Shown one piece after another: positions 1-64,000 of a stretch of 64,000 bases of DNA. Both the position numbers and the translations under genes were made by a program. The first letter of the stretch is position 1. Every line of letters starts with the position of its first letter. This DNA comes from Romanomermis culicivorax (lineage: Eukaryota; Nematoda; Enoplea; Mermithida; Mermithidae): the NCBI GenBank assembly GCA_963922205.1, contig CAWUHX010000033.1:992001-1056000 (forward strand). The letters run 5' to 3'. Below the pieces are notes generated by a model. It made no database searches, was not told the origin of the DNA, and saw nothing but the letters and a program-made list of their open reading frames with translations.

Positions 1-1229
1 ATTATTACATAATATGTGACTTCTTTTCACCTCTTTGCAAGCAACATCACGAATATCCGGATATCCGAAGGTGCAAAAAACACGGATATCCGGACATGGA
101 AATTTTTCTGGAGCACATCACTAGTGCCCAACTTATTTTTCAGCTAACCATGTCAGTGAGATAAGAAAAAACTGTAAAAGAAAATAGTTCACGACGACTC
201 AAAGAGAAAAGGAATGCTGAGAGAATTTAAATTACTCTAGAATGGTTCAGGGGTTTAAATTAATTCAATTTTCGATTACGAATATGTAATATATATATAT
301 CTAGCAAGAATGTAAAGACTAGAGGGAATAAAGTCGAAACTTGTGTAAATTTTCCGTCGAAACATAATATGAACGATATTGACTTTTCTATTTGAATCAA
401 TCAAACACAAAAAGTAAGAATTCTAGTTTTAAGTCCGAATCTGACTGAATGAACAGTGATTATTCAGAATTTCTTTTCATTCATCAGTTATTGACAGCCT
501 ATAAAGTTAGCAGCAACGATACTAATACACTGTTCCGAGAGAAATCGTTCGCGTTAGGGTCAAATGTATACGAGTAGGTAATATTATATTCATTGACTCA
601 GCGCGAAGCACTGCTTTTTTCCACGAACTTTTTTCCCACGAATGTGGAAAGAGGTGAAATTTTTTTCCACATGTGAAAAATTTTTTGACGACAAGTTTTC
701 ATCTTAAAATCCCATGACTTACTAAAGAAACACATAAATATATGACTAGAAATTACAACGACGCCTCTACCACTGTTTTTTTCTGGCCGGCCTTCTCTCC
801 AAATAGAGAATAGGGTCAAAAAACTTTTCTCCATTTTCCAGAACTTGTTTTTCGCTTAAAAATGCTCATAGACGCTTTATTCAAGTGTTTTTGAGCTTTT
901 TAAAGCATTCAAATAATCAATTTTTTAAACATAATATCTTAAAAATTAGATTTAAATTTTGCGTTCATGAATTGTAATTTCTAAAAATTTATCATTTGAA
1001 AAATTTCAAGACCAGTAATTTGTTCGTAATCTTTCATGAATTTGGCCGAAAAGCTATGAGTCAAGAGCGTAGAAATTTTCCAACAATACTTCCATGAGCC
1101 TTTTGAATTCAATTTAGGTTAAGAAAAGAACAAACGCTTCAAAAATCTGAGAAAGTTGACGTGTTAATCTTTCTCAAAAAATCTGTAAAGGAAAAAATGC
1201 GGGTCTTCATTAAATATAAAAATACAATA
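1..1229. repeat. dispersed-repeat fragments, no gene
   Basis: This stretch holds no supportable gene. Positions about 130-620 are a plus-orientation copy of a dispersed repeat (family A here) that recurs at 1.56, 2.84, 3.74, 6.36, 18.84, 20.2 and 21.85 kb. Positions about 600-1200 belong to a second family (family B), recognised by runs such as tttttccacatg and by frayed GGCGCGAAGCGCC hairpins. The open frames here are interrupted repeat translations rich in Phe and Lys, without recognisable domains. Confidence 0.6.
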
Positions 1230-1421
1230 AGGTAAAGTGGGGCCTTGATCAGGGCCGACTTTGATCAGAGCATGACATTTGATAACTATTTGAGATCAGC
1301 AGGTCATTTTTGCTGCGTCGACATGTCTACACAGCAAAAATGACCTGCTGATCTCAAATAGTTATCAAATGCCGTGCTCTGATCAAAGTCGCCCCCTGAT
1401 CAAAGTCACCCCACTTTACCT
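1230..1421. mobile_element. hairpin MITE, Tigger-type ends (copy 1)
   Basis: The 192-bp segment is an almost perfect inverted repeat around a short centre near 1320. It begins AGGTAAAGTGGGG and ends CCCCACTTTACCT. The same terminal sequence bounds the relic transposon at 4798-6361 and a second hairpin at 4474-4649. The left flank is TA (1228-1229) and the right flank CA, consistent with a TA target duplication with one later mutation. No coding capacity; probably mobilised in trans by the pogo/Tigger-like family. Confidence 0.8.
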
Positions 1422-1559
1422 CACGCAAGATTGTCCATTAAACATGAAATGATACGTTTAAGATGATGAAAATTATTAAAGATTAAATGGTAAGTGAAGG
1501 TAGACATGCTAAAAGCCGCACCTGAGCCTGGTAATAAATAATAATGATTATTAAAGTTA

Positions 1560-4473
1560 TAACCGGCGCGGAGTGCCGAAAAATTTTGAGATTTGGACGC
1601 AGCGTTTTTTTTGTGCACGGACATTTGTGCCAATTGGCACAAACGGCCAAAAAAATTTGTGCCAATGGCACAAAAAAAATTTTTCTACTAGAAACATACT
1701 GAAAAACTGCGGAAAAGTTTTATGCCAAAAGTTTGATAAAAATTTAACGTTTAAAACGCATTAATTTTTCAAAAAAATCGTGCTCCTCAACCTATTCTTC
1801 AGCTAAACCATTTCAGTCAGATAAGAAAAAACTGTGCTAGAAAATATTTCACGACAACTCTAAAAGAAATGGAATGCTGACAAAATTGGACAGGAATTGA
1901 AATTGACAGGAAGTTCAAATTGATTCACTTCGACTTACGACCACCGTTTTTTTTCCTCGAAGATTTTTTCCACATGAGAACCGGACCCAAAATTTTTTTC
2001 CTCATTTTCCAAAAAATTTTCCTCATTTTTAAAAACGCTTATAATGTGGCTACGGATGCTTTTTTATGCATTTTATGAGCATACCCAAGCATTTTGTTGT
2101 TAGTCAGAAACCTGCAAAAATGAGGAAAAAAATTGAGAAAATTATGGTTATGTTAGTCAAAAAGAGCCCATGAAGAATATATTGGTGTTCTATAGGAGCG
2201 GATAAAGCAAGTTAACGATAGAGTTGTCATGAATTTATCCGCTATCAACATTACTGTGATTCCGATTAGAATCATCTAATTTTATTTAGTTCTTGGTCCG
2301 GCGCGGAGCGCCGGAAAAATTTTCAGGTTTTTATATTCTAAAACGCTGAAAAATAAATCTCTCCAACAGATAATTCGTGAACAAAAGTTTCAAAATCGCA
2401 GTCTAAAATGATGTCTTCAATTTCCACTTTCAATAAACGCAAAAGTTCAGATTGCAAACGTTTAAAAAATTCCAATCATCGAGAGAAAAAATTGGAAGAA
2501 TTGATGAAAAATCTCTCCTTTCGGCGACATAATTGACTGTAAAAGATTAGAAAATGAAACGAGCTAGCTTGATTGATAGAAACTGTTGAGCATTAATTCG
2601 TAAGTCGAAGTAGATATGCTAACGGCTGCGCCTGATAGAATATAGTTATCATTATACCCATGACCGGCGCGAAGCGCCGGAAAATTTTGAGATTTCGACC
2701 TTTTAAAGTCCACCAAAACGCATCTTTTCGGTTTAAAGTTCCCTAAAATTTTTTCCACAATGAGAACCATACCCAAAATTTTTTTCCTCATTTCGAAATT
2801 TTTTTCCTCAAAAGACCCCATTTGAGGAAAAAAACGGTGCTTACGACGAATATGAATTATCGATATATACATTTAGCAACACTGTAAAGACTAGGGAAAA
2901 TAAAGTTAAAAATTGTGTAAATTTTCGGCCGAAATGCGACGATATCGATTTTTCTATTCGAATCAATCAAACACAAAAAGTAAGAATTTCAGTCATTGAC
3001 AGCCTATAAATTGTGCGGAAGCGATACTAATACACTGTTCGGAGAAAAATCGTTCGCGTTCGGGCGAGTCAAAAACAGAAATAAGAAATATTATGTTCAT
3101 TGACTCGGCGCGAAGCGCCGAAAATTTTTTGTATTTTCAGCCTCTAAAACGTCTAAAAATCAAGGAAATTTAATGTTCGATCAGCCAAAAATTTTGTGCC
3201 AATTGGCACAAACGCTCAAAAATTTTTGTGCCATTCCAAATTTTTTTGTGCCAAAAACCATGTTTTGGCACAAAAAAACACTGGTTAAAACCAATAATAC
3301 GCACATACCAGCGCTTTTTTGTGCACGGACATTTGCGCCAATTGGCACAAGAGGCCAAACAAATTTGTGCCAATGGCACAAAAAAAAATTTTCTACTAGA
3401 AACATATACTGAAAACTGTGGAAAGATTTTGGGCCAAAAGTTTGATAAAAATATAAATTAAGGCTAAGTTTAACCGCATTAATTTTTTGTAAAAATCGTG
3501 CCCTGCCCAGCCTTACCTATTTTTCAGCTAATCATGTCAGTGAGATGAGAAAAAACTGTGCAAGAAAATAGTTCGCGGCGACTCAAAAGGAAATGAAATG
3601 CCGAGAAAATTAGGGCTCTAGAATTGATGATCAAATTGATTAAATTTTCGACTACGAATATCTATATAATATTTATTAACAATGTAAATACTAGAGGAAA
3701 TAACGTGTAAAATTTTGTGGATTTTCGGCAGTGTTATTTTTTTGTGCCAAAACATGGTTTTTGGCACAAAAAAATTTGGAATGGCACAAAAATTTTGAGC
3801 GTTTGTGCCAATTGGCACAAAAATTTTGGGTGGTCAAACATTAAATTTCCTTAATTTTTAGACGTTTCAGGGGCTGAAAATGCAAAAAAATTTCGGCGCT
3901 TCGCGCCGCGCCGAGTCAATGGATATAATGTTTCCTATTCGTATATTTGACCCGAACGCGAACGATTTCTCTACGAACAGTGTATTAGTACTGTTGCAGC
4001 AAACTTTATAGGCTGTCAAGACTGATGAGTGAAAAGAAATTCTGAATATTCTCTGCGAATTCAGTCAGATTCGGATTTAAAACTGGAATTCTTACTTTTT
4101 GTGTTGATTGATTCAAATAGAAAAACCGATATCGTTGATAATCGTACAATGTTTGGATCGAAAATTTACAGAATTTTTGACTTTATTTTCTCTAGTCTTT
4201 ACATTGTTGTTAAATATACATACATAGATATTCGTAGTCGAAAATTGAATCAATTTGAACTTCCTGAACAATTCTAGAGCTATTTAAATTTTTTCAGCAT
4301 TCCATTTTTTTGGGTTTTCGTGAACAATTTTGTTGCACAGTTTTTTCTTGTCTCACTGACATGCTTAGCTGAAAAATAAGTTGGGCACGATTTTTACAAA
4401 AATTAATCCGTTAAACGTTAAACCAAAACCCTTATCAAACTTTCGCCCTAAAACTTTTCCGCAGTCTTCAGTG
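1560..4473. repeat. nested dispersed repeats, families A and B
   Basis: Overlapping copies of family A (1.56-1.94 and 2.84-3.74 kb on plus, 3.74-4.47 kb on minus) surround family B pieces at 1.94-2.85 kb. Family A carries two signatures: the 18-bp perfect palindrome TTGTGCCAATTGGCACAA (1625, 3194, 3803, and 4706 beyond the MITE) and hairpins of the GGCGCGAAGCGCC type. The opposing copies meet at about 3.74 kb as a head-to-head inverted pair. Open frames of 60-100 codons across these tracts are repeat shadows. Confidence 0.7.
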
Positions 4474-4649
4474 AGGTAAAGTGGGGTGACTTTGATCAGA
4501 GTATGGCATTTGATAACTATTTGAGATCAGCACGTCATTTTCACTGTGTAGGCAACCTCACAGCAGGGGATCTACTCAGCAAAAATGACCTGCTGATCTC
4601 AAATAGTTATCAAATGTCATACTCTGATCAAAGTCACCCCACTTTACCT
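4474..4649. mobile_element. hairpin MITE, Tigger-type ends (copy 2)
   Basis: A 176-bp inverted repeat with the same ends as the element at 1230-1421 and near-identical arms. It interrupts a minus-orientation family A copy. The uninterrupted repeat reads ...cagtatg..., and here the flanks are TG on the left and TA on the right. That fits insertion at TA with one point change in the left duplicate. Confidence 0.8.
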
Positions 4650-4797
4650 TATGTTTCTAGTAAAAAAAAATTTTTTGTGCCATTGGCACAAATTTTTCTG
4701 GCCTCTTGTGCCAATTGGCACAAATATCCGTGCAAAAAAAACGCTGATTTTCGGTCCGAACATTGCACCAATTATGTCGATTTTTCTGTTTGAATTA

Positions 4798-6361
4798 AGG
4801 TAAAGTGGGGTAACTTTGGCCACGGGGTAACTTTGGTCAATTTCACTTGAAACATCGCCGAATTTTTTCTCTGTAAGATATGCAGATACAACTTGGCACA
4901 CTAATGTCTGAGTGATCAGTGCATGCTACTGTCAAAAGAAATTGAAATCCAAATAAAATTGAGAAATTTGTGGGTCAACAAAGTTGAAATTTTTTTTCAT
5001 GAAAATTTTCAAATTGAAAAAAATTTGGGTTTCACTCATCCACTGCGCTCAAAACTTTCACTAACAATTAAGCGTCTTTAGAGAGTTTCCCTTTTCTGTT
5101 TTGTATAAAAAAATAACTACCCATTTTCGAGCAAAAAAATCGGTCCAAAAGCGGGAAACTTTGGTCAGTTGGCGGGAAACTTTGGTCAGGGTGGGTAACT
5201 TTGGTCAAATTAAAATTTTTTGTGCCACACATTTTTCTACTTATAGTAACTTCATCTTACTTATTTTTCATTCGAATTATTTTATCCTGTATATAATTTT
5301 CATGGATTAGGTACATCACAGTATGGTCAGGCATTACAAAAGAAAGCCTGATGCGCGCAAATACCTGACTAATTACTCAACAGAAAATCTCGAAAAGGCC
5401 ACAGCAGCTGAAGAATCGCTACTCATCAAACTGGTCAAATCTGTCACTGTTGTGAGCGTGCCATTCACAAAAGATAGCCTTATCACAATGATTGACAGTT
5501 ATCTACACGAAAACAAGCCGGAACTGTTCAAGGAAAAGAAGACCGTAGGACGTGAGTGGTTTCATTCATTCTTGAAACGTCATGGAAATGCATTATCCGA
5601 AAGAATTCCACAAAATTTGCCAGCTGTCTGGGCAAAAGCGTTGACACAATTTGTCACCAGTAAATAGTACGACTCATTCGAATCCACCGTAAAAAAATTG
5701 GCGTTAGATTTGAAACCCGAATGTATATCGAATGTTGATGTGACAAGATTGAGCACAGATGTTGGCTGCAGCTAAGTTTTGTGTGTCGTTATTAAATTTT
5801 GAACGATTGATATTTTCATTTTCATTCATATTGATATTTTCATGTACCTCTTACCTTGCTGTATCTGAATACACAATATTTTTCACGTCAGGCACATTTT
5901 TAGGTCAATTGACCAAAGTTACCCACCATAGGGACAGCCGGGAGTAGATTTACAAAAACTTTTTTGCTGTTGATGATATTCATCATTTTCAGCTGAAATT
6001 TTGTGACAATAAAGGTCGATGGTTATGTTACCTCATATCCAAAATTTGTTTTGTTACGTTCTATCTGTGGTGAGATATAAAGATTTTACTTGTCGAAAAA
6101 GTAACTTGAACAGAAATTATAATGGCGACCAAAGTTGACCACCATGGTGGGTAACATTGGTCAAAAAGTGAGCTCTTTTCAACGATCAATGGTAGGTTAA
6201 ATATGCATGCTACTTATGAAATGATGTGTTTAATCGATTTGTCTGACATTTTTGACATATGAGTTCAATGAAACATTTTAACAAATTCCCTATGTATGAC
6301 AAGTTATATGTTGGAGAAGTCGAATTGACTCAATTTTGACCAAAGTTACCCCACTTTACCT
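4798..6361 (+). mobile_element. relic pogo/Tigger-like DNA transposon
   Basis: The 1,564-bp element is bounded by terminal inverted repeats beginning AGGTAAAGTGGGGTAACTTT and is flanked on both sides by TA (4796-4797 and 6362-6363). It sits inside a family A repeat whose sequence resumes exactly after the element (gaat... / ...atcaaacac). Near both ends the motif ggtaactttggtc recurs several times, giving sub-terminal repeats that could be transposase sites. It encodes a broken CENP-B/Tigger-type transposase at 5323-5775. The TA duplication and the transposase type agree with each other. Confidence 0.85.
5323..5775 (+). pseudogene. Tigger/CENP-B-type transposase fragment
   Basis: The ATG at 5323 opens 114 codons to a TAG at 5665-5667, and recognisable sequence continues in the same frame to a TAA at 5773. 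Residues 1-30 (MVRHYKRKPDARKYL...) match the start of psq-type HTH domains of Tigger/jerky transposases. Residues about 78-105 (GREWFHSFLKRH...) match the CENP-B DNA-binding HTH. Beyond the stop, NVDVTRLSTD resembles the first catalytic block NxDETGFSTD of the DDE domain; the Asp is kept but the adjacent Glu and Gly are changed. The remaining DDE domain (about 200 residues in intact relatives) is absent. It is a dead gene, so the element can only have moved in trans. Confidence 0.75.
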
Positions 6362-6363
6362 TA

Positions 6364-6900
6364 ATCAAACACAGAAAGTAAGAATTTCAGTTCAGTTTTA
6401 AATCCGAATCTGACTGAATGAACAGAGAATATTCAGAATTTCTTTTCATTCATCAGTCATTGACAGCGTATGAAGTTTGCTGCAACAATACTGGTACACT
6501 GTTCGAGGAGAAATCGTTCGCGTTCGGGTCAAATATTACGAGTAGGAAATATTATTATATTCATTGATTCGGCGCAGAGCGCCGAAAAATTTTTGTTTTT
6601 TCAGTCCTTGAAACGTCTAGAAATCAAGGAAATTTAATGTTTGATCAGCCAAAAATTTTGTGCCAATTGGCACAAACGCTCAAAATTTTTTGTGCCATTC
6701 CAATTTTTTTGTGCCAAAAACCATGTTTTGACACAAAAAAAACACTGGTTTCTTTAACTAACAACTTCATTTGGAAAAGCCTAAGGAAAATTTTAAACTG
6801 GAAAATTTTCAGTATATTTCCTCTTCAAAACGCATATAATGCATTTTCAACATCTCAAAAATTTTGATCAACCAACAAGGGGGCGGTAATTTCGGCTAAT
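6364..6900 (+). repeat. family A repeat, right half after Tigger insertion
   Basis: This is the continuation of the repeat split by the transposon at 4798-6361. It reads on from atcaaacacagaaag to the GGCGCAGAGCGCC hairpin near 6570 and the TTGTGCCAATTGGCACAA palindrome at 6658. It has no coding potential of its own. Confidence 0.65.
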
Positions 6901-8852
6901 CAAGGGCTAACGCTTTGTCCCTAATGCTTTGTGTCGCCGAATGTACAATTTTCTATATACAGTAAAGTGAGCAGGTGACCGGCATGTTTTGATAAATTTA
7001 GTACCTGCTCTATGGACTGAAAATACCTCAAGTCAAATTGTTCACTCCAAAAGAATTGGCCGTCGGACTTTTCCGACTTTCGCAAAAATTATTACCAAAT
7101 CCATTTTGCGCAACAAATATTAAAAATGATGAAATAAAATGCACGCAGTGTTTTGGAATGATCGATAGATGAGGTCGCAGCGCAACTACTATTTAAAATT
7201 TCGGTGCAATTTCAATTTTCTCGCAATTTTCAACCATTCATCGCGATTGATTTCTTGATCAGTGTTTTTATCAAATTTGAAGAATGGCAAAAATAAAAGT
7301 ATTTAAGATCACAATATTTTGAAAGTAGGCTTTCTCCGGTTAAAATTATGAAAGGTTAATTGATTTGACTCCAAAACTTGTAGCTGAATTAATTACAAAA
7401 ATATTAAAAAGTGGTACTTTGCATTTCGGTTCCATTCCTTTGAAACTTCGACCTGCATTTATCATTCAAAATAAATGGAATTTTAAAGTACGATTTTATT
7501 GTACCGACAGTTTATACAATTGAATTTATAATACAAACTTTGTAAAAATAATAATGTTTTTCGAGCCTGCGAATTGCAAAAAATTACAAATTCCTATTTG
7601 TTGCGCAAAACCATTCTATATTTCGTTGATCCATAAAAATTTCACAAGAAATCAATGGTTCGAATGAGTCATAATTACACTACTAGGCGAAACTAACCCT
7701 CAAAAATTCGCTTCCGGGACGCGTCTTTTTCGGCAGCACAAAGAAAACTTTCATCTTTCTTAATAATTGACATTCATGCAATAACTGTCAATCATGGTTT
7801 TTCCATAATGTGTAGTGGATATGCACTTTTTTTGACATACAGTATGACAACAGTTGACCTTTCGTTTATATCTGGTAAATAATGTGTGCTTTCTATAGGG
7901 AGGTAAGAAGGAAGCCTCAGCAAAATTCTTTGGCTTTGTGTGACACAAGCACATGGCCTGTCAATTTTATTGTCGGTATAGTGTGCTTTTCGTGTCCTGG
8001 GTGCGTCCCGGATGCGTTCTGGACGCGACCGCCATAGAGGGTTAGTTTTGCCGGTAATGTACTGCGATATTGCATGAACAGACGGAATATGTAACAATTT
8101 AACTTTGGTGAGGCATGGGTGAGCTTTAAGAGGGTTTTACAACAGTTTCGAAAATCCACGTGAATCATTCAGGCCATTTGGGGGAGGGTCGGTGAAACCA
8201 CAACTTGGGTGGGGCTCTAATATCCCAATCTCGCTATCACATTATGCCTGAATATGAATGTAGAAGTCCAGCGGGTCGACCTTTCATTATAACATGTGTC
8301 CAACTTTGTCACCAAACTTCAAATTCGAATGAATATCATGGAATTTCATCAAAGAATAATCAGTTTACGTTGAAGTAGAAGAACTTTTGCTGAAACACTG
8401 AAATTTTTGGCATAAAATAAGAACACAATTTCTGTATTTCGTCTCATCTGTACGATTTTCTTAATATTCAGTCCACGCACTGATCGATATTATATTGAGC
8501 TCATGTTGAAAGTTGAAAAAAATTTCCCGCCAATAACTTTGGATGCTCAACAAGAATAATAATATCGCACATAATGTATAAATTATTCATCCGCAATTAA
8601 ACGTGGCGATTAACCGGGCAACAAAGAAATCAATACGCGAAATAAAAAGTTGTGTGTGTATATGACAGGGACCGTGTACAATATTTTTCAGGAGTAAATC
8701 AAACGACAACTTACTGAAAAACTTAAATAATTGAGTCCCCAAAGACGACCCCTGTATAAATATGAAGTTATAAATGCACGATAAACTAGCATTATAGACA
8801 TTCACACTCAAAATTTCGAAGCAATGGTCGATAAAATGAAGGAAAAACTACT
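6901..8852. other. intergenic, largely unique sequence
   Basis: No recognisable coding sequence, and the repeats that fill the flanks are mostly absent. The part next to 8853 should contain the 3' untranslated region of the FBXL gene read on the minus strand. Short open frames at 7.76-8.17 kb and 8.59-8.81 kb show no family resemblance. Confidence 0.5.
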
Positions 8853-11800
8853 TCATAGAACGTTACAGCATCGACAGTAACGGCGTCGCGGTGGACCGGC
8901 TGGTATATTAGGCGGAGTAGCTGGTGCGAAATATGCGTGAACCATTACGTTGGGCAGGTGTTGCTAAAATTAACGACGCGAAGCGTGTGAAATTCAGGCG
9001 GTATAGACGTTCAAGAATAGAACTAGAACTTTAACGAGGAAAATGTGTGTCTGTGGAGAGGACAGTCCGCGCCAATGAGTTTACTCCAGAATTATTTCCA
9101 AAATTATGGTCTTTTAAACTCATTCAGAGTCGTCAACGAAATATTTTTGAACGAATAAGTTTCATTGCTTCGCACAATGTTATGCTGATCATGACCACGG
9201 TCGAGTAATGAAATATAAAAACTAAAAACCGAAGATTGCCTATGCAAAAAATTAAGAATTCTAAAAATGCGTATTTCAGACCAACAGAAACTGCATCAAA
9301 AATTTCACAGTACTCCAATAAAGAATCATACTTTGAATTTTTTAATGCCTCCTCGACTTATTTGCTGGCAATCGTACAGTTCTACGCGTTCTAACGTTCT
9401 ACATTCCCTCAAATATCCAAGAGAATGGTCAGTAATTAACGGGCAGTTATCTAAATCTAAAATTTTCAGTTTGTCGTTCATACACAAACCCATGGCCAAC
9501 TGTTTGATACCGTCGTCGGTAATCAATTCGCAGTGAGACAAGCCCTGAAGAAAATTTTTTAAACACCAACCCTATACAAACGGAGTCTTTTCTCGGGGCA
9601 TATTCCTTGTAAATGCGAAAATTCAGAAGTATTCAAAACTCCGAAAAATAATCTAAGTTTTAAACCAAATGCAAATGTCTTATTTTTAGATAGTTTCTCA
9701 TGGCTAGGCTTTTTACCAATTCTACAACGTTTGGGCAACCGGTAGCCAAATGACCGAGTGTGTTGTCGGTAACCTGCACGAATAAACAAAATTTAGAGTA
9801 GTACACACGTGCCATAATGCTTGCACTTTTCAGTACTTGGCTACAGTCTTCCAAATCCATTCTTTCCAAATTGTGACAATTTTTAGCTAAAGCGTGAAAG
9901 CCAGCGTCCGTTAAGTGATGGCAGCTGGAAACTTCAAGATCCCTGGAAAAGTTGTACTATTCAGCATAACAAAAAATACAGGTTTCCTAGTGCTTCATAG
10001 GACGAAAATTTCTTACCCAGATACCCGTTTATCTATTACCCGAGTATGTATTATAATAATCACATATAATTAAGTATTCAATGGCATATAAGTAGTAACA
10101 TATACTCTGAGGTGGAGACTGGCATTAAGAAGATCAGCAAAATTAATAACGCAGCTCGTTTAGGCCTGTTCCTGATTGTTTTCGCACAGGGCGGGTTGCA
10201 ATATGCATCTTGGGGAAAAATTTGGTTGCAAAGATAAACTTTTAGTTGCTCACTCTACATCAGAGAAATGATTAAAAGCTACTTCCCTCGTATTTCATTC
10301 AATTCGTGTTGGTTTTAGACTTTTACAAGTGAATTTCCGGAATTTCGGAAGAAAAATGAAAGATTGAAAAAATGTTGTAGTGGTACGTCCGGCTGTTCAT
10401 TACACGGCATGCCCCGCACTCACCACCACCACCACTACAACCACAATTTCCGAACGAACGCCTGGCGGCGGTAAATTTTGATTCCGAGGCCTCTAAAACG
10501 TCAGCAAGATCATTTTTAGCACATTCTTCTGCACCTATCAATGATCGATCGTGATCCTTACGCCATTAGCTTGGCGAGAGAGGTCAAACATATTTCTCCA
10601 TGTTTGATCTAATATATATTGAGCCTGTAATTTTTCGATCATAATTATGCATCAAAAGAGATCGTTTTCATATAATCTGAAGCATGAAAAAGCGCCATAC
10701 GTATTTTACTTCTGACTTGAATATTTTGAATTTTGATATCCTATAGCGCTGGAAAATGAATGAAGCAATGAACGAATTTCTATGTTTTCTTTCTTTCCAT
10801 CTCTAATTTCTTTCATTTTTTCTTTCTTTTCACTATTCTTTTATCTTTTCAATATCGATTTCCCGGATGGAAGATCAAATTTTTAAGTGAATTCAATAAG
10901 TTTTCAGCTGGACAAACTAAAATTCAAAAATTAGGCAAGCAACCAAGAACTCGGATTCTTCAGCCGGCAAGAACTTCTGCCATTCTGCCTCGCTGACGTT
11001 TTTCCATTCATTTTTCAAATGCAAAAACTTTATCTTCACGGAAGCCGAAAGTTCTAAACGACCACAAAACTATTTTGCAAAAATAATCAAAAAAAATCTT
11101 GCTTTTCGTTAAATACGTCAAAAAATACAAGATCCATAACATGCTGATGTTTAAAGGCTATAAGTATAAGCTAGGCCGACATTTTCAAGCCGTGCAACAG
11201 GAATAATGCCGAGAATCATAATGGATTTGAAAATTTCCCGTATTATTCTTTTTGAAACGCATAGAAATACATTTCTTGACAGGAAATCCTATAATCTAAT
11301 CAAAAAGACCGTCAAGATTTAGGTCGCGCTGTACAACTTGCTGAACAAATTTGGTTGCATACTCCGAAAATTGGTTGTTGTGTGCAAAAAACCCTGTCTG
11401 TTCCGTCTCGTTTCTAAAACAGGTATATGTATGTAGCTTACACAAGCTGATGTGTATTGTCCTCTGCTTGTATAGGTATAGTGTAAACGCTGAGACGGGC
11501 CGTTATAGTTCAGTATGCACTCGGTACGTTTCTAGACATGCATGAACAACATTCAACACTATCTACTTCGCTTTTTTTACTACAATCAACCCAAATTTAT
11601 CCGCGGGTAGCGTTTCTATGATTCTACTCGGGTACCAGAGTATACACGGGTAATTCTGATACCCGGTATGAAGCTCAATGGGTGTCTGAGAAAACAGAAG
11701 GAAAGCATGTCTCGCACTAATTTCTTCATTTAAAAAGGACTGGAACAAACGTGCGAGCTATCTAGTTTTGATAATTTGCATACAATGTTCGATGTGAAAC

Positions 11801-14800
11801 ATATACGTAACGGAGTTCCGAGGTCTGGGGGGCTCAGCGACTTTTTTTGGGGCAGGGGATCACCGATTTCCCCAAATTTTAGGGGAGACGTCCATTAAAC
11901 AAAAATTTTCTTTCGTCTAGAGAATCCGCAAAACGATTCAAAAATGAGGCGCGAAGCGCCGAGAGAATTGACATTTTTGATGATTTTTTGTTCAAAAATC
12001 ACCTTTTTTGATAAAAATTGAAATTTTTCAGTATTTTTATGACTAAAAGCATGGGGTCCATATGACGACGATATTTCCAACTAAAGGACTAAAAAATTTC
12101 GAGGGGTTATGTTAGGGATGCACATAGTCAATCCTAGAGGTTATGCAGATTAGCCTGAAGGTTGACGCAAAGAACGACGACGCCAATTTGCATAGAAGAC
12201 GAGCATAAATTGGCCGTTTGTTTATTGAGAGAAAAAAGTGGCCAGACCAGTCGGAGTATTTTTATTGTATTATTATTTGTATTTTGAATAATCGTCGTCC
12301 CGAAAAGTCCCCCCACCGACCGGAGATTTGATACCTACCTAGCGGTGGAGGGAACGTAGATTATAAACTAGATCTCATGAGTATCACCCCTGCATGCAAG
12401 TCTACATTCACGACTCAACGCTCTTCCTGACTTCTCGGTATACTGATTGGAAGTCTTCGGGTTCAGAGCATACATGTAATTGGGGGGGGGGGAGAATTGC
12501 TATGGGAACCCCCCGCCCAGAAATCGTCGACCATATGGCTAGTCATTGGGCGACCGCCCTCCCCCAGGATTTTCCAATCCAATGGCTAGCCATATGGTAG
12601 CCGTAGGGACCCCCATACTTTTGGTGGGAAAAATACTGAAAAATATCAATTTTTTGATGAAAAATGTCAATTTTTGAACAAAATAATGGTAAAAAATGTG
12701 AATTTTCTTGGCGTTTCGCACCATGAATACATTGTTTCGGGCTTTTTAGGAAAAAAATTACTATTTTTTGAACTATTTTTCGGACTTTTTTCGTGAAAAT
12801 CTCTAATTTTTTTTCCTTGAGAGACCCCTCCCCCTAAAATTTTGGGAATTACGGACCCCAGCCCCAAAAAAGTCGCCCAACACCTCTTCAGACCTCGGAG
12901 CCCCGTTAGATGTATGGTTCAGAGAGTTAGAATTATTTGCAGTTCAAGTGAACTGAAGCAGGTGATTTATTGTTAAGATTGCGATAGACTGAACTGTAGC
13001 GCCCCATTTCTACCTCAGGACTGGTCGAGTATAGGCGAAGTAGTGGAGTGACGATTAGGTCTTTTCATTCTCTAACATAATCAAAGTCCCACTTCAACAG
13101 TTCTTATGGCACTCCCCTTAATTTTAATCACATTACAACTATTCCCGATTGAATCATTATCCACAAGAAAAACAAATCTCGCACAATTTCAGTCAAAACG
13201 CTCTAAAAACACAGAGAAATAACTACATAAACAAATCATCGTGGAAATTATATAGTCACATATTGCTCTGGTCTCACCAAACTGTGACAATGTTCAGTCT
13301 ATGGTAAAATGGATCGGCTTTCAGACAAGCAAATTTTCCTTGTACCATTCGCATAGTGAGATTCATAGACTATGGTAAATACAGCGGTACAAAATTGTAA
13401 ATTTTCACTAGGAAGATCATTGTAGACGTAAAACTTTGGGCCACAAATTGAGACTTTAAATAAGGCTCGAACATCTTCTGGGTGTGAAGCAGAAAAAAAT
13501 TCCTGTAGCATTCATAATTAAATATTAGACACAACGGCCCAATTATTTTGAGAGTTCCTTGCCACAAAACGGTCCTCAATTTTCCGTTTAAGCCAGATAC
13601 AATATACCTTGACACTATATTTTGAAATTTTTCTCCGTCTTGGAAAAATGCTTTTCAGTGAAAAGTCGCGAATAAAAATAAAAAGGCGAGATCTACAGAA
13701 AAGTAATGGCAGATACATTTTTAAAAATTGAATCCCCACGCGTCAAAAGCCAGCATGTATAATTGTATACATAATCCGTCGACTCTATGGCTGTCTATAG
13801 AATAATAATTCAAAACCGAATAAGATGCGTGCCGTTTAGTGACGTAAATTTTTAAAATTTTTCTGGCGTTCGAGCCGTTATTCAGACACAGCACAACGGG
13901 GAAATGAAAAAATTCAAAAATTGTAACGTTGTCTTTGGCATTAACATTCCAAAAGCTTGATTGTTATAGGTAAAAAATCTCACTTCAAGAGTCTGCAACC
14001 GTGAGCCAAGTGTTGTAATGTTCGATCTGTTATCAGCGAACATTGCGATAAGCATAAGTATTCTAAAAGCACGCATCCTTCGGCAATATAAGTTGCGCTC
14101 TGATCAGTCAGGTGCTAGAATAAATACATCGTCACAATGTTTGATAACTCGAAAAAAAATTTTCTTCAATGTTGAAAATGAAAAAAACTAAGTTGAGGTG
14201 AAGTGAAAAGTCGAAACGGTGCAGCACAAAACTAAGTTGAATTATTTGGATAACAATTTCATCAAGTTGAGCCTACTAGGCAGCTATGAAAATTCAAAAC
14301 GCGTAATTCCGGGCAATTTTTTGCGATTTGTTTAACACCGTCATCGGTTATCTAGAAAAGAATCAATGAAACAAAAAAATGAATTGTCTTATATTCTCTG
14401 TTTACCAAAGTGCAACCCTTACAAATAAGGGCGGTCAAATTCGGGCAACCGTGGGCCAAAGCCGATAAACCGTTATCGCCCACGTGATGGCACCAGGAAA
14501 CGTTAAGTTTAGAAAGAAACGGGCATCCATCGCTAAATAAATGTATAAGTTACAGAATAAAAATGAGAAAGAATAAGAAAATCTGACCTTAATGCTTTCA
14601 ATCCATCATCCGTAGTCTGTGATACACAATCCAAATTTAGCAACCTCAATCTTTTGCAATAGCGACCAAGATTGGTACAAGTGCTTGATGTATAAAAATG
14701 CAATGACGATGAGAAAATATATTGATGAAATAAATATTACCGATCGGTCAATCTTTTACAACGATCTAAATTTAGATCTTCGATGAAATTGCATTTTTTG

Positions 14801-15527
14801 GCGAATGTTCTAAAAACGGAATAGTATATTAGCATACAATTTGATGATGTACAACTTGGAAAATGTAAATATTTGTTTTTTTACTCTAGAGCTCCATCTT
14901 GTACTCCTTCGCATCCTCTTAAACTCAGCTTTTTCAGAAATCCGCCACAACGCTTGGCCAAATTTTCTACTACGTTTCCCTGAGAAAAAACGTAAAAATT
15001 TCAAAAATGACAATTGCTTTCTAAATTCATTTAGGATCAATTTACCTTCACATCTTTTTGGAAAGTGAACAAATCGACGTGCTGCCAATTACTACCGTCT
15101 AAAGCCAAAGTGTACCAGTTTTTGCACACTTGTGCGCAGCGACACAAGCTTACGATGTCCAAGTAAGAAAAAACTCTAAAAATTTACAGAACAGGGAAGC
15201 GATGTGAGCTTTCGTAAAATATTTTTTTCCTGTGAAAGATGAATTCATAATATATTAAGATAATTTGATAACTTCTCAAATCATCTCAGTCGTGGTCGTG
15301 ATTATTTGGAATCGATGCAATGAAAAATTCTAATTTTTCGATGTCGATTATTCTATACCTTAGAAGCAACTCTTTGGGTAATTTTCTGCATATAAGATTT
15401 TCGTCAAATGATGACGATGACACTACATTTGGAAGCTGCACCTAAAAACGGAGCATGATACGTCAGTCGTCCTTCGGTGAAAAGTCGGCCGAGTATTTAC
15501 TTCAAACTTTGATCGTAGCGATGCCAT
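8853..15527 (-). CDS. FBXL20: F-box/LRR protein, FBXL2/FBXL20 family (13 exons)
   Basis: Substrate-receptor subunit of an SCF (SKP1-CUL1-F-box) ubiquitin ligase. Coding exons on the minus strand: 15527-15501, 15441-15359, 15175-15046, 14979-14885, 14809-14741, 14683-14588, 14532-14406, 14351-14277, 14114-13984, 9942-9837, 9773-9717, 9544-9332, 8963-8853. All have GT/AG borders and phases that join without a stop, giving 439 residues; vertebrate FBXL20 is of very similar length. Residues 1-9 are MASLRSKFE. The F-box follows (LPKELLLRVFSYLDIVSLCR). About eleven leucine-rich repeats come next, with the usual ITDxGL and LxxLxLxxC spacing (for example SHCELITDDGIKQL). The tail HAYFAPATPPN ends in C-N-V-L, a CaaX box of the geranylgeranylation type, implying membrane anchoring as known for FBXL2. 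Introns are 54-183 bp except 172 bp (intron 11), 368 bp (12) and 4,041 bp (9). I see no disabling mutation. Confidence 0.93.
9943..13983 (-). other. 4-kb intron 9 of the FBXL gene
   Basis: This intron separates the LRR exon ending LAHGCRLLK from the one beginning DLEVSSCHHLTD, so it falls between repeats. It holds a GGCGCGAAGCGCC hairpin fragment near 11945, a tract with long G and C runs at 12.48-12.86 kb related to the tttggggtgg-type repeats at 18.5 kb, and otherwise unassigned sequence. None of its short open frames resembles a protein family. Confidence 0.7.
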
Positions 15528-15600
15528 GAATTAATTTTATCGCGGAATAAATGTTTTACTCGGCATATTTTTCATCTTAAGATCTGAAAATTTGCATGAT
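15528..15600 (-). promoter_or_regulatory. FBXL 5' leader with short uORF and possible trans-splice acceptor
   Basis: Read on the minus strand, TTTTCAG (plus positions 15584-15590) is a good splice acceptor 57 bases upstream of the FBXL ATG. It could take a spliced leader if this is a nematode. Between it and the start codon is an ATG at 15575 opening a 12-codon upstream ORF that ends before the main ATG. The SL role is inference. Confidence 0.35.
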
Positions 15601-17039
15601 AGACATACATGTGCATGGTACCAGTTTCAGGCCGGTGATAAATATCAAAATCGTTGGATAGAAAATTTCTTTCCTAATTTTTTTAAAAGTACAGTTTATT
15701 TAGGATACCAACATGATGTTCAGTTATTAATCTGACCGGCACTCTTGATTTTCAGTGTGAATATCGATTTGTCAATAATGGAGCAAAGAAATGTTGCAAG
15801 GAACCCACTCATATATGCACACAGGGTGTGGACAGGGTATGGATTTACCCTACCCTAAAAAGTTGGCAGAAGTTTACTATAGGCCAACAATTTGGCAAAG
15901 TAAAATGCAACAAACATTTTGTAAAGATTAGATTACAAAAAAAAGATCAATCTAAAACACAGTTTATAATTAATGTCGACAAACAACTTTGTTGAGTAAT
16001 TATTTATACATGAGGCAATAAAATTTCATTTTAAAGTAAAAAATTTTTATATGCCTGATTTCTGGAAAAAAATGACTTAAGTACCAATTCTGGTCACTTT
16101 CTACACCCCGGAACCCCTGACCGTGTGTATGTATACAACCACTGATTGTATAGCTGAAGACTGGTTGGCCAAAAATGACTGACAGTAAATCCCTGACCAA
16201 AGGCCCAACCCGGGGATAAACCGGGATATACTCTCCCCCCTATGCGCATGTATGATAGAGTAAATTTGCAATAGCTAAAATGATAAAAATGAGAATGCAG
16301 AAAAATTACGGGCTTTGCATCTCTGTATGCCTTCAAAGTACAATCCTAATTCACTATCACATCACATAAATTCTGGGCTCGGGCCCGATACGACTATTTA
16401 GACCCTCCAAACCAGCTTTTCGTCAACTTTTAACTACTAGCAAGCATCCGCTGTCATGTTGTATCCTTGGCTTTTGGTTTTCGGCACTAAAAATTTTAGA
16501 ATCGCAAAAAATAGGTGCGTTTAGGCTAAAATGGCACAAAATTTTTGGCCGATCAAAAGCTAAATTTATTTGATTTCTGGATATTCCAGAAGCCAAAAAT
16601 GTAAACTTTTGTCAGCTCTCGGCGCCAAACCGAATCAGTAAACATAATATCAACTAATTATTATTTGACCTAACGCGAGAAAATTTTCATCGATTAGTGC
16701 ATGTGTATTATTATAAATAAATTTACAGATTTTCACGGACTGATGATATAAATATAGAACTTCACTGTTTATTTTGAGCAGAAAACGAAATTATTTTTGT
16801 CGGTAATTCAAATGGCAAAAGGCACAATTTTTCGACCAGAAAGTACATGTGACTTCCTTTTTGTCAGAAGTAAACAATTCTAGGCATCTTCGAAGCATAC
16901 ATGAACAATAGGTTCAACTGAATGCAACTGGGGATTAGATGAGGCGATTTCGGTACTAGATAATTTAATTCTCAGCACCAGATCATGTTTTGTGTGTGAA
17001 CCGATTTTAACAGCAAAAACAGTATAGAGGACTTGGAGA
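15601..17039. other. intergenic, no gene recognised
   Basis: Mostly unassigned AT-rich sequence. Remnants of family A (ggcacaaaatttttggcc and a frayed GGCGCC hairpin) occur at about 16.49-16.85 kb. Nothing here supports an exon. Confidence 0.5.
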
Positions 17040-17310
17040 TAATTAAAAATAAAATAATCAACCAACTAAGAAATAAACCAACCAACTTATCATGGAGCAA
17101 TTCGTCAATTAACCAAGCAACCATCCAAAAAATCAGGGAACCAACTGATCAACAAGAAAATCGATGAACTAACCAACCAGGAAATTAACCAGAAAATCAG
17201 GGAGCCAAACAGGCTCAATTAAACCAACTACAGAATCAGAGAAACAACTAACCAGAGAATCAACCAATCAAGCACTTACCAGATAATCAACCAATCAATC
17301 GGTCAACCAC
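17040..17310. repeat. CAACCA-rich minisatellite
   Basis: A degenerate tandem tract of aaccaac / aatcaacca words with irregular spacing covers about 270 bp. A related tract lies at 18240-18530. The 107-codon open frame at 18129-18452, rich in N, Q and T, is a translation of the second tract and not a gene. Confidence 0.6.
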
Positions 17311-18009
17311 TGTTTTTTGGTGAAAAATTTATTTAAAATTTTTTTTTTAAATCAAAAAAAAAGAAAAATTTATTTAAATTTATTTAATTTAAAATGATGA
17401 ATTAGGTAGGTACGTTTTAAAGAACAATGTCAACAAATAAGTTTACAATAACACATTTTTCAACAATGCTTGATACAATCACTGATAACTTGATCACTAT
17501 TGTAAAAAGGAATAAACTACTGTGCACCAGTGTTTTTTTCCCAGAGGCAAATGAAAATTTTTGGGGCAAACCAAATTGAGGTAGTCACTTCTACATGTAC
17601 AAACGGCTCTTTCCCAATTTAGAGAAGAAAAATAAGGTACAGAAAATATGCATTTTGGTGCATTTTAGAAGTTCATAATCTCAAAATTTTTCGGCGCTTC
17701 ACGCCGGTTATAACTTCAATAATCATTAATATGCATTACCTAGCTCAGACGCGGCTTTCAGAATGTCCACCTTCACCTATCATTAAGTATAATATAGATT
17801 TCATCATCTCAAGCGTATTATCTCATGTTTGAAGTGGTTATCTTCAATATTTTATCTTGATATTTCATGAAGATTCGCAGTTTTCCCTTGAAACATTTTT
17901 TGAGAACGATCAATACGTCAAGTCTCTAAATTTTTTGGAGCGATTATTCCTTTCATAACGTAAAATCAATTCGGAAGCTTCATCGAAGTAGTTTTCGCAA
18001 ATTTCTACT

Positions 18010-18840
18010 CTTACACTCATACCTGTACTGGGGGGTTGGGGGGACCCCCCAACTTGGCCAAAGCAGGTTACTTATTTATGCCCATTTTTGCTATGTACAA
18101 ATTGTATAAATGAAATATTGGCTGCCGTTTGTACATGTGCAAAAAAACCCTGCTGTGCATTAGTAATTTTTTTTGCGCAAACGGAGTCAAAGTGTCATTA
18201 GCGGCACTGCTAATGGGTGTGTCGCTAAAAAACACTACTGTCAACGAACGACATACTGAATCAGGAAATAAGCCCACCAATCAAGAGGAATTAGCGGAAC
18301 AATCAACCAGGGAATTAACCAACCAAATATTCAATCAGACAATCAACCAGCTAAACAGGGAATCAATGAACGAACCAACCATGAAATCAACCAATCATCC
18401 AATCCAACCAGAGAATCAACCCACTAATCGGCAAATCAACCAACCAATCTGAGAATCGACAAATTAATCATAAAATCAACCAATGATCCAATCTAACCAT
18501 GAAACCAATCATACTTGTGAGATATCCAACCAGTTGGGAAGGGTGAACCCAAAATTTTGGGGTGGGCGTCCCAAAATTTCCAAAATTTTTGGGAGGATGG
18601 GTGGGTGGTCGAGAAAACTCCAAAAAAAACGAGAAAATTTCGAAAATTTCCCTAAAAAGGCCAAAAAGAGTCAGTTTTCCCCAATTTATTCCAATTTTTC
18701 CGAGTTTGGGGGGGTTGAGTATAGGGTTAACCAAGTTGGGGGTGGAAGTTCCGGCATTTAGGTATAGGGTTCGTCCAAGTTTGGGGTGGGGTCCACCCCA
18801 ATCATAGGTGTGGAACCAACACACCAATCAGCAAATCAAC
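18010..18840. repeat. G/C-run repeat and CAACCA tract
   Basis: At 18010-18065 a unit reads acctgtactgggggg...cccccaacttggcc, a hairpin-forming run that recurs at 21.42 and 24.20 kb. At 18240-18530 is the second CAACCA minisatellite. At 18.53-18.81 kb a G-rich repeat (tttggggtgggcg and similar) follows. Open frames on both strands here are repeat-derived. Confidence 0.55.
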
Positions 18841-19118
18841 CAACCAGTGTTTTTTGTGCCAAAACATGGTTTTTGGCACACAAAAATTTGGAATGGCACA
18901 AAAAATTTTGAGCGTTTTAATTTTTGGCTTGTCAAACATTAAATTTCCTTCATTTTTGGAAGTTGTAAGGGCTAAAATGCAAAAAAATTTCCGCTCTTCG
19001 AGCCGAGTCAATGAATATAGTATTTTCTACTAGTATATTTGACCCGAACACGAACGATTTCTCGTCGAACAGTTTATCAGTATAGTTGCAGCGAACTTTA
19101 TTGGCTGTCAATGACTTA
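18840..19118 (-). repeat. family A repeat fragment (minus)
   Basis: This copy runs from tgtgccaaaacatggtttttggcaca through the hairpin region to ggctgtcaatgactta. It is cut abruptly at 19118 by sequence starting CAGGGTTTTTTAGG, which looks like the end of a hAT element. The other end of that putative element was not found. Confidence 0.5.
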
Positions 19119-20169
19119 CAGGGTTTTTTAGGCCAATTAGGAGACATGGCTCCTGAAAATTCTGATTCGCTCCTAAAAATTTAGGGGCACAATCCAATTC
19201 GGCTCGTAAAAATTAGAGCCTAACCACGCTTTTGATTAGGTGAGTCTCCTGTTCGGGGATGCATTTTTATGCGTTTTAAAACAAAATACTGAAAATTTTT
19301 CGACGCTTCGTGCCGGATTTCAAGTTATTTATGATTCTTGTTATCATTTCTGTTGTGCGGTCGGAAAATGTCGGTCTAGCTTAAGCTTATAGCTTGTAAA
19401 CATCAGCATGTTATGGATGAATGTTTGACCTTCTATTGATTTTTCACGTATTTGATGAAAGCCTAGATTCTTCTAGATAATTTTCACAAATCGTTTCGTG
19501 ATCTTTTAAAATTTTCGACTTTTGTGAGCATAACTTTTTGGACTTGGAAAATGATTAAACCATAATCAGTATGGGATAATGACAGAGGTTCTGAAGCCAT
19601 CCAAATTCTTTGTTGCTTGCCTAATTTTTGAATTTTAGTTTGCCCGACTGAAAGCACATTGAATTCCCTAAAAAAATTAGACCTTTCATGCAGGAAATAA
19701 ATATTTAAAATATTCATTTTCCAATGCTATAGAATATCAAAATCCAAAAATTTCTTCCAATGCTAAGCGCCGGCATTAATTACCGATATCTGAGTCCGAA
19801 GTAAAATATCTATCGCACTTTTTTTATGCTTTATACGTTTGAAAACAATCATAAATAATTAATTGGTAAATTACTGGCTCCAGATATATTAGATCGAAAA
19901 TGTTAGAAAAATAATTGAATGCTTTCGCCAATCAAATGGTGAAAACATCATGACCGGTCATTAGTAATTGCAGAAGAATGTGCTGAAAAAATTAATTGTC
20001 CGACGTTTTGAAGGCCTCGAAATCAACATTTTTCGCGCTAGGCGCCGAACAAGTTACCTTTTGATTTTTTCTCCAAAACTCCGAAAATTCAGTTTTAAAA
20101 TTCTGGAACCAAAGTAAATGAAATACAGGGAAGTAACTTATAATCTTAACGAAAAACTTAAACTTAACG

Positions 20170-20478
20170 AAAAATTTTGAGCATTTCTGCCAATTGGCAC
20201 AAAATTTTTGAATTGTCAAACAATAAATTTGCTTGATTTTTAGACGTTTGAGGGGCTGAAAATGCAAGAAATTTTCGGCGCTTCGCGCCGAGTCAATTTA
20301 TATAATATTAATTATTCGTAGACCCAAGCGCGAATCAGTTCTATGCGAATAGTGTATTAGTATCGTTTGCAGCAAATTTTATAGGCTGTCAATGACTGAT
20401 GAATCAGAAGAAATTCTGAATATTCTCTGTTTTTTTCAGGCAGATTCGGATTTAAAACTGGAATTGTTACCTTTTGTG
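20170..20478 (-). repeat. family A repeat, left part (minus)
   Basis: This family A copy in minus orientation is split by the hAT element that follows. It resumes at 21840 with the 8-bp duplication CTTTTGTG and continues to about 22300. It includes a GGCGCTTCGCGCC hairpin near 20277. Confidence 0.65.
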
Positions 20479-21839
20479 CAGGCTTTTTTTAGCAAAACTT
20501 AAGCCATGGCTTGAAAAATTTCTGATTGGCTTGAACAAATTTTAACCTATACAAGCCAATTTGGCTGGTAAAAAATTGGGTCCACAAACGAAACGACTGG
20601 CTTTTGTTTTGTTTTATTCGTCTCTATTCTCTAAACGCTTCTATTTTTCCATAAGATAATATGTCTCATTCATTGAAGTACTATTTTGGGAAGTCGAAGG
20701 ATGGATCGACCCCAACAATGCTGGAACCTGACCATGATTCAGCAGCGCAATTGTCAGCAGAAGTTATCGATTTAGGCGACCAAGAAGTGCTTCTTCCTGG
20801 CGCCGATCAACCCGAATTAGAGGAAGTGGCGTCAGAACCAATAAAAAAAGTTGACATTTACTTCCTAACATGTGATAGATAAATATAAACATATAATTCA
20901 GATAATTAATTTAAGATCAAAAGGGAATTCAATTTGAAATGGAAATATCAGATGCCATGGATAATTTGGGAGGCAAAACACGACATTGTCACATGCAAGA
21001 TTTTCATTGAAGCACACATTCAGTTCACCAAAAACTCAGTATGGACAACAGGAATGTCTTGCCCCACTTAGGACGGTTGGAAGAAATTCACTTTCACACA
21101 ACACGAAAAATCTGAGATACATAAGGAGGCGTTGGAAGTAATCTCATAATATGAAATTGACGAATCTTCAAATTAACTTTGTCCAAATTTCAAAAGGTAC
21201 CGAAACGACGATCGGAATTTCAAATAGCAAGAAAAACCCAGCAGACAAAAAGTACAAAATGTATTCCAGGAAAAGTTTTGCTCCTGTGGAACATTCTGTT
21301 TTTGAAGGTGCCTTCAAAATTTGGGCTGGAAATGTGCATTATAAAAGTGGTGATTTGTCTAAACACCGTCAGTCTTCCGGTTCGAAATGAACCTGATAAG
21401 AAAATGTTGTTAAGATTGTTATCATACCTGTACTTGGGGAGGTTGGGGGGACCCCCCCCAACTTGGCCAACCCAGTACCCAAAATCATTTACCCCCCCCC
21501 CCCACCCACCAGTTGGGAAAAAATTAAAAAAGTTTGCCAAAAAGTGTATGTTTTTTGGCCTTTTTTGGGAAAAATTTCGACTTTTTCCTACCCCCCCCCC
21601 AACTGGTCGGAGGTCTTACAGGTATGATTGTTACGTGATTGTGTTCTCAGCTATCAGTTGAATAAAATTTGAAAAACATAATTTATTATAATTATCAAGC
21701 GAATAATTATATGATTTTTATATTTTATCAATGGAATATTTACATTTTAGATTTTGGCTTGTAAATTTTTCATTTGGCTCGTAGAAATTTGGACCTACAA
21801 GGTATATTGCTTGGACAAAAAAAAGGAAAAAGAAGCCTA
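20479..21839 (+). mobile_element. hAT-type DNA transposon relic
   Basis: The 1,361-bp insertion starts CAGGCTTTTTTT and ends with the complementary GAAGCCTA. It is flanked by an exact 8-bp target duplication, CTTTTGTG, at 20471-20478 and 21840-21847. The host is a family A repeat whose other copies read tactttttgtgttgattg without interruption. CAGG-type ends and an 8-bp duplication are diagnostic of the hAT superfamily. Inside are a broken TTF-type zinc-finger ORF (20661-21149) and, at 21.42-21.61 kb, a secondary G/C-run repeat insertion. Confidence 0.85.
20661..21149 (+). pseudogene. hAT/ZMYM-like protein, TTF-type finger remnant
   Basis: The ATG at 20661 gives an N-terminus of 73 codons starting MSHSLKYYFGKSKDG, typical of the low-complexity start of hAT-derived or ZMYM-like proteins. 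After a gap of about 45 bases, 20928-21149 reads in one frame with one internal TAG (21069). It shows the TTF-type zinc-finger pattern: KW...PW, a Cys in VTCKIF, then WKKFTFTQHEKSEIHKEA. The gap may be a decayed intron. No transposase catalytic core remains, so the gene is dead. Confidence 0.6.
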
Positions 21840-21847
21840 CTTTTGTG

Positions 21848-23160
21848 TTTGATTGATACAGATACAAAAAATCGATATCGTTGGTATACGATATTTTGAC
21901 CGAAAATTTACACTATTTTCGACTATTTTCTCTAGTCTTCACATTAATTTAGTCAAAAATTGAATCAGTAATGAAGTTCCTGAATGATTCCAGAATTATG
22001 TTTAAATTTTCTCAGCATTCCATTTCTTTTTGAATCGTCGTGAACCATTTTCTTGCACAGTTTTTTCTTATCTCTTTGGCATGGTTAGCTGAAAAACAGG
22101 TTGGGCACGATTTCTACAACAAATTAATGCATTAAATTTAAACGTAGCTTTTATATTTTTATCAAACCTCTGGCCTAAAGCCTTTATGCAGCTTTCAGTA
22201 CGTTTCTGGCAGAAAAAAATTTTTGGCACAAAATTTGTTAGCTTTTTGTGTCAATTAGCACAAATGTCCGTGCACAAAAAAACGCTGTCCCACCACCGTT
22301 TTTTCCCTTAAATGGGGTCTTCCGAGGAAAAAAATTTCGAAATGAGGTAAAAAATTTTGGGTATGGTTCTCATTGTGGAAAAAATTTTGGGGAATTCAAA
22401 ACCGAAAAGATGCGTTTTGGTGGACTTTAAAAGGTCGAAATCTCAAAATTTTCCGGCGCTTCGCGCCGGTCATGGGTATAATGATAACTATATTCTATCA
22501 TTTTTTAAACGTTTGCAACCTGAACTTTTGCGTTTATTGAAGATGAAAATTGAGGGCATCATTCTAGACTGCGATTTTAGAACTTCTGTTCACGAATATC
22601 CGCTGAAGAGATTTATTTTCCAGCGTTTTAGAATATAAAAACCCGAAAATTTTTCTGGCACTTCGTGCCGGAATGGGAACAAATTAAACTTCATCAGTTT
22701 GATTTTAATTTATTTCTCAACGTTGTGAAGCTTCATTTTCCAGCGTTTTAGAAGGTGAAAATCCCAAAAAAATTTCGGCGCTCCGCGCCGGATCAAGGAC
22801 TAAATAAAAGTAGATGATTCTAATCGGAACCACAGAAATGTCTATGATGGATAAATTCACGAGAACTCTATCGTTAACATGCTTTAGCCGCTCCTTCAGA
22901 ACACCAATATATTCTCCATGAGCTCATTTTGACTAACATAACCATAATTTTCTCAATTTATTCCCCTCATTTTTGCAGGTTTCTGACTCCAAATACAACA
23001 AAATGCTTGGCTATGCTCCTAAAATGCATAAACAAGCATCCGTTGCCACATTATAAACGTTTTTTAAAATGAGGAAAATTTATGGAAAATGAGGAAAAAA
23101 ATTTTGGGTCCGGTTCTCATGTGAAAAAAATCTTCGAGGAAAAAAACGGTGTGCCCCACA
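21848..23160 (-). repeat. family A right part and family B repeats
   Basis: Family A resumes after the hAT element to about 22300. Family B follows with three GGCGC(T)CGCGCCGG-type hairpins near 22455, 22665 and 22780 and repeated lysine- and phenylalanine-coding A/T runs. The 93-codon plus-strand frame at 22357-22638 lies wholly in this repeat. Confidence 0.6.
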
Positions 23161-24190
23161 CCCCCAAAAAAAGATTTCGGGTTCACCCCCGCCCCGCCCT
23201 CAACTGATGGCCGGACCTCTTACAGGTTTGATCAATGAATACCATAATTTTGAGATTGTAATCTTCTAAAAACGCACCAAAATGCACTTTTTCAAATTCT
23301 CCGACTTTTCTTGGTTCTTCTAGGCATATTTTTTCCCTGACTTTCCAGGTTTGCTAGATGCACTGGCAGTAAAATAAAGCGCCTATTACGTGGATTTCAG
23401 TGCGCATTTAAGAGTTATTAAGAGTTACAGTAATACCGATCCGCGTATCTCGTAGGGCCTTGAACGCTAAGTTAAGTACTTCCGAAGTAAAAGTAGTATC
23501 CATCAAAACACAATTTGAGTTTTCGTTATGGCATACCAGAGGACATGCTTCAAAATGATACATTTTCATATCCGACACAGTTATATGTGGCCGAAGCTTG
23601 TTTGACTTTTCGCCGACTTTATATGCTGCTTATGCATGATCTGGATAGCCGAAATCTAACGAAATCATAAAATCTACAAAACTTCTCTCCATGTTGACTT
23701 TAAAAAGCGTGTGATAGCTTATTCGATAGCATTTTCAATTCTCTATCGGTGCATAGAATAAAAAGATGAAAAGAGTGATCGACTTCAATGTAAACTGTCG
23801 GGATTAGAATAGTCATGGTTCAACTCTTATTTACGGCGAGAATACTGACTCTATCTGAAAAAACTTCTTAGTGTTTGTCAAAAATCTTTCTATCTTCAAT
23901 TTGGGCCATAAATCATGAAAAATGGACAACTACAACAGAAGTTTTGTGCTTTAGAAAAAATTTCGGATAGATTTCAATTTCTGATTAGATTCGCACTGTT
24001 TCAGACAATTTTTGTCAGTTCTATTCAACTTATTACAAATTTACAACAATGTGGATTAGTCAAATTACACTTTTCTGATGCAAAATTCTATTCTGCATTT
24101 TAGTAAACCGTTGTCGCGCTTTAGTTTTGAGATGTTGTTGAGATATCCGTCGACGACTGACGACAATAACCCGGATTACGTTTGAACTTA
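23161..24190. other. intergenic, no gene recognised
   Basis: Unassigned AT-rich sequence without recognisable repeats or exons, apart from the tail of family B at the left and a 62-codon open frame at 23915-24103 that resembles no known family. Confidence 0.4.
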
Positions 24191-25450
24191 CGTGCTATGC
24201 ATACCTGTACTTGGGGGGTTGGGGGGCCTCCCCCCAACTTGGCCAATCCTGTACCCAAAATCATTTCCCCCCCAACCCCCCCCCAGTTTGGAAAAAATTA
24301 AAAAAAATTGCAAAAAAGTGTATGTTTTTTGGCCTTTTTTGGGAAAAATTTCGACTTTTTTCTACCCCCCCCCGGCCCGTAGCCAGGATTTTTCCCAGAT
24401 AGGGGGGGCACACTTTTTTCAGGGCCAATATCTCAGCCAATATTAGTGATAGAAAAAATCTGAATGCAGATTCGAGCGTATCTCAACAAGCTCTACAAAA
24501 CGAGCTATAACACAGACATATTTGGGATGAAAAATTTTTCCTGAATTTTGAGACGATTATCCGCGCGGCGCGAAGCACCAAAAATTTTTCGCGTTTTTTC
24601 GTCTCTAAACGTCTAAAAATGCATTTCCAGCTCTTTTTTTGACTGGAAAAAATTTTCCTCAATGTGAACCAAGCCCAAATTTTTTCTCCACATTTCAAAA
24701 TTTTGGCTCACAAAAGAAAAAACCCCAAATCACTGTTTTTTCCCCCGGGCCTTTTCCCCAAATGGGGAAAGGGATCAAAATTCTTTCCCCCATTTTCCCG
24801 AAGTCGTTTTTTTCGCTCAAAAATGCTCACAGATGCTCTATTTACGTGTTTTCGACCTTTTTCAAGCCTTCTGGTGTTTTCAGACCCGTTAATTCATTAA
24901 AATTGAGGAAAAAATTGAAATTTTCGAGTTCAAAGTTTAATCTACAAGCATTGGAACAAACTTGCCAGCAAACTATCCAAAAGCATATTGACTTTGAATT
25001 ACATGAGAAATCGATGGTCAAGTCCTCTATGATGACAAGTGAGAACCCAAGAGGGATGTTAATCTTTCCGGCGCGAAGTGATCTTTCTCAAAATGAAAAA
25101 ATGCGAATCTTCATTAAATATCATGATAAAATACTGAAGATTACCAATGAAAACATGAGATAATACGTTCAAGATGATGAAAACTATTATAGATAATATG
25201 ATAAATGAAGGTAGACATGCTAAAAGCCGCGCCAGGGGTTAGTAATGCATAATAATGATTATTGAAGTTATAATCGGCGCGAAGCGCCGGAAAATTTTGA
25301 GATTATGACCTTATAAAATGCACCAAAATGTATCTTTTCTGTATCCGATCCCCAAAATTTATCTAAAAAAATTCAAATCTGCACAGAGGGGGGGCATGCC
25401 CCCCACCCCCCCTCGCGCCTGCCCCCCCCCCCAACTGGTCGGAGGTCTTA
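24190..25450. repeat. G/C-run repeat plus family B copies
   Basis: At 24.20-24.38 kb is the acctgtacttggggggttgg unit, nearly identical to 21.42-21.61 kb. Family B follows to 25.36 kb with a clear CGGCGCGAAGCGCCGG hairpin at about 25274. A further G/C-run fragment ends at 25450. The 174-codon frame at 24639-25163 spans the repeat, has no recognisable domain, and is not supported as a gene. Confidence 0.6.
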
Positions 25451-26850
25451 CAGTCAGATGGTGCTATGAGCATTTTTAAGCGAAAAAACGACTTCGAAAA
25501 AATAGAGAAACATTTTTGACCCCTTAGCCCATTCGGAGAAAAATCCGGCGGGAAAAAAACAGTTTCCGAATTCCGATCCGACCGACTCGAATCGATCCGA
25601 AAACTATTATTTTTCTCAAATGTTCTTTTGTTATAATCCATCATGTGCTGATGTCCTACAGTATCCTTGCGATACGCGTCGACCTGCACTTTTCCAGTAA
25701 GTACTTGTTTACCGGAGGAAAATGAACATGAATGGTGAGCCATTCCACATCGAGTGGTCCGTTTTTGAAAATCATCCGTATTCGATCAACTCAGATCTTG
25801 ACCATATTTTGTGTAGATGTCATCAGAAGTCCAGAGCTTACTTCGGCAAAAATTTTCCATCCAACTTTCAAGAGCTATGTAACGACCAGATTTGTGAAGC
25901 ACTTTACTTTATCCAATTACGGACGGTCGAAACGGCGTACAACGGAACAGGGGAATGGGGGCGAGTCAATAATACGATTACAGTGGGTTCGACGATCGCT
26001 TGATTCGTCAATTATAAAAAAATGAATGTCGCGTTCGCTTGCAAATATAATAACAACGCCTCGGTATAATTGCTTTCGAAAAACAGCTGCTTGCAAATAT
26101 AAACCAAATGATCGCGAAAAACGGAAAACTGGAAACTATGAATAATAATAAAATCACGCCTTGCTTCTCTTTAAATACAACGTTTTTGGCCACTCCCTGG
26201 GCGTCGCGGGAGGTCGTGCTTCTGTCCATCTTCTTCCGCCAATCGTGGCTTCCTGCTTTACTATTCTTGCTTATTTAGTCACACCCTTCAATGCTTTTCT
26301 AGCACGGCATGCTTTTTGTGTCTTGCTTGCTTCGTACAGTGGGCTTAGCCACACCTCTGTGCTTCAGTGCATGCTTCCTGTATCTGTTTCTCTTTGTACA
26401 CATGTTTTGTGGGGCCGTCACTACCGTTGCACTTGAGACTACTGTCTGGCGGGGCTTTTACTTTTTACTGTGTGTGGGTGTTGTTTACGATTTTTATGGG
26501 GGATTACGGTAGCTGTGGAATGTGTAGTTTAGTGTAGGTTCTAGGGGACCAGCTGCCGTCTGTGCAAATTACTTGGGGCATCTTAATTGGGCTACTGGGG
26601 TGTGAATGGATCAAAATAAAGTACTTCACGTAATTTTATAGGAATGTTTGAATGTTTTTTGAATCCCAGACACCCTTGAGACGATAAATTACAAAAATGA
26701 AATAATATTTAATAAATGACTATCACATACTATATATTTACAGTACTGCCTTAGCAGGTACGTTACAGCTATGGGTTTTTTTTGGTTGGCCCAGCTTTTT
26801 TTGAAGAATTTTGTGTGATGAATATTTGGCTCAAATTTCATGGAATAAAT
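25451..26850. other. intergenic with unassigned open frames
   Basis: Overlapping open frames of 90-126 codons lie on both strands between 25363 and 26025. The plus frame at 25722 begins with an ATG and reads MNMNGEPFHIEWSVFENH. None shows a domain I recognise or clear exon borders. 26.03-26.85 kb holds nothing identifiable. Confidence 0.35.
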
Positions 26851-28490
26851 GCGAAAAATAACATGGAAACAATCAGATTTTCAATTTTTTCGATTTTCAA
26901 CGTTTTTCATTAAAAAAATCGATTTTTTGAATTTTCTTTTAAGAAATTGAAAAATCAATCGCTAATGGATTAAAATTTCAGTAATTTTTTAAATCGATTT
27001 CTCCGATTTTCTCGCAGAATTCAAAAAACCGATCGATAATGTAGCGAAATTCGATTTGTTAGACTCGATTTTTCGAATTTTCAGACAGGATCCAAAAAAT
27101 CGATCGATAGTCATAATTGATAACAAAAAAAAATTTTAGTGATTTTTCTAATCAAATTTGTCGATTTTTTCAGCTATTCAGGAAACCAATCGGAAATCGA
27201 TCAATAATTAATTGATCAATAATCAATAACATATCAAAGTTTCAGTGACTTTATGAATCGGTTTTTGCGTTTTTTCTTCAGAATCTGAAAAATCAATCGA
27301 TAATCAGCCAAAATTTCAAAAATTCTTAAAATCGATTTTTTAATGCAGAATTCAACAAATGAATAGGAAAAATCGATCAATAATTAATTGATCGATAATC
27401 AATTTAAAAATTCAATCGATAACAAGACAAAATTTTTGGATGATTTTTAAAATCGATTTAATTTTTTGTGGAATGTAAGAAGTTAATCGACAATGAATTT
27501 AAGAATCAATCGATAATCAATTTGTAAAATCAATCGATAACAAGGCGAAGTTCAAATGATTTTCAAAATTGATTTTATCAATTTTTTGCAGAATCCAAAA
27601 AATCGATCGATAAGCAATACCAAAGTAAAATTTCAATGATTTTTCAATTTGACTTTTTCAATTTTTTTGCTGAATCCAAAAAGTCAATCGATAATCAATA
27701 ATAAAGCGAAATTTCAGTGATTTTTTAAAATTTTCGATTTTTATGCGAAATTCAAGAAATCAAACGATAATCAATCGAAAAAATCGATCAATAATCATTT
27801 GATCGAATCAGTCAAAAGAATCAGTCGATAATCAATTTGAAAAGTCGATCAATAATGCATTTGGGCAATCAATCGATTGGGCAATCAATCGATTTTATTC
27901 TTTTTTTGCACAATCAAAAAATCGATCAATAATGAAGTCGAAAAAACCAATCTATAACAATTCGAAATTCAAATGATTTTTAGAATCGATTTTTTTAATT
28001 TTATAGCAAAATTAAAGAAATCGATTAATAATCAATCTGGAAATTCGATCAACAATCAATCGATAATCTGGTAGGGGAATATTTGATAGTCGACCGATAA
28101 CAGAGAAAAATTTCAATGATTTTCAAAACCAATTCTTGAAATTTTTTGCCGGATCAAAAAAATTGATCGATAATCAATAAGAAAGCAGATTTTTAATGAT
28201 TTCTAGAATCGATTCTTTCGATTCTTATGCAGAATTCAACAAATCAATCGGAAAAACACATCAATAATTAATTGATCGATAGTCAATTAGAAGAATAGAT
28301 GGATAACAAGACCAAATTCCAATGACTTTTAAAATCGATTAATTGTTTCGCATATTCCAGATAATCGATCAATAATCAATTCGATAAATCGATGGATAAT
28401 CAATATTAAAGCAGAATTTTTTATTTTTAAAATCGATTTTTTCATTTTTTTGCAGAATCCAAAAAATCGATCGATAATCAATCAATAGCG
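26850..28490. repeat. ATCGAT-rich degenerate tandem array
   Basis: About 1.6 kb is built from roughly fifteen diverged units. Each has a core like gcagaatccaaaaaatcgatcgataatcaat followed by aaaatttcaatgatttttcaaaatcgatttt. Spacing between successive cores ranges from about 67 to 160 bp. ATCGAT and TCGATCGA words occur throughout, making short self-complementary sites. No coding content. Confidence 0.75.
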
Positions 28491-28743
28491 CCCCTAAAAT
28501 TGACATTCATGCCGGCGACCTTACGAGTGGACGACTTTTTGCAGCGGAATTTATTCGGCGAAACTCCACCCTCTATAGTTGATGTGACAACGCGGGAATA
28601 TCCAATAATAATTATTTAGGCGTACGACGAACGATTTTTTGAACGGATCGTTAAAAAACTGCCGCCAAGTTCCCCGTAAACTACCCGAAGGCGGAGTTTT
28701 AGGCCGAAATTTCAGAAAGTGGGTTAAACGTGGGTAAGAGTAA

Positions 28744-29074
28744 AGGCCCTGTCATACATCGCCGCGCGGTGCCGCGCGCTACCGCGCGGCCGGTTGTCCT
28801 ATTCATACTAACAGGCGGGGCCGCGCGGCGCCGCGCGGTGGCTTGTCATACTTCGTCGCGCGGTACCGCGCGGCGCCGTACGGCACCGCTTTTTTGCTTT
28901 TGGATTTTGCTCTTCTCAAAAAATGTGTATTGGTTTAGTTGAAACCTGACGGGGCGCCGCAAAAATTACAAAAACCTATTCATACTTCAAAGGCGGTACT
29001 GCGCGGCGCAGGCCGGTACAGCGCGGCGCCAGCCGGTACTGTGTGGCGCCGCGCGGTGAAGTATGACAGGGCCT
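28744..29074. mobile_element. GC-rich MITE, TAA duplication (copy 1)
   Basis: The 331-bp element starts AGGCCCTGTCATAC and ends GTATGACAGGGCCT, flanked by TAA on both sides (28741-28743 and 29075-29077). Its interior is packed with CCGCGCGG / GGCGCCGCGCGG palindromes. The empty site, gtgggtaagagtaagagtaaaaatggcggg, survives on the opposite strand at about 31053-31090, which confirms the insertion. A 3-bp TAA duplication suggests the PIF/Harbinger superfamily. Confidence 0.8.
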
Positions 29075-29184
29075 TAAGAGTAAAATGGCGGGTTAAATCG
29101 TAGGTAAATAAATGTCGAGTAAAATCTCGGGTAAAATGGTAGGTAAATAAAAGTCGAGTAAAATCTCGGGTAGAATCGTAGGTT

Positions 29185-32100
29185 AAGGCCCAAATTACAG
29201 AACACTGGTAAAATAAAAGTAAGGTAAAAGTAAAATCTCGGGTAATGTAACCCATGTTTAACCCGCCTTTTACCTTCTATTTTACCCGTGATTCTACCCA
29301 TCTTTAACCCGAACTTTTACTTGCGATTTTACCCATGATTTCACCCGTCTTTTACCAACGATTTTACCCATGTTTAACTTGGAAATTTACGCGACTTTTT
29401 TAATTTTCGTATTACAGAACGTAGGTAAGTGGCGGGCTACCCAACCCATCATTTTTATATATGTTTTCCATGGTGAGCTTGTTTTTAGTCATATGAACAG
29501 GGTATCCCAAAAACTAAAATGCCGATATCTCACAATGAAACATTTCTTACGGTTCTAAGCAATAGCTCTCATGACTATGCGCTACTTCTCCGATTATGTG
29601 AGCCATCCGCTCATGCTCCTGTAACTGCAGCTATCCTGAAATAATTATTATGCTTTACTGTATTGTGTGCAGGAATAAAATTCACACAAGGGAATTTTCT
29701 GACAGGATTACTGTGAGCATAAAGGGTATTGGTTTGCTTAATAATCACTATTTAGAATTCGCCATGCGCCAGAGTGGTGAACTCACTGTGTTTTTTGATT
29801 GCAACTCCTAATACCATAAGACAAGCCATATTTTATATTTTTGAGATTTTCTGCTAAGCAATATGTCATTTAAGAGTGAAAATTTGTAAAACTTGAAAAG
29901 AATTTATGAGTAAATAATTCTTCAGCAAAGACTTAGTGCAAACGATTTTAAAGGCAGTGTTAATTTTTCGATATAAAAGCATTCTATAAAAACAGACTAT
30001 AGTGCATTTCAGTTTTTTCAGTTGTTAGAGCATAGATGGTATTTGTTTCTTAACTCAAAGACCGTAGGAGTCATTGTTTTTTTGAGCCTAAGGAGAATTT
30101 TGTGGAAGATTATTCAAGCTTCAAACGTTTTCATTAAAAGCCACAATTTTCATCAGATTCACATATCAAAATATTGATGTAAAAACCCTGTTGATTCATC
30201 TCAATGGAGTTTGAAAAGCAAAAGATGTATTTCAAAATTGTTGCACTATCGAGTAATAGTGTAGCTCGAAAAAGCGTTCTTCGACAATAACCCACTGGTA
30301 TCACAACTTTATGCTGATGCTGTTATACTGAAATTTGTACAATGATGATCATTGAATTTCTAAAAAATCTGAATTTTCGGACTTCTGGTCATTGCAATTA
30401 CTAACATCAGATTCGGTTTAACCTGCAACACATCAACGACATGCAAAGAACCAATCAAATCCGAGCCTTACGTGAAAAATATAAAATTCTTGTCAATATA
30501 ACCCTGCTAATAGCAGGGTAAAATCATAGGTTATTTTCATGTCTTTTCCACCAACTTTTACTTTACCCACCTTCTGTAATCTCGATATGGGTAAAATCAT
30601 GGGTTATTTTTTTCTACCGACGATTTTACGCGTCTTTAACCCACGATCTTACCCGCGATTCTACCCGATTTTTACCCGGCCTTAAGGCCCTGTCATACTT
30701 CACCACGTGGTACCGCGCGGCGCCGGTTGTTCTATTCATACTAAAAAGCGGCGCCGCGCGGTACCGCCTTTGAAGTATGAATAGGTTTTTGTAATTTTTG
30801 CGGCGCCGCACAGCGCGCCATCAGGTTTCAACTAAACCAATACACATTTTTTGAGAAGAGCAAAATCCAAAAGTAAAAAAGCGGCACCGCCTGTTAGTAT
30901 GAATAGGACAACCGGCGCCGCGCAGCACCGCGCGGTACCGCGCGGTGAAGTATGACAGGGCCTTTAACCTACGATTCTACCCAAGATTTTACTCGACGTT
31001 TATTTACCTACGATTTTACCCGAGATTTTACTCGACTTTTATTTACCTACGATTTTACCCGCCATTTTTACTCTTACTCTTACCCACGTTTAACCCACTT
31101 TCTGTAATTTGGGCCTAAGGCTGGGTAAAAATCGGGTAGAATCGTAGGTAAGATCATGGGTTAAAGACAGGTAAAATCGTCAGTAGAAAAAAATAACCCA
31201 TCATTTTACCCATATCGAGATTACAGAAGGTGGGTAAGGTAGAAGTTTGGTGAAAAGTTGGTGAAAAAGATATGAAAATAACCTGCGATTTTACCCCTGC
31301 TATCAGCAGGGTTATATTGACAAGAAGTTTATATTTTTCACGTAAGGCTCGGATTTGGTTGGTTCTTTGCATGCCGTCGATGTGTTGCAGGTTAAACTGA
31401 ATCTGATGTTAGTGATGGCAATGACCAGGAGCCCGAAAATTAAAATTTTCCGGAAATGGATTGATCACCATTGCACATATTTCAGTACAACAGCATCAGC
31501 ATAAATTTGTGATACCAGTGGGTTATGGTCGGCGAGCACTTTTTCGAGTTATACACTATTACTCGATAGTGCAACAATTTTGAAACACATCTTTTGCTTT
31601 TCAAACTCCGTTGAGATGAATCAACAGGTTTTTTACATCAAACATTTTGATATGTGAATCTGATGAAAATTGTGGCTTCTGATGAAAACGTTTGTAGCTT
31701 GAATAATCTTCCATAAAATTCTCCTTAGGCTCAAAAAACAATGACTCCTACAGTTTTTGACTTAATAAACAAATACCATCCATGCTATAACAACTGAAAT
31801 GCACTATAGTCTGCTTTTATAGAATGCTTGTAAATCGAAAGATTAACACTGTCTTTGAAATCGTTTGCACTAAGTCTTTGCTGAAGAATTTTTTACTCAA
31901 AAATTCTCGTAAAGTTTTACAAATTTTCTCTATTAAATGACATATTGCTTAGCAGAAAATCTTAGAAATATAAAATGGCTTGTCTTATGGTATTAGAAGT
32001 TGCAATCAAAAAACACAGTGAGTTCATCACTCTGGTGCATGGCGCATTCTAAATAGTGATTATTAAGCAAACCAATACCCTTTATGCTCACAGTAATCTT

Positions 32101-32626
32101 GTCAGAAAATTCCCTTGCATGAATTTTATTCCTGCACACAATACAGTAAAGCATGATTATTATTTCAGGATAGCTACAGTTACAGGAGCATGAGCGGATG
32201 GCTCACACAATCGGGGAAGTAGCGCATAGTCATGAGAGCTATTGCTTTGAACCGTAAGAAATGTTTCATTGTGAGATATGGGCATTTTACTTTTGGGATA
32301 TCCTGTTCATAATATGATTGAAAACAAGCTCACCGTGAAAAACGTGTATAAAAATGATGGGTTGGGTAACCCGCCACTTACCTACGTTTTCTAATATGAA
32401 AACTAAAAAAGGTCGGGTAAATTTCCGAGTTAAACATGGGTTGGTAAAAGACGGGTAAATTCATGGGTAAAATCGCAGGTAAAACTTCGGGTTAATGATG
32501 GGTAGAATCACGGGTAAAATAGAAGGTAAAAGGCGGGTAAAATGGCGGGTAAAACATGGGTTACATTACCCGAGATTTTACTTTTACCTTACTTTTATTT
32601 TACCCGCGTTCCGTAATTTGGGCCTT
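29185..32626. mobile_element. 3.4-kb giant inverted repeat (foldback-like)
   Basis: Two arms of about 1.5 kb (29185-30684 and 31117-32626) are inverted copies of one another. The ends read AAGGCCCAAATTACAGAAC and, mirrored, GTTCCGTAATTTGGGCCTT. Both arms carry the same GGTAAAATCG-type words near the tip and the same non-repetitive body (for example gctcatgctcctgtaactg mirrored at about 32180). The 430-bp centre holds a second MITE. No transposase was recognised, so this resembles a foldback element or a non-autonomous element with very long TIRs. No convincing target duplication was found. Confidence 0.7.
30685..30963. mobile_element. GC-rich MITE, TTA duplication (copy 2)
   Basis: The 279-bp relative of 28744-29074 starts AGGCCCTGTCATACTTCACC and ends with its complement. 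It is flanked by TTA at 30682-30684 and 30964-30966, the complement of the TAA seen at copy 1. The interior shows the same GGCGCCGCGCGGTACC palindromes and the segment aaaaattacaaaaacctattcatac. Confidence 0.8.
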
Positions 32627-32659
32627 AGTCTTTTACTCGGTCGCCGCGAAGTTTAAGGG

Positions 32660-33568
32660 GGTGGTAAAGCTGGGTATATACTTACCGGTACGCACGTGTG
32701 GAGCAGTTTTGCGACCTGCCAATGTGCGGCCAAAATGCAGGTTTTAAAAATATACTTCACTCAAAAAAGCGCATGCGGCCTCATTGCGGGCCGCATTTGA
32801 ATATACTTAACCGTATGCGTACGGGTGTGAGGGAGGGCTGTAAAATCAAGTACAATCGTGCGCCATGAGCAAAAAACGATAATTTACAAGTATGATATGC
32901 TAACGGCCGCGCCTGATAGAAACTAGTTAAGATTATACCCATGACCGGCGCGAAGCGCCGGAAACGCATCTTTTCGGTTTTGAATTCCCCCAAATTTTTT
33001 TCTCAATGAGAACCATACCCAAAATTTTTTTCCTCATTTCGAAATTTTTCTCCTCAAAACACCCCATTTGAGGAAAAACGGTGCCCTTCCCCCGAATGTA
33101 TGACATTGCGTTTTAAAACGCGCCAGGGACAGTAGCCAGGTATTATCCGCGCGTAATATTTTTTGAATTTTCTACCGTGCATCCAAAAATGTTTTTCCCA
33201 ACTTGAGGAACAGTCCAAAGTTTTCCCCCTGTTTCAGAAACAAGCTAAAAATATTCGCATGTGATCGCATCGCACCAAGGGGGGGGCTCGAAAATGAAGT
33301 TCAATCGTGTGCCATGGGCAAAAAACAATACTTTACTTTACTGCGGCGGTGGTTCCTGATCCGCTTGAATTACAGATGTGCGAAAAAGTAGAAATGGTTT
33401 CTACTTGCCCGCATGTGCAAAATTATTGGGTCCTGCAAATTTTTCGCCCGGCACCCGCAATGTGGCACACGATTGTGCGTTCAATTTCCAGGCCGCAAAT
33501 TGCAGCACCCGCTCAAAAATCGGCGGCACACGTGCGTACGGGTAAGTATATACCCAGCTTTAAAGCTA
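32660..33568. mobile_element. inverted-repeat element with nested family B
   Basis: The left end GCTGGGTATATACTTACC (about 32671) is mirrored by GGTAAGTATATACCCAGC (about 33541-33558). The pairing extends inward through GTACGCACGTGTG. Between them, a family B piece (about 32925-33100) lies between two similar stretches, tcaagtacaatcgtgcgccatg and tgaagttcaatcgtgtgccatg. This suggests an insertion or local duplication. No transposase. Confidence 0.5.
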
Positions 33569-34486
33569 TAACCGGCACAAAGCGCCAGAAAATTTTGAGA
33601 TTTGGACCTCCTAAAATGCATCTTTTCAATATGAAATCCCCACATTTTTCTTCCACATTTGTGGAAAGACCTCAAAAATTTTTTCCACATTCCAGATTTT
33701 TTTCCACATTATAGTGCAAATGTGGAAAAAAACAGTGATCAAAACTACAAGAGAATTTATGTTCAAATTTTTTATCAGAAGTAAGGTTAGGATCAGGAAT
33801 ATTTTCAGGTTTGGTAGAAATAGAGGAAAAATAATCATTTAGCAAATCAGTTGTTTATTTATCAATCGGACTGATGGCAATTATGTCTCTATATTTAAGA
33901 TCAGGAATACCTAGATGCAGAAAGTTTACTATTCACATACTGATAAAATTGGTGTAACTCTCCAGCTTCAACAAGATTCATCTCTTTCATTATTTGATGT
34001 CTTTTAGTTTCTGATCTCAATTTATTTCTAGGTATGCTTGGATGCATTCAGGTTTTTTTGTACAGGCCAGGTTGCCATGTGCAACTTGATGACAACTGTG
34101 ACAACATTGGCAATAGCCCGAGACTGACGCACATCATTCCTCCTGGAGAAAAATCTTTGTACAGGTACAAAGATTGTCAAAATTTTTCTTTGTACAAGGG
34201 AAAAAATTTTTGTGGAGTACAAAAAAAAACAGTGGCTCCCAGCAGCCCATAGGGTAGCTGGCTTTCGGGGTCACTACATAGTGGTGATGAGTCCCGGGGG
34301 GTCATCCTGGCCTAAGTATTTGGCATCTGATGACTCCCGGAAGTCCATTTATTATCCGTCCTCATCACATCCCCTCTGAACCTGATTCCACCTCTTCCTC
34401 CTCCTTCCTCCTTTTCCTCCACCTCCATCCTCATTTTTCTTCCTCTTTCTGCCTTAGTCACATTTTGTTCCCCCCAGGGGGAGGGG
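33565..34486. other. family B fragment then unassigned tract
   Basis: 33565-33740 is family B. At about 34155-34215 the word tttgtacaggtacaaag forms a small palindrome. 34380-34445 is pyrimidine-rich (cctcctcc and ttcctc words). The run ggggg-a-gggg at 34477-34486 immediately precedes the putative LTR and would serve as its polypurine tract. No gene was recognised. Confidence 0.4.
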
Positions 34487-34861
34487 TGTAGTATATCACA
34501 CTGAGCTAAACCAATAATATCATTTATTTTTCAATTTATTTACAGTAAACAAAAACAATAATAAACACATTCGTAAATAAAGTTCTTGTATATAAAAAAA
34601 CGTCGCTTGTATATATTTGCATAAACCTAGTGTTGTTGGAGCCATAAAGGCAATTTATTGATGTTTGTTTTCTAGTGTTTAGTTAGAATAAAATAGAAAA
34701 ACGTCTTCGTCTACCACCAGGCATTCTGGGTGGTATCTATTATTATTCTCTCGCGTTTCGCCTACCACCATCCCTGCTTACTGACCCCCGTACCCAGGTC
34801 CCACACCCTTCTCTCCGCTGTCCCACTAGCACCTGCGTATCGTATCTTTCAACTATAACCA
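34487..34861 (+). mobile_element. possible solo LTR
   Basis: The 375-bp segment begins TGTAGTATATCACAC directly after a purine run and ends ACTATAACCA, so it has TG...CA borders. AATAAA occurs within it near 34577 and 34688. No second copy exists in the window and no target duplication could be tested, so the call rests on layout only. Confidence 0.35.
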
Positions 34862-35240
34862 GGGCCCAGTTGCACTAAAGGGGTCTAAGATCGAGCTCAG
34901 GATAATTTCGAACAAAAAGGTGACTCGGTTTGATCTCAAGTTGGGTATAATTTGAATGCCATCAGGACTATAACGAGCTATGTCGAGATTATCCCCAGCT
35001 TGAGCTGTCGGGTTGCACTAACATTTTCACATAATTTTGTTATCCCTGAAGCAAATAAATATAAAATTTGTGCGATTCCCAAACTCGAATTTAAACCTCA
35101 GTATTAGTTAATCCTGAAGTGAGTGTGGTTTGTGCATTGGAAGAAAATAATTTGGACATTGTGATTAGCTCAAACTCAGGATCATCAATTTAATCCCGAT
35201 GTTGAGATTATCTTCATGTAGGGTTAGTGCAACCAATATC
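34862..35240. repeat. putative MITE, GTTGCACTAA inverted ends
   Basis: The segment opens gggcccagttgcactaaag and closes ggttagtgcaacc, an inverted repeat of about ten bases with weaker extension. Inside, ggttgcactaac recurs near 35012. Related words (ggctggttgcaac, gataatc) occur near 50530. Non-coding. Confidence 0.35.
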
Positions 35241-37009
35241 AGGGTTCTTTATAGTTCTGAAAATGACTATTATATGCTTCCCTCACCATTTTTCAGCTAG
35301 TGTGAGAGGCAGAAGTTTTGAATTGGTCGGGAGTTAGAATGCTATTGGTTTACCATTTCTTTACATTTGAAATCATGTGCATAGAATTTTCATATAAAAA
35401 AATATTACTGTAGTTGATGGCAGAGGAAGGAAAAAATGCACGATGCTGCAGAATGTACTTTTTCAGAGACATGGAAAATTTTTTTGAGAAAGAATGAAAA
35501 TCCAGTATAATGAAGGTGAATTTTTCCAACTTCACCCATGTTCTCCCCTTCTTTTTCTAGCTTGGCAACTATCCAAGCAAGTATATTCTTCTTTTTTCTG
35601 CCCCATTGGGGCATTTTCTAATAAACTAGTAGGTAATATTTATAAACAAAAAAATCTTTGCATTTGTCCGTGGTGGTGTAAGCCACCATCGGCTGTCAGA
35701 GGCTGGTTACCCCATCGCATAGAAGTCACGCTAGATGATTGGGATGCAGGAGCCTACCTATACTCTGTTTTTCATAAAATGGTTCCAAGCAGAAAATTGA
35801 CACAAATTAGTACTGTCGTCAAAATCGTTTACAATTTTTCACTCGAAAAATTTTTGAAGGTTAGGTTAGTATGCTCACAAATTTCCAGTGCAATATGATA
35901 TAGTGTTTCTTAGAAAGTCGTGAAAATCTAAAATACTACTTGCTTTCCACTACTTTCATTATTTAGAAGCATTTCAACAAAAACAGACTATAGTGCACGA
36001 GGCCTACCAAATTAGAAAAAAATTGTCGTATACACTTTGCATTGAAAGTTACAGTGCGTGGTGAAAAATATTTTCTTTGCCACTTTTGTGGAACAGTGCG
36101 CAAAAAAGTTTAAAAAGGCGTAATGGAGAAATAAGTAAGAATAAGTCACTAATGCGTAAAGATAAATAATAAAATCATCCAAATAACCACACAACCATTC
36201 TAATGAGTGAAAAATTTTATTTACTCAATAAAGTGTCTACACAAGCATCTCGAGTAAAAACACAATCAGTCTAGACGGACGTTTCTCATTCCTTACCTGA
36301 GCTAATTTTGGTGATGCAAATATCGTTTTCGTTTCGTTTTTATTATTTTTCAAAAAAGTTTATTATCAATTTCGAATATTTCATCATTTTGAGTTCAAAA
36401 TTTCTGAGTAGACCGAGGACAGATTATTTTCAGCAAACGTGGATCCCTGGCAATTATATCATTTCTATCAAGAGTTATTGGGATGACCCTGGGGCAAGAA
36501 CAATATATAACTGCATCTTACTGAGGTTCGTGACATGCATTTCACAACACCATTTCTTGCATTTAGTTCTGAAGATACGGGAAAAATTGAAAATTATGTT
36601 GCACATCAGTTGCAACCACATGTTTTCGAGTTTTTAAAGAATGAATTTTATCATTTTCATGATACATGCATCATATGATTGGTAAACAATTAAATGAGCC
36701 TAATGATTTGTAGATGCATACAGTATATTCCCGGATAATGAAATACTGCCTACGTTATTCAGTGCAAACGTGGCACTCAGGCGTGTTCCACACATTTTTT
36801 CGCTTAATTTACTATAAAATTGACATTTCTGACTTGACTCTTCTTAAAGAAAAAAACCAAAAGTTCACTTTTGCCTTTTTTTAACAGATGGACTATAGCG
36901 TCCCCAACTCCCTGCCCACAGGTCTGGTTATGAACCTCAGCAGAAAGTAGCGGAGGATATTTTTTTCAATTTGGCAGCGCTTCTGACTATGGTAGTGCTG
37001 ATACCATAG
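35241..37009. other. intergenic, possible unidentified exon
   Basis: No gene can be named. At 36429-36520 a segment bounded by ttttcag and gttcgtg reads openly with QTWIPGNYIISIKSYWDDPG. At about 35670-35770 the open frame has a loosely similar W-L-P...DDWDAGAYLY stretch. These could be exons of an unknown gene or chance. Confidence 0.25.
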
Positions 37010-37015
37010 GTAGCG
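37010..37015. repeat. Polinton target-site duplication, left
   Basis: GTAGCG directly before the element's first base. The identical GTAGCG lies at 47901-47906 directly after its last base. A 6-bp duplication is characteristic of Polinton/Maverick integration. Confidence 0.9.
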
Positions 37016-37815
37016 AGTAGTGAGGCTGGACAGTATTGGTCATATGGTTAAGGATACCCCTATCTTTTGTGTATGACCTATAATTCGTCATTTTTGGTCG
37101 ATTTATAGGTCATATGGTAAGCATATACGGTCGATTTTTCGTCGATTTATAGGTCATATGGTTAAGTATACAAGCTCTAGAGTTACCGTAATAGTGGAAT
37201 TACAGTAATATTTCGATTATGGTAATAGTGGAATTAGGGTAATAGGTGTGTTACTGTAGGTGGAAAAGGAAAATTGATGATGAACGGAAAATGGGAAAAG
37301 GAGAACTAAAGTGAGCAAAAAATGGAAAAGAAATAAAAAGAGGTTGTGTGTAAAAACAGATTCCCCTGTGGGCAGGGGAAGCCTTTCAAAAATTTGCGCC
37401 CTTGGACCCCCTTTGACAAAAGGGCGCCACCTGCAGGCATAAATATGTTCGGAGGTCCCATTCCTGAACGATCGTTCAAGTCAATAAATGTCAGAATGGT
37501 CAAATTGGTCAGTAATGGTCTGTTTAATGAGTGATATCTGGAGGGAGTCAATACGCGATGAAACATTATCCTTACGGATGCATGCGTATAAAGTTTGATT
37601 GTCTGCCAAAAATGACCAAGAAGATCTTTTATAAAAAATGACCAGAGCGAGCTGGCCATAAAAAGCATGTAGACAGATAAGGTCTTTTATAGAAAAATGA
37701 CCAGAATGAGTTGGTCGTAAAAAGCGTGTAGAAAATTTGGAGAGTTGAAAAATCTTTACATATCAAAAAGAAAAAATTTTTTAATCCGATGCAACATTCT
37801 AGTTTATTGTAAAAA
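37016..37815 (+). repeat. Polinton left TIR
   Basis: Starts agtagtgaggctggacag. Near the tip, the word taggtcatatggttaag occurs three times in 140 bp. Runs of taccgtaatagtggaatta and a single copy of the aggggaagcctttcaaaaatt block (37375) follow. The minus-strand 120-codon frame at 37306-37668 lies entirely in the TIR and reappears in the other TIR, so it is probably not a gene. Confidence 0.85.
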
Positions 37816-38333
37816 TCATTTAGTCCAACCATAAGGAAATGTACAAAAATTATGTTCCAAAATACGTTTATCATATACTACACAAAATTTTTTCAAAGTT
37901 TTACGAGTAACAACTTTACGATCTTGCTGACGCTCTATATGGAGACTATGTACATTTACTTCTTCTTTTCCATTGTTTTTTACAAAAGCAAAAAATATTC
38001 GATGAAGCCAATAAAAATTAACTTTTTTCATAGTATCTGATGACAAAGTGATACCGCGGACTTTCATACAAAGTGATACCACCGACTAGCTCCTCCTCTC
38101 ATATACGCCTCAAAATAGTAGAATACTGTAGGATATATGTCTTGAATATTTATTATGCTTATAACTCCTCTTACATCTATAAGCTATATATCCTAGTTAT
38201 TTTATTATAGTTATAACCTCCTTTCACTCTAAAATTTTGAACACTTTATACATTTATCTGTTTTGTTGCTACAAAAACTACTCCCTTCTTCTCTCTCTCT
38301 CTCTTTAATATATTTCTTCAAGAATTTTCGAAA

Positions 38334-38645
38334 ATGGAACACCAGTTCATGTTAGATGAAAACATGGCATTATTTGTAGTGGTTGAAGGTAGATACGTGT
38401 CAATTTATTTTTGTAATGTCCACCCTAAAACAAAAGAGGCGTACGGTCGCGGATTCAAGCTCATTTTACCACAATATGGTATACTAGGTCGCAATGTCAA
38501 TATTATCGAAAAGACATTTTCACATGGAGGTCGATGCCGCATCAACCTTGGTTATAAAATGCTGGTCGAGAGCGACGGGGTTACAGTACGATTTAACAAT
38601 TTGTTTAATGAAACAACATGGTGTTTATCTAAAGAAGTGAGCTGA
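38334..38645 (+). CDS. small Polinton protein, possibly PC4-like
   Basis: The ATG at 38334 opens 103 codons. The stretch ALFVVVEGRYVSIYFCNVHP, followed by a charged turn and RGFKLILPQYGI, is reminiscent of the beta-sheet of the PC4/p15 single-strand DNA-binding coactivator domain. The likeness is weak. It is the first gene inside the left TIR. The last codons overlap a plausible donor (GAA|GTGAGC at 38637), and a T-rich acceptor follows at 38701, so the 3' end may be spliced. I cannot assign a firm function. Confidence 0.45.
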   Translation: MEHQFMLDENMALFVVVEGRYVSIYFCNVHPKTKEAYGRGFKLILPQYGILGRNVNIIEKTFSHGGRCRINLGYKMLVESDGVTVRFNNLFNETTWCLSKEVS

Positions 38646-38828
38646 TATATGAATTCTTTCTTTCTTTCTTTCTTTTAAAATATATAATGTTTTATTCTTT
38701 AGCAATTTTGGCGCTGGACCAATATGAGATAGTGCCAGCTATTTCAAACGAGTACAACGCTTTAGCAGCAAATCTCCAGTTAGCAATAAAACGCAAAACA
38801 AACAAAAATGACGACATAGCTGGAAAAG

Positions 38829-39545
38829 ATGGTTCTACCCCAAAAAATAGTTAAAGAAGAAGAAGTCCGTGCAGATAAGAAAATTATTAAAGAAGAAGAA
38901 GGGATTCATGCTACAAAATTCGCCGGAGAACAAAGCAATGCTAGTGAAGATCAAAAGGAAGCTAGCGTTCAAACATCGTTTATTAACGATCTCTTCATCA
39001 ACTGCTTCAATGATCCTGACTACGATTCAACGTCGGATACCAATTCGTTGGACGCCGAAACCAAACGTATTTGTGAGTCACGTGTTCCGGGTTTAGATAT
39101 TCCATGGTTTTTTGATGAGCAAGTAGTAAAAGGTGAAAAATTATTTATAGTTATATGTGCTGAACTAGTTATACATGACATCTTGAATGGGTGTATTTTT
39201 GATTGTTATTGCGCCAAAGAGGTAGGAATTGTTGAGGATCATCAGTGTCCAGCTCATAATTCCATATATAATATGGCAATTACACCAACAGTTAATCGTT
39301 TATATGAAAAGATGGGACTTATCATTGACTGTTTTGAATATGTTATAGGTGAAGTTCAAGGTTATTACTGTCTTCGCGCTTTTAAACAGATGATTGACAT
39401 ATTTAGATGTATACCACTTACAAGTACTGGTTGTAAAATTCTTAAGGATACTGTAGCTTGTTTTATTGATGAAGGTTATCATTATGATTTTGATGATGCT
39501 GTTGTTATCAAAACACTACGCGATTTTAATAACAGTAAATTGTAA
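38829..39545 (+). CDS. unknown 238-residue Polinton protein
   Basis: This intact open frame from ATG 38829 encodes 238 residues. Residues 1-50 are charged (KEEEVRADKKIIKEEEG). The rest is a Cys-containing globular-looking part (CAELVIHDILNGCIFDCYCA). I see no signal peptide, no membrane span and no catalytic signature. It is the longest undamaged frame in the element and sits between the small first gene and the ATPase. It could be a minor virion or replication accessory protein, but nothing in the sequence decides. Confidence 0.55.
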   Translation: MVLPQKIVKEEEVRADKKIIKEEEGIHATKFAGEQSNASEDQKEASVQTSFINDLFINCFNDPDYDSTSDTNSLDAETKRICESRVPGLDIPWFFDEQVVKGEKLFIVICAELVIHDILNGCIFDCYCAKEVGIVEDHQCPAHNSIYNMAITPTVNRLYEKMGLIIDCFEYVIGEVQGYYCLRAFKQMIDIFRCIPLTSTGCKILKDTVACFIDEGYHYDFDDAVVIKTLRDFNNSKL

Positions 39546-39849
39546 AAGTTTTGCTTACATTCATTACAGTTTGTATGTTTTAATTAGCTATAGTTTGCTT
39601 GCTTATGTAGTTGGTTACGTATTTGCTTGTTATATAAATTCATACATATATTGCGCGCATATTTTTTGCATACAGTAATGTTATTCTATTTTATATAATC
39701 ATCTATTTATCTTTATATTTTACATGTGCACTGTTTTATATTGTAATTTTGATAATTATATTTAACATTTTGTTTTAAAATAATAATAAAAATCATTTTA
39801 AAAATTGTTCAAGTAAAAAAAGGTTGGTTTTTGTTGTTGTCAAAAAGAG

Positions 39850-40542
39850 ATGTCAAATGATGATGATGAAAAGTTTTATATATGGAAACATCCATTTAAC
39901 TGTATAGTTTCTGCTCCAACAAAATCAGGAAAAACACAATTTGTTATAAAACTTTTAATTTTTGCTAAAGAAATGCTTCACCCTGCTCCTGTGAAAATTT
40001 ATTGGTGTTATTCGGAATGGCAAGAAGCTTACGATGAATTAGTTCAGAAATGTTCTTATGTAGAATTTATTCAAGGTTCGCCTGATTTGAATGAACTTCA
40101 GAAAAGTAAAGATACACCTAAATTATTAATTATGGATGATATGATGCAAGAGATGAAGAATGATCAAAGTTTAACTCAACTTTTTACTAAAGGATCGCAT
40201 CATTGGAATATATCAATTATACATATAGTTCAGAATGCCTTTTTTGATGGAATGCATAAGAGTAGGATAAATGCTCAATATTTAATTCTTTTAAAAAACC
40301 CAAGCCATATATTACAAGTCCCCACACTGGCTTGACAAATTTTTCCAACTACCTCAAATTATTTCACAGAGGCGTATGAGGATGCTACTAGTAAACCATA
40401 CGGTTATTTATTAATAGATCTTACACAGACATGTCCTGAAAAATATCGACTTAGATCTAATATATTTCCCGACAATGATCACATGATTTTGTATACACCT
40501 ACATTATTCATCATTTTTACAAAAAAACTTTATACAAGTTAG
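39850..40542 (+). pseudogene. A32/FtsK-HerA-type packaging ATPase, one nonsense
   Basis: This family powers DNA packaging into capsids in Polintons and related viruses. Residues about 20-28 are a Walker A loop (APTKSGKT), about 94-101 a Walker B strand with the DD pair (LLIMDDMM). A later block GSHHWNISIIHIVQN holds the sensor Asn. Translation stops at TGA 40333-40335 (LA-stop-QIFP), and family-like sequence continues in the same frame (FTEAYEDATSKPYGYLLIDL) to TAG 40540. Length without the stop, about 230 codons, fits the family. A C-to-T change in an Arg CGA codon would explain the stop. Confidence 0.8.
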
Positions 40543-40679
40543 TCGGATCCTATTATTTTAGCAATATGATATACAGTAAATATATTTTTTTAAATACTCT
40601 CGCTGTGATTCTTTTCATAGCTGTTTTTATTGTATGGGTACAATACCCTTTTCAATTTTAGGAAAATGAAGAAATATAA

Positions 40680-41520
40680 AATGTTACAGATTTTACGATA
40701 CCAAACACAAAAAATGTTACAGATTGAAAATTATTACGGGAAAATTATAAATTACATATAACACCCTTACTACATTATTTAGAAAAAATTTTACATAGTC
40801 CTCAGAATGACGGACAATTTATGCAATTAGGAGCGTGTTTCAAAATATATATTTTCAATCCTGTCATATTTTCTTGTTGTAGTCGAACCAGTAAATTTCA
40901 AAACTTGTACATCAATGGAAGTAGATTACGATATATTGATACGATAGATTTATTACATAATCAGAAAAAAATATTATACCCTTCATCAGTCTAGTCGAGA
41001 ATTTTGAAGAGGTTGGTCATTTTTTCTATAATTCGTTTGTTTTGTGACAATTACGATGTCAGGTGCATTTGAAGTTTTTGTCAGAATGGTGCAAAATAAA
41101 GTAAAAACTAAAAATTTTATATCTCTTCTTCAACTAGTTATTAAACTATAGTATTTTCTGTTTAAGGTAAAATACTAAACAACAAACAGAAATGCAAAAT
41201 AGCTTATTTGTTTTGGACTCGTTTCTCATCCGAAGCCAAGATTTTTTACAAAGACATAGCTAAGGCATGCAACCATTTACGTCATGAAGTTGGTTTACCC
41301 ATGGGACGTAAAAAAGTTACACAATTTTGGTGTTTTGCTAGACTATTACTGACGGAGTTGGATATGGGCGAAACTCGCGCTATTTTTGTAGAAGATCTTT
41401 TTTAAAACTAGATACAGCTGATAAACTATTTTTTATGAATATGAATAACTTGTGTGCTTTTTCTAGACGTGAAGAGTTGAATATCGTCATGCAAAATGAA
41501 GCTTCATTACTATCTTAATG
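40680..41520 (+). pseudogene. unassigned broken Polinton frames
   Basis: 40740-40995 contains a disrupted frame reading LEKILHSPQNDGQFMQLGAC and onward. 41208-41405 is a 65-codon frame (FWTRFSSEAKIFYKDIAKAC), which a one-base shift extends to NEASLLS near 41518. The resemblance to a folded protein is good but I recognise neither family. They lie where intact relatives carry small virion genes. Confidence 0.4.
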
Positions 41521-41600
41521 TAATACATTAAATATTTCAATGTTTATTCATCATTTGGTCATTATTGTAAAATTTTTCTGTACTGTATGGTCTGTTTTGT

Positions 41601-41954
41601 ATGGCTTCTAGATTAAAGAAATATATTCACGAGCTCAATGTGTTGAAAAATTCAAATGGTGTTCAAAGACGTGCTTTTCTTCAACATTCTTCCCCGATTT
41701 GATCCGTTGTATATGTGAAATTTGTTTGAACATTTTGAACGGTAATATTCCTATTAATTCAAACTTAAAAAAGAAATTGGGGACACATAAATTATTGCTC
41801 AGAGGTTTAGCTGCAAGACACTAAAAAAACAAGAAAAAAAGATTTACATAATAAACATGTAAGAATGGTTCAAAGTGGTGGAGCATTTTTACCTCTAGTA
41901 CTACCCCCTTTATTATCTACATTAGCAAGTTTTGTTACAGAGAAATTATTATAG
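41601..41954 (+). pseudogene. core-type basic/hydrophobic Polinton protein, frameshifted
   Basis: The ATG at 41601 starts MASRLKKYIHELNVLKNSNG. The frame breaks after HSS near 41695 and continues shifted (PDLIRCICEICLNILNGNIP, then HKLLLRGLAAR). After further breaks in a lysine-rich stretch it ends in the third frame as QSGGAFLPLVLPPLLSTLAS. This order (helical region, RxLA, basic run, GGF-hydrophobic tail) is a pattern I recognise from small proteins encoded beside the ATPase and integrase in animal Polinton-type elements, where they resemble adenoviral core or pX-type peptides. Function is inferred. Confidence 0.6.
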
Positions 41955-41955
41955 A

Positions 41956-42765
41956 ATGAAATTTGCTAGTAAATTTGCTCTTATACCTCAGGAGGTTCTG
42001 AATAAGATGAATAACTCTCAGGCTTCTTCTTCTTCGATGAGTGCAAATGAAAAGACAGGTATAGCTAAGCAAGTTGACATGTATCGTAACGACCTAGAGT
42101 GCATTTTGAAGGATAATACATTAACACCTGAAGAACAATACAAAATGTACTCGCAACTATTTTCACAATATTTAACTTTTGAACATTAAAAGGCTCAACC
42201 TTCTACAGTGATTTTAAAACAAAAAGTTATTGATAACGAAGAAGATGAGAATGATAGTGATGATTTGAAACAAAAAGAAAAAAATTGGCTGAATGATGAA
42301 AAGTTACTTAGTGGTATTCCTAAACAGTTTAAATGCTCAGCATCTTTATTATTGGAACATGTGGGACGTAACCCTAGTATAAATGTTAATAAGCAAGGTG
42401 AAGTATTAATTGATGGAAAATTAATTGAAGGATCACATATTATTGATTTATTACATGATTTGTCTCATAAACGTTCAAAAATTATGCAAACCGTTGGAGT
42501 AGATGAGTTTGTTAATGCTTTGAAAAAATATATTGTACCCTTAGAGGCTGTAGGAAACCCTTTACATAAAATGTTATTCACTTTACCTTGGAAACTCTCC
42601 TACTATACACCTCTGGAAGAATCAGATGATCAGACAGTTAGTAGTGTCAAGTGGTTGAATAAACCACTTGTGAAAGGTGTTGATTTTTTTTCAAGTGGCT
42701 CTGAGGAAAATATCAAAGATGATTCATTCTTTAATAAAGGAAACTCGACAGAAAAGAACATATGA
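41956..42765 (+). pseudogene. Polinton conserved protein, one internal stop
   Basis: The ATG at 41956 opens a frame of 77 codons to TAA 42187-42189, then continues in the same frame for 192 more codons to TGA 42765. The first part has a Ser-rich and helical stretch (EEQYKMYSQLFSQYL). The second has acidic linkers, then a block with LLEHVGRNPSINVNKQGEVL and GSHIIDLLHDLSHKRSK. That combination occurs in proteins encoded just upstream of integrase in related elements. No enzymatic motif is visible. I do not know its role. Confidence 0.5.
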
Positions 42766-42769
42766 TGAA

Positions 42770-43925
42770 AAGTTAGAGCACCTAGACGGTATACTCCTTT
42801 GTACTAGAGTGATGAACACTTTACTTTGGAAATTATACAAAAATTTACACTGAAATCCTACAGCTTTTTCTAGTATTGAAAAATTATATGCTGAGGCTAG
42901 AAAACACCGTAAAACAATTACATGTAAAAATGTTAAAGATTGGCTTTCAAAACAAGATAGTTATACTTTACATAAACAAGTCAACAAAAAATTTTCACGT
43001 AATCATATTTATGTTACAGCTATGGATCAGCAATGGGAAATTGATTTGGCAGATATGTCTTCTTTTGCAGATTTTAATGATGGATACAAATTCATGCTTA
43101 CATGTATAGATGTATTAAGTAAATACGCATGGGTTGAACCATTAAAATCAAAACATTCAAAGAATGTTTGTGATGCTTTTCAAAATATTTTAAAAAGAGG
43201 TCGAATCCCTTTGAGAGTGCCCAGCAATAAAGGAAAAGAATTTGTCAACAAAGATTTCCAATAATTATTGAAAACTAATGATATACATTTTTTACTTCTC
43301 AAAATGAAGACATTAAATGTTCAATAGTGGAACAGTTTAATAGAACTTTAAAAACTAAATTATTTAAATATTTTACAGAGTTTACCACTTATAAATGGAT
43401 CCATATTTTACCCTCAGTTGTTTCCAACTACAATCACTTTGTTCATAGATCGATTAAGGAAAAACCTATTAATGTAGATTAAATGTAGATAAAATTAATG
43501 TAGAAAAATTATATGGCAAAGACTCTACCCTGAAAGATTATACACTAGAAAGTCTAAGATTGATATAGGAGATTACGTGTGAATTAGTAAACATAGAGGT
43601 GTATTTGACAAAGGTTATTTACCTCAATGGAGTGAAGAAGTTTTCAAAGTAAAGCATATTGTGAAGACTAGAAATCATATACTTTATAGAATTCAAGATT
43701 TGGAAGGCGAGGATATAGAAGGACGTTTTTATGAAGAAGAACTACAGAAAATTGATTTTAATCCTAATATCAAAGAATACAAAATTGAAAACATTTTGAA
43801 AACTAAACATTTACCAGATGGTCAGAATAGAGTACTTGTGAAGTGGTGGGGTTATCCTGAAAAATTCAACAGCTGGATTTTAGAAAAGCATATACAAAAT
43901 GACAATGACGACGATTACGATGAGC
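42770..43925 (+). pseudogene. Polinton retroviral-type integrase with chromodomain
   Basis: This is the DDE integrase that inserts Polinton DNA. Order: N-terminal zone (WLSKQDSYTLHKQV), catalytic core from about 43020 with the first Asp in WEIDLADM and a conserved LTCIDVLSKYAWVEPLK, the second acidic position in SNKGKEF where relatives have TDKGKEF (Asp replaced by Asn), and the Glu in IVEQFNRTLK. An SH3-like C-terminal domain ([12 protein letters not shown]) and a chromodomain ([14 protein letters not shown], near 43845) follow. Breaks: TGA 42851, TAA 43262, a shift near 43300, a small duplication at 43475, and TGA within DYV-stop-IS near 43580. Activity is not possible. Confidence 0.8.
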
Positions 43926-44251
43926 AATTTGAATTGACATATTATGTTCAACAAGATGCGCTATTATCAGAAAATTTTTCCGGGGTTTTTGCTTGTGATA
44001 CTCTACCGAAGATAGTTAAAAGACCTGGGGCTTTAATTGCAAACACCGATACATCTTTTCAAAAAGGACTCCTTCTTTCGTTTATTTCTCCTTTAGTTCT
44101 ACAGTACTATGTAATTATCTTGCACATTCTTTTTTACCCTAAGACCTGTAGAAAGCTATATAATACAGCAACAATTTTCAATAGGAGCACCACTATACTT
44201 TATGCAATTTTGTACATATTCTCTACATATCGTTTACTCATACATCTCTAA
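43926..44251 (+). pseudogene. adenain-like cysteine protease remnant
   Basis: In frame with the chromodomain, the sequence reads [15 protein letters not shown] and [13 protein letters not shown]. This is the start pattern of Polinton/adenovirus-type proteases, in which the catalytic His block (GxHW) should follow immediately. Here that block is gone and a hydrophobic substitute is read. Near the 3' end, [11 protein letters not shown] aligns to where the catalytic Cys block (CGxYCxYxxxxR) normally lies, and the Cys is missing. A protease gene normally has its own start, so its fusion to integrase may be another result of decay. Confidence 0.5.
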
Positions 44252-46090
44252 TTATCTGACTACAGTAAACCCTTTTTCATATTCCAAAAGTTGATGCACC
44301 CACACACGCACACACAAACACACACACACCCCTCATAATAGAACTCTAAAGAAGTTACCTCTACTATTAAAAGCAATAAAATAACAATTTTATTAATTTT
44401 ATCAATTTTAATTTAACTTATTATTTTAAAACAAAATAGAATAAAATATACATATATACAAAATTTAAAACAAAATAGAATAAAATATACATATATACAA
44501 AATTTAAAACAAAATAAAATAAAATATGCATATATATACAAATTTTACCTAAAAATAAAAACATTAAGTTTTAAAAATTTTGCAAAAATTTTTACCTACA
44601 TAGATACTATATACATCCTCCGCCGCCGCCGCCACCGCCGCCGCTGCAAACTCCGCTAAAAGTTTCAGGCGTATCCACTAAAATTTTTAGAAAATTTAAA
44701 AACTATTTTAGTTAAACAAAAAACTTTTACTCTAATATATCATTTTAACTGCTAAGTAATAGGTACAAGATCTATCAACAGTCTTTATTTGGTCATAAAT
44801 TTTTATCGTATAAAATTGTGTAAATAATTGAAAGCTTCTAGAATATTCTAGAAACATTCTTTGGTAATTTTTAGAAAAGTCAGCTATATACTATACATTA
44901 ATATACATGAATTAAAAATCTGTTACACACTGTGGCTAGTACAATTTAACCTACACATATTTATCTTGAAATATTGTAGTAGTAAAAGCTTATAATAATT
45001 TTTACTCTCATTAAATATAAAATTTATATATCTACCACATGGTTTAACTATAACATCATAACTTACTAGAAGCGCGGTAGCGCCAGTCCTATCCTCTCCT
45101 CGACGTAACGATCATTGGCGTTTATCCAGCTAAACAGAATATCTGGCTAGACAGAAACCCCAAAAGGGTTTCTGTCTAGCCTGATATTCAACCCCTCACT
45201 GGCTTTTCCACCAGATCTTGAACTCCCCCGACGCCTCCTCCCAAAAGACGGATGCCTACGCGTCCATGTCGGCCATCATTAAAAATGGCTCTAAATTAAT
45301 AATAATATTATAAAATAGCATCCATATTAATTTTAAATCAAAATATTTGTAAGATCAATGTACCGTAAGCCTCGTAGGCGGCTCTTAACTCCTAAATGAA
45401 CGGAACGAATATGACCTCCATCAATATTGTCTGGTGTCACTCAGGTACAGAAATAAAAATGATTCTTCTTTTTCTATTTTTCTATTTATACCTCTTCACC
45501 CTCATGAAACCTTTTCTGGTTTTTTCTGCTTTTTTGGTTGAATCTTTCCGGTTTTTCTTTGAAGGTTCTAGGCTCTAGGTTATTCTAGAAAACTATCAAA
45601 ATAACAATAATCACCACCTTAATTGTTTTGGTAATGTGTCTCTTTGAAGGCTTTAGGTTCTAGGTTATTCTAGAAAACTATCAATATAACAATAATCACC
45701 ACTTAATTATTTTGGTAAAGCATCTCTTGCTACCGTGTTTTATAGAACCTTTGACCTTTTCAGCATTTCTAATTGGTTTTACGATCTAAATGGCTTCAGC
45801 TGTCTAACTTTTCTATGTTTGCTCTGGAGAACACTCTGTATACAAAATCATAGCTACCTGCATAAATCATTATGCAATATAATGTATCAATTTTCTATAT
45901 GCAGAGTAGTGTTCATGTATGGCTACCCTTGATGATTTAGTAGACCTTTAACCTCCTAGTACAATTTTATATATATATATATAGATCCTGTGTTTTCTTT
46001 TTTCTTTTCTTTTCTTTCCTTTTCTTTTCTTCAAATATTTTTGTAGTATCAATTAATTTTTTACATGTAGAATATTTTGCATCTCAAGTA
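44252..46090. repeat. Polinton 3' non-coding part with microsatellites
   Basis: AT-rich with no gene. It includes CA repeats at 44302-44330, a 39-bp unit (ttaaaacaaaatagaataaa...) in about three tandem copies at 44425-44545, CCG/CGC triplets at 44620-44645, and an 88-bp tandem duplication at about 45565-45735 (ggttattctagaaaactatc in both). Confidence 0.6.
45145..45181. other. perfect 16-bp stem-loop
   Basis: GGCTAGACAGAAACCC at 45145-45160 pairs perfectly with GGGTTTCTGTCTAGCC at 45166-45181 across a CAAAA loop. It lies in the non-coding right part of the Polinton, in a locally GC-richer island (45.07-45.28 kb). It could act as an RNA 3' structure or DNA cruciform; no function is shown. Confidence 0.6.
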
Positions 46091-46096
46091 CTCACT

Positions 46097-47900
46097 TTTC
46101 TACACGCGGTTTATGTCCGACTCATTTGGGTCATTTTTCTATAAAAGAAATTTGTCATTTATGACCTTATAAGTATAAACCCGCAGGAATAATGTTTCAA
46201 GTTTTATAGACTCTTAGAGTTTTTATATGTGGAATTGAGCATTCTGATCTAAAAGACCCTTCTAATTTGGACCATCGTTCAGTATACAGAGCTTCCGATT
46301 AGCTATTCTGTTAACCTGCAGATGGCGCATCTCTTATTTTGGAGCCCGAGGGCGCTTTTTTTGAAAGACTTCCTCCGTGGGTGGAGGGAGTCATTTTTAT
46401 AAATGCTTTCTTTCTTTTTTTTGTTTTCCATTTTTTGTTCACGTTATCATTATTTTTGTATTTAGAGCACAGTATTTTGGTGATAAACAAAAATAATATA
46501 GTGTTTCAAAAGTTTTATAATAATAAACTAGAATGTTGCATCGAATTAAAAATTTCTTTTTTTTGATATGTAAAGATTTTTTAACTCCCCAAATTTTCTA
46601 CACGCTTTATATGACCGGCTCTTTCTGGTCATTTTTTCTATAAAAGACCTTATTTGTCTACATGCTTTTATGGCCAGCTCGATCTGGTCATTTTTATAAA
46701 AGACCTTCTTGGTCATTTTTGGCAGACAATCAAACTTTATAGGCATGCACCCGTAAGGATTGTTTCATAGCATATTGACTCTCTCCAGATTTTACTCATT
46801 AAACAGACCATTACTGACCAATTTGACCATTCTGACATTTATTGACCTGAACAATCATTCAGGAATGGGACCTCCAAACATATTTATGCCTGCAGGTGGC
46901 GCCCTTTTGTCAAAGGGGGTCCAGGGGCGCAAATTTTTGAAAGGCTTCCTCTGCCCACGGGGGAAGCTGTTTTTGCACACAATCTCTTTTTATTTCTTTT
47001 CCATTTTCTGTTCATTTTGGTTTTCCTTTTTCCATTTTCTGTTCATCATCAATTTTCCTTTTTCACCTACAGTAACACATATTACCCTAATTCCACTATT
47101 ACCGTAATCAAAAATTATCGTAATTTTACTATTACGATAACTTTAGAATTTGTATCCTTTACCGTACATCAACTCACCAAATTTTCTACATGCTTTTTAC
47201 GACCAACTCGTTCTGGTCATTTTTCTATAAAAGACCTTATCTGTCTACATGCTTTTTATGGCCAGCTCGCTCTGGTCATTTTTTATAAAAGACCTTCTTG
47301 GTCATTTTTGGCTGACAATCAAACTTTATATGCATGCATCTGTAAGGATAATGTTTCATCGCGTATTGACTCTCTCCAGATTTCACTCATTAAACAGACC
47401 ATTACTGACCAATTTGACCGTTCTGACATTTATCAACTTGAACGATCATTCAGGAATGGGACCTCCGAACATATTTATGCCTGCAGGTGGCGCCCTTTTG
47501 TCAAAGGGGGTCCAAGGGCGCAAATTTTTGAAAGGCTTCCTCTGCCCATGGGGAAGCCGTTTTTACACACAACCTCTATTTATTTCTTTTCCATTTTTTG
47601 TTCACTTTAGTTTTCCTTTTTCCATTTTCCGTTCATCATCAATTTTCCTTTTCCACCTACAGTAACACACCTATTACCCTAATTCCACTATTACCATAAT
47701 CGAAATATTACCGTAATTCCACTATTACAGTAACTCTAGAGCCTGTATACTTAACCATATGACCTATAAATCGACAAAAAATCGACCGTATATGCTTACC
47801 ATATGACCTATAAATCGACCAAAAATGACGAATTATAGGTTATACACAAAAGATAGGGGTATCCTTAACCATATGACCTATACGGTCCGGCCTTACTACT
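46097..47900 (-). repeat. Polinton right TIR with tandem duplicated inner block
   Basis: The mirror of the left TIR covers about 46515-47900. Its inner block (from cccaaattttctaca through aagaccttcttggtc to the accgtaattccactatta words) is present at 46.59-47.16 kb and again at 47.17-47.75 kb. A more diverged partial copy lies at 46.10-46.56 kb. The left TIR has this block once. Plus-strand frames of 115-197 codons at 46760-47665 are translations of the duplicated block. Confidence 0.8.
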
Positions 47901-47906
47901 GTAGCG
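47901..47906. repeat. Polinton target-site duplication, right
   Basis: GTAGCG, identical to 37010-37015, directly follows the terminal ACTACT of the element. Confidence 0.9.
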
Positions 47907-48569
47907 CTTGTGCACCATACCATATATACAGATGAGTTCAAGCCGCCGGCCACTCATCCTGCTATCTACTATACAAAAAAGATACAATAAGTAGATGGGT
48001 AGTGTTTTCTTTGGAAGGTTTCTGAAATGGGTATCAAGCCCGTGTTAAAAATTTTCATTCGCATAGCAAAAACATAGCATCCACATTGGATGTGATGTCC
48101 TCAGTCTATTACAACACCCTACCTTTTGGAGTCACAATCGGATTTGGAAGTCGAATAATGGCATATTATTCCAGAGTGTAAAAAATATTCTTTCTGACAG
48201 GCCAAGAAAGTGGAGTAGACGGACCTGAAAGATGCATAAAATTGACCAGTATGCATGCTCTTCGATAAGCATTTCACATATGTTGCTAATCCACCATTTA
48301 TCATCGAATACGGAGCTATAATTTTTTCTTACTGCTGAGCAGAAATTTGAACTTTACAATGTGTCAAATCAACTATAAACTGCCAGTCATCACTTGAGTA
48401 ACACCGATTTCAACTTCTATTGCCTTCCTCAATTCCTGCGACAGTATTTTCAATTCAGAAGTCTGAACACTTGCATATTTGGACGTCAATAGCCTTTCTG
48501 GAGTAAAGAATGTCATTCCTTCAATTTATTTGTCACAAAAAGAAAACGAATCTAGTGGTGAAAATATCT
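47907..48569. other. intergenic, no gene recognised
   Basis: Single-copy-looking sequence between the Polinton and a MITE. Nothing resembles an exon. Confidence 0.4.
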
Positions 48570-48806
48570 GGGGCCAGTTTCATCAAAGAGACTTAAGCTC
48601 CAGCTGACCTGTAGCATGTTATAACACTGCCGTTAAAATGCTGCTCAGCTGTTGCTGAACTCATACACACAAAACATATCGGGAAAAATAAGCTGCTGCT
48701 GACCTGCGCTTTAACGACTACATTGTGACATACAGATTTGAGCTACAGCTTAAGCTGCAGCTCAGGCCTCTTCTAGAGCTTTAGTCTCCTCAACGAAACC
48801 AGCCTC
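48570..48806. mobile_element. MITE with GGGCCAGTTTCATCAA ends
   Basis: The left end ggggccagtttcatcaaaga pairs as an inverted repeat over about 30 bp with the right end, whose complement reads gaggctggtttcgttgagga (roughly eight mismatches). The interior is self-complementary around agctgcagct words. Non-coding and about 237 bp. No clear target duplication. Confidence 0.5.
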
Positions 48807-49520
48807 TGGTCATGCAGACGTTGCTTGGAAAGCCTGCCGATGCACCTTGTTTTTCAGCAGCGCTACCGATTCCATAACAGACTTTTCCCATCGCTTATCC
48901 CAAATACACAATTCAGGAGTTAAATTAAAATCCATCTCATAATGACTACTCAAGGTTTAAGAACATTATGTCCAATAGGGATGTTGCGCTCTTCACTTGA
49001 ACTTTTTGTGTAAGTCAGGCTTGAGATCCTTCTTCCTCGTGTACGCTTTGATTTTTCATGCAATCCTATGCTATCCTGATTGCTAAAAATGTGAATGGCA
49101 GAAGCCGGAAAAATCAAGTTTTTTTTGTTTCTCCAGGGAAAATAGTATGCAACTTTTGCTCGCGAAAAAATTCGGTGTTATAATCATTTACAATACGTAC
49201 AGTCGTTGTTTTCTTTTAAATTCATGTACTGTATTGACATTAGGGTAGTCGAATATGCAAATGAGAACCATTCATAATGCAATTTAAGCCTTATTTTCAT
49301 GGTAAATATCAACTGGTCCGCTACTTTCAAAGCACACGGGTTGGTTCCTGAATAGCAGATTATGGTATTGTATAGTATACAGTAATACACACATTATGCG
49401 TCGTATACCAAAATTTCCAAAAGTCTCAATTTTCGTCTGCTCGTTAACTTTATGGTCCGCCGACCGGAAATAAATAGCTCTAGGTGGTCCAATTAGGGAT
49501 TTACTGGAGAAGAGTTGAAA
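48807..49520. other. intergenic, upstream region of the ENPP-like gene
   Basis: No coding sequence recognised. The last 120 bases before 49521 presumably carry the promoter of the ENPP-like gene. An AAATAAATAG word occurs at about 49468, but I cannot confirm it as a TATA element. Confidence 0.35.
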
Positions 49521-49527
49521 TTTTCAG
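49521..49527 (+). promoter_or_regulatory. possible trans-splice acceptor TTTTCAG
   Basis: TTTTCAG lies 59 bases upstream of the ENPP-like ATG at 49587 with no intervening ATG in frame. In a nematode this would be a suitable spliced-leader site; otherwise it may be an ordinary 5'UTR acceptor. Confidence 0.3.
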
Positions 49528-49586
49528 CTAAAGCCGAAAATGGTGTTACATAGAAATGATATACATGAGCTGTGTGCAAATTAGCC

Positions 49587-49887
49587 ATGCTAAATCTCGT
49601 TCGTTTCTTCATATTTTTCATTATCATTTGCCAAATTGCCAATTTTTTCGCATCATCAGTATCGTCATCATCATCAGGCGAAGATCATCGCCAAAACTCG
49701 ACATCGAACGATCGAAAAATTATTCTGATCATCGTACCCGGATTAGCCGATTGGCTTTTTGCCGACGGATTTTCGACATGGAAAAATTTACCGGGATTCC
49801 GGCGTTTGAAACAAAATGGCGTTCGTTCGAGTTTAGTGCCGGAATTCCCGACATTGAACGGCCCGAATTTGCTTACTTTGTTGACAG
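49587..49887 (+). CDS. ENPP-family protein, first coding exon (catalytic residues replaced)
   Basis: The ATG at 49587 is preferred over the GTG at 49572 because a clean signal peptide or anchor follows (LVRFFIFFIIICQIANFFAS, residues 4-23), then a Ser-rich stretch. Residues 45-101 match the start of the type I phosphodiesterase/nucleotide pyrophosphatase fold: IILIIVPGLADW, GFRRLKQNGVRS, then FPTLNGPNLLTLLTG. In active ENPPs the first block reads xxDGxR and the last FPTxTFPNHYxLxTG. Here the metal Asp is Pro51 and the Thr nucleophile is Asn91, with His after PN changed to Leu. The exon ends at a good donor (ACAG|GTAACT) in phase 1. Later exons, of a protein normally over 400 residues, were not found. 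Confidence 0.6.
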
Positions 49888-51190
49888 GTAACTGTAGTGT
49901 TAAAAAAATGTGTTATCTATTGTTCTTTGCTGTTTGATATTTTTCCAAAGTGGATAAATGACTAGATATGCTTTCAGTCCCTTGTGAAGTCGGAAAGTCA
50001 CGCCGTGTTTTTTTGAGTTACAGTAATATGTGAAACCGTCCATTTTTGAGCCTTTGCCCGGTGAAACTTTTGAAATCTTTCCCATGAAAAAGCTGAAGCA
50101 CTGGGTGCTTGTATGAAACCCCATTTTTTCCATAAGCCGAATTTTGCCACAGTTCCCATAAACAAGTGCCCTCTGAGAAGGTAAGCAATATTAGATGACT
50201 CGTATCTGCAATTATGCGTTTAGTAAATTCGATCTGAAATCATGTCAGATTTATTTTTCCCGATATCACGTCAGACTTATTTAACTTTTGAACAAACACG
50301 ATAGAGGAAAAAATCTTTTCTTCACTTCGTCCAAATCATCGTTTACTCGACTTTAATCTTGCTGGGGGCAGGATAGAGTTAACGTTAAAGGGTGTAAGCG
50401 ATAACTCACCTTTTCGCATACCGATTAGCGTTAACATGTTTTAGTGACCGACTTTAACATGAGTTAACGCTAACTCGCCTTTATGCATACGGCCATGAGA
50501 AGAACCAAGATGGGGTTAAACCTCTCGGGCTGGTTGCAACAAAAGAGATAATCGCGAACTTTTTTGTATGTTTGTGTGCTAAAAAGATCTGCGATTATCT
50601 CCAGCTCGGGATCATCATGTTTATTGCAGAAAATAGAACGAAAATCTTGCTTTTTGATATTAGATGGTTTTTATCACGTCATCTTCATTATTGAAATACT
50701 GAATTCATCATGTCCACTGTTTCAAAAAGGTTCTTGCATATATTATAAATGACGTAACTACATAAATTTGTACAAATAGTGTGAAGTGAGTAGAATGAAA
50801 CTTCATTTCAGTTGATGCTTAGAAATGTTCAATGTTTTAATGAATTGTTAGAGCCGGCAATCATTATCGTTATACTCCATTTCAAATGAGCATCAGAATA
50901 CAAAAAATCTAGAGAAATCCGTTAACAGGAGATGATCGTGCATCGCAAGCCAATATTTTCTCTTTTGAATTTGTAGTTCTAATTGCTACAGCCTGTCACG
51001 TGCCGCTCAATTCTCCAACGTCACGTGATCCCGATCATGCCGACATTTTGTTATTTTTTCATGTTTTGTTTATTACTCGATCATGCTTTCGTTTATTTCA
51101 TTTTTTACACATGCATTTTGCGTTCGTTTTTATGTTTTTCATGCATTTCTATGTTTCGTTTTGTTGTATTTTTATTTCTTTACAAACGCG
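49888..51190 (+). other. presumed ENPP intron sequence
   Basis: No second exon recognised. It contains a self-complementary tract at about 50360-50490 built on gttaac / gcgttaac words, and a fragment (ggctggttgcaac...gattatctcc) related to the MITE at 34862. If the gene is intact, the retroelement starting near 51.2-51.6 kb sits inside its intron. Confidence 0.35.
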
Positions 51191-51195
51191 GGCTA

Positions 51196-51345
51196 CAGTA
51201 GGCCCTTTAGCTAAAAACTTCCGCCAGTCGTGCTCCACGAGCACATGGCTATTTTTGGTGCGCTCACGCACCTCTTATCATCAAAAATTAGCGTCGTTTT
51301 TGTTACGCAAAACGACTAGCTAAGAAGTTTTAGCTAAAGACGTTC
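51196..51345. repeat. TTTAGCTAAAA inverted repeat
   Basis: ctttagctaaaaacttccgccagtcg at 51200 is mirrored by cgactagctaagaagttttagctaaag ending about 51341, forming a 150-bp hairpin. It may be a separate MITE at the border of the retroelement or part of its 5' LTR. Confidence 0.45.
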
Positions 51346-51579
51346 ATATGCTTAGCATAGGCACTGCAGCCGGCCTCAGTGCTAAACGCATGTGAATGAA
51401 AAAATGTCTATGTGCTCATAGGCATCTTCTGCATCGCGTCTAGCTGCAGAAGTTAGCTTGAGCGCCGAGAAACTCCGCCCAAGCTGCAGCTGTAGCCAAA
51501 CATGTCCTTAAAAGGACATGTTTCTTTAGTTTTTCGCTCACTTTTGGGTTCACCAAGTTCCGATTCGGTTGTTGTAACT

Positions 51580-51929
51580 TCGCGTCCGCCGCCCTGCTCA
51601 ATTTGCATATTTTTTATATTCGACTGCGTCCGCCGCCTATTATTTTAAATAAATTTGCATACCTTTGCATTTCTTACTGCGTCCGCCGCTCACCGCCTAC
51701 AGTACCCCGCTGCCCATCAGTGCCAGGTGTCCGACCGCCCCGGTTCGTGAATTAAACGTTGGAGTTTCGCCTCCCGCTCGCTCCCGCTCCCTCCCGCTCG
51801 CCGCCGCTCGCCGCCGCTCGCCGCCTAGGACGTTTGAGGATCGCATCCCCCGCTCCCAGTGCCAGAAGACCGAAAGCATCCAGGGACTTGCCGCCCGTTG
51901 CGTCGTAATCGCTTGAGAAACAGGACTAG
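51580..51929 (+). promoter_or_regulatory. GC-rich promoter-like region and leader exon of the retroelement
   Basis: Three copies of the word gcgtccgccgc (about 51588, 51627, 51681) alternate with aatttgcat octamer-like words and an AT-rich ttttaaataaatttgcat near 51645. A run of cccgctcgccgccgctcgcc units follows. The tract ends at a consensus splice donor, ACTAG|GTGAGT, with the exon border at 51929. This layout fits the U3/R and first leader exon of an LTR retroelement. The LTR edges and primer-binding site could not be fixed, because the 3' LTR lies outside the window. Confidence 0.45.
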
Positions 51930-52439
51930 GTGAGTCTTCTCAGGGGATTATTGTTATTTGTGGGTTATTTGTTGGGAAATCCTTCCTAAGTCGGTTTCCC
52001 AAGGTCTCCACAGATAAGTAGGGCCTCCACCTCTCAGGTTCGGGCTAAAAGGGGCTGTCTGGTTCATAATCGGGTCCCATAATTTAGGTCATTTTACGGG
52101 TGACCCTGTCCCCACTCTCACTGAGTAGGACTCGGGGATTGTCGCACCTAGCCTGGCAGCGTTGTCCATTACCCTACAGCAAGACCCCAAGGACAACTCC
52201 AGAGAACCAACTATAGACCTCTCTATAGCCACCATTTGCCAGGTTAGGCCCCAACGCCAACTTGGGAAGCCTGGGGAAAATGCCAGTATCCATCAGGAGT
52301 CACAGCCTATTACTCACTGTAATAGGATCAATCTGATATGGTTCACCATCAATGTGACGTCTAAAACACGGTATTACCTGATGAGATACCCAAACCTCTC
52401 CAGCTCTCCCAAGATAAACCTGTCATACACGTGACATGG

Positions 52440-52830
52440 CGTAAAATGTGACATGGCGAGGCTGGAAAATCGACCTTAAGTCTGGCACTCGCCCTTAAGT
52501 GTAAATCTTCACCCTTGGGTCGGAACTACCCCCAGGTCGGGTCAACTCCCATTTTAAGTCGGACAAGCCCCCTTAAAATCGGGTATTAGCCATCCAATAA
52601 GTCGGAGACCCCCCAAATTCGGGTTTACTGCCTAATGGGTCGGGAATGTCCCTTATTTCGGATTACCGCTACTGTAGGTCGGATACCCCCACCTCATGTC
52701 GCGTATTATTACTGTAAGTCGGAAATTTTTCCCGTGCCACCGAGAGTTATTACTGTAGGTCGGGAATTTCTCCCTGCACATCAAATTTAATTACTGTAAG
52801 ACGGGATTTGCCCTTACGAGTGATCTAAAT
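52440..52830 (+). repeat. degenerate GTCGG tandem tract
   Basis: About a dozen words of the type taagtcggg...accccc recur roughly every 28-35 bp, for example near 52558, 52601, 52637, 52677 and 52715. The tract is too diverged to give a single consensus. It lies in the retroelement leader and is non-coding. Confidence 0.5.
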
Positions 52831-53451
52831 GTGATCTATATGTGTAAATACTTATCTCATGCGTGTGTATAACCCCCTATGAGTAATAAATTTCCCCCTG
52901 AGTCGAGTTATTTATCCCCAGAGTCGTGTTAATTGTAACAGAGTTGAGTTATATATCGAGTATTCTGTATTTCTCCTCTGATTCATTCTGTACATTCTGC
53001 ATCCTTAATCTGTGTTGTAAACTACCTTATTCGGGTTTTTTCTTTTCCCTCTTCCCCCCCTCTCAAATCCTAGGTGGTATACTGTAGCCCTCCGGGTGGG
53101 TGCCATTACAGTACGCCTGTGCCCATTCCCGTACTGTAACTACAGTATACCCATACGCGGGTACTGGTATCACAGCTGTAGGGGTTTACGGCCTCTCCTG
53201 ACTGTTGGTGGTCCGTGACCCCATGATACCGTACACCCTCCACGTATGATTCTGGACGTCATACGTGGCTGCGATTTGTTAATTGTGTACAGTAATTTTT
53301 GTATGTCGGCGGAAACTGTCGGAATTGCTCACTTTTCCGGCCCCAAAATTTTACACCGACTGTTTACACATTTAACACGCGTATGTCCAACTCTCGTATT
53401 CCCCGTCTTCGGTTATTTTCTTTCCCTTTTTCCTTTCTCGGTCATCTGAGC

Positions 53452-53454
<3 letters not shown>

Positions 53455-53496
<42 letters not shown>
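53455..53496 (+). repeat. A42 homopolymer
   Basis: Forty-two consecutive A residues in the leader of the retroelement. Its length may be an assembly estimate. Confidence 0.9.
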
Positions 53497-53500
<4 letters not shown>

Positions 53501-53641
53501 CTGGTTTCCGGATGCCACCGCTACAGTATGACACCCTTACGTAAGCTCCTCTATCTTTTTCATTTCTACTTATTGTAAGGTCTGCTTCTTCTACTTTCCG
53601 GTTGTTGCATCTAGGACATAGACTTTACGGGTCATGCTCTT

Positions 53642-54680
53642 TGACGTCAGCAACGACAACGTTACGGGTTGTTATTGTTGTGTGGTTCAGCCTCACGGAT
53701 GCAACCACTGACGTCTGCAACAGCCGCTTCACTTGCTGTTGCTTTAAGGGGTGGGTAGCCCTCCGGGTTCTACTCCTGACGTCAGCAACCGACATTACGT
53801 GTTGTTGTTTAAGTTAACACTCCAGCAGTAATGACTTCTGACGTCTGCAACAGGTGAAGCCAACGTTGTTGTAACAGGTTCGGCTGGTTCTCTGCACCCC
53901 ATCTGTGACATCAGCAATGGTGACGCACCGTGTCACTATTCGAAGATGTGCAGGTCTTACGGGTGCCACATCTGACGTCTGCAACAACTGCATCTCATGT
54001 CATTGACTTAAGGTATCAGACCCTCGGTCCCACCTTCTGACGTCAGCAACGGCGTCATCACGTGTTGCTGTATACCGATAGCTGGCTTCAGGGCCCTATT
54101 GCTGACGTCAGCAATGACAATGTATCATGCTCTCGCAGCAGGAATTGAGGTTACATGATCCTATTTCTGACGTCTGCAATGGTAACATTACGTGCTACTG
54201 CAGGGGTTTGCTGGCCTTAGGCACTCACCCCTGGCGTCTGCAACTGCGACATGATACTTGAATACTCTTATCCCAGGCACCTGCAGTCAGCACCAAGGTC
54301 ATGTGTTGGTTCATACCCCTACCTTTTGACGTCCGCACCAGGTTACTGTCGGCCCTATGAGTATTCCACTTGAGTTGTAGGTGGTCGCTGGCGCATGGTC
54401 CTATCACCTACCTCTCTTGTCCAAGGGTTTGTGTGTGTCTGGGGGCTGATGCCTGGGAAACATCAGCCCACATGCATACGCCACCTGAGATGCTCACTAG
54501 CCTGCGTACTGATCAGGTTGTCCGCCCGGGTAGCGGCACTGTTGATCAGCACGTGGCTGTTTTCAAGCTTTAACTGCAGGTTTGAACGAGTTACACTCGG
54601 CCTCAGCTGGGTTGGTTGTCTGACTCGGGCAGGCAGCAGGCATTTGCAGTCGGTACTGCCTGTGTCTGACGTCTGCAAGG
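53642..54680 (+). repeat. 66-bp-period array of TGACGTCA/TGACGTCT motifs
   Basis: The core TGACGTC(A/T)GCAAC starts at 53642, 53709, 53777, 53839, 53906 (TGACATC), 53973, 54038, 54103, 54168 and 54232 (TGGCGTC), a spacing of 62-68 bp. Weaker copies lie at about 54287, 54331 and 54667. Sequence between cores is poorly conserved, while the core is kept. The TGACGTCA form is the consensus cAMP-response element bound by CREB/ATF bZIP factors. Any enhancer role in the leader is inference. Confidence 0.7.
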
Positions 54681-54699
54681 GTTCGGCAATCTTCTTGTA

Positions 54700-56123
54700 A
54701 ATTTCTTATCTAAATTCACTCATTCTCTTTCATCTCATCGAGCTGTCATACATAGATCTTCTTTAGTGTCCCCGCCGTAGTGGTTCCCAAGGGACCGCGG
54801 CACAGCCTCCGGTTGGGCCTAGAGTGTATAGGACCCCCTGTCATATTACATTCACTCGAACGCCTTCGTTAACTGGCTTAACGATGCCCGCGCTAGAGTC
54901 GCCACTGACCCAGAGTCCGCCTCCGCGGTCCACCCCCTATTAGTCATGTAAATAATAGGCACCGTTGAGTCCGCCTCAGCGAAGGTATTGAGTACGCCTC
55001 GATACATACTTTACACTCATATTCAATCAGGGACACCTTGTACCCGTGATCCCTTAGATGTTTTCGGGTGCGCCCTCAAAACATCCAGAGTATTTCATTT
55101 TAACTGACTGAGTGTGTCAGAATAGCACCCTTGGTACCCGTGCTCCTTCCCTCTTCTACTGTGTGACCTGCGAACCTCACTTCATCTCAGTGATCGGCAA
55201 ACCCGGCCACCAGCTGTGTATAATACTCCTGGAGAGTGTCCGTTCTGTTCGGAATGCGGGCTCCCATTTCGAACACGGCTGTAAGTTACTTGCGAATGTC
55301 GTCCAACACGGAACCTCCTGTATTAGTCCGTCTCACTATGCAGAGATCGCAATCGCTCCTGGCGAGTGAGGCCCGTTGCGTAACTGCGCGACCCCTTTGC
55401 GTAGCTGGGTTTGTAAATTAGTTTTATCCCTATTTATTGCTCCCTCTTAAGTTCATTTTCAGTTGACCCCATCCTTTTCACCTCATGCCACTTTATGCGC
55501 TACTCCTGGTGAGTAGGATCTTGCCGGCTACGAGTCCGCCTCGCCCCAAGGTTTGTAAACTAGTACAGCGGTCGAGCCTCCAGGAAAAATCCCTCCTGAG
55601 CGGGTTCATCCGTCACCTCATCCTTCGGCAGGAAAAACCGCCTTCATTTCTCTCTTCTTACTTCCCTCCTTCTGCCCTTTTTAGGCTATCCTAATCGCCG
55701 GGTCCATACCCCAACTCTACATTCTTGGTCGGGATCGATTCCCCCACATCTCAAATCATGCCTCTGTCCATCACGGGCGATCAGATAAATTCCCTTCTGC
55801 GTCACCCTGGTGCACTCTGATCTTGCATCTTACAATCCTATTTCATTCTAGCCCCCTTTTCGTGGTCGCTAGTCTTAAACTAGATCCAGTTTACGTCACA
55901 AACGCCGTCGCGCACGCGTTTTCCGAATTCACGCGCTCTTTCGCCGCGAATTCAAAAGTAGTATTCATTTTCACTTTACACGATAGAGACACCCCATCGT
56001 TCCTGCCGTCTCAGTACCCAGCCTGTACAGACCAGTGAGCCGCTCTCTAATCAGTTTGACCTAATTGCTTCACGGGCAAGGACGTCTGTTCTAACCACCT
56101 TACGGGAAAACGAACCCTCAGAC
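54700..56123 (+). other. retroelement leader, no supported gene
   Basis: GC-balanced sequence between the CRE-like array and gag. The gag frame is open back to 55962 but has no ATG before 56124. A 71-codon frame at 55823-56038 is in another frame and has no family likeness. A ccgtctcag acceptor-like site at 56006-56014 could join the donor at 51930 to give a gag mRNA without the long leader. Confidence 0.45.
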
Positions 56124-59100
56124 ATGAAGTCGGAAGCTGATCTCCCTTCACAGATCGAGAACAAGGTCCAAGCAGCATTTGAGAATGCTCTTGGACCCCT
56201 CAACCAAAAGTTAGAGGCCATGAATGGTCGGAGGCACCCTCCCGTGTCCAGCTTTATGGCCCCTCCCACCTTCTCCGGTGCTTTTGGTGAGTCTATCACC
56301 GATTTTATGTCGCATCTTACTCGTTTCTTTACACTCCAGGGTGTAAGCGAAACGGATCATGCGTATAAAATCGCCTTTCTGGAGTCATGCCTCACGGGTC
56401 CTGCTCTCGCCTCCTACCGGGACTTTAGCAGCAGCACTCCGATACCTACCCGCTACGAAGAGTTTACGGCTTTTCTACGGAGAGATTTTCCGGTAGGGCG
56501 CGACTCTGATCTGCATCAGCAGCTGATCCAAGATCGACTGCAGAAGCCGACAGAGTCCGCGATAGTCTACCTTGAGCACCTCAAGAGACTATCCAGGGTA
56601 GCGTATCCAGATCTCGCGACGGATGTCCGAGATTCTATCATCAAACCTATCTTTCTGCGGGGACTGAAGCCGGTCCTCCGAGATAGTATCAAGTTTAGGG
56701 AGTTCACGACTCTTGAAGAGACACTCAAGGCAGCCTGTTACGCAGAATCCCAAATCTTTCGGGACGAGATCCGGTACACTGCTCCATCTAACGCCGTTTT
56801 CTCTTCAGAACCTAAACACGCCGGATATAATCCCGATATGCCTAACAGAAGCGCAAACGGTCGTCAGAGCAACGCTCCAACGTCGTCATCCTCCGCCGAT
56901 GAGGTTCACCGCTTGAAACAGGAAATGGCCAGGCTCACGGCCCACGTAGCGAAGCTCACGGCCCAGCAACGTGCACCCGCGCCAATCCAACAGACGCCGC
57001 CTCCACAGCCGTCGACACCAAATCAGTCCGCCGGGCGACGCTCGTCGGGAGCACACCTTCAAACGTGCTCCTTCCACGGACTGTGTACACATAGCGACGC
57101 CGACTGCCGGGCCCAGCGTCCCACCGGTGCCGCTCCCGGTAACAACGCCGCTAACGGTGGTCGCTGTTATTTTTGCCGTACACGTGCCCACCCCACGGAC
57201 CGATGTGATAGGCCATGCCCTCATTGTCGTCAAGTGCGAGTGCACCGCTCAACTGCCTGTCCGCAGCGCAATCCGGCAAACACGGGTGAGAATGTCTACC
57301 AAAGTACTGGTTATTCTCCCCAGGGGACAAATGTGTATCATCAGAGGAATGGTTATCACCCTCCCAACGGGATAGGAAACCAATATCGGCAGCCCATACG
57401 TCGCAACAACGCCGTTGGGGCTACCGATGGCCCTCCTCATCCAGATCCTCTTGACCTGGATGATGAGGCACTTGCTGAACACCTGACAGATTCTTCACAA
57501 CAGTGTTATCCTGTCTGCGTAATCAGTGTTGGATTTTCAGTGGTCCAAGCAGCCCAGGTACCCGTACCGATAAATGTATCGGACATACCGCTGCCACCAC
57601 CACCACCAAAGTATGCGATGCCGGTCACCCTGGACCCCTCGACGACACCGCAGTTTGTTGGCCACGCTAACATCCTCGCATCGTATCGCATTCCTAAAAT
57701 TAAGACTGCCGAGCAAACTCCAGCCGCCAATACGACGTCTTCAGCGCCGCCGGCCCGCATCGTCCCTCCAGGACCACCGCCTTCGATCCCCACGGATTCG
57801 GCTATGGAAGTCCTCGACCAGGTCGAGCCCATGAATTTGTCAGGTATACTACCTTCTTCTTCAGGTGATCCTAGAGTAGGAACCAGAAATCTATCTCAGT
57901 CCACGACTCTATCGATTTCTTGTTCACAGCGCCATCGCCCGTCCAAGACGCGATGTTGGCCATCTGGTCAGTCGACCTGGCCAAGAAATACCCGCATTTG
58001 CCGTGGACTCTGCTCAACGAGCCATCGAATGTCGAAGCGCTCACGGCCGCCGACGTCGTGCTTGCAGCACCCGTCTCAATGCGCCTCTTACGACCCGACG
58101 TCGCCCGACGGGCACTCGAGTTCATTGCCAATGGGACTATCACCATCTCGCCCGTCGAGAAGTTCTTATTGGACGGGGAGCCATCCTCGCCTTCAGTCGA
58201 TGCCGTCCGCCGAGCAGTCGAACAGGCCAGTCGGATCCTCCTGCCTGCTGCCGCCGCTACATCACCGGCAGCAGCGCCACCTGTTGCCGCGACATCGCCA
58301 ACGAAAATGGACATTACTGCTTCCTCGCCCCCGGCAAAGGAACCCGCAAATGATCCTACACCGCCGGCAACAGCCCAACTTACTTCGTCGGCAACAGCCC
58401 AGGTTAAATCGCCGGCACCAGCCCAAACGACATCTCCGACCGCTGCGACCAAGTCGCCCGTCGTCGAACACATGGCCGTCGACGAGACCTTACGTCCGGT
58501 TAACGAAGATGTCAGCATCGTTGAGGAATCCCCATTCCCAACGGCAGTCGCCCCACGGTCGCCAAAAATCGGTATCCTCTGGGAGATCCATCCGTGCGGT
58601 GGATTGGTCCTCGATTTCCCCGGCCAGGAACCAATCTCGTCCGACAGCGACGAAGAAGAAATCTGACACTGCCCCTCAGGCCAGATTTGTGAAATTGAGT
58701 GAACACTTACAAATTACGTTTGTACAGTTGTTTTTGACAATAAAATTGACCTTGGTAGCATCACTGTTTCTAGGGGTGAGTTTGTCAGCACCGGCGGCTC
58801 AGTATCAATTTTGCGGTCTCTCAAGAAGCGGACATCCACTTGAGTTACCCCAGCGTGTAGAGTGTAAACCACCGCAATCTTCATGGAGCCCGCGGCGCAT
58901 GAATGTTACGGTGTATGTCCCTAGCTCAGACCCGATTACAGCCAGAGCGTGGAAATGCACATTGCGCTCCCTCAAAGTCTGCACCAACACTGGTTTCTTC
59001 GGCTCTAGGGGCATCACTGCAGACGTCATCACCACTCAGCACTTAGCGCCTGCGGCATGCACGCTAGCACATCGCACTAAGATGTTTGGTTCACAAAAAC

Positions 59101-62100
59101 TTGTCGGCGTTCGCCCTGGCTTTTATAGCACAAACCAAACATTGGAAGTGATGTACGAATGGTGCTGCAGCGACGTCTGCAAGACAGTGACTAACCTCTT
59201 CATCGAGGAGGGACAAGTCGCTTCGTGGGACGGCACTACGGCCCTAAGCACCTTAGGCGATGTAGGTGGATGCAGTCCCACTGCAGGCCAGTGCACTACT
59301 CTAGACGGGGTCATTGTCTGGCCTGCACAAAACTTCACGGCGCGGTGTCATTATCACCCCAAGGGAAATTACACTGCGTCTATGTCAGGGAACCACGTCA
59401 TCATCGATGATCTGCAGGTTGCCCTTAAGATCCCGGGAAACTCCCGCGTCTTCCAACTGTGCCCAGAACTACGTTCCACCACAGTCCGGACGGATCAGGG
59501 TCTTCTCCTTCGCATCCACGGGAGATACAATTTGACCCAAAACTTGTTCAGAGTGGCAACGGACAGCCGTCCCGATCCTGTCAATGCCAAACTGAACTAT
59601 CTGGCTCAGCAGATCAAGGAGTCGGAAATTAACGGTTTCCGGTTCACGTGGCTTGAGCTCTGCTCTCACGCTCAACGCTATCTTGATCTGACTTGGCAGT
59701 TGCTTCGCTTCGACCCTACCCTGGGTGCCCGGGCATTCCTCCAGAGGAATGACCTGACGGCGGAATTCACAGGCGATGCGCTGACAATATGGCCGTGTCA
59801 GAAGGTCAACGCCACCTACGTTTACCACTCGTACCGGGTGGGGAAGGTTTGCTACAAGTACTTACCTGTACAGGTTGGCGGCACCATCTACTTCGCCACC
59901 CCCGGTGGTCCGGATCTCATTAAATCTAGCCCAATTGTGCCGTGTCATCACCACTTTACAGGGATTTTCCGAAATCGCTCGGGCTGGTTTACTGAGTCTG
60001 GCGCGGTCCATGTGAGCCACATCCCACTGGAACTCTTCTGGAAGCAGCGCTTCAACATCACTCACTTTGAGGCACCGGCGCTCTTCCATGACCAGTTGGC
60101 GATGACCCCTTCAAACTTTGCCTTCTTTAAACAGTACGTTTACAAGACTGAGCAAATTGAAGCGGTACTCAACCGGCTGGTAAACTTTACCGCTGGTCTA
60201 TCCCTGCAACCAGACGCCATTTACCAGGCCTTTGCAGGGGTAGGAACCGACATCAAGGCCTCTCTGGAAGGTGTCGGTTTGGCAGCAAACCATGTTATTA
60301 CGGGTCAACAACACACCCTCGCCCAGGGCTTGCATGCTGTCCTGAGCGGGCCGGTCCAGTTGATCTTTAACATCCTAATTACCCTGACAGTGCTGATCGG
60401 TGCCGGATACCTTGCCTATCTTGGTGTATCTTATTATCTCAGCTACCGTCTGCGGAGCAAACAGGTCAGGTTTGTTAGCCGTTTCTCCCCGTTGGGTCTT
60501 TACCGTAAAGTCCAACGCTGGATCGGTTTTCACTACGTGCAAAACGATGTGCCCTCCCAGCTTGACCGAATCACACCGTGTTTCGTCGTGCTGCTGGACA
60601 CCAAGGAAACTCCTGCTTTCCTTGACACGGGTTGCCCACGCACTATCATTAGCCAACGCCTTCATAAGGCCTTGGCTAAAGAAAGTCCGAAGGCGGTCAT
60701 GGCGTTCCAGCAACATCACGACTTTAACCCATTGATGAGCATCAATGGTAAAGCCGTTCATACCATCCTTTCGGGACCATATGAAATCATGTTGCCCGGA
60801 AACCGCCAGCCGAACACACGGATCGATGTACATCTCCATGTGTGCAAGACTACGTCTCCCTTCTGGGCACCTGTTGACCTCATACTCGGACTGGACTTCT
60901 TAGAACAGTTCAAGAACATTATGTTTGACTACCAACGTAATGTTTGTCGGCTGGACGCGGTAGAATTACCCCTCCTGCTGACCACGCCGGAGATTGACCA
61001 GATCGACCCCTGGTGGGAGAACACCCGTGCTCTCTCGCGAAACTCACACAGGTCGGGATCACGATCGCGGTCCAGGGCTTCGTCCATCTCTCGGCCACAC
61101 TCACGGGCCTCCTCAGTTGCCTCATCACGTGGGTCAACTAGGGGATCCCGGGCCTCTTCTAGACGGGCAAGTCGTCATCTGTCGACCTTGCACGGGTCAG
61201 GTTGCCCTCGACCTCCGCCTGGAACCTCTCCAGTTACGCTAGAGAAGGGCCGATACCGTGAGCCAAGTGATTCAGATGCTCCGACATCACCCGTGCCAAA
61301 CGCGCCTCCGCTATCGGACACCGAGGTTGAATCACTAGGAGCTACTCAGAGTCCGAAGGATCACTCAGACCACGTACTAACGGTGCAGGATGAGTCCACC
61401 CTTCTGAATGACCCGGAACCCTCCGTCGGATACGCTCTAGTAGGTCTTCTACGTCGTACGGGACTACCGATTCCAAAGCGGTCCGGTAAGACCAAACATG
61501 CTAGTGGTGCCACCACACCTGATTCCGGTCATGTGGTCACTGCTTTTTACCCAAATGATATTCGGACACCCCATATCAAAGTTCTCCTCAACAACTGGGT
61601 AGAAGCAAAGGCACTGGTCGACACAGGAGCTGTTTTCTCACTCCTGGACCACAAGTTAGCGGCCCAGCTGCCCAACTTGTCACTATCACCAACCAGGGCC
61701 CGCCCTATCGCAGCCAATGGGTCCCCGATCCCACTGCTAGGAGCAGCCTACATCACAGTTACAGTGGCTGATGTCTCTGAACGGATTCAGGTCCAAATAC
61801 AGGAGAACTGTTCAGCAGAACTGGTCCTTGGAACTAACTTCCTTGGCCGGTTCAATTGTGTCAGCTTGAACTGGGAGAAATCCTTCCTCCAGTTCAAAGA
61901 AAACAGAATCCCCTGTGACGGTCTCATCCACAGCCCACCTTCTGCCCGCGGCGCCTTGCCCCTGAAGGACTTGGTAATTCTGGAGCCTCGCTCCCTGACA
62001 CGATTCACTGTCCCTGTTCCACCAATCTATACGAACGTGCCTGAGGTGGCCTTCTTTCCGAAGCACCTCACCGGATCTCAACGACACGTATATTTTGCTG

Positions 62101-64000
62101 GAAGCGTCAGTACCGTGACCAACGGTCACATACCACTTCAGGTAGTTAACCCGAGTACTCATTCCGTGGTTCTCTACCCGCACACGACCATCGGTCATGT
62201 GCAGATGCATAGTGAGCCCTCACGGGAATCACCGGTCGACTCAGACACCGTCCTCGATCGTCAGTGGGTCGAGGCCAATGCTGTAATCTCACCGGACATC
62301 TCCCCTCGGGACCGGGCAGCCTTACTCGATCTGCTGGTTGCATACACCGACCTTTATGCTCTTGATGAAAAGGACACAGGTTCCACTGATCTCGTCCAGC
62401 ACGAAATCAGCACGGGCGATGCCCGCCCAGTCCGCCGTTTCCCTTACCAGTCCTCACCTAAGGAAAAGGATCTCATCATGCAAGAGGTCAAGGCGCTCCA
62501 GGAGAAAGGTATTATTCGGCCAAGCACGTCTCCGTGGGCTACTAATACTGTCCTGGTGCGCAAGAAAAACGGCTCTCACCGTATGTGTGTTGACTTTCGT
62601 GGTCTTAACGAGGTCACGAAAAAGGATGTCTACCCTCTCCCACGGATAGATGACATTCTCGACACACTCAAGGGTATGAAATATTTCACTACCCTTGACC
62701 AAGCTAACGCTTATTGGTCAATCCCGATTGCCGAGGCGGATAAGGAAAAGACGGCTTTTAATACGCCTATTGGACTTTACGAATTCAATTATTTGCCTTT
62801 CGGTTTATGCAACGCGCCAGGGACATTTCAACGCCTTATGGACCTCCTCCTTACTGGAATCCAATGGCGCACGGTTCTGACTTATCTCGACGACATTTTG
62901 GTGTTCGGGAACTCTCACACCCAAATGCTTGAGCGCCTGGCAGATGTGTTCGCCCGTCTTCGCCGGGGTGGAATGAAGCTCAGACTGAGCAAGTGCAAAT
63001 TCTCGCACTCAGAGGTAGAGTACCTAGGCTATCGCATCTCACAGAGCGGCCTAGAACCTGACCAAGCCAAGCTGGCCGCCGTCCAAAACCTACCCATTCC
63101 ACAAAACGCCAAAGACATCAAGTCCTTCCTAGGCCTCGTGTCTTACTACAGGCGTTTCATCCCTGGTTGTGCCCGGCTCAGCGAGCCACTCACCAAGCTC
63201 TTACGGAAGGAAACTACTTTCCTGTGGTCAAAACCTCAGCAGGAGGCGTTCGATGAACTCCGCCGCCTGCTGACCAACCCCCCTATCCTGCGCCATCCGG
63301 ACTTTTCGAAATCCTTTATCCTTCAAACTGATGCGAGTATTTCGGGGATAGGAGCGGTTCTTAGCCAGTTAGACGAACGTGGATACGACCATCCTGTCGC
63401 GTACGCCAGCCGAGGGTTAACAGCGGCCGAGAAAAACTACTCCATTACAGAACTGGAGACTCTCGCTGTTGTCCATTTCGTCAAGCACTTTCGACCATAC
63501 CTCTTCCAGCACGAGATGGTCGTTCAGACTGACCATACCGCGGTCAAAGCAGTGTTGGAGAAGCCTAACCCCTCTGCTCGGATCGCTCGGTGGGGACTCG
63601 CGCTCGCCGAATTCAAACTGACAATTCGGCCGCGAAAAGGTCAGTCTAATGGTAATGCCGACGCATTATCACGCCTGCCGGATCCTAACTCCCTCACCGG
63701 TCAGAGTATTGATGATACTCCCCTTTACAGACCTGAGGGGCATGTTATGATGATCACCGATGGTGCGCAGCACCTGGCGCGATCCAGGACCTTGACCGAT
63801 GGTGTGCAGCACCTGGCGCGTTCAAGTAATTCAGCACCGATCACTGTTGGCGCGGAGCGCCCGGTACGATCAGAGTTTTATGCCGAGATATCCGTCGGTG
63901 CGCAGCACCCCGACCTTTTCGCTGCTCAGCTGGAGGATCCGGAGTTAGCCGACATCATTCGCTCTCTTAAGCCTCTGGGCGACCAGAATGATGTGCGAGG
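56124..64000 (+). CDS. Ty3/gypsy gag-env-protease-RT-RNase H, single long frame (right end cut)
   Basis: One frame stays open from ATG 56124 ([14 protein letters not shown]) to the window edge, at least 2,625 codons. Order by residue: gag matrix/capsid-like part with [20 protein letters not shown] (about 50-250); Cys/His region with CX2CX4HX4C from Cys348 and a CX2CX5HX4C after it; Pro-rich linker; Arg/Ser/Gln-rich stretch (about 595-850) that overlaps another ORF; envelope-like glycoprotein (about 867-1425); aspartic protease 1 (DTG at 1501-1503); Arg/Ser repeats (about 1630-1690); aspartic protease 2 (DTGA at 1833); reverse transcriptase with YLDD at 2254-2257; RNase H with TDAS at about 2402. 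Integrase should follow beyond 64000. Whether it is translated as one polyprotein or split by splicing or frameshift is not shown by the sequence. No stop or shift was seen. Confidence 0.88.
57953..58666 (+). CDS. overlapping ORF of the retroelement, unknown product
   Basis: In the frame -1 to gag, ATG 57953 opens 237 codons to TGA 58664-58666; the frame is free of stops from 57875. It looks protein-like: a folded-looking start ([34 protein letters not shown]), then an Ala/Pro/Thr/Ser-rich linker, then an acidic end (SSDSDEEEI). The frame of the long ORF over the same DNA reads only Arg/Ser/Gln/Pro-rich sequence, as a shadow would. It may be a separate gene, a gag C-terminus reached by -1 frameshifting, or an exon joined at the acceptor tttcttgttcacag (ending 57929). 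No known domain. Confidence 0.5.
58725..60450 (+). CDS. envelope-like glycoprotein domain of the retroelement
   Basis: Within the long frame. A hydrophobic segment resembling a signal peptide ([17 protein letters not shown]) begins about 58750, preceded by the acceptor-like tttgtacag at 58723. About 530 residues of Cys-rich ectodomain follow with many N-glycosylation sequons (NVT, NQT, NFT, NYT, NLT, NAT, NRS, NIT). A single membrane span ([20 protein letters not shown], about 60360-60420) and a basic cytoplasmic start (YRLRSK) close it. This is the architecture of a class of viral surface glycoproteins seen in env-bearing retroelements of worms. There is no ATG at the signal peptide, so expression needs splicing or polyprotein processing. 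Its place between gag and protease is unusual. Confidence 0.65.
60540..60990 (+). CDS. aspartic protease domain 1 of the retroelement
   Basis: Within the long frame, directly after the cytoplasmic side of the envelope span. It has the retropepsin landmarks: [12 protein letters not shown] (active Asp at 60624) and, about 85 residues later, [13 protein letters not shown], followed by a final strand [10 protein letters not shown]. The spacing and hydrophobic-ILG-x-DF block match retroelement proteases. It is separated from the second protease by an Arg/Ser-rich linker ([12 protein letters not shown], about 61045-61190). Confidence 0.65.
61560..61910 (+). CDS. aspartic protease domain 2 of the retroelement
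   Basis: Within the long frame. [13 protein letters not shown] places the active Asp at 61620, and [13 protein letters not shown] about 70 residues later is the second landmark. It stands in the usual protease position just upstream of reverse transcriptase, with a linker of about 170 residues between. Both proteases keep their catalytic Asp. Confidence 0.75.
62340..63690 (+). CDS. reverse transcriptase and RNase H, Ty3/gypsy type
   Basis: Within the long frame. The RT starts with the primer-grip-side block [18 protein letters not shown] and continues through [45 protein letters not shown] and the catalytic YLDDILVF (62883). The connection has [16 protein letters not shown]. RNase H has [14 protein letters not shown] (Asp at 63330), [16 protein letters not shown]-like spacing, [11 protein letters not shown] and NADALSRLP. 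This is typical of Metaviridae (Ty3/gypsy). All core residues are intact. Confidence 0.92.
63738..63915 (+). repeat. short internal repeats between RNase H and integrase
   Basis: Four diverged copies of a 36-60 bp word, best seen as GGTG(C/T)GCAGCACCTGGCGCG at 63761 and 63800, with weaker forms near 63846 and 63896. They translate to [24 protein letters not shown] and GAQHPDLF. They form a tether between RNase H and the expected integrase. Confidence 0.6.

What the first reader, a model, noticed from the sequence alone, without database searches (positions are those of the whole stretch)
56124..64000. Envelope-like gene embedded between gag and protease in one unbroken frame
The sequence directly shows one frame of at least 2,625 codons reading gag, then a secreted-type glycoprotein with signal segment, sequons and one membrane span, then protease, RT and RNase H. 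In known env-bearing Ty3/gypsy elements and retroviruses the env gene lies downstream of pol and is expressed from a spliced RNA. Here env precedes protease and sits in the gag-pol frame, which implies a different expression strategy, or a polyprotein threaded through the membrane with protease and RT on the cytosolic side.
Basis: partly seen in the sequence, partly recalled or inferred. Interest (0 to 1): 0.88.

Follow-up and report, generated by a model that had tools for sequence, protein, structure and literature searches.

The report
Retroelement with envelope before protease
This probably worm genome carries a retrovirus-like element whose envelope gene sits between its capsid and enzyme genes, mostly in one continuous frame, so its enzymes seem to be made attached to the membrane-spanning envelope protein.

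Summary
The frame is real: 56124-63998 is open and runs on to 65261 (3,046 codons). The element is a 16.3-kb Ty3/gypsy provirus ordered gag, env, protease, RT, RNase H, integrase. Env matches class III (mononegavirus/chuvirus/gB-type) fusion glycoproteins. One correction: over 57930-58663 this lineage's selected frame is a different one, ending Gag at a TGA at 58664. Frame 0 is open there without amino-acid selection, and a conserved candidate 86-nt intron (57844-57929) joins the two frames. The order is no freak. A capped search lists 68 env loci; the 20 fetched hold five more lineages with env between gag and pol. Seven of 20 are open from capsid through RNase H, six of them through integrase (2,514-2,578 codons) with LTRs identical as far as held. 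Two contig-predicted polyproteins and one NCBI protein named for Aphelenchoides avenae show the order in one frame. Purifying selection acts on linker, Env, protease and RT in that frame in lineages A and C. Eight literature searches listed no element with this order. Most likely a membrane-threaded Gag-Env-Pol polyprotein; splicing routes stay open, most of all for this lineage. No RNA or protein evidence was available.

The parts
50994..52453 (+). 5' LTR (TGTCAC...GTGACA), 96.5% identical to the 3' LTR at 65824-67288, just beyond the window
52454..56123 (+). 3.7-kb leader before gag; starts TGG (recalled as usual for a primer-binding site); has a donor-like site 52713|52714 with an in-phase ATG at 52696
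56124..57843 (+). gag in frame 0 (Ty3_capsid match about 56292-56738, then a Cys/His-rich nucleocapsid-like part)
57844..57929 (+). candidate 86-nt intron (TCAG|GTATAC ... TTCACAG|CGCC) that joins frame 0 to frame 2; GT and AG conserved in the diverged copy L033 and in 13 of 13 close copies; donor weak (5 of 9 by the yardstick)
57930..58666 (+). gag tail in frame 2, ending in an acidic stretch and TGA at 58664; frame 0 is also open here but not selected for its amino acids
58728..58784 (+). signal-type hydrophobic segment of Env (aa 869-887 of frame 0); nearest in-frame ATG upstream is 73 codons away
58785..60359 (+). Env ectodomain, 525 aa, 9 sequons; class III fusion glycoprotein (PF24664 match about 59580-60017)
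60360..60416 (+). Env membrane span (aa 1413-1431), followed by a basic stretch
60570..60968 (+). PR1: extra aspartic-protease-like block (LDTGCP ... ILGLDF), absent from the other rows of alignment A4
61581..61850 (+). PR2: retropepsin-type protease (VDTGAV ... VLGTNF)
62556..63038 (+). reverse transcriptase (RVT_1), nearest solved structure Ty3 RT
63225..63614 (+). RNase H
63615..63998 (+). stretch between RNase H and integrase; the H2C2 and rve domains lie beyond the window in the same frame, which ends at 65261

Best explanation
It is a copy of a clade of Ty3/gypsy (Metaviridae) proviruses with the order gag-env-PR-RT-RH-IN, in which Env is a captured class III fusion glycoprotein. Shown: the order; the co-linear frame of Env with Pol (and with Gag in copies of lineages A and B and in outside sequences); selection on that frame, gag-env linker included, in A and C; identical LTRs in six copies; and a signal-type segment before and a span after the Env ectodomain. 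Inferred: genomic RNA is translated into one Gag-Env-Pol precursor that threads the ER membrane. Gag is on the cytosolic side, Env's ectodomain is lumenal, and PR-RT-RH-IN are cytosolic behind Env's membrane span. Signal peptidase and the viral protease then release the parts. Gag and Pol are thus brought to the budding membrane by Env's own anchors. In the window's lineage, removal of an 86-nt intron at the end of gag would switch to a Gag-only product, while the unspliced RNA keeps the frame open into Env-Pol. Whatever the RNA, no shared stop separates Env from PR in any lineage seen, so unless Env is spliced out Pol is made as an Env fusion.
For: Order and frame. Of 20 fetched loci, 7 are open from capsid through RNase H; six of these run to the frame end near the 3' LTR, where integrase is found in L017, and have 100% LTR identity over the 703-715 nt held. 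13 of 68 listed env loci lie in an open frame of at least 2,000 codons. Single-frame homologues: P0007 (2,797 aa) and P0008 (2,490 aa) with gag, env, PR, RT, RH, IN in that order (PR weak in both, 0.0078 and 1.8e-4); P0006, named for Aphelenchoides avenae, 1,607 aa of a 4,884-nt contig, gag-env-PR. Selection (pN/pS, frame 0): C lineage linker 0.30-0.38, Env 0.12-0.18, PR 0.11-0.15, RT 0.06-0.12; A lineage linker 0.26-0.35, Env 0.09-0.23; A to A' Env 0.27, PR 0.26. Env and RT trees agree on the pairs they resolve. The nearest in-frame ATG before the signal segment is 36-132 codons away in A, B, C and E, and A, B, D have CAA, no AG acceptor, at the codon where the window has CAG. Net positive charge follows the span in 8 of 8 rows. 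In lineage A the pol frame's stop ends 9 nt before the 3' LTR, so no env fits downstream (from coordinates). Env fold.
Against: No RNA or protein data. In the window's lineage Gag ends in another frame with its own stop, and frame 0 there carries no amino-acid selection (15 of 69 variants synonymous in frame 0, about 30% expected). Its openness is only weakly better than chance (P=0.012 by permutation; 1 frame-0 stop seen against about 3.4 expected). Nor are stops depleted in frame 2 (2 variants seen, about 1.9 expected; 2 of 13 copies have a stop in the tail), as if some variation came after insertion. 12 of 20 loci fail to show capsid and Env in one open segment (three of the 12 had no capsid match). 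A donor-like site with an in-phase ATG in the leader, with the acceptor at 58727, allows a spliced Env-Pol RNA. D (L016) and P0008 have an in-frame Met 4 and 11 codons before the signal segment. P0007 has more positive charge after than before its signal-type segment (+4 against 0), and L028's segment is below the hydropathy cut. P0005 holds Env-PR-RT but no gag, begins just after the signal segment, and its contig has about 2 kb more whose place I do not know. P0004 is a stand-alone 536-aa Env without the span. L016 has an in-frame stop between gag and env that L023 and L030 do not have. D copies look decayed (capsid 0.83 and 0.61, Env 0.56 and 2.25); B gave too few differences; one short A segment gave 1.75 on 7 differences. 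A single precursor would give equal Gag, Env and Pol, where an excess of Gag is needed (stated for retroelements in PMC3735527, passage).
Confidence: 0.62

Rival explanations
1. Gag comes from one RNA and Env-Pol from a spliced RNA whose leader exon supplies the start codon, as for Env in insect errantiviruses. The acceptor lies just 5' of the signal segment. Pol is still an Env fusion, but Gag is not part of it.
For: In the window's lineage Gag has its own stop. An acceptor-like TTTGTACAG at 58727 is in phase 0 and present in 13 of 13 copies. A leader donor at 52714 has an open in-phase ATG at 52696. P0005 begins at Env. Env splice junctions are treated for insect elements (PMC12992720, passages), and Cer1 makes a spliced product from a genome without a stop between gag and pol (PMC10309623, passages).
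Against: The acceptor is not shared: the matching codon is CAA in A (9 copies), B (3) and D (3). The gag-env linker of A and C is selected in the frame of both, which a noncoding intron would not need. P0006, P0007 and P0008 are continuous from gag into env. Two other leader ATGs (52635, 52646), open to the donor in other phases, precede 52696, and one in-phase ATG in such a leader can be chance.
Confidence: 0.22
2. Env is an optional cassette removed by splicing to make an ordinary Gag-Pol; the unspliced RNA makes the rest.
For: Gag, Env and PR share one frame in lineages A and B, so removal of a stretch of suitable length could keep the frame. Short introns that change the product of a single-frame element are known in BARE (PMC3735527, passages).
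Against: No donor of 7/9 or better against a recalled consensus lies in gag or the linker of L017, L015, L025, L016 or the window; weak donors are not excluded, since the candidate 86-nt intron has one itself. Unspliced RNA would still give Env-Pol. The Env-PR linker holds a motif shared by A, B, C and P0005 (ALLELA/ALLQLA/ELLQMA), as expected if translated as a unit.
Confidence: 0.1
3. Chance capture: Env landed in frame by accident in a dead copy, with no function in that place.
For: The window copy's LTRs differ by about 3.5%, so it is not the newest insertion.
Against: Same order in five further lineages and in three outside sequences that include gag, purifying selection, identical LTRs in six copies, and 39 further close copies of the linker without net length change (the best 40 matches, window included, of a capped list).
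Confidence: 0.02

Closest known systems
Atlas virus of Ancylostoma ceylanicum (Belpaoviridae; PMC9094657, passages read)
   Same: Nematode LTR provirus with identical LTRs whose gag, pol and env form one stop-free polyprotein (2,828 residues)
   Different: Env is last, after Pol; Env is class II (phlebovirus-like); RT is placed in Belpaoviridae. Here Env is second, class III, and RT is Ty3-like
Anakin elements of mosquitoes (BEL/Pao with chuvirus glycoprotein; PMC7642597, passages read)
   Same: LTR element that captured a chuvirus-type glycoprotein
   Different: BEL/Pao backbone. The passages read name an envelope-like gene downstream of the polyprotein for Roo, Tas and Cer-7; I did not see Anakin's own gene order stated
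Insect errantiviruses such as ZAM (PMC12992720, passages read)
   Same: Ty3/gypsy backbone (recalled) with a captured viral Env
   Different: F-type (baculovirus) Env as a third reading frame, with env splice junctions studied
Cer1 of C. elegans (PMC10309623, passages read)
   Same: Nematode Ty3/gypsy element with no stop between gag and pol, and a spliced product that shares gag exons
BARE (Copia; PMC3735527, passages read)
   Same: Short alternatively spliced intron (104 nt, CAG/GTAT donor) near the end of gag in a single-frame element gives Gag only
   Different: Plant Copia element; the Env feature is not part of it; splicing shown by experiment there, only inferred here

Membership tests
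Metaviridae (Ty3/gypsy) | RT-RNase H closest to Ty3 | tested here: met
   Best solved matches are Ty3 chains 4ol8 (7.2e-91) and 7q5b (1.2e-90); the next entry is 2.3e-58
Metaviridae (Ty3/gypsy) | Pol order PR-RT-RH-IN, LTRs, Ty3-type capsid | tested here: met
Errantivirus | env downstream of pol | tested here: not met
   env lies between gag and PR; only 9 nt (lineage A) or 559 nt (window element) lie between the pol stop and the 3' LTR (coordinates)
Errantivirus | F-type (baculovirus-like) Env | tested here: not met
   PF24664 in 6 of 6 Env rows; no F-type family among the five listed
Errantivirus | Env from a spliced RNA | not testable with these tools
   no RNA reads; candidate sites only
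Belpaoviridae (Atlas-type single-frame element) | BEL/Pao RT | tested here: inconclusive
   The best solved match is Ty3 RT, but I saw no BEL RT among the rows shown (60 of 205), and no RT tree with named BEL rows was made
Belpaoviridae (Atlas-type single-frame element) | Env at the C-terminal end of the polyprotein | tested here: not met
Class III fusion glycoprotein (mononegavirus/chuvirus/gB type) | sequence family | tested here: met
   PF24664 2e-14 for the window Env and in 6 of 6 rows of A5; gB profile in 4 of 6
Class III fusion glycoprotein (mononegavirus/chuvirus/gB type) | fold | tested here: met
Class III fusion glycoprotein (mononegavirus/chuvirus/gB type) | membrane fusion activity | not tested
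   needs experiment

The most novel reading that the evidence does not exclude
A clade of retroelements expresses Gag, Env and Pol from one membrane-threaded precursor in which Env's signal anchor tethers Gag and Env's membrane span tethers the protease and polymerase. This layout is like the capsid-envelope polyproteins of positive-strand RNA viruses, and packaging of Pol and Env would be coupled by covalent linkage. In one lineage, retention or removal of an 86-nt intron sets the ratio of Gag to Gag-Env-Pol.
Probability: 0.55. Interest if true: 0.88.

Novelty: new variant of a known kind. Interest (0 to 1): 0.77.

Why it matters
The textbook order of env-bearing retroelements and retroviruses is gag-pol-env, with Env made separately. 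A conserved, recently active clade with env between gag and protease, in frame with pol, shows that this order is not a necessity. It raises a concrete question: how protease and reverse transcriptase are delivered when they are made behind a membrane span, and how Gag excess is kept. It also adds a class III Env capture on a Ty3/gypsy backbone, which can be dated and traced in other genomes.

Tried and rejected
Rejected: that frame 0 from 57930 to 58663 is the selected coding sequence of this element. Rejected: that the frame switch is a private indel of this copy, since 40 of 40 listed matches (the window among them; the best 40 of 901 candidates, so copies with indels may be unlisted) span exactly 1,301 nt, and the switch is shared with the diverged copy L033. 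Rejected: programmed -1 frameshifting at a canonical heptamer; none of the form X XXY YYZ lies in 57800-57960, though other sites are not excluded. Rejected: a conserved Env acceptor at the signal segment across lineages.

Led nowhere: phmmer of Env against solved structures (best match a bacterial adhesin at 0.02; the profile search was better). Scans of viral contigs with P0002 and P0005 gave no relatives. The first structure model was too poor to use (mean pLDDT 39). tRNA and Rfam scans of the window were empty. In some searches I asked for 46 of the other 48 env loci whole; none came. Junction stretches of 3 kb of three of them came later (L029-L031); L029 (B) and L031 (C) proved not to be D as I had guessed, so their rows in the D comparison were empty. 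L027 gave no aligned linker or capsid, L010 and L009 no aligned capsid. Literature searches whose listings showed no element with env between gag and pol: (no paper at all). I saw titles and abstract beginnings there and passages of six papers. Most subscription journals and bioRxiv are not held, so absence in print is not proven. The host species was not identified; a worm host is my inference from P0006.
Full report
What is there. The open frame at 56124 runs through the window end (2,625 codons) and on to 65261 in the next stretch of the contig, 3,046 codons in all. LTRs (TGTCAC...GTGACA, 96.5% over 1,469 columns) lie at 50994-52453 and 65824-67288, so the element is about 16.3 kb with a 3.7-kb leader. 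Pfam gives Ty3_capsid, Monjiviricetes_fusion, aspartic protease, RVT_1 and RNase H in that order, and integrase H2C2 and rve beyond the window. The RT is closest to Ty3 among solved structures (7.2e-91).

The correction. Between about 57850 and 58660 codon bias favours frame 2 over frame 0; the same test also prefers frame 2 in a few short stretches where frame 0 is not in doubt, so it is not proof alone. Frame 2 reads through 57875-58663 and ends with an acidic stretch and TGA at 58664. A diverged, decayed copy (L033; three aligned blocks at 67-76% DNA identity) has 46% protein identity over 100 aa of this tail and the same switch of frame. Among 13 copies of this lineage (12 fetched of 39 listed besides the window) the tail has 67 variable sites, at phases 13/38/16, with the excess at third positions of frame 2 (p=2.4e-4). 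39 of 69 variants are synonymous in frame 2 against about 30% expected, while 15 of 69 are synonymous in frame 0. So the Gag tail is in frame 2. Two of 13 copies have a stop in that tail, about as many as expected without selection, so part of the variation is later decay. An 86-nt stretch, 57844-57929, with GT at its start and AG at its end in all 13 copies and in L033, joins the two frames exactly. I read it as a candidate intron; the donor is weak (CAG|GTATAC), but the one shown by experiment in BARE has the same start (CAG/GTAT, PMC3735527, passages). Frame 0 is nevertheless open through this stretch in 12 of 13 copies. Permuting synonymous frame-2 codons leaves it open in 1.2% of cases, and drawing codons from env and RT usage in 0.01%. 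One frame-0 stop was seen where about 3.4 would be expected from 69 random changes, which is weak evidence.

Other copies. PF24664 rings at 68 places in the genome (68 of 2,320 candidates scored, a lower bound; the window's own copy is not among them). Thirteen of the 68 lie in an open frame of at least 2,000 codons. I fetched 20 of the 68 as 9-10-kb loci. With window-derived queries, gag capsid was found upstream of env in 17 of 20, PR downstream in 19 of 20, RT in 19 of 20 and RNase H in 18 of 20, in the order gag-env-PR-RT-RH on one strand. Of the three without a capsid match, L016 and L023 (lineage D) carry gag-like frames upstream, and L010 aligns with its lineage only from the nucleocapsid part on. 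L014 gave no PR, RT or RNase H match, though a frame-shifted protease motif is there; L027 gave no RNase H and looks rearranged. DNA comparison sorts them into A (L011, L012, L014, L017-L021, L024, L026), A' (L009), B (L013, L025), C (L010, L015, L022, L027, L028) and D (L016, L023), with the window as E. Between lineages DNA is 63-68% alike where it aligns; D aligned with none of the others. L029 is a further B copy, L031 a C copy and L030 a D copy.

Frames of the 20. Capsid and Env matches lie in one open segment in 8 (L011, L017-L021, L025, L026), Env and PR in 14, capsid through RNase H in 7 (L017-L021, L025, L026). The rest have stops or shifts somewhere. L017-L021 and L026 run to the frame end (2,514-2,578 codons; integrase shown in L017), and their LTRs are identical over the 703-715 nt held, so this lineage moved very recently; being nearly identical, these six are not independent. 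In them the stop lies 9 nt before the 3' LTR, which leaves no room for an env in the usual place. L015 is open from before its capsid match to a stop in the membrane span. L016 has an in-frame stop between gag and env that L023 and L030 lack.

Selection. Pairwise pN/pS in frame 0. Lineage C, L015 against L028, L022 and L010: linker 0.30, 0.38, 0.38; Env 0.15, 0.12, 0.18; PR 0.13, 0.13, 0.11; RT 0.12, 0.10, 0.06 (L027, no linker: Env 0.18, PR 0.15, RT 0.10). Lineage A, L017 against L014, L011 and L012: linker 0.35, 0.26, 0.30; Env 0.23, 0.23, 0.09; PR 0.38 and 0.30, RT 0.35 and 0.15 where aligned. A to A': Env 0.27, PR 0.26, tail 0.75. The other two frames of the linkers give 0.96 to 1.98, apart from 0.44 and 5.43 in one pair with 18 differences. 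Against: D copies look decayed (capsid 0.83 and 0.61, Env 0.56 and 2.25), B has too few differences, the short tail segment between L017 and L011 gives 1.75 on 7 differences, and the L029 and L031 rows were empty because those loci are not of lineage D.

Elsewhere. P0008 (2,490 aa, a 10,413-nt contig, source 'jgi') and P0007 (2,797 aa, a 9,331-nt contig, source 'lgn') carry gag, env, PR, RT, RH and IN in one protein in that order, with PR below Pfam's cut-off in both. P0006, named for Aphelenchoides avenae, is gag-env-PR in 1,607 aa of a 4,884-nt contig. P0005 is env-PR-RT-RH without gag. P0004 is Env alone. Trees of RT (9 rows) and Env (11 rows) both pair the window with B, A with A' and then C, and D with P0008; in the Env tree the first and last pairs have only moderate support and other forks are unresolved. 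The order is therefore older than these lineages.

How it works. No lineage shows a shared stop between Env and protease, so Pol must be made behind Env unless an RNA is spliced across env; no donor of 7/9 or better for that lies in gag or the linker of the five elements scanned, though weak donors are not excluded. In A, B, C and E the nearest in-frame start codon is 36 to 132 codons before the signal segment; D and P0008 have one 4 and 11 codons before. A, B and D have CAA where the window has the acceptor-like CAG. For A and C I therefore favour translation from the gag start through Env into Pol, threaded through the membrane. For the window's lineage a Gag-only RNA by the 86-nt intron, or an Env-Pol RNA from a leader exon (donor 52714, ATG 52696), are both possible. 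None of this was seen at the RNA level.

What is known. Atlas virus shows that a nematode provirus can keep Gag, Pol and Env in one frame, with Env last (PMC9094657, passages). Cer1 has no stop between gag and pol and makes a spliced product (PMC10309623, passages). Anakin has a chuvirus glycoprotein on a BEL/Pao backbone (PMC7642597, passages). Troyka elements carry no envelope (PMC12440569, passages). The listings of eight literature searches showed no element with env between gag and protease. I file it as a new variant of Ty3/gypsy proviruses, not as an errantivirus, because two defining features of the latter were tested and not met.

Noticed in passing
L009, L011, L012, L014, L017-L021, L024, L026 (lineages A and A'): The protease active-site motif reads D-C-G instead of D-T-G or D-S-G in these 11 copies, including the six with identical LTRs; the other nine fetched loci read DTG or DSG.
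   Followed up: partly
60570-60968: A second aspartic-protease-like block with LDTG and ILGLDF motifs lies between Env and the main protease; it barely matches the main protease (0.001 over 23 residues).
   Followed up: partly
P0007 residues 500-555: An RNA recognition motif (RRM_1, 6.2e-07) sits between the zinc knuckle and the signal-type segment of this polyprotein.
   Followed up: no
53692-54340: The leader holds repeated TGACGTC[TA]GCAAC-like motifs.
   Followed up: no
39817-44251: Pox_A32-type ATPase, rve integrase and a chromodomain in separate open frames, which I read as remnants of a Maverick/Polinton-like element.
   Followed up: no
49569-49937: A phosphodiesterase/nucleotide pyrophosphatase-type open frame (PF01663) lies just upstream of the 5' LTR; no target-site duplication was evident at the LTR ends.
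   Followed up: no
G000 contig C180, places 404, 8769 and 17134: Three env hits spaced 8,365 nt apart, each with one TGA inside, suggest a tandem array of one damaged copy.
   Followed up: no
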